A stretch of 64,000 nt of DNA from Rugalucina vietnamica. Its lineage: Eukaryota; Mollusca; Bivalvia; Lucinida; Lucinidae. The position numbers were made by a program, and so were the translations under genes. Below the pieces are notes generated by a model, which saw nothing but the letters and a program-made list of their open reading frames with translations, did no database searches and was not told where the DNA came from. Shown in pieces: positions 1-64,000 of the stretch (the first letter of the stretch is position 1; the number at the start of each line of letters is the position of its first letter). The DNA lies in assembly GCA_964017185.1 (NCBI GenBank), contig OZ024874.1:36494721-36558720 (forward strand), read 5' to 3'.

Positions 1-1830
1 AGGTCAAATTTCTGTATCTCGGCAGTCCTTGGTCCGATTTGCATGAAACTTGGCGAGTGTATACAGGGCGGCCCCGGATATTAGCTCGATGGGTTAATTA
101 TTTAAAAGGTCAAGGTCATCGAGGTCAAAGGTCAAATTTCTGTATCTCAGCAGTCCTTGGTCCGATTTGCATGAAACTTGCTGAGTGTATACAGGTTGAT
201 CCCTGATTAAGATTTATGGGTCCAATTGGGTCAAAGGTCATCGAGGTCAAAGGTCAAATTTATGGGGTTTTTTTCTGTTGGTCATGTTTTTTTTTTTTTT
301 TTTTTTTTTTGTTTGTTCCCCTACTTCTCCCAGGTCCTTGGGCCGATCTTCACCGAACTTCCTGATATTAGCTCGAGGGATTCATTTATTAAAGGTCAAG
401 GTCATCGAGGTCAAAGGTCAAATTTCTATATCTCAGCAGTCCTTGGTCCGATTTACATAAAACTTGGTGAGTATATACAGGTTGATCCCTGATTAAGATT
501 TATGGGTCCAATTGGGTCAAATGTCATCGAGGTCAAAGGTCAAATTTGTTTTTCTGTTTGTTCCTCCCAGGTCCTTGAGCCAATCTTCACCAAACTTGGT
601 GGGAAGGTTGAGGGCGGCCCAAGATATTAGCTGGAGGGGTTCATTTTTCCAAAGGTCAAGGTCATCGAGGTCAAAGGTCAAATTTCTGTATCTGGGCAGT
701 CCTTGGTCCGATTTGCATGAAACTTGGTGAGTGTATACAGGGCGGCCCCGGATATTAGCTCGATGGGTTAATTATTTAAAAGGTCAAGGTCATAGAGGTC
801 AAAGGTCAAATGTCTGTATCTCAGCAGTCCTTGGTCCGATTTGCATGAAACTTGCTGAGTGTATACGGGTTGATCCCTGATTAAGATTTATGGGTCCAAT
901 TGGGTCAAAGGTCATCGAGGTCAAAGGTCAAATTTATGGGGGTTTTTCTGTTGGTCATGTTTTTTTCTGTTTGTTCCCCTACTTCTCCCAGGTCCTTGGG
1001 CCGATCTTCACCGAACTTCCGGATATTAGCTCGAGGGATTCATTTATTAAAGGTCAAGGTCATCGAGGTCAAAGGTCAAATTTCTATATCTCAGCAGTCC
1101 TTGGTCCGATTTACATAAAACTTGGTGAGTGTATACAGGTTGATCCCTGATTAAGATTTATGGGTCCAATTGGGTCAAAGGTCATCGAGGTCAAAGGTCA
1201 AATTTATGTTTTTTTCTGTTTGTTCCTCCCAGGTCCTTGGGCCAATCTTCACCAAACTTGATGAAAAGGTTGAGGGAGGCCCTGGATATTAGCTCGAGGG
1301 GTTCATTTTTTAAAGGTCAAGGTCATCGAGGTCAAAGGTCAAATTTCTGTAACACGGCAGTCCTTGGTCTGATTTGCATGAAACTTGGTGAGTATATACG
1401 GGTTGATCCCTGATTAAGATGTATGGGTCCAATTGGGTCAAAGGTCAAATTTATGTTGTTTTTCTGTTTGTTCATCCCAGGTCCTTGGGCCGATCTTCAC
1501 CAAACTTGGAGGGAAAGTGGAGGGCGGCCCCGGATATTAGCTTGAGGGGTTCATTTTTTGAAAGGTCAAGGTCATCGAGGTCAAAGGTCAAATTTGTCAT
1601 TTTTTTCTCTTTTCCTCTGTGTATGTCTTATTTGAGATTGTGTGTGTGTGTGTGTATGTGTGTGTGTCTTATTTGTCTTCATCGCCGCAATCATCTTACT
1701 GCTACGTCGAGACGGGTAAAATTTACTAGTAAATTAAATATGTGGACAGACGGACGACAGACGGACACCGGTACTTGCCTATCAAATAAGCTCACCTCTG
1801 AGCCTTCGGCTCAGGCGAGCTAACAAATAA
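1..1830 (+). repeat. Tandem-repeat array ending in a Helitron-like 3' hairpin
   Basis: Direct repeats of about 110-160 bp fall into a higher-order period near 660 bp: the phrase TATGGGTCCAATTGGG recurs near 215, 501, 879, 1159 and 1412. Each unit contains runs of AGGTCA. The array then passes a TG microsatellite (about 1640-1668) and a GGACAGACGG-rich stretch, and closes with a hairpin at 1789-1821 built on AGCTCACC and its complement around GAGCCTTCGGCTC. The tail architecture recalls non-autonomous Helitrons of bivalves. The 5' end lies outside the window. Open frames of 70-130 codons here repeat with the units and are not genes. Confidence 0.75.
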
Positions 1831-2250
1831 ACAAACAAGTAAATAAATAACGCGTGCTAGATACACTACTTACCATCTAAGTAATAAGCATCGAAACAGA
1901 ATAATTAAAAACGAAATATCCTTTCAGAATCTGAGACATAAGGCACTATTTCACTGCTCATCGTTTGATCTATTCAATTGATACTGATCGAATTTTATGC
2001 AACACGTGCAAATACGTCATGAACAAATCTCACTGTAATTAACCTAATTTGTAAAAGCGTGACTGAGTTGACGGTGTCATGATTCAATACATATTTAAGA
2101 CGCGGTATACAAAAATGTGTCTTACTCCTTATGTATCTGATATTAAACTGGGCTCATTAGTGACATGCAGTATAATGCTCTGCTCATTAATCCATATCTT
2201 CTGGTCTAGTTATTTATACATGTATGATGACTGTTATATGCCAAACAATG
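1831..2250. other. No recognisable feature
   Basis: AT-rich sequence between the repeat array and the next palindromic element. I see no coding exon, repeat or RNA gene. Confidence 0.4.
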
Positions 2251-2254
2251 GACG

Positions 2255-2450
2255 TTAACATCAGGAAAACTTGTCCATGGGTATACCCCATCATATCCCT
2301 CTTTCGTATAGTGAAAGTGGTACATGTATAATCATGTTTTTTCTTATATTTGCTCCGAAACTTGGATTGTGGTTACACGCTAGGGCCGCCTCGGTTAGGC
2401 GGTTCTAATGTGTACCCGCTGTCTGTGTTTTGGGCTAGCATATTAAAGAT
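2255..2450 (-). repeat. Decayed copy of the 50.7-kb palindromic element
   Basis: The stretch with TTGCTCCGAAACTTGGATTG, GCCGCCTCGG and GGCGGTTCTAA matches, in reverse orientation, the near-perfect palindrome centred at 50820. The match extends into the neighbouring ATCAGGAAAAC and GTATACCCCATCA phrases. The stem is degraded here and no longer fully self-complementary. Confidence 0.6.
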
Positions 2451-2639
2451 ATATTTCTTTTCTGGTGAAATCTTCACTCTTTTACAGCTGAAAACATTCT
2501 ATTTATTGCATGGGCAGGTTTTCTTAGTGTTAGTGACTTACAAAAGTTACATAAATCAAATTGGATTTCTCATAAGTATTGCAAGAGTAGCTTCCCTTAA
2601 TTATAGGCAATGAAATTGAATGAATGTTGGTAATAAGCT

Positions 2640-2760
2640 TTCCCCACTGCTTTGTTTTGTCACTACGTCTTTCATTTGCATATTTTGTTTCTGTTATGCT
2701 CGTATGTTACATATGTAACCTTGAGTTAAATAAAGTTGAGTTGAGTTGAGTTGAGTTGAG
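2640..2760 (+). mobile_element. LINE 3' tail with (TTGAG)n
   Basis: TATGTAACCTTGAGTTAAAT leads into about six GTTGA units. A short non-poly(A) tandem tail is typical of CR1/L2-like non-LTR retroelements. No coding remnant is recognisable upstream. Confidence 0.5.
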
Positions 2761-3187
2761 GTAAAAAGCGTGTTATATTGTGCAACAATTTCACTGGGAG
2801 AATAAGCGTGACGTTACTTTGCGGCATTTGTGACGTCAGCTATCCCACAAAGCAGCGTTAGACGGTGAAACGTCGTTTTAGCTCACAACAAAGTAATGAG
2901 TGTGTGTAAATACCAGCATTACAGTCAAATATTTGGCGGGATATCTGCAATGCAATGGCGGAAAGCTGAACGTTATCGACGGTTTCAGCAACATTTATTC
3001 CGTTTATTGTGTGTTAGAATCGAGATAGATCAGCTCAAGTGCGTGAATTGTTGAGTAATAATTCACTGTTTGTCGGTCAGTTGTAAGAAGATAAATCACT
3101 CGCGCTACGCGCTCGTGATTTGATCTTCTTTACAACTGACCTCCAAACAGTGAATTATTACTCAACAATTCACTGCTAGAGCTGATC
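2761..3187 (+). repeat. Palindromic DNA element, copy 1
   Basis: Homologous to 5942-6405. Both share GCGTGTTATATTGTGCAACA near the left end and an inverted repeat near the right end. In this copy the arms meet around CACTCGCGCTACGCGCTCGTG and carry GAATTGTTGAGTAATAATTC on both sides. It abuts LINE coding sequence at 3188, so it may have inserted into that LINE. Exact ends and target duplication are not certain. Confidence 0.7.
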
Positions 3188-3522
3188 TATTTCTTAAATA
3201 GTATTCCAGTGGAAATAAGAAATGCTAACACCATTGATTCCTTTGTAAATTAATGCTTAAAATGGATGCAAGAATGACCTTCGAGATTTAATTTTCAACT
3301 TTGCATACCTCCACCACCGATAATGTTTAATATTTTTACTATGTGTATGTGCATAATTTCAGTAATGTATTTTATTTATTATCTAAGAATCATTTTTCTT
3401 TGTTTCATCTGTATTTGTTAATGTTCACTTGTATGTACATTTGCTATGCATTGTTTTTGTTTTAAGAGGGCCTCAGGGAAGATTAGTCTTACCAACTGAG
3501 TCACCCTCTAAAAATAAAGTCA

Positions 3523-3562
<40 letters not shown>
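3188..3562 (+). pseudogene. LINE 3' end: ORF2 remnant, 3' UTR and (TTAC)n tail
   Basis: The start reads NSIPVEI and DSFVN before a stop. This matches the C-terminal end of the LINE remnant at 27990-28294 (NSIPLEI, DSFVNKC, WMKQG). Downstream, 3465-3514 has the GAGGGCCTCAGGGAAGATTA to CACCCTCTA stem also seen at 30054-30100, followed by AATAAAG and a TTAC repeat. It is a dead fragment of a CR1/L2-like family. Confidence 0.7.
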
Positions 3563-3565
<3 letters not shown>

Positions 3566-4400
3566 ATATCAAATTTTCCTCATGAAATTTTCAAGTTTTA
3601 CAAATGAAAAAAGAATCACTGTATATTGGATGGGCAAGTTTTCGTAACGATAAGGTAATCTTTTGCAAACGAGCATACTTAGTGGTAGTGGGCAAGTCTG
3701 CAGTAAGAGCTAGGCTAACTACTTCCGCCGTGTACTGTTCTTCAATGAGGCACTTGATTCGCATAATACTGGTTGACATCCGGAAACCGCTGGCGTCGTC
3801 CCAAGATGACTGAAACATTGTTGATTGTTGATAGTGGTGTGAAGCCATAGCCATAGCAACCATGATGTTGCTTTTTTTTTTGCTTTTTTTTTTTTTAGTG
3901 AATGTTTATGTCTTTCAACATATTCAAAAAAACTTTGCATACATACCGGACCACCGGACCTACTGTCATTACAGGCCTGCGTTCGTTTGTATTGAGGTTT
4001 AACGTCCCAGTCAACAATTTTCTAGCCGCTTCAAATAAACTATCACCATGGGTCGCCAGCAATATTGCTTAACTTTTTTCTTGTAGACTAACTTCAAAAG
4101 ATTATGAAGGAAAAATGAAAAGGAGGAAAAGCCACGTTAGCAAAATATTGAAGAGAGAGAGAGAGAGAGAGATCTATCCCACCCCACGAGTGCATATCAC
4201 GACTTCCAAATGATTGGAAGAAGTCCAATTAAATGGAGGCACCGTCTCGACATGACCATAGCTATTGAATGTGACGTACTGGATATATTGTGTGAGAGTC
4301 AAAATAGAACTTACTCAATGAAAGTTTCATGGGCCCTCTTGATAGGCATTGACAGTCTCTGTGTCCGATTTTCACTAACAATGCCTAAAACGATAAAATC
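3563..4400. other. No recognisable gene; microsatellite
   Basis: Contains a GA repeat at about 4151-4172, T runs near 3870-3896 and one copy of TTTAACGTCCCAGTCAACA at about 3990-4008. Open frames on both strands look like chance. Confidence 0.4.
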
Positions 4401-4404
4401 ATTA

Positions 4405-5035
4405 CACACCCTGTCCAACGTTGACGACGGTGAAACGGTTCCAACACCGGTTACTACGGTGCTTTCGCTACAAAATTTGATGGATGCGAATAAATTTCTT
4501 GTTTTCTTCAATGCTATATAAACGTTTACGCGAAGTAAAAAGCGCATCTAATGGATAAATAACTTGACTTTTTATATCTGCTTGAATGAAAAGCTGTTGT
4601 TGTATAATTTCTCCAAACATTCGATCCAAAGTTGGTAAACAAGGTTCGGCCAAGGTCTATTCGGCCGATTTCTACAGCAACTGTTCGTATTTTCCAAAAT
4701 ACGCACAAAATGTAAGCAAACGAGCATTTTGCAATGACTTGTAGGCATTTGCATCGATCTCGATAGATTTTCCCCCGAAAAATGCACAGGAAGAATTTTA
4801 TGGCAAAAAGAAAAAACAACGCCGGTTACTACGGTACCAGAATTACCTAGATTGTTGGATTGATGGGCATTCTAGCTTTACAAGATGCGGATTTTGTTAC
4901 TTATTTGCGCCCTGCTTCTGCCTACATACCTCTTTCATGTAGTTTCGGGAACTATACGTTCATTGGCATGGACATCAACCCTAAAATGAAGAGATTCTAA
5001 TGAAACAGTTCCGTATTGTTATGAGATAGAAGTGG
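4405..5035 (+). repeat. Interspersed repeat, copy 1 of an inverted pair
   Basis: Starts at ACACCCTGTCCAACGTTGAC and matches the reverse complement of 16935-17555 over about 600 bp. Shared landmarks include GGTTACTACGGT twice, the TTGGTAAACAAGG region and GTAGTTTCGGGAACT. No transposase is visible. A short minus-strand frame resembles a plus-strand frame in the other copy, but they diverge by frameshift and probably reflect only nucleotide homology. Confidence 0.8.
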
Positions 5036-5210
5036 TTCCAATAGGAAAACAGGGATTGTCCGTGACTCACCAATTGCACGTAATTATACTTTGAGATACC
5101 TTGGTATTATAAGTTTCACCAACCTTTCTGCAACCCTTGTACTTACTTACTCGCTCAATGACTCTATGACTGACTCACGCATTCGAAAGTTTCGAGTCGA
5201 AACATTATCC

Positions 5211-5212
<2 letters not shown>

Positions 5213-5245
<33 letters not shown>

Positions 5246-5385
5246 ATGTAATAATAACAGGTTATTGAATGAAAACTATTCTGAAGGAGTTCATATGGCG
5301 AGGACGCACGAGCTTGCGAGTGAATCTCAGCCATATGAACGAGTTCCGAATATTTTACGATTTTCATTCAATAACTTTTCATTAC
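5213..5385. repeat. (AAT)n microsatellite and adjacent palindrome
   Basis: Positions 5213-5243 are an ATA/AAT run. Positions 5262-5383 form an inverted repeat: TTATTGAATGAAAA, GTTCATATGG and their complements flank a GCACGAGCTTGCGAGTG centre. It looks like a small foldback MITE. Confidence 0.55.
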
Positions 5386-5941
5386 ATGTATATACTCTAA
5401 AGTACGCAATGGAAGGTTTGTAAATGCTTATTCCTGACATCTCCAGTCCTGATAGACATTTCATTTGGCCACATTTCATAAAAAATGTATCGTTTCTAAC
5501 GACTTATCACCGTATTGCAACACACGCAGAGCTTCGCCTTTGTGTACGCAAGAACCGTGACGTTGCCGTAAAATTGCTGACGTCGACGTGACTCTTGATC
5601 GTCGTTGCGATCGGAAATTTCATGAACAAAGTTAGAATTTCGGAGTACAAACACTTTTAAATTATTGTTCTTCCAAAATTTGAGGTATTTGTCTTGAAAT
5701 GAAGTTTTGTGTATTTATTGTGCGAGGAAATCTGTAATATTTTTAGTTTCGTTGAAGTGGAAATGGAAAATGGCTGCCAGATTTTTTTTTTCAATTGCGA
5801 CCTACTGTATTATCGAAAGTAGTCCCGCCGGGAACTAGCTTCTTTAGGCCCGTGCAAACTATTGAATATGGCATAAGTTTCCATCGAAAACATTCTAAAC
5901 TATTGAATATGTAAAATTCTAACACACCTCGCCTATATAGG

Positions 5942-6405
5942 CAATGGTTAAAAAACGTGTTATATTGTGCAACAATTTCACTGGGCGAATAAGCGTGACT
6001 TTAATTTTCGACGTTTTTACGCCATTTTGGTTAGATAATGACCTCAGCTATCTCAGATGTCACGTTACCTTGACGATAGACGGTGTAACGTCATTTCAAC
6101 GCGTTAAAAACGTAACAAACATGTGTAGGAATTTGCGGTAACGTCAAAAGTTTGGCGGAATTACGTCAGTGCAATGGTCGAAAAGTTAAAGAAACTGAAG
6201 GTTTGGAATGATAATATTTTGTTTATTGCGTTTAAGAATCGAAAAAGATCAGCTCTAGTGCGTGAATTGTTGAGTAATAATTCACTGTTTGTCAGTCAGT
6301 TGTACGCAGCGCTGCGCGCTCGTGATTTGATCTGCTTTAATACTGGTCTCCAAACAGTGAATTATTATACAACAACTCACTGCTAGAGATGATCTTTTTC
6401 TTAAA
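5942..6405 (+). repeat. Palindromic DNA element, copy 2
   Basis: Second copy of the element at 2761-3187, sharing CGTGTTATATTGTGCAACA, the GTGCAATGG region and the right-hand inverted repeat around GCAGCGCTGCGCGCTCGTG. TTAA occurs at both approximate ends, which could be a target duplication, but the other copy does not confirm it. Confidence 0.7.
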
Positions 6406-6899
6406 TATTCAATATTTTCAGTGAACGGAGTAATTTCTTCGGTATAAATATAATATGAGATATACATGTACGCTCTGTTGGAGCAAAAATGGATTTCAAA
6501 TGGCACCCAATGTAGAATAGCAGTCCCACAAAATGTAGAAGCCCTTCCCAATCTGGCCAAAACAGTTACTGTTGACTAGAACGTCAAAGCAAGAACAAAC
6601 ATGCAAACAAATAATCCCCCCCCCCCTCAGTGACATCATACATGCACCTTATGTTAATCGTATATTGCCTCATATAGTTATTTGGAATGCTATACCCGAA
6701 ATACACTAAATAATTAAATTGATACGTATATGTTTATTTATTTTTTTGTCAGAAAATGGAATGTCACGTCTGTGTAAAAAAAAACGAAACCAGATCTTTT
6801 CAGTGGGGTAGAAGATTATCTTTTCAGTAGATACTGGACTTCTCAGTTCAGTTGGAGCTCGGTCTTCAATTAAAGTCTCCAAGGTTCGCGTTTTAAACG

Positions 6900-7090
6900 G
6901 AGGGGATTTTTTTCTAAAGACACCAGCTGCCGAAGGCAGCTTCGACCGGCCAGCCGGCCGGTCGAGGTGTCTTTAGTATGTAAACGCATTGTCTTTCCGA
7001 AGTGTCTTCGGCTGTTTCCGCCACATGCCGAACAAATACGAACGCCGTAGGCGTTCGTGAAAAAACACCGAAGGTGTTTTAAAAAAATGA
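6900..7090. repeat. Cluster of perfect short hairpins
   Basis: Four inverted repeats fall within 190 bp: CTGCCGAAGGCAG, CGACCGGCCAGCCGGCCGGTCG-type stem, GAACGCCGTAGGCGTTC and ACACCGAAGGTGT. Three of them close a C-G pair over a GAA or GTA triloop. The motif relates to the minisatellites at 8640-11345. No terminator or gene is suggested in this eukaryotic context. Confidence 0.65.
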
Positions 7091-7320
7091 TCAAATAAAA
7101 TGAATTGCAGAAAAATATGTTTTTCAAAATAATTATGTATACATTTTCAATAAATGATTTTCTAAATAAAATACGGAATCGACCGAACTGGGTGGCCATA
7201 TTGTTTTAGAATGGATCCATCATATTTTTTTTTCACCAGCTTATCGAATCTCACAGTGCGCGAAACGCGGGTACCACAGCGTTTCCGGGTCTCCGTAGCA
7301 ACGACAAGGTTCTAAAATTA

Positions 7321-8401
7321 TTCACAGATACTTGGGGTTACTGTTTAGATTTTTCAAAAAGCTAATACTTGTACTTTTTTTTAAAAAAAACTTATACTTA
7401 TATTTTTTTTTCTTCATTTAGCTTTTCTGCATTAGTCCTGACCTTAATCAATCAGAAAAACATGTCTAGAATACATAAAAAGCATTAGAAATACTGATAA
7501 GCAATCACTAATGTAAAGAAAAAACACAAGATAAACAACTCTCGGTTTCCAAATTTTCACCCGTCACTTTGAAATGACAAACTGATTCACTAATCCGTAA
7601 CTTACAAGAATCTTACATATATCAGCATGTCAGGGAATCATTACGCTTCAAACGGACACAGAAAGTATTTAATTATTCCCTTGCATACCCACAAAATCGT
7701 CTGTTAAACAGTAGTTCTCATCGCTACCGCACTGAGGTGGCCACAGTTGTTTACAGTAAAGGAAATCCCGTTTGCCATGTGACTGGCCCGCTTGTTTTCA
7801 TTGGTCAATCAGGTATGACGCAATCAAATCCAAATTGCCATGTGACTGGACCGCTTGTTTTCATTGGTCAATCAAGTCTGACGCAATCAGAGGTTACTTT
7901 CGGTTTGATCGCTGGTTACCCGTTTTCGCCGTTTTAAAACGTACGCCCGGAATCCAGTCACATCCATTATTTACTTCCGGCCACCTCAGTGCGGTAGCGA
8001 TGAGAATCGTTGTTTAACAGCCGATTTCGTGGGTATGCAAGGGAATATTTAAATGCTTTCTGTGTCCGTTTGAAGCGTAATGATTCCCGGACATGCTGAT
8101 ATATGTAAGATTCTTGTAAGTTACGGATTAGTGAATCAGTTTGTCATTTCAAAGTGACGGGTGAAAATTTGGAAACCGAGAGTTGTTTATCTTGTGTTTT
8201 TTCTTTACATTAGTGATTGCTTATCAGTATTTCTAATGCTTTTTATGTATTCTAGACATGTTTTTCTGATTGATTAAGGTCAGGACTAATGCAGAAAAGC
8301 TAAATGAAGAAAAAAAAATATAAGTATAAGTTTTTTTTTTAAAAAAAGTACAAGTATTAGCTTTTTGAAAAATCTAAACAGTAACCCCAAGTATCTGTGA
8401 A
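7321..8401. mobile_element. Foldback element with 422-bp terminal inverted repeats
   Basis: The left arm 7321-7742 and right arm 7979-8401 are near-perfect reverse complements. The ends are TTCACAGATACTTGGGG and its complement, flanked by ATTA on both sides (7317-7320 and 8402-8405), a likely 4-bp target duplication. The 236-bp loop holds two tandem ~62-bp units, each with CCATGTGACTGG, ATTGGTCAATCA and TGACGCAATC. No transposase frame is present, so the element is non-autonomous. Confidence 0.85.
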
Positions 8402-8639
8402 ATTATTCATTGTCTTTTGAGCATTGAACGTTTCTCGCGATTTCAAGGGCTATTTCGAGTCGCTAGCTGTTATGGACAGTCGTAATTACAGATGCCTGAG
8501 TTTTTAAAGTGAGAACTGACGTAGAAACAAGTTGTTAAATCAGGAATTTACCTTCTAACTTGGAATAAATTCAGGAGGAAGTCGTTCTTCGAAAGTGAAA
8601 GTAGACAGGTGTAAGTGTTTAACACAATTTATTTAACAT

Positions 8640-10060
8640 ATTTTGTACATATTACAGGCAGCTCGACCAGACGCAGGCAGTTTTCGGTTAACAGCCGTTA
8701 AGTAGTTTTCGGTTCCTGAGTGAGGTGGATGGCCTCACTCGGTCAAGGTGTCTATGTTTTGTGATTCCATTCTAAAATTATTGAATTAGTGTCTATCAAA
8801 GTTCTTAACTGCCTTACAGTTTGTGTCACTGTCCATCAAAGACAAAGTGTCTTAATTGCCCTAAAGCAGTTTTCGGTTGCTGAGACGGTTGGTGTCACTG
8901 TCTTTCAAAGTGTCTTATAACTGCCGTAAGGTTACGGCAGTTTTGGGTTCCTAAGATGGTTGGCGTCACTGTCTATCAAAGCGTCTTAACTGCCGGTGGG
9001 CAGTTTTTGGTTCTGAGACTGTTGGCGTCACTGCCTATCAAAGTGTCTTAACTGCCGTAGGCAGTTTTCCGTTCCTGAGATGGTTGGCCTCACTGTCTAT
9101 CAAAGTGTCTTAACTGCCGGTAGGCAGTTTTTGGTTCTGAGTCGGTTGGCGTCACTGCCTATCAAAGTGTCTTAACTGCCGTAGGCAGTTTTGGGCTCCT
9201 AAGATGGTTGGCGTCACTGTCTATCAAAGTGTCTTAACTGCCGGTAGGCAGTTTTTGGTTCTGAGACGGTTGGCATCACTGCCTATCAAAGTGTCTTAAT
9301 GTCTTTACTGCCGTAGGCAGTTTTGGGTTCCTGAGATGGTTGGCCTCACTGTATCAAAGTGTCTTAACTGCCGGTAGGCAGTTTTTGGTTCCTGAGCCCG
9401 TTGGCGTCACTGTCTGTCAAAGTGTCTTAACTGCCGGTAGGCAGTTTTTGGTTCCTGAGACGGTTGGCGTCACTGTCTATCAAAGTGTCTTACTGCCGTA
9501 GGCAGTTTTTGGTTCCTGAGATGGTTGGCCTCACTGTCATCAAAGTTTCTTAACTGCCTGTAGTGTAGGCATTTTCTGGTTTCTGAGACAGATGTCCTCA
9601 CTGTCTATCAAAGTAGTGTCTTAACTGCCGTAAGGCAGTTTTCGGTTGCTGAGACAGATGGCTTCACTGTCTATCAAAGTAGTGTCTTAACTGCCGTAAG
9701 GCAGTTTTCGGTTGCTGAGACAGATAGCCTGACTGTCTATCAAAGTGTCTTAACTGCCGGTAGGTACTTTTCAGTCTATCCAAGTTTCTTAACTGCCACT
9801 TAAATACTGGCAGTTTTCAGTTCCCGAGATGGATGGCCTCACTGTCTGTCAAAGTGTCTTAACTGCTGGAAGGCAGTTTTCGGTTCCTTTAGATGCATGG
9901 CTTACTTTCTATTAAAGTGTCTTAAACTGCAGGAAGGCAGTTTTCAGTTCCTCAGACGGATGTCCTCACTGTCTATCAAAGTGTCTTTCGGTTGCTGAGA
10001 CTGATGGCCTGACACTGTCTATGGAAGTGTGTTAACTGCCAGAAGTCAGTTGTTGTTTCT
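8640..10060 (+). repeat. Minisatellite of ~62-bp hairpin units
   Basis: About twenty imperfect units read roughly CAAAGTGTCTTAACTGCC, then GTAGGCAGTTTT, GGTTCCTGAGA, GGTTGGC and CACTGTCTAT. AACTGCC-GTA-GGCAGTT forms a perfect stem with a triloop in the best units; others have a GGTA loop. It is non-coding. A paralogous 90-bp segment lies on either side of the region (7226-7320 and 10057-10147). Confidence 0.85.
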
Positions 10061-10424
10061 TTCGCCAGTTAATCGATTCTCAAGATTTGCGAAAACTGAG
10101 TACCGGAGCGTTTCCGGGTCTCCTAATAGCAACGACAAAGTTCTAAAATTACAAGCCTGACATGCGGCAGCAGGAACCCACAAATCAAGAATCTTTTTGC
10201 AAAGCTTTCTGTATAGAGCAGCTATAAAATCGAAGTTTGGAAGCTTTTAATTTGATAGTTGTCCGAGGAAATGCATTGAAGTCTGGATTTTAGTCAAACA
10301 GAAAGTGACTTAGCCTGACAGAAATATCAATGAAAGATATTAGGAAAGTGAATAATTGTGCTCAAAAGAAAGTAAATGCACAAACAATAAGACTGAAGTC
10401 AGTGAATCACAAGTTTTATCAAGC

Positions 10425-11345
10425 AGGGCAGCTCGACCAGCCGGCAGCAGCAGCCTGTGGGTGGTCTGTGTTTTTACTGTCCATACACCATCTTCCAGAA
10501 ATTATGTTTTGTGTCTTATGAAAATTTCTGAACTTTTTAAACACTAGCTGCCTGCAGCTCGACCAGCCACAGGCTGGTTGGTGTCTTTACTGTCCATACA
10601 CCATCCTTCAGAAACTATGTTTTGTGTCTCTTCTAATTACACCAGCTCTTCTAAATACACCAGTCAGTGAATCACAAGTTTTATCATGCAAGCAGCTCGA
10701 CCAGCCACAGGCTGGTCGGTCTCTTTACTGCCCAAACACCATCCTCCAGAAACTAATTTTTGTGTCTTTTGAAAATTTATAAAAACACTAGCTGCAGCAT
10801 ACATTTTGACCAACCACAGGCTGGTCAGTGGTGAACAGTGTACATACACCTTACTCCAGAAACTGTTTTGTTTCTTTTTCTTTTGAAAATTTCTAAATAC
10901 ACTAGCTGCCGCATACATTTTGAGCAGCCACAGGCTGGTCCGTCGTTTCACTGTCCAAACACCGTTCTCCAGAACTAATAATGTTTTGTGTTTTTTTTCT
11001 AAATACACCAGCTGCCGTAGGGTGGCTGGTCGGTCGGAGTCTTCACTGTCCATACACCATCCTCCAGAAATTATATTTTGTGTTTTTTTATAAATACACT
11101 AGCTGCTGCAGGCAGCTCAATCAGCCACAGGCTGGATGATGTCTTTACTGTCCATACACCATCTTCCAGAAACTATGTTTTGTGTCTTTTCTAAATACAC
11201 CATCTGCTAGACCGGGATACCTGAGGGCTCTGCTGTATTCAATGTCTATCATACAGAGGAATCACCCATTGGTTTTCTTGCAAGACTAGCCACAGGCTGG
11301 ATGGTGTCTTTACGGTCCATACACCATCCTCCAGAAACTATGTTT
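10425..11345 (+). repeat. Tandem repeat of ~115-bp units
   Basis: About eight units contain GCAGCTCGACCAGCCACAGG, a CTGGT arm, TACTGTCCATACACCATC, TCCAGAAACTATGTTTTGTG and TAAATACACTAGCTG. CCAGCC-ACA-GGCTGG and CTGC-GGCAG stems recur. A minus-strand frame of 129 codons is periodic with the array and is rejected as a gene. Confidence 0.8.
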
Positions 11346-12050
11346 TTCAAAATCTCACTTTGACCATGTCAAAGAGTAAAATAAATTTGTGGCATAGTTT
11401 TCTCATAAGTGTTGACCGATTTTCATTTTTTAAAAAAAAAATTTGGGCACTTTTCAAGACTTTCCGGTTACAAAAGGATGTTATGGTGATCAATATTTTT
11501 CTTGAGATGTTTCAGAAAAGTGAGATTTTGAAAAACGCAGTTTCTGAAAGCTGGTGTATGAACAGCAGTTTGTTTTCCCATGTAGGAAGATGTCACATGT
11601 GAGAATCTGGGCGTAAAACTGGGCCCAAATATGTAAATTAGACGGAATTCTGTTAACTTTTCCGGGCAGAAATCAGAAAATTTTAGGGCGTAATTCTAAA
11701 AGATTTGTATACACAAAGACCTTGACTTTCAGTTTCAGCACACCTTTTTTATAGCATAGAATATATTATATAAACGTTGAATAACTGACACATAAGCATG
11801 ATGAAACATGCATATCAGTAATCAAAAATCTGAATTAAAGATGCCAGTCTAATATTTATGAGTGTTATTCTTAAAATTGGTGGCCAGCTGCAAACACTGA
11901 AATTTAAATTGGGGAGGTGAGTAGGATAGGTTTAAAATGAGATATTGTAAAAATTCAGATCTAAAGGACACATGCACTAAAATTTAAAGATACGTATAAA
12001 TAACACTAACCTAAATTCATTTATTTTCTCCAGTTAATACTGGTTATTAT
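11346..12050. other. No recognisable feature
   Basis: AT-rich sequence with short chance frames and no identifiable repeat or exon. Confidence 0.4.
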
Positions 12051-12054
12051 TTTT

Positions 12055-12963
12055 TCAAGTTAATAGAAACAAGAACTCCGCGGAGGTCGTTATCGCACCT
12101 GCATCGGGCAAAGTCAATAGACCGTGAAATATAGGTCAAGGGCACCGGGTCAAGGTGCGTGATTGAAGGGCATGTCAAGGACAATATTACTATGCAAGGT
12201 TTCAGACTCGCAGCTATCTCTGACGTCGAGAAAACCCAACTTCGAAGTAAAAATTCAAAGTCAGTGGACCGTGAAATATAGGTCAAGGGCACCGAGTTAA
12301 GGTGCGTGCTTGAAGGGTGTGTCAAGGACAATTACTATGCAAGGTTTCAGACTTGCAGCTATCTCTGATGTCGAGAAAACCAAACTTTGACGTAAAAATT
12401 ATCAAAGTCAGTGGACTGTGAAATATAGGTCAAGGGCACCGGGTTAAGGTGCGTGCTTGAAGGGTATGTCGAGGACAATTACTATGCAAGGTTTCAGACT
12501 CGCAGCTATCTCTGATGTCGAGAAAACCAAACTTCGACATAAAAATTTTCAAAGTCAGTGGACCGTGAAATATAGGTCAAGGGCACCAGGTTAAGGTGCC
12601 TGCTTGAAGGGTATGTCAGGGACAATTACTATGCAAGGTTTCAGACTCGCAGCTATCTGTGATGTCGAGAAAACGAAACTTCAACATAAATGTTGACAAA
12701 ACTTCAACGTAAAAATTTTCAAAGTCAGTGGACCGTGAAATATAGGTCAAGGGCACCGGGTTAAGGAGCGTGCTTCAAGGGTATGTCAGGGACAATTACT
12801 ATGCAAGGTTTCAGACTCGCAGCTATCTCTGATGTCGAGAAAACCAAACTTCGACGTAAATGTGGACGGACGGACGAATGAACGAACGGACGGACGAACG
12901 AACGGACGGACGGACAGAAATTTGGACTCCTATATCGCACCCTGCTATAAGCAGGTGCGATAA
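12055..12963 (+). mobile_element. Pearl-like non-autonomous element with tandem core repeats
   Basis: Five core units carry GTGAAATATAGGTCAAGGGC at about 12124, 12271, 12418, 12565 and 12735: three spacings of 147 bp and one of 170 bp. The core is followed by a (GGAC/GAAC)n-rich microsatellite (about 12864-12918), and the 3' end closes with a hairpin of TATCGCACCCTGC against GCAGGTGCGATA. TTATCGCACCTGC near 12089 mirrors the right end. Core repeats plus an ACGG-type microsatellite and short terminal repeats match the pearl elements known from oysters; the family call is inference. Confidence 0.7.
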
Positions 12964-13342
12964 AAACACTTATTAACATTCTTATTGGAGCTTATTTAAA
13001 CCAGTCTTACAACTGCATATGTGTAACTATTGTAGAACAGGAAGTTGTAATTTCTTGCCTGACTAATTACGGGGGGAAAAGAATATGCCTCATTTTTTAC
13101 GGGCGGGAAGAAAAAATTTTCGCCTGGAAAAACTCAGTGCTTTTCAACTTTTTGGACGGAATTATGATTTTGGCTTCATTTTCGCCCGGAAAAAATGTTT
13201 TATGCCCCAATTACGTCTCATTTACAGGCGGAATCCGCCCCTAAATGTTGTATGGGCAGTCTCAACTTTAAGATGCATAAAATGTTTTCTCATGATATGT
13301 ATGGCTCTTTCTAAAAAAGTTTTCTGTCTTTATTTCAGTATA

Positions 13343-13440
13343 ATGGCCAATGGTTGGGAAGGTTGGTTGAAAGATGCAGAGGGGCAGAACCTGGCTGATG
13401 CTGTACTCAAAACAGCTAGCTCATCACTTTTTGTGATTCA
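13343..13440 (+). CDS. Possible coding exon, unknown function
   Basis: A start codon follows a good acceptor (TTTATTTCAG) and the frame ends at GTGAGC, a good donor. The 32 codons begin MANGWEGWLKDAEGQNLADA. A second acceptor at about 13967 (ATCTTTCAG) would add 12 codons before a stop. I recognise no family, and no further exon is evident before the MITE at 14075. It may be a small gene, a first exon or chance. Confidence 0.2.
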
Positions 13441-14074
13441 GTGAGCAGTATTTAAAGGTATGTGTGTAACGTTTGTATACTTTTTATTCTAAATACTTTA
13501 ATATACTAAAGATACTGCAAAAATACATAAAAGCTGTGAAACTCAGTGGCAAGGGTTTGATGACTAGAAATGTGATGTACTAGTAGTCTACTGATCATAG
13601 CTCTTGATACAGGTTTTCTAATCTGCATCTGCAAAATACACAATTTTATCATGACAGTGGCTGCTTACGCATTGGTTTTGTCTTCGAGGTTTGTGACAAG
13701 GAACAATATAAGCCAGGCTGCATATCCCATGAAATGTTAAAACTATGAAAGATCATGTTGTGAAATAGCCGCCACTTTGTGAAATTATTTGTGAAATAGA
13801 TCAGACTGAGGCTGTAGTATGTTTCTGCATGAATGAGTAAAAATAGCTTATGATGTAGTCTACATGAACAGATGAAAATTGTGTTTGAAGATTGATTTAT
13901 ATATAAAAAAAATGCTATGCCTTCATCTCAAACACTTTCTTATTTATGATTTCTATTATCTTTCAGCATGATCATGTTCAGAGGCAGGGGATGTAATCAT
14001 CCATGACTCACTCCACAAACCAGGATTATTGGGTTCTGATGATAAATTGTTAAAAACTTTATCAACTGTATAAA

Positions 14075-14310
14075 TGAGCCGCCTCGTGGGAAAACCAACA
14101 ATGTGGTTTCAGACCCGGTCCGACACAAACCAGCCTGTACAAGCACAGAAAAGAGCTAGAAGCTTGAAATTTCTGATTTAAGTAGAAGAGGAATTGTACT
14201 ATCAGAGTAGCGAAAACAAAGACGCTGATCAGCTTTGCGGTTACCGCGAAGCCGATCTGTGTGTTTGTTTTCGCCTATGCAGATTGTTGGTTTTCCCATG
14301 AGGTGGCTCA
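14075..14310 (-). mobile_element. TGAGCC MITE, copy A (236 bp)
   Basis: Ends read TGAGCCGCCTCGTGGGAAAA and TTTTCCCATGAGGTGGCTCA, imperfect terminal inverted repeats shared by a family with at least nine near-complete copies in this window. The interior has the family phrases GCTTGAAATTTC, GAGGAATTGTACTATC and GCGAAAACAAAGACGCTGAT, with a degraded central palindrome. AA flanks both ends. Confidence 0.85.
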
Positions 14311-14784
14311 AAAGAAGGACACCATAACAAGCACAGCTCTGACAGCCAAGTTTAATTTTTTCTTCTTCATTAAATATTGGACTAGCCAAAGTCTGTGGGA
14401 CTTTCAGTTTCAGATCTATATCACCAAAGCCAGCCAGTTGTCCTAACTGATGTAATAAACAGTACTGCTAATAAGTTAATGCTGTCCTGAATTTTTTATG
14501 CTCAGTTGATTTGAGAATGAAAATGGTTTTATAAATACTGTTAACCCGAAAGCAAAGATCTTCTCATGACACAGTCCAAAAATGGGAAACAAAGAAAACA
14601 GAAATAAATAAAGGAATAGAAAGCAATATTGTCTGTTTCATGTCAAAACATCACTGCTACACCCTACATGTACACATTTAGTTATGGTTTACACCAAACC
14701 TCTTTCAAAGGGGCTTACAACCAGGTTAGATGCACACAACAGGCTTTATAAAAATCACAAAGATACGCATGAAATTTGGCATTT

Positions 14785-14885
14785 TATGCAACAGCGATGG
14801 CCTGGTGGTAGAGTAGCAAATTCCTGAGGTCCTGGGTTCCATACATTTACAGTGTAGTGTCCTTGAGCTCTAATAATATTGGTTA
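14785..14885 (+). mobile_element. tRNA-derived SINE fragment
   Basis: GATGGCCTGGTGGTAGAGTA resembles a box A and GGTCCTGGGTTCCAT a box B. The body is short and decayed, related to the SINE at 15139-15320. Confidence 0.45.
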
Positions 14886-15138
14886 TAAACTCAGAAATGG
14901 CTGGTCCACAGAATATGACAAAATGATATTCTGCCATAACCAAACTAAACCAACAAAAGGATTTAAGAATAAGAATAATTGTTCTGTATAGATCTTGGGG
15001 GGTTGGACGATAGTGTCCAATTCATAATGAAATGGGCCTGACAGGCATTCCCACATATAACACATTTCTTTCATGAAGATCAGGTTATAAAGCAAACAAA
15101 CTAAAAAGTTATGTTCTGTCTACATACTAAGAAATAAG

Positions 15139-15320
15139 CATGGTGACCTAGTGGTAGAGCATCGGACTCACAATCAAGAGGTCCTAGGTTCAATCAACAC
15201 TTGAGGTGCTATGTTTTGTCATTGAGCAACACACTTTAACTACCCAAAGTACTGATAAATACCCAGGGAGTGGGGGCTCTGCCCTGACACGACTGCAACA
15301 TTGTTGACTAGGACTTTCTG
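15139..15320 (+). mobile_element. tRNA-derived SINE
   Basis: TGGTGACCTAGTGGTAGAGC (box A-like), then AGGTCCTAGGTTCAATC (box B-like), then a body with TTGAGCAACACACTTTAACT and AAATACCCAGGGAG. The SINE at 34272-34468 shares the body phrase ACCCAGG. An internal RNA polymerase III promoter is implied; activity is unknown. Confidence 0.6.
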
Positions 15321-15330
15321 CACCCACTTT

Positions 15331-16081
15331 AGCTCACCTGAGCCGTAATGCTGACAAGGTGAGCTTTAAGTATAGCCATGATTGGGCGTTCGTCTGTCGA
15401 ATAGATCTTCTCTGAAACCGCTTGGCTGATCAAGCTGAAAGTTTATGTGGAGCCTCCAAAGAAAGTTTGTTCATGGGATTCTTGACCTTGACCCAAGGTC
15501 ATTTAATTCTTGACCTTGACCCAAGGTCATTTAAATTAATATTATGTTTTTTGTCAGAAATCACGTGGCCGATCAAGTTGATATTTTATGTGGAGCCTTC
15601 TTGGGTAGTGGCATTAATATTTTGTTCACGATAGCTTGGTCACATGACCAGCCTTCTTGGGTAGTGGCATTAATATTTTGTTCACGATATCTTGGTCACA
15701 TGACCAAGATGGCCGCCACACCCATATATGTCAAAACTTCTTCAAAAATCTTCTTCTCCAGAACCAATTGGCGGATTTACTCGAAATTTGGTATGTACCA
15801 TTTGGGACTCCAGCCAATCATAGTTTGTTCAAATGATGAACCTGGGATGACATGTTTTATGGCAAGTTCATTTGGAAACAAAGGCTTTTACATGGGAAAA
15901 GGCGAAAACAATGGATATTTTGGAAACTGTTTTAGCCTGAGACGAAAAAAGAACAGAAAAGTTAAATTTTGCAAAATAACCCACATGCTTTCGAGAAAGG
16001 CTGGAAATCAGCTGTCATTAAATATTGCCTAACGTATTACACCAAGAGCTCACCTGAGCCTTCTGGCTCACAAAGTGAGCA
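15331..16081. mobile_element. Helitron-like element with repeat core
   Basis: Bounded on the left by AGCTCACCTGAGCC with an AAGGTGAGCT complement, and on the right by AGCTCACCTGAGCC, TTCTGGCTCA and GTGAGC. The core repeats TTGACCTTGACCCAAGGTCA and a block with TTGGTCACATGACCAAGATG, then CAAAAATCTTCTTCTCCAGA, as in the 41.3-42.9 kb element. A 162-codon frame inside is composed of repeat sequence and is not a gene. Confidence 0.6.
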
Positions 16082-16085
16082 TACA

Positions 16086-16930
16086 GTTTACCTATGCTCT
16101 CGCACCCCAGATTTCTGCAACCTTGAGGACAGTCCAGCATATAGCCAACTCCATGTGTACTTCTTACACCTTCATATCAGTGATTCGCATACCAAATCTT
16201 ATTGCCCATGCTTTAAACAGTAACTGAAATTGTTCTTAGGACTGGTGTGTTGGTTAAATTGCCTAAACTCTGGATGAAACAGAGTATTTAAACTCCCGCT
16301 GCTTTGCTGCTTTTTCTTGTTTATCTTTCATTTATTAAAAGGTCAATGATGACTCCTTTCGCATCCTCCACTTAATTGTCTTATTCTGCAAGAAACAATA
16401 CGATACTTTGCCATTTGGATAATACTAGTCTTAGTGTTGACTTCCCTCTTGAAAGTTACAAATTTACAGTAATTCTCTTTGGCTTCCAGTTGCCAAATCT
16501 AAAGGGTCACTCATGAGCCTACCGCGGTATGACCCACCTCTTTCTCATTAATATGTTCACTACTATTTAATGCTCTGTTAAAATCAATGATTGTCAATAA
16601 GCAAGACAAAGAAGTTATTTTACTTTATGGCTTATGCATTTTTAAAGTCTTTAAAAAACTCTAATTTGTGGGAGAAAATCGGGTTGATCAATGGCATGTT
16701 TATTTTCCAGAACAGTAAGATATGTTGTTTTTGTTTTTTTTTTTTTTTTTTTTTTTAGTTTGTATAGAGTTGTTAGAAACATCTTAATCTTAATGAGTCA
16801 GTTCTGAAGTAAGAAAAAATACGAAGAAGTTTAATTAGAAATGAGAAGTGTCTTATATGGCTAACGGCAACCTTTTCTACAATGAGACACGATCTATCTT
16901 ATTACAATACCAGAATACGGAACCGTTTCA
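16086..16930. other. No gene; poly-T tract and a small shared repeat
   Basis: Positions 16734-16757 are a T run. Around 16521-16562, CGGTATGACCCACC and CTTTCTCATTAATATGTT recur at about 32704-32740. Nothing else is recognised. Confidence 0.4.
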
Positions 16931-16934
16931 TAAA

Positions 16935-17555
16935 AACAAACAACTCCTCACTATAGACTTGATGTCCATGCCAATGAACGTAAAGTTCCCGAAACTACAT
17001 GAAAGATGTGTGTAGGCAGAAGCATGACACAAATAAGTAACAAAATCCGCATCTTGTACAGCTAGAATGCCCATCTATCCAACAATCCAGGTAATTCTGG
17101 TACCGTAGTAACCGGCGTTGTTTTTTCTTTTTGTCATAAAATTCTTCCTGTGCATTTTTCGGGGAAAAATTATCCAAAACGACGCATGCCAAACGTCTCA
17201 CAATTTTGCCTAAAAGTCATTGCAAAATGCTCGTTTGCTTACTTATATGTGCGTATTTTGGAAAATACGAACAGTTTCTGTAGAAATCGGCCGAATAGGC
17301 CTTGGTCGAACCTTGTTTACCAACTTTGGATCGAATGTTTAGAAAAATTATACAAAAACAGTTTTTCGTTCAAGCAAAAATAAAAAGTCAAGTTAATTCT
17401 CCATTAGATGCGCGTTTCACTTCATCGCGAACGTTTATATAGAATTGAAGAAAACAAGAAATTTATTCGCATCCATCAAATTTTGTAGCGAAAGCACCGT
17501 AGTAACCGGTGTTGGAACCGTTTCACCGTCGTCAACGTTGGACAGGGTGTTACAT
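16935..17555 (-). repeat. Interspersed repeat, copy 2 of an inverted pair
   Basis: Reverse-complement copy of 4405-5035, ending at CAACGTTGGACAGGGTGT. The two copies lie about 12 kb apart. Small indels distinguish them, so this is an old duplication or two independent insertions rather than an assembly artefact. Confidence 0.8.
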
Positions 17556-18860
17556 GGAATATTACGTGAATGCAATGTTGTTACCAGGGCCCTAACCCGC
17601 AACCCTGGTGAATAGCCGGGGCCTTGACGTTTGGTCCAGCAAATCCCTGCTAAAAGCCCCACCCTGTGGGGACTGCTCGTTGGTAAAACCACTGCTGTTT
17701 TCCCCCGTTGCCTGCTATATTTTCATTTCACTGCCCTTTATGCCTATATAAAGCAAACCCCATATATTTCCCCCACGCCACCGTGGCCAAACTTTGGTCA
17801 AAGCCTCGCTCATATTCCGGGGGAGGGCGGGGGAGCTGGCACAGTGTTATGATCTGTGATTATCGATAAACATCTCAAAGTACAGCTCGACACTGTTATT
17901 ATTATTATTTTTCAACAGCCAAGTGAGTTTTTACGAATTGTATTTTTTCACAGTATTGCAGCTTTATATATACAAAAAGGAGAATACCATTCCATTTAGT
18001 ATTTATGTCTGCATCCGAAACGAATGAATCGGGCACGCAAACGTCAATAGATTACTTGCGATCCACTCATGTGTGTGGTGTTTCGGTGTAATTAGATTTC
18101 GTGGTTGCAAGTGAGTGGTTCGGTCGTAACGTACTAATTATGCACTTACATGTAAGTCGAAGATTGAATACACACTTAATGTAGAAAATACAGTAAATAA
18201 TACATGTAGTGTGGTCATGCCTTAACATTTATATTGAAAATACTAAGAGATACCAAATTGTACTATGAACACAAACAAAATGAAATTATTGCATATAAAA
18301 AAGGAAAACTGTGGATACAAATATTACTCAAACGATGATAAATCAAACCTATAAGAAAGAACATGAGCAGTTAGGCGCCCTACGTCGTAACTGCTACCTT
18401 GTCATGAATAGTAAAAAATATATACAACCACAATTCAACCCTCTATAACCCTGTTACATAAATGGTGTTAGTATATCAACAGCTGGATGCCCTACATCAA
18501 AGCTGAAAATATCACACCACTTGATATCAATATATCTATCAGTAACTGCTTAACACCGTAAAGTTCGTCAGCTGTTAGCTGTCATACAGCATAACTGCAA
18601 AAAGAAAGACGCTACCTTTGCGAAAAAGTTACCATTACCATGGATAGAATTAAATGCTCTGCACTACAAAAACAAAATCCTCATGTGAATACTCTGTTTC
18701 ATCTACCATTAGAGTAAATGTCTCATACCGCAAGCCTCTAAAGGCGCCCTGCACCATTATAGATAGCATTTCACAATTTGTTTGTGTGAATATGTGTTCT
18801 GCCAGACGATAAAACGCATGCTATGATCTTAACAACGCGATGAAGAAAAAGCGCTAAAAT
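17556..18860. other. No recognisable gene
   Basis: 17556-17850 is GC-richer without a recognisable product. 17900-18860 probably includes the 3' non-coding region of the adjacent retroelement, but I could not define terminal repeats by eye. Confidence 0.35.
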
Positions 18861-18862
18861 TG

Positions 18863-19893
18863 CTAGACAGCACAGCTTTTTGTCAAGGATATCCGCACAT
18901 AATTCTTGTAGGCAGAATTCGAGCCCCATCTGCCCATGTGTTGTATCTCTAGTTCTGAAAACCCCATACCAGATGCTTTCGTCGCGGCCCCCACGCGAAA
19001 CGAATGTGATTTATACAATTTCATGTCATAGCCAGAAAAATCAACAGCCCGCGCCAAAACTGTACAAAAAATGTACGACTTACGGCCTTATTTGGTGGAT
19101 AACAGTACAAGGGTCCCGAAGTAGTCCCCCTTAGCGCCAAAAAAGCCACTAAAGCCGATACCGGACATAATATACTTGTATTATTGACACGTTCAATTGA
19201 CAGAATTACCGGTCTACTGGATTTATGCCACTTAAAATTTTGCATTTTTATTTCAATGCGTGAAACCACATTTTCATTACCAAACAATTGAATGTCCTCT
19301 AACTGTATGTTGTTCTGATTACCTTTTCCAGTTGCAGTTATCTCCCCTATTCGCAAAAACCCATAAAATGCAAGCAAAAACATGCTCTTAAACATGACTT
19401 CATCATAATGAGAATCTGTTACACTTGATAAAGACTGGACTAATTTAAGTAGTATAGGTTCCGTTATAGGTAGACGACTATCTCCCGTTCTTCCCGTTTT
19501 ATGAACAGATCGCAAGAGGCGCCTTATAATAAAAGCCATTGAAGGATCTGGAATATCCCTTAACTTATGAACATAACCTAATGCTGAGATATATGAACTT
19601 ATCGAAGCAGGCGCGTAGCCTTTTGCATTCAAAAACGTGATGAATAAGGAAAGCTTCTCAACAGAAATAGGAAATAACACTTCATGGAGCTTTACAAACT
19701 CTCCATACAATGACTGTGCTCTCTTATACAGCTGTTTTGACGTTGGTGATAAGTCGTTATCAAGGAGCTGCTGTAGCTGTTGTCTCAAAGATCCCAGTCT
19801 ACGATGTAGATCGTTTCGGGTTGACTGTTCATTTCCGGGGCCCTCTGCCGAAACTGGTCTATCTGTAAGCGAGATAACATATCTGGCAAACAA
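18863..19893 (-). pseudogene. DIRS/Ngaro-type tyrosine recombinase (frameshifted)
   Basis: The frame from 19893 has an N-terminal core-binding-like region, then FLLAFYGFLRIGEIT carrying the first catalytic arginine. The C-terminal part lies in another frame (19057-18863) with KSHSFRVGAAT (second arginine), IQHMGRWGS and AYKNYVR with the presumed tyrosine. The frames meet near 19050-19070 at a one-base type shift. In DIRS elements this enzyme integrates the circular cDNA without an integrase-type footprint. It lies downstream of RT-RNase H in the same orientation, as expected. The frameshift makes it a probable pseudogene, though a sequencing error cannot be excluded. Confidence 0.85.
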
Positions 19894-21376
19894 TTCATTT
19901 GGCTCGGCAAATGAGTCGATTTAAACAGAATATTATGCTTCAATGTACATAAGACTAACCGTCTCAAGAGTTTCATCAAATCTTCATCTCGAGAAGATTG
20001 TTAATTTATCACAACTGACACGGCTTCATTGTCTGTATAAAACTCAATGCATCTATTCGCAATCAAGTGCCCCCAAGTTTCCAGTGCAACAACAATCGGA
20101 AAAAGCTCTTTGACTGTAATATGGTACCTTGCAAAACACGAAGGCCATTCACCATAAAACCATTGTTTGCCGAACATACCCCCGCATCCGACATTACTCG
20201 CGTCTGTAAATAAATTCAATATCTCTGAATTTTCCCATCTGTCCGCAAGAAACAAACTTTTCCCGTTAAACTGGTCAACAAACTGTAACCACATTGTCAT
20301 GTCTGCCTTTGCAGATTTTGTGATACGCACTCGGTGATGAGGCCTCGCAAGCCCCCTTGTCAAATCAATTAGTCGTCGCAAAAACATCTACCAGGTACGA
20401 CTACTGAACATGCAAAATTGTGCAATCCAACTAGGGACTGAATTTCAACAAGGGTTAGTTTGGATCTCAACAAATAGCTACACAGTAAACTCCTAATCTT
20501 CAATATTTTGTCAGCCGGCAATCTTGCTTCCATTAATACAGTGTCCAGTTCTATCCCTAAAAATGTCAAAGTTCGACATGGCTTTACTGTCTTTGAGTGT
20601 TTAATAGGTATTCCGATGGTCTGGCATACATGCAAAAAATTGTTGAGTGTTCTAGAACAGTGATCAGTATTAGGAGGACCGATGAATAAAAAGTCATCTA
20701 AAATATGGACTACTCCTTTCGCTTGAAATTTATTTTCCATCACCCACTGCAGTGCGTTTGAGAGCCCTTCAAACCATTGACAACTAACAGCTAAACCCAT
20801 AGCTAAAGTCTTGTCATAAAAATAAGCATTCCCTATTTTGAACCCCATTAATTTAAAACTTTCCCGAGCGACCGGAACTATTTTATACGCATGGAGGATA
20901 TCTGATTTCGCGAGAAGACACCCCTTCCCAAAATACTTGATCAGTTGAACAGCGCAGTCAATGTTTTGATAATGAACAGTTTTATGACTCTGACTGATAC
21001 CATCGTTAGCAGATGCTCCCGCAGGAAACGACAAATGATGTATTACTCTGAATTCACCCTTTTCTTTTTTGGGAACCAAACCTAACGGACTGACTAAAAA
21101 CTCGTTGAATGGTGGTTCATAAAATGGTCCCACGACCCGCTTTGCTTCCAATTCAATGATAATCTTTTGCTGCAATATATGCGGTAATTTTTGTGCAGAT
21201 AAAAGATTAGTACAATCTCTGAACTGAATAGTACCTTCAAACGGAATTCGAAAGCTATTAGTAAAACCGTCAACAAGAAACAATCGTTTTTGTTCATCAT
21301 AACCTTGCAAATATCGGTCTAACATTTCCGTCGTAATGTCTGAATCATAATTAGATATACTAAACGGCAAACGCAT
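19785..21376 (-). pseudogene. DIRS-type reverse transcriptase-RNase H (broken)
   Basis: The RT part (21376-20369) has LLAKSDILHAYKIVP (first catalytic Asp), LAMGLAVSC and VHILDDFLFIGPP, the DIRS form of the Y/xDD box, followed by LTFLGIELD. RNase H follows in another frame (from about 20387) with NLFTDASNVGCGG, VKELFPIVVALETWG and FYTDNEAV, and continues beyond an in-frame TAA at 20003-20001 to LPSQMNCLPDMLSR. Two lesions are therefore visible: a frameshift near 20388 and the stop. The gene lies between gag and recombinase frames and shares their decay. Confidence 0.88.
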
Positions 21377-21397
21377 TTCCGAGGGACAATCAATAAG

Positions 21398-22459
21398 TCA
21401 CTTGCTTGGGGGTTGTGGTTTTGGCTGCGGTTTAGAAACAGGTAAAATCTTACTCTGGTCACGTGTCACGCGTAACGAACATGTTTTGTTCGGGTGAACT
21501 GCTTTGCATGTATCGCAAAAATGCCTATACGGGCAAGACTCATTGTTACAAACACCTTTATAGCGGAGCGAAAAACAGGGCCTCTGCTGAGTCCATGTAC
21601 CTTTTTTGCCAGGCACGATTTTTTGTCTTAACCCGACGGCTAACGCCTTTGCGTGTAAACTTTGATTAATGACATTCCATGGTAACGGTGTATTCTGTCG
21701 CCATTTGCGAAACATCTGATCATAATGCCTAGCTGCATTCTCCCCAGACATCTGTGCCATCTCCTGAATATGCCCAATATATTGTAACATATGTATAGCT
21801 TGATCCGGGTACTTCTCAACATATACCGACATATAAATCGTAAAAGCCTGGTTCCATTGTTCCATATTAAGCATGAAGATTTTCTTTTTGGGGGTCATTG
21901 TAAGTTGATTATCTTCTAATTGAATTTTGTAAGACTGAGATGTCTGTCTAGATAACAAAATACTCAAATCAATAAACTGATTGGACCAGATTTTCGATTA
22001 AGTACCCGTATCAACGTGCATGCCCAGAGGTACAGGTAGACTTGCAGCTGTCGCAGGCATAATAACCGCCCCCTCACCCTTTGTAGTTTCTACAATGTTA
22101 ATAGGGATCACCGACTCAGTCTTATTCTGACCGTCCACAGCAGATGAAGAAGTCTCCGAACCCTTAGGCGACCCAGGCTCCTTGTCAGTCGACTTGCCGG
22201 TCCGATCATGTTCCGCACTTGATGTATCATCAGCCGTCTTCTGTTTCAATTGTGACAAAACAGCCTCAGTAACTGTTTTTGTTATACTGTCTAACTGATC
22301 TGTAGACAGGGTAAATGTTCCTTGCGATGCCCTTGAAGAGGAACGTGTGTCCCTTCCTGTCTCCTTCCCAGCTATTGTCTGCGATTTTCCTGGTGTGGCC
22401 CGTTTTTAACCCCCAGTTTCTGTAACCTCCGTCGCCTTCCTCTTTTGTGAACGACCCAT
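21398..22459 (-). pseudogene. DIRS/Ngaro-type gag-like frame with two stops
   Basis: From an ATG at 22459 one frame runs to 21398, broken by TAA at 22408-22406 and TAA at 22000-21998. It opens MGRSQKRKATEV, has a low-complexity Ser/Thr/Lys region, a hydrophobic helical stretch (FIDLSILLSRQ) and a C-terminal CCCH-like cluster (CFSLRYKGVC, CPYRHFCDTC), which suggests nucleic-acid binding. Position directly upstream of RT supports a gag assignment. Identification rests on context and zinc cluster, not on a sequence search. Confidence 0.7.
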
Positions 22460-22754
22460 GTCTGAAACTCAAGCAAAATATTGTTATAATTTTAGACACA
22501 AAAAACATCAACCTAAATCATGACAAATGAAGCCTGTTATTATCGTGAAACTTTGAATGTTAACATAAAACAGACGCCTGTCTAAATGTATCATTCACAC
22601 GTTTGTTCTAATCTGACATTAATTGAAATTACAGCTGAAACGGTTTTTGGCTTTACACAGCGAAAAGTTGCTTAATGCAACACAAAATTAACAAGGTCAA
22701 TATACACCCGATATTATACTGTTGTTTAATCACGTTCAATGGAAAAACGAAAAC

Positions 22755-23001
22755 TAATTATCGACAATAACGACTGAACCCTCCAAAGAAGGCAGCCGAT
22801 CATGATGACGACACAAAGTCGACATATATAAAATCGACACAAAAGTCGATCTATAAAGTCAAACCAACGTTGACTTATATTATCTAGACATAACGGCGGA
22901 ACCATCCCAAAGGAAGGCCACCGTTATAAGTGACGACACAGAAGTCGACACTAGCTATTCGACCAAAAAGGTCGATCGAAGTCAACCAGAGTTGACTTAT
23001 A
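22755..23001 (-). repeat. Two tandem ~122-bp stem-loop units upstream of gag
   Basis: Units 22755-22880 and 22881-23001 share the order: CCAAAG-AAGGC, GACGACACA-AAGTCGACA, a GTCGA hairpin (ATCGACACAAAAGTCGAT or TCGACCAAAAAGGTCGA) and AGTCAACC..GTTGACTTAT. Their place 5' of gag fits the repeat-rich leader of a tyrosine-recombinase retroelement. Split direct repeats were not established. Confidence 0.6.
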
Positions 23002-23586
23002 CAGAGCCACCCAACAATTTGTTACGATTACTAAATATGCCGCGTTGGATTAAAAATCTAATTTGTACAAATCTAACCATTATTGATAACAGGCTGATTA
23101 GATCTGCAACACCGAAAAAACGAGAGGTGATCTGCTAAAACGGCTCTAACATGCTGTCCCAGACCGACATAAAGCACATTTTCTCGACGAAAGTGAAGTC
23201 GAAACAACTTTCGGTTTATCAAAATATAAACTAAATAAATAAAACTTGACAGCGCAACAACGCCTATCATCGCGCTTGTAATAAATCTGAACTAGGTTCG
23301 GTCCAGGAATGTTAACAAAACGGATTTAGAATGCCAATCGTGCCACGCACAAAGAAAACAGCGCCCAATCCGATTGCGGAGAGACACCTTCATTTGCATA
23401 TGCTCCACCTCTTTATTCATACGCTGGAACTAGTTTCGTACGCTTGATTAAACCGCATGAGGAATTGGCAGCATGCTAGCGCCATGCAATATCGTTACAT
23501 ACGAGCTGATTTTAGTACATTGAATAAATCAAATATAATGCAAACAATTTACAGACTCACCAAAGAAAAAACAACATGAATCTCTT

Positions 23587-24155
23587 TTAGCCACGGCAGC
23601 CTGACATCGATAATACTGCGCCCCTAACACTTCGCACATATTTTGTCATTCCAAATTCATTAAGATGCACCCCGTCATCATTATATGGATATGTTGTGCT
23701 ATTCTTAAGCCCCTTATGTTTCCAATAAGTAAGCCAACTCGCATCCTTAGCCGCCAGTTTTACAGCCTTATTCACTTCGATAACCCGCTTATTGTAGTCA
23801 GGGACAGAAATGTGTATTGTTTTGAAACGAAATAATAGCTGATTCACCGCGACTTTCTCAATTCCAAAACCATGGTGCAGAAATTCTGCATATGATAGGA
23901 TACTTCTCGCCACCTCAGTTTCTGATCGAAATTTGGAGTCCAAATCATTTCCCCCAATTTCACAAATAACATACTTTATCCTTGAAGCTTTCAGACATTT
24001 TGTAAAGTCTTTTGACCGAAATTCCGTAAATGTACCTCCCGGAATACCTGCGAAGGGTCAAGTTTTAAATTTTCCCATTCAGAATGCGCATACTTTTGGA
24101 GCTTCACAACAAACGAATGCCCCAATATAACCACCTCTGAATCAGTGGAATCCAT
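23587..24155 (-). pseudogene. SGNH/GDSL-type hydrolase frame (frameshifted)
   Basis: From ATG at 24155 the frame gives VVILGHSFVV (block I, nucleophile Ser in GHS). After a frameshift near 24055 it continues GIPGGTFTEFRSKDF, VICEIGGNDLDSKF (block III GGND) and YPYNDDGVHLNEFG (block V, Asp and His of DxxH), ending at 23587. These are the marks of an SGNH esterase fold. SGNH hydrolase frames are known companions of some tyrosine-recombinase retroelements (Ngaro-like). Here it lies 1.1 kb upstream of gag on the same strand, so it may be an extra ORF of the same element or the 3' part of a neighbouring one. Confidence 0.75.
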
Positions 24156-24675
24156 GATTCTCAGTAAAATTAAAAGTCACTTACTGTTCTGAAACTTATA
24201 TCCGTAAACTACTTTGTCCGAACTATCTCACAAACGACAACTGGCATAAAGTCAACACTTCTAATCGTCGTAGTCTATACCTTTATTGTCCTGAAAACAC
24301 CTCCAAACCCGAGTCCATAAAGTTATTTTCACAAAAAATTTAATGGAACTTCATATAATAATGTCTAGGTATATGTATGCGCATTGCTTGCCAAAGAAAT
24401 ACTGGATGCTGTTACCAAACGTTTACTCTAAATTTAGAATCACATGTTTGATTAAGCCGGCCCCCGACATAAAAGTACTTAAGCTCTTATCTCAAGTCCT
24501 GTCTTAAAATACACTTTCGCTACATATAACCGTATCCTAATCCATTTTGTTTTGCAAACAAACGTTGTCAGGATTTATTCTCAAGTGTCACTTGTGTAGA
24601 AGCTGAGTTTTTCGTTTATGTTGCCCCTATCGACATGTGTTGCCCCTATCAGCACTATTGCACCTAACGAGACGA

Positions 24676-24909
24676 TAATAAATGGTGTAAACAAAATGGT
24701 ATGGTGATAAACGCTGACAAAACTAAAGTAATGCTCATTACAAGTAGACAAAAACGACAAAGTTCACAGCATGACAATTTAATACTTAAAATGAATGAAG
24801 TTGATTTAAAACTTTCAAGTAATGAAAAGATTTTAGGGATTATTATCGATGAAAACCTAGTTTGGAATGGTCATTATCAATACATATCAAAGAAAATAGC
24901 GTCCAGTTT
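24676..24909 (+). pseudogene. LINE reverse transcriptase remnant, part 1
   Basis: The frame reads KWCKQNGMVINADKTKVMLI and later KILGIIIDENLVWNGH, the late RT palm/thumb region of CR1/L2/Jockey-like LINEs. It is 5'-truncated at about 24676 and cut off at 24909 by a TIR element. The last five bases, AGTTT, are repeated on the far side of the insertion. Confidence 0.8.
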
Positions 24910-26427
24910 CACGGTGGGTAGCCTTAACGGAATCTACGGGATCAAATCGCCTTTTCCGGCGCCTACGGGATCAGCAACGGATTCTACGGGAATTTTTATT
25001 TATTTTTACAAAAGGTTGCTTTCTTTCCAAGGTAGTTTCACGCAAAGATAATCAGGAAAGACATAGAGTAAGTATTGCACGGGACTTTTAAAAGATCACA
25101 CAAAATTTTGACCAGCATTGTGATTTAGTGCAGTATGATGTTTTTGCGTGCGTGACAATTTATTTGCTGCGATCGTGTTGTAAAATGACGGACCGCCCCT
25201 AAAATGCATTATGCTGGGCTTCTATATTCCGGCTTCCTCGTAAGTTCGCCTTTATTTTGAATAGAATTATTCCTAGTTCGATTTGTTTCTGTATTGACAC
25301 AATAGTTTGTTGTCAAAATAAAAGAATTTGTCCAAAAATCGAATCAAAGAAGGAACGGCACCTAGGGGAATCTGGCACCGCAGCCTAGGGGATTTTTCCC
25401 ATTATAAGTATATGGCCCGAGATTTGTTTCAAATGCTAAAGAGCAGCTAACTCCGACTCCGTTTCTGCTCTTTTCAAGGGTGATTTTCTCCTTTTTCGGT
25501 GCGTGTCTTAGTTCACTGTAGGTCGGTTTGATAGTTAGTTTGGGAGATCAAATTAGTGTTGTTGGATCATGATGTTCAGGTGTACAAGTTTTCTCCTCTT
25601 TGGGGCGAAAAGCCAAAGCATTTTTTTTTCTTTTTGGGACCCTGAAAGGATAGGCCTATATTGTAACTGAAATAGTGGTCTATGGGTACCATAACCGCAA
25701 GGCTAGCAAGCCTATTATAAATACCCGGGTAAATACCTTTTTATCGGGAATTGTGGGATTTCAGGGCTATACTTTTGCTCAAAGATACACATAATGTATA
25801 TTGTGCAGAAATACAAAAAATACTTGATCGTTTGTCGCCATATACCAGTGCATGGTAATAATCGAATTTTCATTTTGTACACAATTCCCTGAGGGTCCGG
25901 TGCCAAATGATCCCGTTATGGCCGGTGCCATAAAAACGCATGTTTCTTCTTGATCCCGTAGGATCCGTTCCACCACGAACTCTTTTGAACGATCACTAAT
26001 TTGTGCTATATGCATCAGATAAAGGACAAGATTGTAGTATTTACCTTTATTTAAGGAGAGTAAATAACAACAGTCTACATTCTGATTGATGTTCCCATCT
26101 TCGATTGGTAAAAGTCATAAAATTGACTCTTTAAAGGCCCTTTCTTTTATCCTGTAGACACGCAGGGTGGAGAAAAGTACCGTTTTTTTAACAGGTTCAG
26201 GGTCTCGAACTGCAGTTTCTGTACAAAAGTAGTATGCCTGATATGTTCCGGGTCCCGTGAAATAGAATATACAATAACATTAATTTTTTTCTAAATAAAA
26301 ATCTTTCGCTGAAGTAGCGTTCATTGTCAACTTCATCAAAAGAATTCCCGTAGAATCCGTTGCTGATCCCGTAGGCGCCGGAAAAAGCGATTTGATCCCG
26401 TAGATTCCGTTAAGGCTACCCACCGTG
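24910..26427. mobile_element. Non-autonomous TIR element inside the LINE, 1518 bp
   Basis: Terminal inverted repeats of about 85 bp (24910-24994 and 26343-26427) differ at one position and start CACGGTGGGTAGCC. AGTTT duplicates flank the element (24905-24909 and 26428-26432). The interior has sub-terminal GATCCCGTAG motifs but no recognisable transposase. A 5-bp duplication with CAC-type ends recalls Transib/RAG-like transposons, but that is inference from the ends alone. Confidence 0.9.
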
Positions 26428-26432
26428 AGTTT

Positions 26433-26694
26433 ATGGCTTTTATCACAAATAAAATCATTTTTATCAGTAGATGATAAACTGTTATTTTATAATGCTTATA
26501 TTCGTCCACATTTAGAATATTGCAGTGTCATATGGGGAAACTCAACCAACGTAAACACTCAAAAAATGACAAAGTTGCAAAGAAGAGCGTGTAAACTAAT
26601 TCTTGGCGATGAATATACCCATTTAGATGAGGCTCGCGATAACTTAGGCCTAAAAAAATGTTATGTTTCCGATTGCATCATAAATTTAGCATAG
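26433..26694 (+). pseudogene. LINE reverse transcriptase remnant, part 2
   Basis: Continues the LINE directly after the inserted element: LLSQIKSFLSVDDKLLFYNA, YIRPHLEYCSVIWGN, then KLQRRACKLILG, a hallmark region after the RT domain of CR1/L2-like LINEs. Interrupted again after 26694. Confidence 0.85.
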
Positions 26695-27989
26695 GGTCGG
26701 TAGGTAGTTTTTTTTTGTTTTTTTTTTTTTTTTTCCCCTTGGAAAATTGGGGTAGGTAGGTATTTTTTTTTTACCGGGTCATAATTTATTCATGTATTTA
26801 TCATTGTATTTCACATAATATTGTTTCATGTATACCTATATTGTTTCATGTCTGTCTTGTTTTGTCCTCTGTTTGTTTGAGTTGATGCTTTACGTCCCAG
26901 TCAACAGCCAAGGTCCAATCCTAAGAAAACTTTGGGCATAGGTTCCCCGTGTATAAATTTGGCATTTTCATCTCATATGCAAACCTATATAAAGATGGTT
27001 TGACAAAGCAGATGTAAAGGGGGGGGGGGTGAGAGGAGTAAATTGGTTCATATTGACCACAAGAGTCTGGAATAAATGTCTGACAGTGTCCAATGCACAG
27101 TATTTCTCCCTTAACTAACATTAGAAAGATATGAATGGATACAAACCTTCTTCAGTCTTCTGTATTTTCACATAATTTCAGTAAGATGCACAGAAACTAG
27201 TGGTTGACTTTTTTAAAAGCTTATACTTGTCCTCAAAAAAAGGACAAATACTCGACTTCAAAGGTAGTTTCATGTCCAAAAACTACAGCATATTTTGCAG
27301 CTTACAGGGATAGCAGATACACGAAAATCGTAGTTGTAAACAGGTCTGATAAATGTTAGTTTATTAAATCAAACCGATATGTAAACTGTATACAATCTGA
27401 CCAGACTTTCTTCTTACCGCACATTTGACTCCAAATCGGAAACCTTTACACCGAGGATGGCCGTCTTCGTATAACAGGGATAACAGGGCATTGTGCCGCA
27501 CGGCTTTTACATTTGAAGCAGGTATGTGGCTACATTTGTCGAAATAAGTGGCGACTAATGTGCTTGATCGTGTCAACACAGTAGCGATGTTGTTGTTCTT
27601 GATGTAAATACAGCACACAGTATCGACAAGCATCAATACAAGTCAGATGACTTACTACGATGTCGAGTATGGTGAGTTATGGTGAGTTAAATGTTAAAGA
27701 CCGAAAACACATCGGAGTGTACAAAGTACACCTCCCAAGAATAATCAGAAATTGATTGATGGGAGTAACAGGAAAACAAACAAAACAAAATATCCGAAAA
27801 TCGGCGCGGACAAATTCTCGTAACGAAATGGTTTTGACTTTTGATAAAAACCGGAATCGTTGAACAGGGTCGGTTGCCGACTTTTTTTTTCGGAGCGCTA
27901 AAAAAGTTGCAGTCGGCGCAGATTTTGACCAGTCGGTCGGGAAATCGGAAACATAACATTTTTTTACGCCTTAAAGATACTCTCATTCG
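26695..27989. other. Second insertion into the LINE, unclassified
   Basis: About 1.3 kb separates LINE codons ending CIINLA from codons resuming DEIVFLNKAKVM. It starts AGGGTCGGTAGGTAG with T runs and later repeats AGGGTCGGTTGCC near 27867. It includes a G run at 27020-27028 and one TTTACGTCCCAGTCAACA motif near 26890. I found no clear inverted repeats, target duplication or coding frame. A 90-codon minus frame at 27364-27636 matches no family I know. Confidence 0.55.
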
Positions 27990-28294
27990 ATGAAATCGTA
28001 TTTTTGAACAAAGCGAAAGTTATGTACAAAGTAGCCAACAATATTGCTCCTTCATATCTAATTAATTTGTTTCAAATGAGAAGTGCATCTGATGACACTA
28101 TAACCAGTCTGAGATCGGTGACTAATAAAAATTTCTTAATACCAAAGCCTAAACTTAATCTTTTTAAGAACAGTTTGTCTTATTCAGGGGCTATCATTTG
28201 GAATAGTATTCCATTGGAAATTAAAACATCGAAATCACTAGACAGTTTTGTTAACAAGTGTAAGGCTTGGATGAAACAAGGTTTGTTCGTGTAA
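27990..28294 (+). pseudogene. LINE ORF2 C-terminus, part 3
   Basis: Reads VMYKVANNIAPSYLINLFQM and SGAIIWNSIPLEIKTSKSLD to a stop at 28294, the standard C-terminal end of the same LINE type. A diverged equivalent of the last 30 codons occurs at 3188. With parts 1 and 2 it shows nested insertions in one old LINE copy. Confidence 0.85.
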
Positions 28295-28559
28295 TAATAT
28301 AATGCACATGATATGCTGCGTAAAACAACCCCACCGCCATATTTTGATAACTAGGTGATATTGTAATACTTTGCATCTCTGTGTAACTCATGTTATTAGT
28401 CAATAATTTTCAACAGTTTGATTTAAGAGTTTCTTGCATTTTAGTGTTTTAATAATAATCTCACTGATGTGTTTATATGCAAATTAATTATTTTTTTTCA
28501 TTGCTGGTGTAATGATGTGATGTATTTTTTAACAGTCATAAATCATAGAACCACACCAT

Positions 28560-29985
28560 AGGAGGGTCAATAATGTTACTTATATCAATGTTTCTGAACG
28601 ACCTTATCATCTGCATTGTCTGCTATGCATCTTCTAACTTTATGAGAGAGCTGGTCAAGGTTACCGGTGTTAAATTGTTGATTTTCCTACGGGGTGGTTT
28701 ATTGTACAACGTCTCAGCTACGATCAGAGGCAAATTTTTGTCTCACCTGTTTTTGGAGGTTTTTTGTCAAAGTTGTACCCTTGGCTTTGTTCCACTTTTT
28801 CCAAAATCTGTTGGTCATACAGTTTCGGAAAATATATACCTTTCTATCATTCTATGCCACAGAATTCCGTAATATCAAAAACATTATTTCATCTTCAAAA
28901 ATCATGAAAATTTAAGAAAGGGGAGCTAACTTTTTATTTAGGAATCGGATTTGGCCGAAACATAATATAATTAAAGCTGATGTGTATACCCTGGTTACAA
29001 ATAAGTTTGGACAGAATAAGATTAATAGCTAGCTAGAAAATAAGAAAACTTTGTTTTCCCCATTATAACCCTATGGGACCTATCCGTTGCCATGGTAACA
29101 AGAGTTTTAATCCGTTCCACCCTATATTCTAATAAAAGTTTTGTCCTGATAAAAGTATGCTTCATGTGAAATTTGATGGCTCTGGGTTTATTGGTTTAAG
29201 AAATTTTACACTTTTTGTTGTCGATTTTTTCTCTACGGACAGGACATTTTTGACCGAAATAAAAATTCCATAATTCTACATTGTCATTGGCGTTGGTATA
29301 ATATTTTTCTCATGACAATTATCAGTTCTGAAGACTCCATCCCCCAATGTGGTTTTGAACTTCCAGAAGTATAAGACGTCATAGATGTAATGTATGGGTT
29401 ACGGACAGGACACTTTTTCGTTACATTGTCCTCAGTACTTTGCGATATAAATTTATATCCAGCGATAAAAGTAAGCCATACTACTGGTTATTTTTACTGA
29501 TTAGGTATGTCCAAATATTGTTTATAACCCATTGAAAGTAGAATTGGATGTAACAGTCTGACTTATCAGGCATGTCACCCCGTTCTCACTTTAAAATATC
29601 TCAGTTTGGCACACGTCATCAGCTTTAGTAATCATGGCATAACTCAAAAACAAATAGTCGTAGCCCATTCAAATAAACGGCAGAATAAACGGGATATGAT
29701 GGTTTACAAGCCACAAAATATTTTATATGCGCATAAAGTGTCAGTTTCAATCCCTCATACCCATAAAAAAGAAGCAATTTTCAAGTGAGACAGTATAACA
29801 CCTATTTTGGGGGTATTTTTGGCTATATAAAATTATACTGTGAAAAAATGGCTTGTCCAATCAACATGAGTTTTTTAGGCCAGTTAGAATTAATTGATCT
29901 TGACATCCTGCAAGTCAATTTAAGTATATTAGTGTTGACGTTTTCATTACCCAACCGCATAACACTTAGTAAATTTAAAATTGTC
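28560..29985. other. No recognisable gene
   Basis: AT-rich sequence with chance frames. One perfect X-box-like motif GTTGCCATGGTAAC lies at 29086-29099. Confidence 0.4.
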
Positions 29986-30134
29986 ATCTGATCTTAGCTG
30001 ACCCGACAAGTATATTTTTTGTTAATTGTATGTCTGTATTTTAATTTGTTTAATAGAGGGCCTCGTGGAAGATTGGCAATGCCAAACGAGCTACCCTCTA
30101 TAAATAAAGACTTTCACTTCACTTCACTTCACTT
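29986..30134 (+). mobile_element. LINE 3' end with (CACTT)n tail
   Basis: GAGGGCCTCGTGGAAGATTG and GAGCTACCCTC form the same 3' stem seen at 3465-3514, followed by ATAAATAAAGACTTT and CACTT units. No coding portion is attached. Confidence 0.65.
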
Positions 30135-30176
30135 CCCAATACAGTTCCCCTTCTACTTGCATCTAAAGTTTCAATT

Positions 30177-30265
30177 TTCTAGCTTTCTTCTATGACTGCA
30201 CAGCCTGAATTGTGTCTGACATGGTATGAAACCCCGAACACCCGTTTTCTCGGCATGATTTAATC
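30177..30265 (+). mobile_element. Partial TGAGCC MITE
   Basis: TTCTAGCTTTCTTCTATGAC, then GTCTGACATGG and GAAACCCCGAACACCCGTTT match one end of the family described at 14075. The other half is missing. Confidence 0.5.
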
Positions 30266-31500
30266 ATGACTTTATTTAAAGTGGAAGTCAGTTGGACTAG
30301 TCTAATCTTCCCTAACATGTAAGTCAGATTTATATTGAAAGTGGGTCTGGACAGCTCTTTCCTGGTTGTGTGATTTTCATGATTTTGATAGAATCTCACT
30401 GTCATGCGGCTGTTTTTCAAACTGCGAATCGACAGTTGTGTACGTGATGTCATTTAAAGGTTATTTATCACAATGATTTGCATGAGTCGCAAACTGGTCA
30501 ACAGACAGTTCCACTCAACGAGATCCCAATGTCAAAATTGTGTTTTATGGCAAACTGGCTGTTGTCGCTTACTTGTCACAAACTAGTGTCCATTAACCAT
30601 CACATTCTAGTGAGATACTAGCTTTAGAGAAACTGTCGATCACATTGAGGAAATTGTGACGTTTTGCTCAATGCCGTAATTAACAACGAACCAGAGTCCT
30701 ACACTTTGTCATTGTCCCAGTTCATCATGGTGGTTATCATAATTTATCTGTTTGTCCCGGATGATTCATTGACTAGTTAGAGATGCACCGATAGGATCGA
30801 ACAATTAATTAAATGTTGTGAACAACTTCAGAGGCGGATGGTGAGGTTAGGATCCTGTAAAACCAGTTTTATATAGCCCCCAGTAATTTTATATTACTTA
30901 TAAATCCAAAGTGATACCTTTGTTGTGGCTCTTATTGTTTTATGTTTTGGCATTGATTTTTTGTGCTGTTTGCACCTTTGTATGTTGTCATATTTTTGGT
31001 TAAGTTCTGGTAATTGAGTGGACACCTATTGGGAAAGAGCTGCTCACTCAGCTTTTGATATGGTTTCTTAGTATAAATACCTATTTTTCCCCTCCATCTC
31101 AATTTTTGGAGTGGGAATTTCTTTCTGATTGCACCATTTCCTGATCACTGCCTACAATTTTACCTTTCCATTCACATAGAACTTAATATTTCAATTTCAA
31201 AGATCAGTTCACAATAAAATTCCTACTGAACACCTTAAAATAAATCAAAATGTGAACATAATACTCTTTCATCCCACTCAACACTCTATCTTGAATAAAT
31301 TACAAGGATCATTATTTCTCATCTTTAATCTGTTCAAACAAATATCCATGCTTCAAAATATGCCGTCTAAGGGGATGGTTAAAACAAATTGCAAGACATA
31401 CCGTTGGCTTTTATGCAGAATCATGAAGTTTCTAACCTTTACTGGGAAATATGAAATTTATAAGGCAAATACACTTTGCTCTGCACAAAGATTTTGATGA
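30266..31500. other. No recognisable feature
   Basis: No exon, RNA gene or defined repeat seen. Confidence 0.35.
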
Positions 31501-31505
31501 TACAA

Positions 31506-31581
31506 TTCTTCTTCTTCGTTTTTTTTTCTTCTTCTTCTTCATCTTCTTCTTATTCTTCTTCTTCTTCTTCTTCTTCTTCTT
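31506..31581. repeat. (CTT)n microsatellite
   Basis: Imperfect CTT/TTC run. Confidence 0.9.
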
Positions 31582-31648
31582 CGCTCTAACCTCTCCCTTG
31601 AAAGTTAAGAAAGTCTATTAGGAAGTTTCCAATCATTCTGGATTTCAT

Positions 31649-31831
31649 CTATGTGCTTGCAGCGTCACGGATTCTATTTTCTTCATAATGTGTTGCTGTT
31701 CTGTTGGAGGAGTAGCACCCGTTTGATTGGTTCATGCAGCCTGGTCGCAATACTCTATCGGTGTCTTTAATTCTTAATGAGGCTTTGCGGGTGTCTTTGT
31801 AGCATTTCCTCTTTTCACCTTGAGTGTGCAT
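31649..31831 (-). pseudogene. Possible LINE C-terminal fragment
   Basis: Minus-strand reading GEKRKCYKDTRKASL resembles the KRYKDxLKxxL motif near the C-terminus of some LINE polyproteins. No convincing RT motifs remain upstream on the minus strand (31832-34080). Confidence 0.35.
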
Positions 31832-34270
31832 TCCATTTAGAAAACTTTCTTTAGATGTTGCTCACCAGGCATTCCTATTTAAAGTTGGTGCATCTTAGCT
31901 TTGCAACTATAATACCATTTGCATGTTTTGCGTCCTTGATTTCTCCAGACCACTGTGTCTGTAAGCTTGTTTTAACGCTTCATTTTAACAGTTTTCTCAA
32001 GCACCTTAAGTAGACATGTTAAGTGGGTGATCTCTTCGAATGGTGTTGGTATACCACTCGTATATATCAAGCTTTGTTTCATTTGGCTTATGCATTTGCA
32101 CATATTCTTCCAAATGCCACACTGGCTTTGGCTGTTCTAGTAATCAATGTTCACTGTTCTGGAGAAACTGCTTCCCGGGTAGATGAATTTATTAAATAAA
32201 TCAGTATTTGTCCATTCACAGTTATTAGCGGATCATTGTACAGCTTTCCGGGTACCGATTGGAGCACAACATTTGTCTTTTTTGTTGATTGTTAGGTCAT
32301 AGCTATCACAGGATTGTCCATGTGGATCCGTTGCACCATGCATTTATGCATGTGAGCTGGTATTCTTAGCCATTTACCTGATCTATGTCATTTGCATAGC
32401 GTATCTCATCCAGCACATCTACATGCACCTTAGTTTTAGTTTTAGTTTTCAACTTCCGTTGGTTGAATAACTTTCCATCAAAACGGTACCTGATTGGAAA
32501 ATGAGTGTCACGGACTCAAACGGCATCAATGAGCATTGCAAATAATATAAAAAAACAACAGTGTTGCCGCCATAACGCAACCTTGTTTGGTCTCATTTGT
32601 CATATCACAAGGTTAATAGAAATCCACATCGTCCTGTGCATGCATATCATCATTCCCACACGAATGATTATTTTGACAGCCCATATCTTCACAAGTCTTT
32701 CTATGCGGTATGGCCCACCCCTTTCTCATTAATATGTTTTCTGCTCTTAAAGGATCTCAGTTTTATTTTTATCAGTTTTGGTGAAGTTGACAAGTAAGTG
32801 TCATATATACATGTAGGCCTGCTTTCTGTTCAATTTCTCATCAAGTTGTCTTGCTAAATGAAAATTATCTATTGTCTTTCTGTCATCTCGGGATCAGCAC
32901 TGACTTTCCGGAATAAGTCCTGTCTGTCAAAGACTTCAGGATTTCCTTTCTGTGTGTATACATGTAGATGGATGTCATGTGGGAATTCTTCCTTCCTCCA
33001 CGCAGCCACGGTGAAACAGCTCTCTCAGTCTCTCTGTCATTAATAGCCCCCCAGACTGCAGTGGAACTTGCATTTGGACATGGAATTTTGCCAGCTGAGA
33101 GTTTGTTGAATTGCTTGAGACTCCTTTAAACTTCCCTTGCGTATTTGTTTTTAATTTGAAGTATATTTTTCTGGCTATCGTCACCGGTTTATAAAGGATC
33201 ACTGATGACGATTTAGTACCCGACATTGCGCAATATGACCCATACTACCTCCCTTTAATCGTTTCTACTACTTCCAAAGGAGCATTTCTTATATTTTATT
33301 GTCTTGCATCTATGACAGTTTGGTGCACAATGTATTTATCAAGCAAACAGACTGAATTTCTTCTACTTTTTTCTCAGTCAATAGTTTCGCATGTCTCTGA
33401 GTTTTGATCTAGATTGACACATATGACTGCTGGTTTGTCTTCTTGAATACGAAGCTAGTATCATCTTAATGCTTGTGCTGTTCCTCAAGATTCTAGAAGC
33501 CTCCGAATATCTTAACCATTCTCATCAATCCAGTATTTGAGTTTTCGAGATGATGTCCTAAAACTTCTATAGCTGAAGAATGGTCTAGTTTTGTTCTTGG
33601 TCTTCCAAACTAAGATTGATTGCACCCAGTTGAATGCAAATGCACCATTCTATCTTGGTTCAATTTTAAGACACCCAGTCTCTAAGGAGCTTTCTTGCCT
33701 AAAAGTTGCCTCCTCTAAGGCTTGTGTTTGAAGACACCAGTCTATAAATTGTCCAGCACTCTGCTCCACATTACATTTGTCACTCTGACAACCTGTCGAT
33801 CTTTTCTCTACACTATGACATACATGTAGTTTAGTTTATGAGATGCCCGTGTTTGGATATCACTTCATCTGGACTGATGGGGAAGTCTCGAAGTCATTAG
33901 GTGGTCATTGATGCCTTATGAAAATCCTGACAGCTTACAATCAATTTCTGTTTCAATGGCAAAGCCAACTTCTCCTTTATGGCTCTTCTCACTTTTGCCT
34001 CCACACTAGAAGAAGGTACAGCCGGCACCAACTCTTTTTCCATAGCCTCTACAAACTAAGTTTCACCCAGTATCTGCTAAATTGTGACTAACAAGTGACT
34101 GTTCTACCCTGCTGTCCAACCGACCCAGGATTACCCATAAAGGGGCGAACATTCCGTCAATCTCCAATGGTATCACTATCATCTCAGTATTCAGGAGACA
34201 ATATTGACTGCTTAGTAAAAGTGGTAAACATAAATCCATGTTTTATTATGTTTTCCTACAATTATGACCT
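31832..34270. other. No recognisable gene
   Basis: May include an ancient LINE on the minus strand, but nothing is readable. A small repeat shared with 16521-16562 lies at about 32704-32740. Confidence 0.3.
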
Positions 34271-34271
34271 A

Positions 34272-34468
34272 GGGAGTGTGGTAGCCTTGCGGTAAAGCGT
34301 CGGACTCTGCATTGAGAGGTCCTGGGTGTGGTCAGCACTGGGGGCGTCATGTTGTGTCCTTGAGGAAGACACATTAACTCACCACAGAACTGAATCATAC
34401 CCAGGTAGTGTTAGTTCAGTGCAGGCATGCCTGAAAAAATGTTGACTCAATAAAGAGAAGAAAAACAA
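34272..34468 (+). mobile_element. tRNA-derived SINE
   Basis: GTGGTAGCCTTGCGGTAAAG (box A-like), GAGAGGTCCTGGGTGTGGTC (degenerate box B), then TGTCCTTGAGGAAGACACAT and an ATACCCAGGTAG body, ending TGACTCAATAAAGAG. Resembles the SINE at 15139-15320. Confidence 0.6.
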
Positions 34469-34745
34469 TATTGACCATCCGTACATGTTGCCTGTAGCTA
34501 AATATACCCCTATACTACTATGACTAAAATATCAGTTGTTCAACTTTTAAAGATCAGTCGAGTATATAGTAAATATTTGAAATGTTTAAATCATCTGTTA
34601 TCTTTTTGTCTTTTCACACAGGGGCCTGTAATGATCCATATGAATGTGTACTTGTTGAGTGATGCTTAAGTTATGGCAATTTACGGTAATATATTTTCAC
34701 AAAAGCAGTGGCATTGTTGGACCCAGTGATGAGTCCCAGGGCAAT

Positions 34746-34781
<36 letters not shown>

Positions 34782-35499
34782 CCGCAAGCTTCTCCGAAGG
34801 ATGAGATGATCTGACAGAGAGAAGAAAGGAAAGTATGACTTGATGGTTTGATGATGATATCAAATTCATTTTAACTTTATTAATGATATACTGATGATAC
34901 ATTATTGAAATACAGGGTTTTCATATACATTCAGTGCAGTTGCATATATTTATTTTCCGATACAGCAGCATGTTGCAGTTGCATGTGTGTTTTAATTTGA
35001 TAGTACATTCCAGTTAAACTAATGCATCTACAATTTACAAACATTTTAGATTCTTTTAAGTGTGTGGCTGAAACCTCACAATGGTTCGCGAGAGTCGTAA
35101 ACCATTGCGATCCTTCAGTCACATAAGGATAATTAATTTACTAAATAGTTTTACTTGAAGGAAATCCGAGTTGCCTGCCTTGATACACCAAATACTAACA
35201 GAAAGAAGGAAGTTGTGGAGTCTGATGCAATGCCCTTGCATAGACCATTGATTCAGGAGAAGGTCTGAAGACTGAATCAAGGTCATTTATGTTTGGGCAT
35301 ATGCATACATGATAACAGCAGAGGATAGTCAAGTTTCTAGAAATACATGTAAACGTAGTATAAACACATTGATGAGTATGAGTCAACGATTTTGATGATG
35401 AATGAATAACAAAACTTTACATAGTTAGTTATGCTTCAAAAGTATATAACAAGAGCTCCATATAATTTCTTCTTCTCTGATTAACGTTATATTTCTCAT
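34469..35499. other. No gene; poly-T tract
   Basis: A T run occupies about 34747-34781. The remainder is AT-rich without a recognisable feature. Confidence 0.4.
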
Positions 35500-38288
35500 T
35501 TAGTTCGGATTAAACTTTTGTAGAAGGTTAAGTACAGCATTCTGTTTCTTTTTGACATTGGTTTTCGCCCAAAATTTACAGCATGATTTGATTTTGTGTA
35601 AAACTGTTTTTGTAATTGACCCACTAGTGTATCTTATATTTTCATATTTAATAATATTTCTTATTTTCCAAACCTCCCATTTAAATATATGTAGAATAGT
35701 ATTGATAAATACCCGTACACAATCTTCTTTTTCAATATCACCCAGTAAAATTAATTGTAAGTCAAGCAATTGCTGTTCATATCCGTTTGACTGCAAGGTC
35801 TGATTTATTTTAGTTTCAAGATTTTTAAGCACATCTTTAATTACTCTGCATTCATAAAATAAATGTGTTAAATATTCAATTTCAACTTTGCAAAAATGAC
35901 ATTTACCATCTGATCTGCCCATTAGACTGAGTTTGTACTCAGTGAAAACTGCATTATGTACTATTTTCCAGTGTAGCTGTTTTTCAGTATTTGAAAGCGG
36001 TGTTTCTAATGAACTTATCCATTGTTTTTTCCAGTTTATGTTTACGTTAAATGAAGATTCCCATTTCGTGATATAATTTGGTTTAAATGCCGGGTCGTTG
36101 TTTAGGATGCTTTGAATCTGTTTTAATGAAATTTTTATTTCCTTACCTAGTTTAAAATAAAACGTCCTTTGTAAGTTATTATTTTTCAACACGCTGTTCT
36201 TCGTTTGTGTTCTGTTGCAGTGTAGTGACCCACTCTTCCTTAATGCTTGATTTTATTGATCTATAGCTTTTTATTGCGTTACGCTTGTCTCTTAACCTGT
36301 GTAGAATGATGTTTTCATCAACAAAGTTTCTTTTTCCTTGATCCCAAATATGTTTGATAAGTATGAGTCCGCTTTTATTAAATTCATTCAGCCATAAAGG
36401 GTTATTTTTATGAAGGATTTGATTATTTCCAGATATTTGCTCCTCTAAAATAGAAAGTGGGAATGTTGCCTGTAATTTGCCTCTAAAGGAACACCAGGAC
36501 GCTACAGCCTCTTTGTAAAAGTTTGAGGGAATTTGTAAATGCAGTCCTTTGATGGTGGAGCAGCGGAAAAGAAAGTTTTCCGTATTGTGTAATCTATCGA
36601 CCGAGCTTAACCAGTATTTGCCTATCATATTCCAGTGTTCAGTTGGCGAATTAATTATTTTGTGTATGAATTTAATTTGTTTGGCTTCAATAAAATGCCT
36701 AAGATTGATCATGTTTACTCCCCCATTGTCTAAATTAAAATACATAGTTTGCCTATTTACAAGGGGTTGTTTCCCGTCCCATAGAAAATCCCACAAGAGT
36801 TTATTAATTTCTTTTTCTATATTCTTTGGTATGCCATTCATTTCAAGTTCATAGCCTATCAGTGAAATCAAAAACGTTTTAATAATCAGCACTTTTCCCC
36901 TCAATGATAAATTTCTGCTTTTCCAAACTTGGATACAGCTCTTGATTTTAGTTATTTTTTCCATCCAAATTTCATTAATATTGATATGATAACCGTGGTG
37001 AACCCCCAGTGTTTTAACATTTTTATCTGTCCATGTGATTTCTGTAAATTCCGGTGCTTTAGTTTTCCAAGGCCCAATATATAATGCAGTAGTTTTTGTT
37101 TTATGGACTTTTGCTCCACTTGCTCTTTCATATTTTTCGAATATATTAAAGCTTTCTTTGATAGAGTTTTCAGTCGAGTTGAATACTTGAGCATCATCGA
37201 CATATGCATTTATATTAACTTGTATTTGTTCATGATTATCTTGTGCTTGATTATCTTGTGCTGCGTTTGGTAAGGGAAAGCCAATAATATTTGTATTTTT
37301 ACGTATAGCACACGCAAGTGGCTCTGTTTGTAAAATAAAAATCAGTGGGCTAACTGGACAACCTTGACGCATAGACCGACTTATCGGGAAGTAACAACTT
37401 CGATGCCCATTTGTTAACAAACATGTCTTAGCATTCTTGTTCATATGAGATCATATGAATCCACTGTATAAATTTAGGTCCGAAATTGAATTTTTCTAAG
37501 CATTGCAAGGCCCAACCCCATTCAACGCGATCAAAAGCCTTTTGATAATCAAGAAAAATGATGGATGAGTTAATTCTATTTTCTTCACTGTAATCAATGA
37601 CGTCTTTCAAAAGTCGATTGGCTTCAAAAATCGTGCGACCATTTACGTAACCTTTTTGATCAGGGTGTATAATGTTTGGTAGTAGTGGTTTCAGACGTTC
37701 AGCCAAAATTTTCGTAATAATCTTGTTGTCAACGTTTAAAAGAGAGATGGGCCGCCAGTTTGTAATGTCTTCACGTTCACCTTTCTTGTAAAGCAGCGTC
37801 AGCATTGCTCTTTGTTGAGAAGGTGCAAGGCTGTTTGAGTGAAAAATATGTTTTATTACATGTGTAAGTTCTTCTTTTATCAGATACCAGTAGCGAATAT
37901 AAAATTCAGATACAATACCGTCATCCCCAGGTGATTTATTTAATTTTAATTGTTTTATGACTTTAAAAATTTCGTCTTCTGTGACATCCTTGTCGCACGA
38001 TATCTGTTCCTGTTCATTTAATGTGCGATCAACATGTTGCAGAAAATAATTTGCTTCAGTATTGTCAAAACCATTTGATGTAAAAAGAGATTGGTAAAAG
38101 AACGTCTGCTCCTTTATTATTGATTGTATGTCTGTTTTGTATGTCCCGTCAGAGCATTTTATTTTATTCCAAGTTTTATTTTTTACATTTCTTTTTTCCA
38201 AGTTTAAAAAGTATTTTGTTGACTTTTCCCCTTCCTCATAGTATTTAATGCGTGATCTTACTATCTTACAGGGCAATGGTTTAAGCAT
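35500..38288 (-). pseudogene. L1/Tx1-like LINE ORF2, 5'-truncated, two frameshifts
   Basis: Three frames follow each other on the minus strand. The first (38288-37428) has KSPGDDGIVSEFY, TNWRPISLLNVDNKI, HPDQKGYVNGR and SSIIFLDYQKAFDRVEW (first catalytic Asp). The second (37444-36179) has MRQGCPVSPLIFIL and NAYVDDAQVF (YVDD-type active site). The third (36192-35500) has the zinc-finger-like CHFCKVEIEYLTHLFYEC and ends at a stop. Junctions near 37435 and 36185 are frameshifts. The endonuclease domain and ORF1 are absent, as in ordinary 5' truncation. Confidence 0.88.
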
Positions 38289-38789
38289 TGGCCATCAGTA
38301 GTGCAATAAAATCCGCCCATTTACAAATTCAAGTAGTATAGTTTGTCAATTAATCGTAAAATCTAATGATTTTGACGGCCATCTTGAAAATTGCGTTCGC
38401 CACCTTGAAAATGGAAAAATTTGAGATGGCTAACGAGAAAATATTTATAAGAAATGTTTAATAAACATTCTGAAAGTCTCATACTTGTATCCGGAAGTGC
38501 AGGATTGTCTCAAAATCCTGACGTTTCCATCTCCACTAATGCACGATTAACCACTAAAATGCTTAACTAGGGATGGAAATGAAGGAGTTCAGTGGGAAAC
38601 GGGAGGGTCGGGATGTCTTGATGTAGCGAGGTTCGTATTTCATCATTAAGTTTGGATTGCTGCTTACGTACATATTAAAATATTAAAGCCCAAAGTACAT
38701 ATTTATAATAGCGGTTATTTTATGCTATACAAATATTAGTCACAAAACCACGCTGCATAATGACGTAAAACATCTTTCTATTGCAATAT

Positions 38790-38935
38790 AGGGATCAACC
38801 ATGGTTTTCAGTGTTCAAACATTCGATGGATCACGAGGAAGGTGTTTGAACACAAGGCCGCAGGCCGCGTGTTCAAACACCTTCCGAGTGATCCAGCGAA
38901 TGTTTGAACACTAAAACAAACCAAGGTTGATCGCT
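38790..38935. repeat. Short foldback palindrome
   Basis: AGGGATCAACC, GTTCAAACATTCG, GGAAGGTGTTTGAACAC and their complements surround a GCCGCAGGCCGC centre. It lies just upstream of the putative divergent promoter of the helicase gene. Probably a small MITE. Confidence 0.75.
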
Positions 38936-38992
38936 ATTCTTGCATTTTCACTCTAATCCACTTAAAATAACATTAAAAACGTAAAAACTCAC

Positions 38993-39025
38993 CGAAAACC
39001 GCGGAGCTTCTTCAACGTCGGCCAT
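38993..39025 (-). CDS. Putative first exon of a divergent gene
   Basis: On the minus strand an ATG at 39025 in good context (ACAAAATGGCC) opens MADVEEAPRFS and meets GTGAGT, a strong donor, at 38992. Upstream lie TGACGTCA and CCAAT elements. No later exon was found on the minus strand; a LINE occupies 35.5-38.3 kb. It may be a displaced 5' exon, or a chance ATG in a promoter. Confidence 0.3.
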
Positions 39026-39381
39026 TTTGTTTCTACAAAACACATGACGTCACGTCGCATTGACCAATGACGTCGCCCTAAACCCCAAACTCCAAGCCGC
39101 GGTGTTCCACTTCCGGACGAAAGTCCTCTCAGAAAACACCACTGCAGACACCAGTTGAAAAATGTTGAAAATTTCAACATTTTCAAAACTACCTTTGCTG
39201 GCGGTCTTTTTTTAGCATAATAAATTGTCATTATAATTAGCTTTTTGTTTGATTCTGGTTTGCATCCCGTATGTTGTTAAATAAGTAGATAATACGCAAA
39301 ATACCCGAGGACTATACTTTTTGGTAGCAGGACCAGGTCAGTAAGGAGGCGGATATTCGTTAAGGTCACGTGCTGTACAAA
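39026..39381. promoter_or_regulatory. Candidate bidirectional promoter of the RecQ-like gene
   Basis: Between the minus-strand ATG at 39025 and the helicase ATG at 39382 are TGACGTCA at about 39047, ACCAATGACGTC at about 39062, CACTTCCGGA (ETS-like) at about 39109, and GGTCACGTGC with a perfect E-box 12-17 bp before the helicase ATG. No TATA box is evident. This motif set fits a broad housekeeping-type promoter, but no expression data exist here. Confidence 0.45.
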
Positions 39382-42300
39382 ATGGCGTCTTCTCTGTCAG
39401 AATTACAAGTTACATTGAAACCAAAACAAAAAGAGTTTTTTGACATTCTGGGCAATGGCCGTGATATCATAGTAAATTTGCCCGTTGGATACGGGAAAAG
39501 CCTGTTGTACTTCTATATTCCCAACTTTTATTCTAGGGACAAAGAGAATCCCGTGGTGGTTTGTATCATTCATTGTCTCTTTTCGCCTTTACAGGTGCCT
39601 GTATTGATACAGGCCCCCGTTGTTGCATTCCCCCTGGTGTGGCATTGTCAGCTAGACGTTTCACCAGTAAACTATTCTGATTCTGACAAACTCGCTATTT
39701 GAAATCATAAATGTTTGTGATTCTTACGAAGGTTATGATCCAAGTACAGTCTTGGTCTTGTCTTTTTTTCCTACCAGTTTCGTGTTGATTTTAAACGATA
39801 TACATATATAGAAGAATGCATCAAATGCTTGTCATTTTCAAATTTTCTGCATTTCACTTTCAGATGCCAGCTGGTACAATGATCGATATATAATTCCCTG
39901 TGATGGAATAGTGAGATGATTGTGTAACTGTTAAACTGCATATCTAGGACTGTAGGACTTGGTTGTCATTACTTACCTGTCAGGTTATATGTTTGACTAA
40001 CCTCTGACAGATTTAGAGGGGGTCCACTTGAACCCCTCCTCTGGAGTCTGTCTAAAATTAGGCAAACAAACCTCCATTTTCTTCATTTGAACGTCCTCTT
40101 CTGAAATCCTGGAATGCCCCTATCTGTGTGTGATTTGTGTCGATCATGTCACTTGATTTTTAGTGTAGTTCTTGTCACTTGATTTTGGTGTAGGCTTGTA
40201 GTGCATGACGGATCAAATTGGGATGACAAGGGAGTATTTTAAGCTTTGATTTGAAGCAGCTTACTTTTAGATGCATTGTGCATGTCTTTTTTTCTTCTTT
40301 TTATGTGTGTTTGTTTTGGTATTGAACATATTTCAAAGTTTGTGATTTGTGACTGACAATTTTAGCAAATGATTAATGAATCATTCTTAATCCCACTTAT
40401 TTTGATGCTATTAAATGTGATTCACTTTTCCACTATAAAGACATAATAAGGCAGCATTTCTCTGTAGATTTGTTGCTCACATGCAGGGATTCTGTACAGA
40501 GTCTGGTGCTTCTTTAACATACAGTCCTTGTAGTACAAAGGTAGTACACCTTGGGTCCACAATGACTTGAGGAAATGTCAGTTCGAATCTGACCGGGACT
40601 TAAAACAATAGTAGCATCAACTCACTACACAGAAATCAAATATATGTTTGTATGATACAACTGATAAATACAGGATATTTGCTTTTTTGAGGTGAATACC
40701 AAATACATATATTTCATCAAGTGAGTTGAAAACATCAGAATTTTCATGAGTGCGCAGCACGAGCGAAAATTTTTTGTTTTCAACTCACGAGATGAAATAT
40801 ATTTGGTGTTCACCGAAAAAAAAAGCAAATTTTCTTTTTATTTTATACAATGCACGGGCATTTTCCAATTCACAAGGCAGGCGGTGAAAATGCAAAAACC
40901 AAAAATTTTTGAAAACACAAATAATTTTGGTACCACATTGTTCCTTACGTTCTAACTAAGAAAATGAATTTCCACACTTTATGTTTTCGTTCATAAATAA
41001 CAGAGTTATAGGCGTTTCAATTTCTAAAGTGAGACACATTTAATGACGTCAACTAAATGGAAACGTCAGAAGTAATCCAAAATCTACAGTGAAGATATAG
41101 GCTGATATCAATCACTAGTGACTTCTGATATCAGTGAGATTTGATATCAGTGAAATTTTATATCAATGAAAAATACCAATTTTATCAAGTTTTGATATAC
41201 ATTGGTTTTCACTGTAAAGTATAAAATAAACAGCAGTATATGAAACTCACCACTCCAGTTTTTCACATGTGAAACTATTACTCAGTAGAAGCATAATACA
41301 AACATACAGTTTGGACCAGTTACCACTAGTGGATGGCTTTGTAGCTCACCTGAGCCGAAGACTCACAGGTGAGCTTATAGGATAGGCAAGCACCCGGCGT
41401 CCGTCCGTCGTCCGTCCGTGGTCGTCGTCCACCATTTTCAAAGATCTTCTCCTCTGAAACCCCTTTGCCAATCAAAGACAAATTTTATATGAAGCATCTA
41501 TAGAAAGGGGGAACCAATGTGTATATAAATAATCCAGGTCACATGACCAAGATAGCTGCCATGCCCATATAATTATGGTAAAAACCCTTCAAAAATCTTC
41601 TTCTCCGGAACTGGTTGGCTGATTTCAACAAAACTTGGCATGAAGCGTCAATGACTCACTACAATGTATATATAAATCATGACCCTGTGATGACCTGACC
41701 TATTTTACGGCAAGGTCAACATAGGTCGCCTATGCATTTGAATGGGGGAAAACTGTAAAAATGTCATTTAAAGGGAAACACTTGCAGGAAATGAGCAACA
41801 GGACTGAATATTAATGATTGTGAAAAAAATGACACCAGGGGCTCATATGCCTCCACCCCGGGGCAATATACATGTATATTACCATAATATTCAAACATCT
41901 TCTTCTCTGAAACTGCTTGGTAAATCAAAGCCAAATTTTATATGAAACATCTATAGGAAGGAAGAATCAATGTATATAAAAATAATTCAGGTCACATGAC
42001 CATGATGGCCGCCATGCCCATATATGGTAAAAACCCTTCAAAAATCTTCTTCTCCGGAACCAATGGAACGATTTCAATGAAACTTGGCATGAAGTATTGA
42101 TGACCCAAGTACTACAATGTGTATATAAATCATGACCCTGTGATGACCTTGACCTATTTAACACCAAGGTCAACTTAGGTCGTCAATGGATTTGCATGGG
42201 GAAAACTTTTAAAATGTCATTTAAAGTGAATGTCTTGCAGAAAAATGCGTAGTAGGACTGAATATTAATGATTCTGGAAAAAAATGCTCCCCAGGAGCTC

Positions 42301-45300
42301 ATATGCCCCCATCCAGGGGCAGTATACATGTACATGTATATTTGCATAATATTCAAACATCTTCTTCTCTGAAACCACTTGGCCATCAAAGCCAAATTTC
42401 ATGTGAAGCATCTATAGGAAGGAGAACCAATGTGTATATAAATAATCCAGGTCACATGACCAAGATGGCCGCCATGCCCATATATGGTAAAAACCCTTCA
42501 AAATCTTCTCCAGAACCGGTGGACCGATTTCAAAGAAACTTGGCATGAAGCATCGATGGCTAAAGTACTACAATGTATATATAAATCATGACCCTATGGT
42601 GACCTTGACCTATTTTACGACAAGGTCAACGTAGGTCGCATATGCCTTTGAATGGGTAAAACTGTTAAAATGTCAGTTGAAGGAAAAGACTTGCAGGAAA
42701 TTGGCAAATGGACAGGATATTGATTATTATGAGAAAAAAATGGTCCCAGGGCTTCATCTGCCCCTAAACTGGGGCTATTTTCCATAATATTCAAACATGA
42801 TTATTGGTATATATACAACAAATCTCAGGTGAGCGGACAGGACCATTGGTCCTCTGGTTTAGTTTGTAATTTCAGTTTGATAAGTTACACCGGTCTGTTT
42901 GTACAGGCAGCAAGTTTAGCGTACAGTAAACAAACTTACACACCGACAACGAGTAAAATATCTTCTTCTCCAGAAACAATAGATCGATTCCAACAAACTT
43001 GGTATGTACCATCGGCGATTCTGGTCCATCATAATTTGTATAAATCATTACTTTTGGTTGACCTTGACCTGTTTTACGGTATTGTCAAATTTGGTCTCAT
43101 ATGCTTTTCAACGGGAAAAAATGTAAAAATTGGATTTTTCAGACAGTTTTGTCGACTGTGACCTGGGAGTTGGTATATTGAGTAATTGAATTTATGTGAG
43201 TTTTCAAGGTCGAGGTCATTACTTGATCTTGGCCAAAGGTCATTTGCATACTGTATTAACATTAAAGGTCATTTGCATACTGTATTAACGTTAAAACTTA
43301 ATTTTCTCAGACACCGCTTTGCCAATCAAACCCAAATTTTAATGGAGATGAGTAAAACAATGGATTTTGACAGTGACTGTGACAATCTAATTCTGAGTTA
43401 ATGAAGTATGGTATTCAATGCCAATTTCATTTTGGTCAAAGGTAATTGTTCAAAGACCAAATCTCAGGTATGCATTCTCAGGACCAATGGTCCTCGGGTT
43501 TGTTTACTCTATAGAGAAAAAAAGAAAGATTGTACAGTACCTCATGATTTAACTGCATGTATTGTAATGATCAGGCTAGAATTCAAGTTTTGTTTTTCAT
43601 GGTTTCTCAATATGCAGTCTTCATCTCTTTAAAACAGGTGGTCATTACTCCACTGTCTATCATACAGAAAGATCAGGTCAACAAAGCTGATACATATGGA
43701 ATAAGGGCGGCGAGAATGAGCCAAGATGGTAAGGTAGAGGATGGAAATGGAAATGTGTCACTGGCAGAACTAAAAGATGTAAGTGAAGCTGAAACTTATC
43801 ATAACATACATAGATATAATGCAGGTTTCAATATGACAGAACCATGTGAGGTTGGGAAAAATGTCAAGATATCAAATTATTATGAGGTTTAACTGTCATA
43901 TGTATGTATGTATTTAACCATAATAGTCAAATATTAAAGTTAATCCCAAATCTCAGTTGACCGTTTGCAGGACCATTGGTCCTCTGGTTTTTATTTTTCC
44001 ATTCTGGGAAGCACACACTAAGATGATATTTATACAGGGAACTTTGTCTGCTGCAAAGTCAAAGGCTAGGGAATGCTAACTGCCTCAATGAAGGGTCACA
44101 ATGTTAAAGTGAATATTTTTTTAATGTACAGGGACTTGTTCCAATACTCCTGTGCCATCCTGAGGGACTTCTAGCATCAGAGATTGGAAAACAGTTACTG
44201 AGGGATGAGCAATTCCAGTCCCGCGTGGTTTCTGTAGTGGTTGATGAATGTCATATTGTTGAAAAATGGTGAGTCAATTACCGGTAATGTTCTAAAGGTT
44301 TTGCATAATGTAATGCAATACAAGTCAGAATTTTGACAATGTATATTTCACAATACACTTCCAATTGCAAATGTGGTTCATAAATATTATTATATGAAGT
44401 ACATCTTGCCAGTTACATCACATGATCAAATGGCTAAAACATTATCTATGCTGTTCTTTTTGCTTGCAAATGTGATTGTCTCAGTAATTTTTCAACAAAC
44501 TATAGAAAGAAAATCTAGATTACATGTTTTTGTACATGAATATATACAGTAAGCTGGGTGAGCTGTTACATGTACTTACCTAAGGTTGCTATTCAGTTAC
44601 TTAAACTGACATAAATATATGAACATGTTCGTAATTGGCATTTAAATAGAATAACCGCTTTGTAAACATAAGTTTAAAGTTATATAAAATTACTGTTTTA
44701 AAGATGTGCTATCAAATATACTGAGCCAAACTTATAACACAACATCGGTTTGTTTTAATGTTATACTCCGGAACGTTATCAAATAAACTTTGTCTCTCTC
44801 AAATTAGATTGCCGGACGATCGACACATCTCACAGCATCTTGATTGAAACATTCTGTGTTTTGCGTCTAAAGAAATTAATAATTTTTCAGAGGTAGGGTC
44901 TCGGCAAAAAATGAAATGCATTGTGATGTTCCAGAACACGACATGTGACGTGTATTTGTACCTTAGAAATTAATGTCGGGTTTCAAGATTACCCCTGCTC
45001 CACATTAGACAATGAACAATTTTACTGTCAAAAGATCAATTATGCTCAATTTTGAGCAGAGTTGAAGACTCATTTTCGCCCCCAACCATTCAAGTTTACT
45101 CACATTTTAACATTTGTTACAGATGTTTCTGGCCCAACAATTGAATGCTATTGTGTTTTCTAACGCTGAATGACGGAATGAACATGTTACCACAAAGGTT
45201 TCATGAAAAACATTCGCAGTTAGAATTTTTCACCAATGCCATTTTCTATTGTGTTCAATGGAGTGCTCAGTATTAAATGTTCAATTTTCAATGATGCAAA

Positions 45301-46571
45301 CTTTGAATTAAAATTTTGGGTACAAATGGAAGGCATTTTGCAATCACTTCATCGAGCCTCACTGGACGATCCATAAAGAAGCAATTTGTGTTAAAAGTGA
45401 CTTCCAGAATCTCTTGGCAGGCGCATGCCACCCAAATAACCGTTTTGTCCAATCAGATTCGAGCTCAGTTACCCATGCTCTGAAAACCAAAATCTTTATA
45501 CCCAATTTATTCACTGGCGATTGCTGACCAGCATATGTCTGGTAGACCATCTTGCATCACATTAAAATGCGAAAAAAAATGCCATAACCGTGTTGCGTTA
45601 TAAGTTTGGCTCAGTATATTATCATGTTATGCCTACACCATAAAATTTATCAAATGTTCTTGAATGTTTGTTGTAGGGGTGCCAGCTTCAGATCCATTTT
45701 CAGCCAGGTAAAGACTCTCCCAGCCATATTACAGTGTCCCATGATTGCAATGAGTGGTACACTAACTGTTAAGCAGATGAAGACTCTACCGGCAGCTTTG
45801 GGGTTGATTGGTCCAGTTATAATTGAGGAAACCCCCGACAGACCAAATATTTTTCTTAAGAAATTCAAAAAGGAATCTAATTCAGATGTACTAAATGTAT
45901 ATGAGGGCATATACATGAGGGAGTGTGATAGACTTAGGGAGGAACCTAGCTCCTATCCAGTTACCCTTATGTTTATGCCACTCAAATACATTAGTCATGC
46001 TGCTGCATATCTAAAGCATTTGTTCAGACCAGAATTTCCAACCATCCCATATTCCGTCATTTTTTCAGGTCAGGAAAAAGAAATTGTAGATAGAACATTA
46101 GAAAGCCTACAAGAAAGGAATCCAAAGATAAGACTTATTCTTTCCACATCTGTTTCTGGTATGGGGTTTGATCCTCCCTGCATTGAAAGAGTTATTCATG
46201 CTTCTCCTCCCCGTAACATTTCCCAGTATCTGCAGGAGATTGGAAGAGCTGGTCGGAGAGGACAACCATCAGAGGCCATTCTTTACTATTCTAACTCTGA
46301 CATTTCTTTGTCTTTGCCAGATATGCAGCAAGACATCAGGGACTATTGCCAAACCGAGTCGTGTTTGCGCAAAGAGCTTCTTTCTAATTTTGGATTTCAG
46401 AAAGTTTCCATGACAGGATGCAGATGCTGTTGTTTTTGTAAAAGTTCCTGCTGTTGTGATGTTTGTTCTGTTTTAGTTCCAGAGGTTATTTTTGACCTTG
46501 AGGAGGAGATGACTGAGGATGGCTGTATATATGAGAAAATAGAAACCAGTATTGTTCCCATGGAGCAGTAG
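39382..46571 (+). CDS. RecQ-family ATP-dependent DNA helicase, four exons
   Basis: Exons 39382-39558, 43638-43778, 44132-44268 and 45677-46571 join in phase with GT-AG introns and give about 449 aa. The ATG follows a CACGTG E-box and sits in ACAAAATGG. Motifs in order: Walker A LPVGYGKS (33-40), motif Ia VVITPL (60-65), DECH box in VVVDECHIVEKW (144-147), motif III MSGTLT (177-182), motif V STSVSGMGFDPP, motif VI QEIGRAGRRG (338-347). A RecQ-type zinc region follows (residues 376-415), with CLRKELLSNFGF and an unusually Cys-dense CRCCCFCKSSCCCDVC. The family unwinds duplex DNA 3' to 5'. No RQC or HRDC domain follows, so this is a minimal core. No disabling change is seen. Intron 1 (4.1 kb) carries a foldback MITE and a Helitron-like element. 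The donor of exon 1 could also be three bases earlier. Confidence 0.85.
40673..41233 (+). mobile_element. ~560-bp foldback MITE, copy 1, in helicase intron 1
   Basis: Runs from GGATATTTGCTTTTTTGAGG to AGTATAAAATAAACAG and matches the reverse complement of 58197-58762 nearly throughout. The left ~200 bp is a long hairpin: GAGGTGAATACCAAATA.. and ATATTTGGTGTTCACCG flank an inner CGCAGCACGAGCG palindrome. The right part repeats short TGATATCAGTGA motifs. It has no coding capacity. Confidence 0.85.
41343..42860 (-). mobile_element. Helitron-like element with three ~460-bp core repeats
   Basis: Left end: AGCTCACCTGAGCC with ACAGGTGAGCT, then a CGTCCGTCCGTCGTCC stretch. Right end: CAGGACCATTGGTCCTCTGG, a short palindrome. 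Three core units are marked by ATATTCAAACAT or its equivalent, ATCCAGGTCACATGACCAAG, GGCCGCCATGCCCATATA, CTTCTTCTCCGGAAC and GACCTTGACCTATTT. It is inverted relative to the element ending at 1821. It lies in helicase intron 1 and encodes nothing recognisable. Confidence 0.7.
42880..43505 (-). mobile_element. Helitron-like fragment, second variant
   Basis: Contains ATCTTCTTCTCCAGAAACAA, GACCTTGACCTGTTTTACGG and ends CAGGACCAATGGTCCTCGGG. A truncated relative of the preceding element, directly before helicase exon 2. Confidence 0.6.
43915..43995 (-). mobile_element. Helitron-like terminal fragment
   Basis: CCAAATCTCAGTTGACCGTT and CAGGACCATTGGTCCTCTGG repeat the right end of the 41.3-kb element. 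It lies in helicase intron 2, 137 bp after the exon 2 donor. Confidence 0.6.
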
Positions 46572-46850
46572 TTTATTTTTTATGTACAAAGTATTTTTAG
46601 GAAAACTCATTTTCAGTTTCATCTAAGTATGAAATATGTCCCACTCAAATTGCCATGTATCGTTGGCATTTTAACATATCTAAGCATGAAATATGTCCCA
46701 CTCAAATTGCCATGTATTGTTGGCATTTTAACATCTATGAACAGAATCAATGACTACTAAGACTTAAGCTAGGTATTGATGCTGAGATTTATGCCTGAAT
46801 GTTCATTTGATGTTTTCTGTTTCAGTGCATATGACACAGGGGCAGAAAAA
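46572..46850. other. Helicase 3' flank with a short direct repeat
   Basis: After the stop at 46571 two ~60-bp direct repeats (46625-46677 and 46681-46735) share AAATATGTCCCACTCAAATT and TTGGCATTTTAACAT. No clear polyadenylation signal was assigned. Confidence 0.5.
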
Positions 46851-46852
46851 GA

Positions 46853-46935
46853 ATGTGGCCTGACCATGACTCGAACCCAGGGTCTCTCACTTACCCTGCC
46901 AGCTCTCTTCCACTAAGCTACCAAGCCACTTGGTA
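46853..46935 (-). mobile_element. tRNA-like sequence (SINE or tRNA pseudogene)
   Basis: The minus strand reads GGTAGCTTAGTGGAAGAG (box A) and CCTGGGTTCGAGTCAT (box B). A full cloverleaf is not convincing. Confidence 0.5.
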
Positions 46936-47065
46936 AAGCCTGTTACATTTTCTCCCTGCTTATTTAGATTTGTCCCCGTAACTGCTTAAAACCATGCTGG
47001 AACTGACAAAACACGTCACTCTACTGCTCGCAGCCGAAGCATGGACCCACACTGAGCCTCCAAAT

Positions 47066-47146
47066 GTCAGAATGTGGCCTGACCTGGACTCGAACTCAGG
47101 GTCTCTCACTTAATGCGCGAGCACTCTACTACTGAGCTACAGAGAC
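47066..47146 (-). mobile_element. tRNA-like sequence (SINE or tRNA pseudogene)
   Basis: The minus strand reads CTGTAGCTCAGTAGTAGAGT (box A) and CCTGAGTTCGAGTCCAGGTC (box B), flanked by AATGTGGCCTGACC as in the preceding copy. Most likely a duplicated SINE head. Confidence 0.5.
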
Positions 47147-47317
47147 TGATTACAAATAGATTATTGAACATTCATTCTCAGCTGAACTCAGTTGTTTGAT
47201 ATTGACTGCTCTTAGCTCCCCTGATTGTAATACTATTTGAAAGCATTTAATGTTGGATTGAAGCTGCATTTCTCCTAGCAACCATCTTCCATTCATGGTC
47301 CATATGTAGAAGCTTCC

Positions 47318-47395
47318 TTATTCTAATGGTTAGGCTACTCACCTTATAAATCAGGAATTGTGGATTTGATCCAGTGGGATTTCCCAGTGTTTTAT
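47318..47395 (+). mobile_element. Degenerate tRNA-like sequence
   Basis: CTTATTCTAATGGTTAGGCT (box A-like) and GTGGATTTGATCCAGTGGGA (box B-like, mutated). Third tRNA-like segment within 550 bp. Confidence 0.4.
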
Positions 47396-47698
47396 AATAG
47401 GTAACTGAAAAAGTTCATTTTCAGTATTCAAGAACAGGCTGCTGACAAAGACATATCCTGACAACTAATGACTTGACATGGTTGTAGGACAACGTTTTCA
47501 GACCAGATCATAAAACCATCATCACATATGTATCTGATCAAAACATTTCCTTAAATGGTCATAGCTATTATACAAGACCATAATAGAATATTCTCCTTTG
47601 TATATTTCAGACATTGAGTGGTGTTATGTATAATGTTGCCTTTGCTACCACCTTTGGCATTCAAACCATTTCTTATTATCCAATGCGAGTATATTAAT

Positions 47699-47935
47699 TG
47701 AGCCGCATCGTGAGAAAACCGGATTTTTGCCTTTGCGAAAACAAAGGCGCAGATCAGCTTCGCAGTAACTGCGAAGCTGATCAGCGCCTTTGTTTTCGCC
47801 ACTCGGATAGTACAATTCCTCTTCTTCTTAAATCCGAAATTTCAAGCTTCTAGCCTGCTTCTGTGACTGTACAGGCCGTTTGGTGTCAGACCTGGTCGGA
47901 AACCCCGAAGACCGGTTTTCTTGCGTCGCGGCTCA
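47699..47935 (+). mobile_element. TGAGCC MITE, copy B
   Basis: The best-preserved copy. Ends are TGAGCCGCATCGTGAGAAAA and TTCTTGCGTCGCGGCTCA. An internal perfect palindrome, CAGCTTCGCAGTAACTGCGA plus AGCTG, lies inside GCGCAGATCAG and CTGATCAGCGCC. AT flanks both ends. Confidence 0.9.
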
Positions 47936-48238
47936 ATTATGAATAGTCATATTAAACTTCACCAGGAAGCAAACTGGATAATTGTTGACTGGGATGTTAA
48001 ACTAATAAAATCAAGCCACATATTTAAGTGTATTTCCTTAGGTCTGATAATGTTTTTTACAGATATTTTGCAACTGTATAAACAAAATATTTTCTTGGCA
48101 CTATCGAGAATTTAGTTTGTCGCAAAATGTGCAGCAAAACTTTTCCCCAAATACGCATTATAAGAGACAATTTTTTAAACTTTAGAGGTACATAATCATT
48201 TGTTAAATTAGAAAATATAGATTACAATTTGTTTTAAA

Positions 48239-48474
48239 TGAGCCACCCCTTAAGAAAACCAACAACATGCATAGGGGAAAACAAAGTGGCAGATCAACAG
48301 TGCAGTAACTGCACACCTGATCAACGACTATGTTTTGGCAACACTGATAGTGCAATACTCTTCCAGATATTTCCAAAATTTCAAGCTTCTAGCCTGTTTC
48401 TGTGACTGTACAGGTCAGTGTGTCTAGGTCCTGGTTGGAAACACAAAATGATGGTTTTCTCATGTGAAGGCTCA
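48239..48474 (+). mobile_element. TGAGCC MITE, copy C
   Basis: Diverged copy 303 bp from copy B in the same orientation. The central palindrome is mutated (CAACAGTGCAGTAACTGCAC). Flanks AA and AT do not match. Confidence 0.85.
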
Positions 48475-48558
48475 ATTATGATTTAAATACTAAATTTAGT
48501 ATGGTCTCTGAATTAAAACACAACAGGCAGGATCAACTGTTTATTAAGCTATTATTAA

Positions 48559-49258
48559 AGACAGATGTACGTAATTGAAGGCGCTCAAAGGAACGTGCGT
48601 ATCTAAGGGTCGAAACGTCATTTTTACGCCGCATTCGTAACGTCAGTTTTCGCTCGAAACGTCATTTCTAGCGTCATTTTACGTTCGGAATACGAAACTA
48701 TATCCATACAATAAGGCAGAGGACTTCAGAAATGTAAAAAGGTTGATATTATTTTTTATTTTTGCTCAAATTATAGATTGTGGACATGTTATCCCGAAGA
48801 AAACAACATTTCCGCGACAGTTGGCAATATTGAATACTAAATAGTGTCGGAAATTTTGGCGCAAAATCGACGTCGCGCGTAAAATGTACTGAATTCAGCA
48901 ACGACTACCTCTCTTCGCACGCCTATAGCAGGAAAACGAATCCGGTAACTAAGGACTTTCTCGTTATCTATATGTAGTTCAGGAATTTCTCTAATACATA
49001 TCAGTTTTTTAAAAAATCCTACCGTGAATTTTTTAAATATATCAAGAAAATTAACAAAAAGGGGATCTAAAAATCGCATTTTACGTTGACGTCAATGTAT
49101 TTTCGCTCTCAAATTTGACGATTTTGAAGGCCGATATATCGAAAACAAGCTCGGAACGGTATCGATTTATTTTCATTTTCGTATGTAGGACATCAAAATA
49201 CACTCACATGCAAAAAATAAAAAAAATCTACCGTGAGGTCAATTACGTACATCTGGCT
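48559..49258. mobile_element. 700-bp TIR element with TTAA target duplication
   Basis: TIRs AGACAGATGTACGTAATTGA and its complement with one mismatch. TTAA flanks both ends (48555-48558 and 49259-49262). TTAA sites are used by piggyBac and Kolobok superfamilies. The interior has no transposase, only several GTCATTTTTACG/AACGTCA-type motifs. Confidence 0.85.
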
Positions 49259-49262
49259 TTAA

Positions 49263-49700
49263 ATACTTCATATACTCAAAGGATGATTTGCACCACTCAC
49301 AGTAGATTTTTATTACATTTTAGGTAGTTAATGTATAATTTAGTCTAACATATTCCAAACACATTTTTTGAACTTGCACAGCCTCAAAGGATTGAGAATT
49401 CAGTTGTGACTAACATCTAAATGTGTAAGGCCAAAATATATATATACTAAAGGAAACTTCCAATGCATACAGTAAACAATTTCTTATAAAAAAATAATAA
49501 CATGTACTTTTAATACATATTTGATTTTCCCTCTTTAAACATAATTATACATGTAGTATTGTTCACATGATCTGTGAAATTTCAGATCAAAATTTTGTGT
49601 ATTATGTAAACTTGAAAGGGTCAAAATCGAAAGTCACAAAAATGGAGTTTGTTTGTTTCAGTGTAGAAATTGAAATTTCATTTGTCATGCAAAATACATT

Positions 49701-49749
<49 letters not shown>

Positions 49750-50744
49750 CACACACACACAACATCAACAACAACAACAACAACAACAACACACAGGGAG
49801 AACGATGCAGGACATTTGCATGGTTTTGCTCATTTGCAACACGGATATCCACACTGTAACAAGATAAAGACTTTTATTGCATATGCACAGACAATTTGTA
49901 TGGCGTATGTTTTGTATTTAAAAAAAGAAAAAAAAAAAAACATCAACAACATACAATTAATTCCTTTTATCCTTAAATCCTTTCCTATATGCACATACCT
50001 TAAATGAAACACATGTAGAAATGTCAGTCTAGTGAAAATATCAATATCAGGGAAAATATCACTTTATTCATACTTGATGTTCATTGATTTCACTGCCAAA
50101 TATAAAATAACTGAAATTAATTGTTTCATGTTAGCCCAAAGATTGATTCAATGATGAATTACAGAGGAAATAACACTTCCAATAACACACTTTTACTTCC
50201 TTTTAAAGATATCAAGAAAATACACTTCTAATAACACACTTTTACTTCCTTTTAAAGCAATCAAGAAAATACCGTTTTAAGGTTTGTACATTTTGCTTTA
50301 GCAGGTCTTTAGGAATATATGGCATATCAGGCAAACAACAGAGATAAAACTTCATGTATGTTGATATGATATTATAGAAATTGAATTATATATATGTATA
50401 TATACTGAACAAAATGAGAAATGCAACAAGTTACAACTCACCACTTAAGATATATCTCAGTTAAGGGTATAACAAAAATATTTCAGGTTTTGTTTGGGTT
50501 GGTCCTGAGTCACTTTATATTCGGGTACAAAATGCAAAAGTCCAATTTTCATTCTGATTAAATTTGAATTGATTATTGTTTTCGAACAAAAATACTGCAT
50601 ACACAGAAAAATGAACGCTGCGCATACACACATTTTTAGATAATAAGATTCACGAAAAAAGTTTGAATTTGCACTACAAATGAGCCCATAAAAACATTAC
50701 GAAAACATGCCCGTGCAATATACAGAGATTTTTAAAGTTGTCAA
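49263..50744. other. No gene; CA/CAA microsatellite
   Basis: 49702-49793 is a (CA)n tract running into (CAA)n. Two ~60-bp direct repeats with AATAACACACTTTTACTTCC occur at about 50177-50275. ACTGAACAAAATGAGAAATG near 50404 may start an unrecognised transposon. Coding frames here consist of the microsatellite. Confidence 0.5.
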
Positions 50745-50990
50745 AAATGAAAATTTTTTGATATTTTTCTTATTTTTGCTCCAAAACATGGATTGTGGGT
50801 ACGCGTTAGAACCGCCTCGGCGAGGCGGTTCTAACGTGTATCCACAATCTATGTTTTGGAGTAAAAATAAGAAAAATAGGTATACCCCTGCATACTCCAG
50901 TTTTGCTATATAAAAGTGGGGGTTTGATGGGGTACACATTTCACAGACATGTTTTCCTGATGCCAGCCAAACCACTGTGTGTTTAATTGA
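50745..50990 (+). repeat. Near-perfect palindrome plus flank
   Basis: Arms 50764-50820 and 50821-50878 are complementary around GCCTCGGCGAGGC. The shared flank to about 50990 includes GTATACCCCTGC and ACATGTTTTCCTGATGCC. A decayed copy lies at 2255-2450. Similar peptides arise on both strands only because the DNA is palindromic. Confidence 0.8.
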
Positions 50991-51385
50991 AAGGGCAATA
51001 ATTCCAATCTCGTTTGTTTTAATTGTTTCATGTGTCAGTTTATTGACCAGTGGTTCATTGCAATCAATTCTGAATGGTGTTTTATAGCCAATTTTAATTG
51101 TACCATTGTTTTACAGTTTGCACATGAGTGTTGCATGTTTTTCCACTTTAAGCATGTCTTTAGATGGCATCGAATATCTCCTGCAATACTTTTCAGGAAT
51201 AAAATCAGTTTCATTCACTTAATGTCTGACATCTATTGCACAAGTACAAAATGACTCTGTATCTGAAAATGTCATAGTTTGTCCAGAATTTAGCAAAGCA
51301 TAATTGTTGCATTTAATGTTTTGCTCAATATAGAATATAATTAGATAGGTGATTGAATTATATTTGGAAAAAAAAAGAAGAAAAC

Positions 51386-52534
51386 AACAATGGTCCTTTA
51401 AACGCTCGCCTGATCTGGAAAGCTGTACTAGCATAAGAACAAAGAGCCAATGGGGGAGTTTGAAGGTTTTCCTATAGTCGACCCCCGGGGCGTGGCCAAA
51501 TTTGAACCCATGGGCATGATTGGTACAATTTTATGTAGAGAACCATTAGCCGTTGCAACATGCCAAATATCAAAGTTGTTGGCCATGTGCTTTCAGAGGA
51601 GATTTTTGAATTTTTTTCCCATTAAAACATATATGTTGCCATGGCAACCAGAGTTCCAGTCCGATCTGCCCAAAAACAACAAACAACATTTCCTTTTGCT
51701 CAGTAATGCTGTGTGTGTTTTGATCAATATCAGTCTACTGGCTTTTGAGATATTAATGTTTTCCTATAGTAAGTCTATCGACCCCTGGGTCATCGCCGAA
51801 TTTGACCCCAGAGGCATGAGTGGCACAATTTATGTAGAGGGCCATTAGCCGTTGCTACATACCAAATATCAAAGCTGTGGGCCCTGTGGTTTCTGAGATT
51901 TTTTTGATTTTTTTTCTCCATTAAAACGTATATGTTGCCATGGCATGATGGCAACCAGAGTTCCAGTTGCATCTCCTGAAAAACAATACGCAACCTTTCC
52001 TACTGCCCAGTGATGCTGTGTGTGTAATTTGATCAAGATTCGACTCCTGGCTTTGGAGATATTGATGTTTAAATGTTTTCCTATAGTATTTATTTGGAGA
52101 CTATCGACCCCCGGGGCATGGCCAAATTTGACTGGCACAATTTATAATGGGGACTACCTAACAGTGCTATATACAAAATATAGAAGCTCTGGGTCTTCTG
52201 GTTTCAGAGAAGAAGATTTTTTAAAGTTTTCCCATTGTAAGTCTATGGGAGATATCTGTTGCCATGAAAACCACAATTTTGATACAATCTGCTCCAAAAC
52301 CTAATGCAGTCAATCCCCCAACCGAATGATGGTTCACATTAAAGGGCTAAGTCTAAAAAAAAATTAAAATGTGAATTTACAGGGCAAAAAAAAGCTATTC
52401 GTGAATTTTGCCCTTTGACAAAGGTCCGCCCACTAGCTTCAGAAATATTCTTCTTCGACATTGTAAACGAATGACGACGCCGGACGGCTGCCTATCCTAT
52501 AAGCTCACCTGTGAGCCTTCAGCACAGGTGAGCT
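51386..52534 (+). mobile_element. Helitron-like element with four ~165-bp core repeats
   Basis: Opens with CAATGGTCCTTTAAACGCTC and ends with a hairpin AGCTCACCTGTGAGCC to GCACAGGTGAGCTAA after an ACGACGCCGGACGG stretch. Core units contain TCGACCCCCGGGGCGTGGCC, AATTTGACC, GGCACAATTTATG and TTAAAACATATATGTTGCC. The same family forms the array at 62340-64000. Frames in it are not genes. Confidence 0.75.
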
Positions 52535-52804
52535 AAAAACAACACCAAGGCAACATGTCTTCTTGTTGAACCAAACTGCTGATTATGGCTCACAAAACTA
52601 AATCACATTCTTTTACAGAACATTGAAATACACATGCATTGAACTGCTACAATAAGAGTCATGCATTTCGTTTTAGAAATTCTTATGCTGCACATACCAG
52701 TACAGTTCAACCTCATCATAAGACTTTTCAATACAAAGCAGTTTCCAATACAACACAGCCATGCCATGGCTCCCATAATTATATACATACATGTATTTGC
52801 TATA

Positions 52805-53000
52805 TGAGCTGTCGTGTAAGAAAACCAACAATTTAGTTTTCGACCAGTCCGACACAAACCCAGCTGTACACAGAAGCAGGTTAGAGGCTTGAAATTTAAT
52901 ATTTTAAGTAGAAAAGGAATTGTACTATCCTAGTAGCAAAAACAAAGACGCTGATCAGCTTTGCATGTGCAGATTGTTGTTTTTCTAGTGCAGTGGCTCA
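52805..53000 (-). mobile_element. TGAGCC MITE, copy D (internally deleted)
   Basis: Ends TGAGCTGTCGTGTAAGAAAA and TTTTCTAGTGCAGTGGCTCA, TA on both flanks. About 40 bp around the central palindrome are missing. Confidence 0.8.
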
Positions 53001-53411
53001 TATGATAATGTCTATTGTTAGTAACCTCATCATAACATGGTTTCAGTTATAACACTGTCAGTTTCAATGGACCCCAAAGTTAGTGTTATAATGAGGTTGA
53101 CCTGTATTTCCTAGAGGGTGAGCAGTGGTGATACAGGGGCCATTACACAACAAAAGTATCCTCATTTATGGGAATAAGACATTACATAGACACATAGGCA
53201 GTGTGGAATGAATGAAATTGCATTGTCAAGTTGGTGTCTAAACGAGACATGTATCACATTTATCACATTTTTACCCTTTGACAAAGATTTTTCAAAATTC
53301 TGTTCCCGGAGTCCTGTCACAACCACTCTCATGGCATAACTCATGGTACAGGTGCATGACAACATTGACATATGCATTAGAAAGTACAGAGTACAGCATT
53401 TTATAAAATAC

Positions 53412-53474
53412 TTTTTCTCTAGCCTGCTTTGTGTCTGAAACCCAGTAGACAAGTTTTGTCATGACATGACTCAA
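53412..53474 (+). mobile_element. Partial TGAGCC MITE
   Basis: CTCTAGCCTGCTTTGTGTCT, GAAACCCAGTAGACAAGTTT and CATGACATGACTCA match one end of the family. Confidence 0.5.
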
Positions 53475-53539
53475 GGTTACCTTAGTATTTTTTAGGTGTT
53501 AGAGATGGCTTTATTAACAAGGAACTAAATTATAATTGA

Positions 53540-53740
53540 ACAAGAGGACCAACGATCCTGATAACCAGAACTAGAGATATAGTCTTTGAAAAATGACTCG
53601 GTGACAAACAAATTTTAAACTTCAATGTGTAAATGACATTTGATTAATGTCAAGAAATGGCAAAAACCTTCAATAATCAAATAATTTCACCAACTCAGAT
53701 TGGCTAAGTGGTTTCTGAAAAAAGAAGATTTTTTTAAAAT
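53540..53740 (+). mobile_element. Helitron-like 5' fragment
   Basis: AAGAGGACCAACGATCCTGA resembles the GAGGACCAATGGTCCTG end at 61811. TGGTTTCTGAAAAAAGAAGA follows, as in the core repeats. Confidence 0.45.
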
Positions 53741-53763
53741 AAAGGATGATGGTGGATACCAAA

Positions 53764-53998
53764 TGAGCCGCAACATGACGAAACCGTTTTTTTTTTTCGA
53801 CCAAGTCTGACACAAATCGGCCTGTACAGTCATAGAAGCAGGCTAGAGGCTTGAAATTTTGGCTATAAGTTGAAGAGGAGTTGTACTATCCGAGTTGTGA
53901 ATACAAAGGTGCTGATCAGGTGTACAGTTACTGCACAGCTGATCTGCGCCTTTGATTTTTGCATATGCAAACATCCGGTTTTCTCATGATGCGGCTCA
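53764..53998 (-). mobile_element. TGAGCC MITE, copy E
   Basis: Ends TGAGCCGCAACATGACGAAA and TTTTCTCATGATGCGGCTCA, AA on both flanks. The central palindrome is GCTGATCAGGTGTACAGTTA with its partner. It ends 174 bp beyond the stop of the DUF6589-type gene. Confidence 0.85.
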
Positions 53999-54171
53999 AA
54001 TAATGCCTATATAATTATAAGCTTAAATAATGAGGCTGAGCATACAATGGTTGCGCTTCATTACACACACAGTACATGTATTGGCAGATTCCTTGTACTG
54101 GAAGAGCTGATAGAAGAGCTGATTAATTGATAAAAACACATTCTGTCTTTGTCTTAATGTATGTTTTGCTT

Positions 54172-57100
54172 TCAGTCTTCGTCTGATGAGCTACTGTCCT
54201 CATCATTATCATCATCTACAACTATAGCCTGGTCGTATGTCAGACGTCGTACCACCTGGTCAACCCTTTGCCTAAAGTCTAATAAGTCTATCCTTTCGAA
54301 AGGAGAGGCATGAATTGCTTTAAACCCTACACACTTCCGTCCTGCTTCTACTCTGAAAGGGCGCAGCTGCCTAACAGACCTTGCTAATATTTGTTCATCA
54401 TTGAAACTTGATGCAATCTTATGTTTGCTACTTATTGTCCTGGAGTTGATGAAACAGTCAAGACCGTCAGTTACAGCCTTGATTGTTTCAGCAGCTGCAG
54501 ATGTCCTGTCAATTGCACTGGTTGTTTTGTTGGCACCTAATTGTTTGATCAAGTTCTTAACTACTCTCACAGAGTTTTCTTGCATTAAGTCTGCTTCCAT
54601 GTTATTGTTGGCACCCCCACGGAGATTGACAAAAGAACCCTCAAGAACTCTCAATCTCTGTAAAGGTGACAGCAAAAACTCACATTTCAAAATATAATCA
54701 ATGTTTTCTACAAAGTATTTGCTCAAACGGCTGTGAGAGAAGAAAAGAGGTATGGCATTCATGCAATTAGGGATAACCCTAGTGATATCTCCTGCCTTAG
54801 CAGTATCATCCATTTCTAACACCTGTAAGAACCAATGACACAAGTTAGAGCAGTAATTGTATACTGAATCACTGGTAGAAGTAATGGACGGTCCCATGTA
54901 GGCATCAAAATCAAGATAATTAAAGTTTTCCAAAAATTTGGATACCAGTGAATACAGTATACAAGACTTCTCTTCTTGTGTCATCCATCTCCTGCCTCGA
55001 TCAAAATCATCGGTACTGATGATCTTGGTTGGGGCCGAGTCAGGAGATTCCATCCCAAGAAATTCCATTAGATGTTCTTTTAGCAAGACTCTTCCCAAGG
55101 TCATGAACAGGTCATGGTGTGCCTTAAACCTGGACTTGACTTTTCCATTCACAACACCTCTTTGCAGAATTGATTTTGCATGGTAGAGGGTTCCCGGCTG
55201 TCTGGCAGATGCAACATTAAACAATGTCTTGTAGGCTTTCTGAAAATACAATTTGAGCTGCATCATGAGAAAATCAACAATGTAGTTTCCGAAACAGGTC
55301 CGATACGAACCGAGCACAGAAGCAGGCTAGAAGCGGAAAATTTTAAAGTTAGAAAGAAGAGGAATTTAACTATCCGTGTAGTGAAAATAAAGGTGCTGAT
55401 GTGTTTTGCAGTTACTGCGAAGCTGATCTGTGCCTTTGTTTTCGCATATGCAAAATGTTGGATTTCTCATGATGTGGCTCATTTATTCTGTTTAAAGAAA
55501 ATATCGGCATTTAGGTTGCATTACAAGAAAATCTGTCCTTATGTTTTCTGACCAGCTCTAACTACATGTAAGACCGACACCTGGTTTGTTAAATAGTTTT
55601 ACATTTGATAACAAGGACAGCTATGGCTCAAGGTTTTGGATATAATGTATATTGTAAGAAGTATATGAAATTAAGTATTTGAGTATTAACCAAAAACAGA
55701 GATGACCGACAGCTGCGTATAATTATGTTTTGCAAAGCACAATTGTTTTTTTTGTGACAGTTCAGATTTTTTTTTTTTTTTTCAATGCAAAGATATTAAC
55801 AATAGTTTGATACATGTGCATATTGATTCATATTTTCTTATTTCCAGATAACTATGGATGGATATGGGATGGTTTGGATTGCAGCTTAATGTCCAATCAA
55901 CAATTTCCAGTTGTGTTCATAACCAACCATGTTTTTCAGGAGCAAAAAGTTTTAACAAGGATATAGGAATAGATTTTTTCCCTTTGGTTTGGATTGTAGC
56001 TTAGATTTAATGTTGATTAAGATGTTGTGTTTAAAAGAAAAAAAAATCATTTGAAAGATAATGTAATTGGTACTTAGCCTCAGGATTTGATGCATAATTT
56101 CTGATGTAATATCTGCTCTTCCCCATATTTTCATGATTAAGGAGCACCATATAAGTTCAACCCTATTATAAAGCTATCTTTGGGGTCCATGGAAACAGAC
56201 TGTACTGTTATAATTAAAACTGTGTTTTATCATATGATGTCGCTGTTTTCCAGTGGATAACGTCATGTCATAAAAATCGTATGACCACACGTGTAATAAC
56301 ACTTTTGCGGGAATACGTAACGTCATTGACGACGTCCGTAACAACAATGTAAATTTTCATTGAAAATATGTCCACTTCGAAGGCGATAAAATCCTATTTT
56401 AAAAGTCATATGATAAAACGAATCTTACACTCGTGGTCATTTCATATGAAATTTATTAAACTCGCCAAAGGGTCGTTTAATAACTTTCATATGAAATGAC
56501 CACTAGTGTAAGATCCTCTATATAATGAACTTATTTACAATGGGCATATAGCAAAATAATCATTTTTGGAGCCAATACATGGCCATGTTATATTGAAAAC
56601 CACACTATAATGAGGGGCGTTATTATGAGACTGACCTGTATATGATATTTGTGAAAAGTGATTCAATCATTGCACATGTCTTGAAGTTTTCAAACTCGCC
56701 TGCTTATCTTAAATGAGCATAAAGCCATTTTTGTTTTACATAATGTATCTTTTTTGTTGTTCTCCTTCAAATATTTTTATGACTATGGTAAGATGTGGTG
56801 CGAGAAAACTGGTCTTTTGGGTTTCCTACCAGGTCTGACACAAACCTACCTGTACAGTAACAGAAGATGACTAGAAACTTGAAATTTGGGATTTATTGTA
56901 CTATCTGTGAAGGGAAAACTGTGCTGTATCTGCATCTTTGTTTTCAAATATGCAAAATGCTGGTTTTCTTGTGAGGCTCATGATATTTATTTTAGCACTT
57001 TAGGTGCAATACATCTTGAAGTTATCTGCCTGATTTTAAATGAGTATTGAGCAATTGGTATTATGACATAATGTCACTTTTGTTGTAAGCTTGATGAATT

Positions 57101-60100
57101 GAGCCATGTCATGGGAAAATCAGATATTTGCATATATGCGAAAACAAAGTCACTGATCAGATGTGCAGTTTATGTCGAACCTGGTCGGAACCCCGAAGAC
57201 TGTTTTTCTCACGTCACGGCTCAATTAAGAAGGGGTCTATGAATAGTTGGAGGCCTAATTTTATAAACTCAAAGATGCAGTCATAGTTATAAACTGTATA
57301 TTCAACATGATTTTCTCTCTTTTTTACAAATGTATATTTGTGAATCATCATAAGGTCCAAAGGTGCATTTTGTCCTGTTGTGGTTCATTTAACAGATTTA
57401 AGAGCTTTTCATTGCAACAAATACATTTTTCAGCTATCAGGGAACCTAATCACTGGGTGCTTCCTTTGTCCCGATATAAAAAGGTTTTGTTTGATTTTTA
57501 CTATAGGTCCCGATAGGATTTGGTTTTGTTGGATTCAGGTACCAGATTTTTTTCTACAATAATTCCTAGAATTTGGTCAAAGATTTGATTTGATTCTAAT
57601 TTATGATGTCACTGAAAGAATTTCAAGTCATAATATAGTGCTTTGAATGCAATTTTAAAGTAAAATTTAATTTGATTCGTTAAAAGGTGATATAAATTAA
57701 GCAAGTTATATTATTGTCGACTCTGTTTTATGGAGATTTCCTGTGTTAAAGAAGTAGAACAAAATCCGTTACCAAAAAGTCAAACAAAACCTTTTTATAT
57801 CGGGACCAAGGAAGCACCCAGTGCTAATGTTTATGATATTTTACTTTTCATGAGATTTAGTAATAATCACCTTGATCACCAAGATCAGAGCATTTTCACA
57901 TAATCACTGTGAAATCCTTATAGGTTTAAATGGGTCCAGTGAAACAATAACATGTATCATTAATTCACAAGATGATTATTACTAAATCTGTAATATAATT
58001 TCCCTGCTTTCTGCTTCTTGCCTTTGTTATGATAGGTTGTGTATTGTTATTAATGTTCCTTTGTTTACATGTATGCTTTGTCGATGCTCACAATGAGAAT
58101 GAAAGATAATAAAAAAAAACTAGATTTATGAACTTTATTTCCTAGTTACTTATTTATAAATAGTTGGAGGCCTAATGATGCAGTCATATTTATAAACTGT
58201 TTATTTTATACTTTACAGTGAAATCCAATGTATATCAAAACTTGATAAAATTGGTATTTTCATTGATATGAAATTTCACTGATATCAAATCTCACTGATA
58301 TCAAAAGTCACTAGTGACTGATATCAGCCTATATCGTCACTGTAATGACATCAGATTTTTTGGATTACTTCTGACGTTTCCATTTACTTGACGTCATGAA
58401 ATGTGCCTCACTTCAGAAATTCAAACGCCTATAACTCCGTTATTTATGAAGAAAAACATAAAGTGTGGGTATTCATTTTCTTAGTTAGAACGTAAGGAAC
58501 AATGTGGTACCAAAATTATTTGTGTTTTCAAAAATTTTTGGTTTTTGCATTTATACCTCCTGCCTTGTGAATTGGAAAATGTCCGTGTATTGTATAAAAT
58601 AAAAAGAAAATTTGCTTTTTTTCGGTGAATACCAAATATATTTCATCTCGTGAGTTGAAAACATAATAATTTTCACTCGTGCTGCGCACTCGTGAAAATT
58701 ATAATGTTTTCAACTCACTCGATGAAATATATTTGGTATTCACCTCAAAAAAGCAAATATCCTCTATATATTCAACATGCTGCGGTGGTGTAATGGATAG
58801 CATATTCGCTTAGCAATCTATAGGTTGCGGGTTCGAAACCCGGCTGGTGCATATGCCTGCCATGTTGGTGACAAATGTTCACCCTGACGTAATAAGGCAA
58901 ACCGCCCTTAGGGTGTGCCCATAGGGGTGTGTGACCATTTTGCAAGAGACAATATAAAAAACACACACAGAGTAAGAATGGAACCCTTAATGTTATTAAA
59001 ATGCAAAATAGATCATGATGCTCAAAACCATCTGTGGCTTGCTATTTCTTTCTGGAGTAAAAATCAATAGGCTCCTGTCAGTTATACCAAGGTTATACAT
59101 ATATTAAATCTATTTCTTACTTCCAAAAGGTCCTGTTTGTTGTGCCACATTTCTACAACAATGGGGTTGAGATCTTCAAATCTTCTCTTTGGGTCAACTG
59201 CAATACTCCGAAGATGTTTTGCTTCTTGTAGTCGAACCCGAGTGAGCTGGTCTCCACCAACAACAGCTTTGAACTCTCTTAGAGTGTTGGCCCCTTCTCC
59301 TATAAAATAAATAGTCAGTTATCAAAAGATATTTGGTAGACATATTTTTGTCCGAATCATAAGCCTGTCTGCCTGATTGTGTAAATACATAACTATAGCA
59401 TAAGATGGTATGCAGAATCCACAACCCAAACTTTTGGATTTTATATTTTTTTAGTTATCTGATGTATCTAACCTCGTATAAATATTAGCTGAATTCAGTC
59501 AGCAAAAACACATTAACCACAGTTCTTCCATGTCTGTTTAACAATTTAATTCCTCTTTATCATTTTTATGTGTTTATTAGAACTCTATAACTTACTTTTA
59601 TATAATAAAGTTGAACCATCTTAATAATGATATGAAATTTACCAAAATGGTAAAAAATTACCATCCAACAGTTCAATCTTTGAGCGCGATACTAAATCTG
59701 TTAAAATTAAAATATTGTGTCAATAAAATTTATGCTGTTGGAAAGCTTATTAAATTGTGCACATTCTGCACTAATTTTCAGGGTAAACTTTTTAACATTA
59801 ATCGAAACCTATAAATCCAAGATAACTTTAACACCATTTTCATATTATTTGTTATTTTCTCTCGAATTATGAAACTTTTTGACTGCTCCACAACATGAAT
59901 ATAAAAGATCATTACCAAATGCTGTATGAAAAGCCCCATTCAGATATTCCTCATAGTGATCCATAATGTCACAACATTCTTCCAATTTGTTTTCATTTTT
60001 GTGCTGTATGGGCATGAAGAATCTAGTTGTTTTTTCACACATTTCCCTTTCATATGGAAACTTCATCTTGGGAACAACCTTCCTCAACCACTCAAAGGCT

Positions 60101-60957
60101 GGCAATTCTACTAGTAGTTTGCCTAAATAAAGGATATGATGAGATGAGTGGTTATTAAGATCTGAAAATGACAGTTGTACAAATTACTGTAATAACTTTA
60201 TATATATGGGCCATGTTGCGAGAAAACCAGATTTTTGTATGTGCAAAAGCAAAGACGCTGAAACTGCACAGCTGATCAGCTCTTTTGGTTCTGCTATACA
60301 GATAGTTATAGTAATTATCCCTCTTCTACTTAAATCAAAATTTTCAAGCTTCTAGCTCTTTTCTGAGCCTGTACAGCCTGGTTTGTGTCAGACCTGGTCG
60401 AAAACCTGAAGACCATTTTTCTCATGTCGCGGCTCAAACTGTATTTCATAATTTGCTATGAGATCTCAGCTAGCTTCTGACATTTAGCACAAAGGAAATA
60501 ATATTTTTAGTTATTGGCAGAATCATTACTAACTATTCTTTTGGCATTATTTGTACATGTAGTTCTGAAATTTTAACCTTCAAGCTAACTCCTGTGACTG
60601 CACATCCTGATTTGTAGCACATCTGGTCAAACAGTCATAGAAGACAGGTTTTGTGAGGATACAGCAAAATGCTTCACTAAGAAACAGTAAGAAACAGTAA
60701 TATATGCAACTCACTTTCCAGGATGATTTAATTTTTTCTGACTTGCTGTGACACTTACTCAGGTGAAAAATGTAAGCATTTCTCATTTTTGTCTTGTATT
60801 CACCATTGAGTAACAGGCTTTCTGGTGTAATGTTATCCAATACAAAGGCTGGTGCATCGTTACTCATGTCTGGCTTAGCAACACGTGAAAACACGAGGTT
60901 TGAGGCAAACATATGCAGATCTGAATTGGATTTACTTCTTCTTTCGTGTGCTGTCTT
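54172..60957 (-). CDS. DUF6589-type protein, four exons
   Basis: Exons on the minus strand: about 60957 (or ATG 60912)-60759, 60122-59916, 59299-59121 and 55239-54172. All junctions are GT-AG and in phase. From the ATG the product is about 535 aa. Features: AFVLDNITPE (D26), YIFHLSKLLVELPAF, then AVVGGDQLTRVRLQEAKHLR (D137), EMWHNKQDLLEKAYK, TLYHAKSILQRGV, FLLSPLQRLRVLEGSFVNLR, NNNMEADLMQENSV (about 393-405) and an acidic C-terminus rich in Asp, Glu and Ser. I recognise the DNxx / GDQLT / LSPxxxxxLxxxxFVNxxGGxxNN pattern as the DUF6589 family, common in basidiomycete fungi and several invertebrates, with no established function. More 5' exons may exist. It converges with the RecQ-like gene 7.6 kb away. 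The start is uncertain because the upstream acceptor (ATATATAAAG) is weak. Confidence 0.78.
55254..55481 (-). mobile_element. TGAGCC MITE, copy F, next to a splice acceptor
   Basis: Ends TGAGCTGCATCATGAGAAAA and TTTCTCATGATGTGGCTCA, TT on both flanks. It lies in the last intron of the DUF6589-type gene; only 14 bases separate it from the final exon (acceptor AG at 55241-55240). The branch site therefore probably lies within the MITE. Confidence 0.85.
55482..56221. other. Intron sequence, nothing recognised
   Basis: Within the last intron of the DUF6589-type gene. It has a T run at about 55767-55782 and a variant of the TTTAACGTCCCAGTCAACA motif near 55885. Confidence 0.4.
56222..56520. repeat. 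Palindromic element in the last intron
   Basis: ATCTTACACTCGTGGTCATT, TCATATGAAATTTATTAAAC and their complements form arms around CGCCAAAGGGTCG (56425-56513). TTTTATCATATGATG at 56225 is complementary to CATATGATAAAA near 56408. CRE-like GTCATTGACGACGT motifs lie inside. Confidence 0.65.
56791..56980 (-). mobile_element. TGAGCC MITE, copy G (decayed)
   Basis: AGATGTGGTGCGAGAAAACT to TGGTTTTCTTGTGAGGCTCA, lacking much of the central palindrome. Confidence 0.7.
57100..57223 (+). mobile_element. TGAGCC MITE, copy H (internal deletion)
   Basis: TGAGCCATGTCATGGGAAAA to TTCTCACGTCACGGCTCA; about 110 bp of the interior are missing. AT on both flanks. Confidence 0.75.
57243..57310 (+). repeat. Local direct duplicate, arm 1 (empty site)
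   Basis: ATAGTTGGAGGCCTAAT, GATGCAGTCATAGTTATAAA, CTGTATATTCAACATG recur at 58161-58200 and 58767-58778, where they are split by the foldback MITE. This copy shows the uninterrupted sequence. Confidence 0.7.
57451..57823. mobile_element. Short TIR element, 373 bp, with 5-bp duplication
   Basis: TIRs of about 44 bp (57451-57494 and 57780-57823) begin CACTGGGTGCTTCCTTTGTC and are nearly perfect complements. CTAAT flanks both ends (57446-57450 and 57824-57828). No coding capacity. It lies in the last intron of the DUF6589-type gene. Confidence 0.85.
58197..58762 (-). mobile_element. ~560-bp foldback MITE, copy 2
   Basis: Inverted relative to the copy at 40673-41233 and nearly full length. It lies in an intron of the DUF6589-type gene and splits a duplicated sequence whose unsplit version is at 57243-57310. 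Confidence 0.85.
58781..58976 (+). mobile_element. tRNA-derived SINE
   Basis: TGCGGTGGTGTAATGGATAG (box A), GGTTGCGGGTTCGAAACCCG (box B and T-arm), then a body with AATAAGGCAAACCGCCCTTA, ending in A-rich CACACACAG. The first 73 bases come close to a cloverleaf, but the acceptor stem pairs poorly, so I prefer a SINE head over a functional tRNA gene. Confidence 0.65.
60207..60436 (+). mobile_element. TGAGCC MITE, copy I
   Basis: TGGGCCATGTTGCGAGAAAA to TTTCTCATGTCGCGGCTCA with GTGTCAGACCTGGTCGAAAA inside. In the first visible intron of the DUF6589-type gene. Confidence 0.8.
60569..60662 (+). mobile_element. Partial TGAGCC MITE
   Basis: GAAATTTTAACCTTCAAGCT, CCTGTGACTGCACATCCTGA and a GGTTTTGTGAGGAT end resemble one half of the family. 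Same intron as copy I. Confidence 0.5.
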
Positions 60958-61810
60958 TATATATATATATCTAGATTGTCACCTGAAGATTAACAGAAAA
61001 TGAAAGCAATAATCCTAACTGATGGAACCAGTGCAAAGTTTTAAATACTTTGTTGTCCAGCAAACTAACACTGACATAAGAAACTGCAGGATATTCTTTT
61101 TGTTTGTTCTATCATATGTCTAATCATTGCATTATGCTTAATTATTTTCAATGATGTTTTTGCAAAGGTAATGTTTGGGTTCTGATTCTGTATAATACAT
61201 TTGCTATTTACAATCACAACTCATAATCTTGAGGCATGAGTTTACATGTAATGGATAAAACTGAAACTTAAAAATATGTGTTTGTAAAACTTTGTGTCCC
61301 AACAATAGATTGGCCCTAAACGTGTGCAAATTTATATGATTATTTTCACAGAAAAGTGAAAAAATCAGTCAAAATTGCATAATTCTGTCAAAAAATCAGG
61401 TAATCATCAGAATACCAAATATGAAGGCTCTATCAAATTTTGCTTCCAAAGGGGCATAACTAGAAAAACTACGAATATATGCCACCAACTGTATGCTTGC
61501 CCCTAACCTGGGATATTAGTTTCGCTGTTATACTTATTGAGATACCTTGCACTCAAGATTTTCAAATTTTGTTTTCAAAGGGACATAACTCAGAAAAGGG
61601 GCATAACTCAGACAAGAGAAAAATACAGGTCAACTGTTTTTTATGAGGAATAAGTGTATGAATTTTCAAAACCCTAGCATGCACCATTCAAAAGTTTCAA
61701 AAAAGTGTAACAGACGTACCTACACACAGACGGACAGACAAACCAAAAGCAGTATGCCTTCCAACTTTTCCAAAGTTGGGGGCATAAAAATGGGCATTAC
61801 TCTGACATGA
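60958..61810. other. Upstream of the DUF6589-type gene; nothing recognised
   Basis: Any further 5' exon would be expected here on the minus strand. I saw none. GGGGCATAACTC phrases near 61454-61620 hint at another decayed repeat. Confidence 0.35.
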
Positions 61811-62292
61811 GAAACAAGAGGACCAATGGTCCTGTAAACGCTCACCAGAGATCTGAGATATGTTTGACTATTATGGTCATATACATGTACATGTATATAG
61901 CCCCAGAGCATTGACCGATGAACCCCTGGGGTCAATTTTATTTTCAGAATCACAAATAGTCTGTCCATTTGCCCATTTCCTGGACATTTTTCCCTTCAAT
62001 GACAACAGTTTACTGCATATGTGACCTTGCTAAGAAATAGGACAAGGTCATCACAGGGTCATAATTTATGTACATATTGTAGTACTCTACTAGTCCACAA
62101 TGCTACATGCTAAATTTCGTTGAAATTGGTCCACCGGTTCTGGAGAAGAAGTTTTTGAAGGGTTTTTACCATATATGGGATTGGGGGCCATCTTGGTCAT
62201 GTGACACATTGGTTTCCCCTTCCTATAGATTCTTCATATCAAATTTGGTTTTGATTGGCCAATGGGTTTCAGAAGAGATCTTTGAATACTAG
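61811..62292 (+). mobile_element. Helitron-like element, truncated
   Basis: Opens AAGAGGACCAATGGTCCTGT, AAACGCTCACC and has ACAAGGTCATCACAGGGTCA, TCTGGAGAAGAAG and GCCATCTTGGTCATGTGA, the reverse complement of the 41.3-42.9 kb core. It stops where the next element starts. Confidence 0.65.
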
Positions 62293-64000
62293 AGGACCAT
62301 TGGTCCTGTAGCTCACCTGAGAGATTATCACATTGTAAGCTCATGAGATTTAAATTAATTGAGAATCGACCAATGAAAGTCTATGCATGGACACTATTGA
62401 CCCCCGGGGCATGGCCGAATTTGACCCAGGGGCATGACTGGCACAATTTATAATGGGGACTACCAAACATTGCTACATACAAAATATAGAAGCTCTGGGC
62501 CTTTTGGTTTCAGAGAAGAAGATTTTTGTTAGTTTTTCCCATTGTAAGTCTATGGAGACTATCTACCCCCGGGGCGTGACCAAATTTGACCCCAGGGGCA
62601 TGGCTGGCACAATTTATGTAGAGGACCATTAGCCATTGCCACATACAAAATATCAAAGCTGTGTGCCCTGTGGTTTCAGAGAAGATTTTTTAATTTTTTC
62701 CCATAGCAAGTCTATTGAGACTATCAACCTCCGGGGCCTGGCCAAATTTGACCCCAGGGGCATGAATGGCACAATTTATGTAGAGGACCATTAGCCATTG
62801 CTACATACCAAATAACAAAGCTGTGGGCCTAGTGGTTTCAGAGAAGAAGATTTTTTTAGTTTTTCCTATTGTAGGTCTATGGAGACTATCCACCCCCGGG
62901 GCGTGGCCAATTTTGACCCCGGGGACATGAGGCACAATTTATGTAGAGGACCATTAGCCATTGCCACATACAAAATATCAAAGCTGTGGGCCCTGTGGTT
63001 TCAGAGAAGAAGATTTTTTATTTTTTTTCCCATAGTAAGTCTATGGCGACTATCAACCCCCGGGGCGTAGCCAAATTTGACCCCAGGGGCATGAATGGCA
63101 CAATTTATGTAGAGGACCATTAGCCATTGCTACATACAAAATATCAAAGCTGTGGGCCCTGTGGTTTCAGAGAAGAAGATTTTTTAATTTTTTTCCCATA
63201 GTAAGTCTATGGAGACTATCAACCCCCGGGGCGTGGCCAAATTTGACCCCAGGGGCATGAATGGCACAATTTATGTAGAAGACCATTAGCCATTGCTACA
63301 TACCAAATAACAAAGCTGTGGACCTAGTGGTTTCAGAGAAGAAGATTTTTTTAGTTTTTCCTATTGTAGGTCTATGGAGACTATCCACCCCCGGGGCGTG
63401 GCCAATTTTGACCCCGGGGACATGATTGGCACAATTTATGTAGAGGACCATTAGCCATTGCCACATACAAAATATCAAAGCTGTGGGCCCTGTGGTTTCA
63501 GAGAAGAAGATTTTTTTAATTTTTTTCCCATAGTAAGTCTATGGAGATTATCAACCCCCGGGGCGTGGCCAAATTTGACCCCAGGGGCATGAATGGCACA
63601 ATTTATGTAGAGGACCATTAGCCATTGCTACATACTAAATATCAAAGCTGTTGGCCTAGTGGTTTCAGAGAAGAAGATTTTTTTAGTTTTTTCCTATTGT
63701 AGGTCTATGGAGACTATCGACTCCCAGGGTGTGGCCAAATTTGACCCCAGGGGCATGATTGGCACAATTTATGTAGAGGACCATTAGCCATTGCCACATA
63801 CAAAATATCAAAGCTGTGGGCCCTGTGGTTTCAGAGAAGAAGATTTTTTATTTTTTTTCCCATAGTAAGTCTATGGAGACTATCAACCCCTGGGGCGTGG
63901 CCAAATTTGACCCCAGGGGCATGAATGGCACAATTTATGTAGAGGACCATTAGCCATTGCTACAAACCAAATATCAAAGCTGTGGGCCTAGTGGTTTCAG
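62293..64000 (+). repeat. Helitron-like start and ~165-bp tandem array, runs off the window
   Basis: GAGGACCATTGGTCCTGTAG and CTCACCTGAG open the unit. About ten repeats follow with GGAGACTATC, ACCCCCGGGGCGTGGCCAAA, GCACAATTTATGTAGAGGAC, CATTAGCCATTGC and GTTTCAGAGAAGAAGATTTT. Period is about 165 bp. Adjacent units alternate between GGGCCCTGTGG and GGCCTAGTGG variants, which suggests duplication of paired units. The 3' end is outside the window. Same family as 51386-52534. Confidence 0.8.

Follow-up and report, generated by a model that had tools for sequence, protein, structure and literature searches.

AcademH DNA transposons have reportedly been found in animals and fungi, to go by the title of Kojima 2020 (Mob DNA 11:15). 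According to the available text of PMC10045372, AcademH elements generate target duplications of 9 or 10 bp and AcademX elements duplications of 3 or 4 bp, and this difference in length is linked to the helicase encoded by AcademH and the nuclease encoded by AcademX. The AcademH paper is cited in the accessible parts of PMC8290104 and PMC12210899, and the accessible part of PMC12730594 contains nothing further on Academ. An amplification of Academ in bivalves has been reported (PMC10294476, available text), and the DEAD and Helicase_C domains present in fungal gene fusions have been traced to AcademH, KolobokH or Helitron elements (PMC10799480, available text).

The window analysed here is a stretch of 64,000 nucleotides from the bivalve Rugalucina vietnamica (contig OZ024874.1, here C6), carrying a RecQ-type helicase gene and a DUF6589 gene that the original prediction had regarded as an undescribed, possibly selfish, two-gene module. 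We consider it highly probable that both genes are the cargo of a single AcademH-type DNA transposon, with DUF6589 as its DDE-type transposase and the helicase as an accessory protein. The pairing is real and mobile, but probably does not represent a novel type of system. The features of the window element, which defines a family hereafter referred to as A, are the following (window positions).

39077..39085: left-hand copy of the 9-bp target-site duplication; its counterpart, past the window, follows C6:36584833 and matches at 8 of 9 positions
39086..39182, plus strand: left terminus, 97 bp common to other insertions, the outer flanks differing from the same base
39382..39558, plus strand: RecQ-type helicase exon 1, with the GYGKS motif; the exact donor is one of several possible
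43638..43778, plus strand: RecQ-type helicase exon 2
44132..44268, plus strand: RecQ-type helicase exon 3, with the DECH motif
45677..46571, plus strand: RecQ-type helicase exon 4, Helicase_C plus a Cys-rich C-terminal stretch
48555..49258: MITE-like insertion of about 704 bp that the window copy has and the C2 copy lacks; inverted ends recognised by eye
54172..55239, minus strand: last DUF6589 exon, PF20231 positions 156-410, with a DLMxE sequence whose E may be catalytic
59121..59299, minus strand: DUF6589 exon with a GGDxLT motif (candidate second D)
59916..60122, minus strand: internal DUF6589 exon
60759..60982, minus strand: DUF6589 exon beginning out of frame in the window, with a GDN motif that supplies the candidate first D
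62289..64000: tandem repeats, at which the match between the window and C2 copies ends; the element runs on to C6:36584833

The helicase gene was found to be intact, as predicted, with four exons on the plus strand encoding 449 aa without an internal stop; its first donor site has three in-frame options, one or two residues apart. The product matched the Pfam models DEAD (7.6e-17) and Helicase_C (5.6e-13), both above the cut-off, and its closest relative in PDB was RecQ (8.7e-30). It shares the helicase core with the cellular RecQ helicases (bacterial RecQ, WRN, BLM, RecQ1 and RecQ5) but differs from them in consisting only of this 449-aa minimal core, located within a transposon.

The DUF6589 gene had also been described as unbroken, and this held only in part. 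It is convergent with the helicase gene, on the minus strand, with four exons open from 60957 to 54172 (550 aa), and the window DUF6589 exon matched Pfam PF20231 at 5.4e-24 (85.1 bits; curated cut-off, 27 bits). No splice acceptor coincides with position 60957; one is found immediately ahead of 60982, and the 25 bases separating these positions correspond to the start of the exon carrying the conserved GDN motif. The frame of this exon start agrees with that of the remainder in a near-identical copy of the element on C2, but not in the window copy. The 5' part of the gene is located outside the window, and the C2 copy has upstream exons past the stretch shared with the window, in the form of two exon-like frames to the right of that stretch. 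The middle frame displayed weak similarity to family B, described below (E 3e-4), and the N-terminal frame, chosen by eye from a CxxC...CxxC pattern, displayed no significant similarity to that family (E 1.9). The DNA of the N-terminal frame is present at C6:36584193-36584832, past the end of the window. Thus, given the frameshift in the GDN exon and the 5' exon DNA outside the window, the gene is neither complete in the window nor intact; the window copy is probably no longer autonomous.

The mobile unit had been closed at 60957, which proved too short: it extends from 39086 to position 90113 (C6:36533806-36584833; 51,028 bp), ending 26 kb past the window, with termini CAAACTCC...GGAGTTTG and flanks CCTAAACCC/CCAAAACCC. 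The match to the C2 copy begins exactly at 39086, and this left end is common to six family A insertions, the flanks of which are all different; four left-end loci other than those of the window and C2, picked among 40 listed matches, each begin at the 39086 base and have unrelated flanks. For two older helicase relatives on C2, the match to the upstream DNA of the window helicase starts only at base 46 of this terminus. On C6, 26 kb past the window, the right end of the C2 copy recurs, as it does in other copies. A segmental duplication of the window region, of which C2 matched only 39086-62288, was rejected, since 39086 starts other insertions too and the right end was found at C6:36584833. 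A right boundary at 62288 was also discarded, as this position falls within tandem repeats and C2 has exon-like frames beyond it. The element has copied itself around this genome, and its insertion at the window retains both ends, is 51 kb long and is enlarged, at least partly, by nested repeats.

The family A end sequence occurred 393 times, versus 32 for the control (3 mismatches or fewer). Left and right ends were paired with 36 of the 40 left-end rows (the window, C2 and the two old relatives being omitted) and 24 of the 43 right-end rows (19 omitted: C2, C6 and 17 matching only the outer flank of C2), yielding 12 properly oriented pairs, 11 of them spanning 7.6-14.5 kb and one 102 bp. Exact 9-bp duplications flank the large family A relatives on C17 (8.6 kb), C5 (14.5 kb) and C1 (12.8 kb) and a 107-bp derivative on C13; the C2 copy had no target duplication at its two ends.

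Three families, A, B and D, were traced to both ends, and these ends are inverted. The helicases of families B and D were recognised by similarity to the family A helicase and by eye. Family B has copies on C4, C10, C13 and C16, those on C4 and C13 lacking the left end; the two-ended copies (10,227 and 9,548 bp) have termini TAGACTGG...CCAGTCTA, contain both genes and are flanked by duplications of 9 bp (C10) and 8 bp (C16). A pattern derived from these ends was found at 15 other places in the genome (one mismatch at most) and, for the reversed control, at none. The DUF6589 protein of this family scored 129.2 bits against PF20231 (cut-off 27 bits). Family D copies, on C1, C13 and C15, also contain both genes, and their ends start with CAATCTG and form imperfect inverted repeats of at least 70 bp. 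The duplications are exact over 9 bp on C1 and 10 bp on C13 and match at 7 of 9 positions on C15, where the left end is partly doubled and the length of 17,139 bp is measured from the inner left end.

Across the 11 insertions with both ends read, seven have exact duplications of 9-10 bp and one an exact duplication of 8 bp; the remaining three comprise the window copy (8/9), one insertion matching at 7/9 and one without a duplication. Terminal inverted repeats, which are general to cut-and-paste DNA transposons, range from about 8 bp, exact, in family A to the imperfect repeats of family D. In this one genome, copies were found to share their outer boundaries and to have inverted repeats as well as duplicated target sites. 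The two-gene unit has discrete termini and target duplications, occurs in several families and as near-identical dispersed copies, and has given rise to short derivatives.

A search of the 1.09-Gb genome, the counts from which are lower bounds, yielded 73 DUF6589 matches, corresponding to 64 loci, and 57 and 56 matches with two helicase queries, corresponding to 55 loci. Of the 55 helicase loci, 31 had a DUF6589 locus no more than 20 kb away, where 0.132 would be expected, and 2000 random placements gave a maximum of three pairs, so the predicted pairing far exceeds chance in this genome. Conversely, 33 of the 64 DUF6589 loci had a helicase within 20 kb. The paired loci were convergent in 30 of 31 cases and divergent in one. 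The 31 pairs are not independent, as several loci are near-identical copies, and we estimate from the scores that they represent roughly 20 lineages. At this sensitivity, no partner was detected within 20 kb for 24 of the helicase loci and 31 of the DUF6589 loci, and some of these are probably relics or host RecQ genes. Cellular RecQ genes exist in animals, and this, together with the 24 helicase loci without a nearby DUF6589, would be compatible with two ordinary host genes that became neighbours by accident and were duplicated along with their segment. However, the 31 paired loci, with their predominantly convergent orientation, the transposon-type termini and duplications, and the short derivatives that keep only the ends argue against such an origin, which we consider extremely improbable and have set aside on the termini, the duplications and the copy pattern. 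In this one genome, the proposed selfish two-gene module is supported by the pairing, the outer boundaries, the inverted repeats and the target duplications.

That the module is undescribed is not supported, since a helicase-coding DNA transposon with duplications of 9 or 10 bp corresponds to AcademH, as presented in the available text of PMC10045372. The fit is good on three features: the helicase, the length of the duplications and the terminal inverted repeats. The AcademH reading follows from the combination of a RecQ helicase and duplications of 9-10 bp, and AcademH and the present elements have in common a helicase, with the domains DEAD and Helicase_C, and target duplications of 9 or 10 bp. 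This comparison is with the published description, in the text available, and the elements reported here reach 17, 31 and 51 kb. If these elements are AcademH, then AcademX belongs to the same superfamily, but it encodes a nuclease and generates duplications of 3 or 4 bp (PMC10045372, available text), rather than the 8-10 bp observed here. A search of the genome for XPG_I gave three matches, all of them more than 20 kb from DUF6589, and an AcademX element with an XPG partner was rejected on this basis; a divergent nuclease could escape such a search.

KolobokH is also a DNA transposon carrying a RecQ helicase, and the present pair might be a KolobokH-like element combining this helicase with a Kolobok transposase. 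In the available text of PMC9587614, RecQ is described for KolobokH, reported only from fungi, and for a red-alga Kolobok, in which it lies on the complementary strand. However, the same text describes TTAA duplications and 5'-RR...YY-3' ends for Kolobok, whereas the duplications here are of 8-10 bp and follow no TTAA rule, with CA...TG or TA...TA at the ends, and we therefore give this affiliation almost no credence.

It is also conceivable, but in our view unlikely, that the elements form a separate, unnamed superfamily, in which a RecQ helicase accompanies a DUF6589 transposase unrelated to that of Academ and the 9-bp duplications are coincidental. A search of the literature available to us for DUF6589 or PF20231 identified no relevant paper, and the elements measure 9.5-51 kb, as opposed to a mean of 5,565 bp for curated bivalve Academ elements (PMC10294476, available text), both of which would be consistent with a separate superfamily. 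By contrast, the helicase and the duplications of 9 or 10 bp are the published mark of AcademH (PMC10045372, available text). Slightly less probable still is the version in which DUF6589 is a transposase superfamily of its own, unrelated to Academ and durably arranged tail-to-tail with a RecQ helicase that sets the 9-10 bp stagger.

Under the preferred AcademH assignment, DUF6589 is best read as the AcademH transposase, because the elements match AcademH. The original prediction had proposed a nuclease or recombinase for this protein, and the candidate D-D-E motifs favour the recombinase as the best reading. Some or all of the GDN, GDxL(T/S) and DxxxE motifs are found in families A, B and D and at loci L001 and L008, and positions 412, 568 and 875 of the family B protein are candidate D-D-E residues. 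A search of PDB with the DUF6589 profile gave only two matches, neither meaningful (E 0.5 and 1.4). A single-sequence model of the DUF6589 exon, made without an alignment, had a mean pLDDT of 38.5, and the helicase exon, modelled likewise, had one of 34.1, though its fold family is known; the poor DUF6589 model is thus no argument against a DDE fold. In viral contigs, 172 pattern matches to DUF6589 were obtained, none of which was confirmed.

The DUF6589 protein would recognise and bind the element at its inverted termini, excise it and insert it into a target cut with a stagger of about 9 bp, which would generate the 9-10 bp duplications; the RecQ-type helicase would act as an accessory protein, unwinding the ends or intermediates. 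We infer catalysis by DUF6589, the step ascribed to the helicase and Academ membership at the protein level. The assignment of DUF6589 as the AcademH transposase may be the only claim here that is new. If it is correct, DUF6589, a family of unknown role, would gain a function as the transposase that works alongside a RecQ helicase. It would be misleading to annotate pairs of this kind as RecQ genes of the host.

The two copies of family A compared differ by 0.31% in noncoding DNA, 0.22% in the helicase and 0.36% in the transposase exons, the latter being no less diverged than the noncoding DNA; these values correspond to too few changes for selection to be visible. In family B, pairwise divergence was 0.30-1.08% for noncoding DNA, 0.06-0.32% for the helicase and 0.10-0.47% for the transposase exons, and both genes were less diverged than noncoding DNA in all six pairs of the four copies. 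Over these six pairs, and again with too few changes, the helicase had 0-2 silent and 1-2 replacement codons, and the transposase 2-9 silent and 1-5 replacement codons; the helicase therefore showed no excess of silent over replacement changes, which does not favour constraint. The C4 copy has a frame-breaking gap in the transposase, and the C13 copy has an open transposase and a helicase lacking 306 bases. Both genes are open in the C16 and C10 copies, and family B, with four copies at 0.3-1.1% noncoding divergence, two of them fully open, is a practical candidate for work on a transposon-borne RecQ helicase.

Both ends of the window element (family A, a probable AcademH-type transposon carrying a RecQ-type helicase and a DUF6589 gene) were also present, as paired end matches, on a group of elements of 7.6–14.5 kb, consisting of eight further pairs and the three elements listed here by chromosome.

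C17:14932938-14941516, large family A derivative, ends common with the window element
C5:39426931-39441449, large family A derivative, ends common with the window element
C1:23919009-23931799, large family A derivative, ends common with the window element

The genome search for DUF6589 and both helicase queries yielded no matches inside these elements. They are large non-autonomous derivatives, the sequence having been inspected in three of them over about 1.8 kb each. A 107-bp element on C13 (C13:45347621; L044 201-307) consisted of nothing but the two family A ends, and was flanked by an exact 9-bp duplication.

The window copy, on C6, was compared with the near-identical copy on C2, and the following features were located in and beside it.

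Window 37428-38294, minus strand, reverse-transcriptase fragment (RVT_1, 2.8e-19), a short way to the left of the element
Window 48555-49258, MITE-like insertion of about 704 bp, absent from the C2 copy
Window 62289-64000, tandem repeats, starting within the element and running to the window end

The C2 copy had two insertions of its own, of about 490 bp each. The stretch that starts at window 62289 and ends where similarity to the C2 copy resumes (C6:36584193) was about 20 kb longer on C6 than on C2, its sequence having been inspected within the window.

Elsewhere on C6, four near-identical helicase fragments, each with two stops, formed a tandem array with a spacing of about 6.5 kb (C6:11686209-11706464), near which the genome DUF6589 search gave no match. 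By eye, one DUF6589 protein (L001 1447-2946; C2:22882506) had two Cys/His-rich, PHD-finger-like inserts within the domain. In an element of family D, another of the transposon families (C15:29635361-29652499), the DUF6589 gene was partly duplicated (element positions 5816-7285 and 8102-8821).
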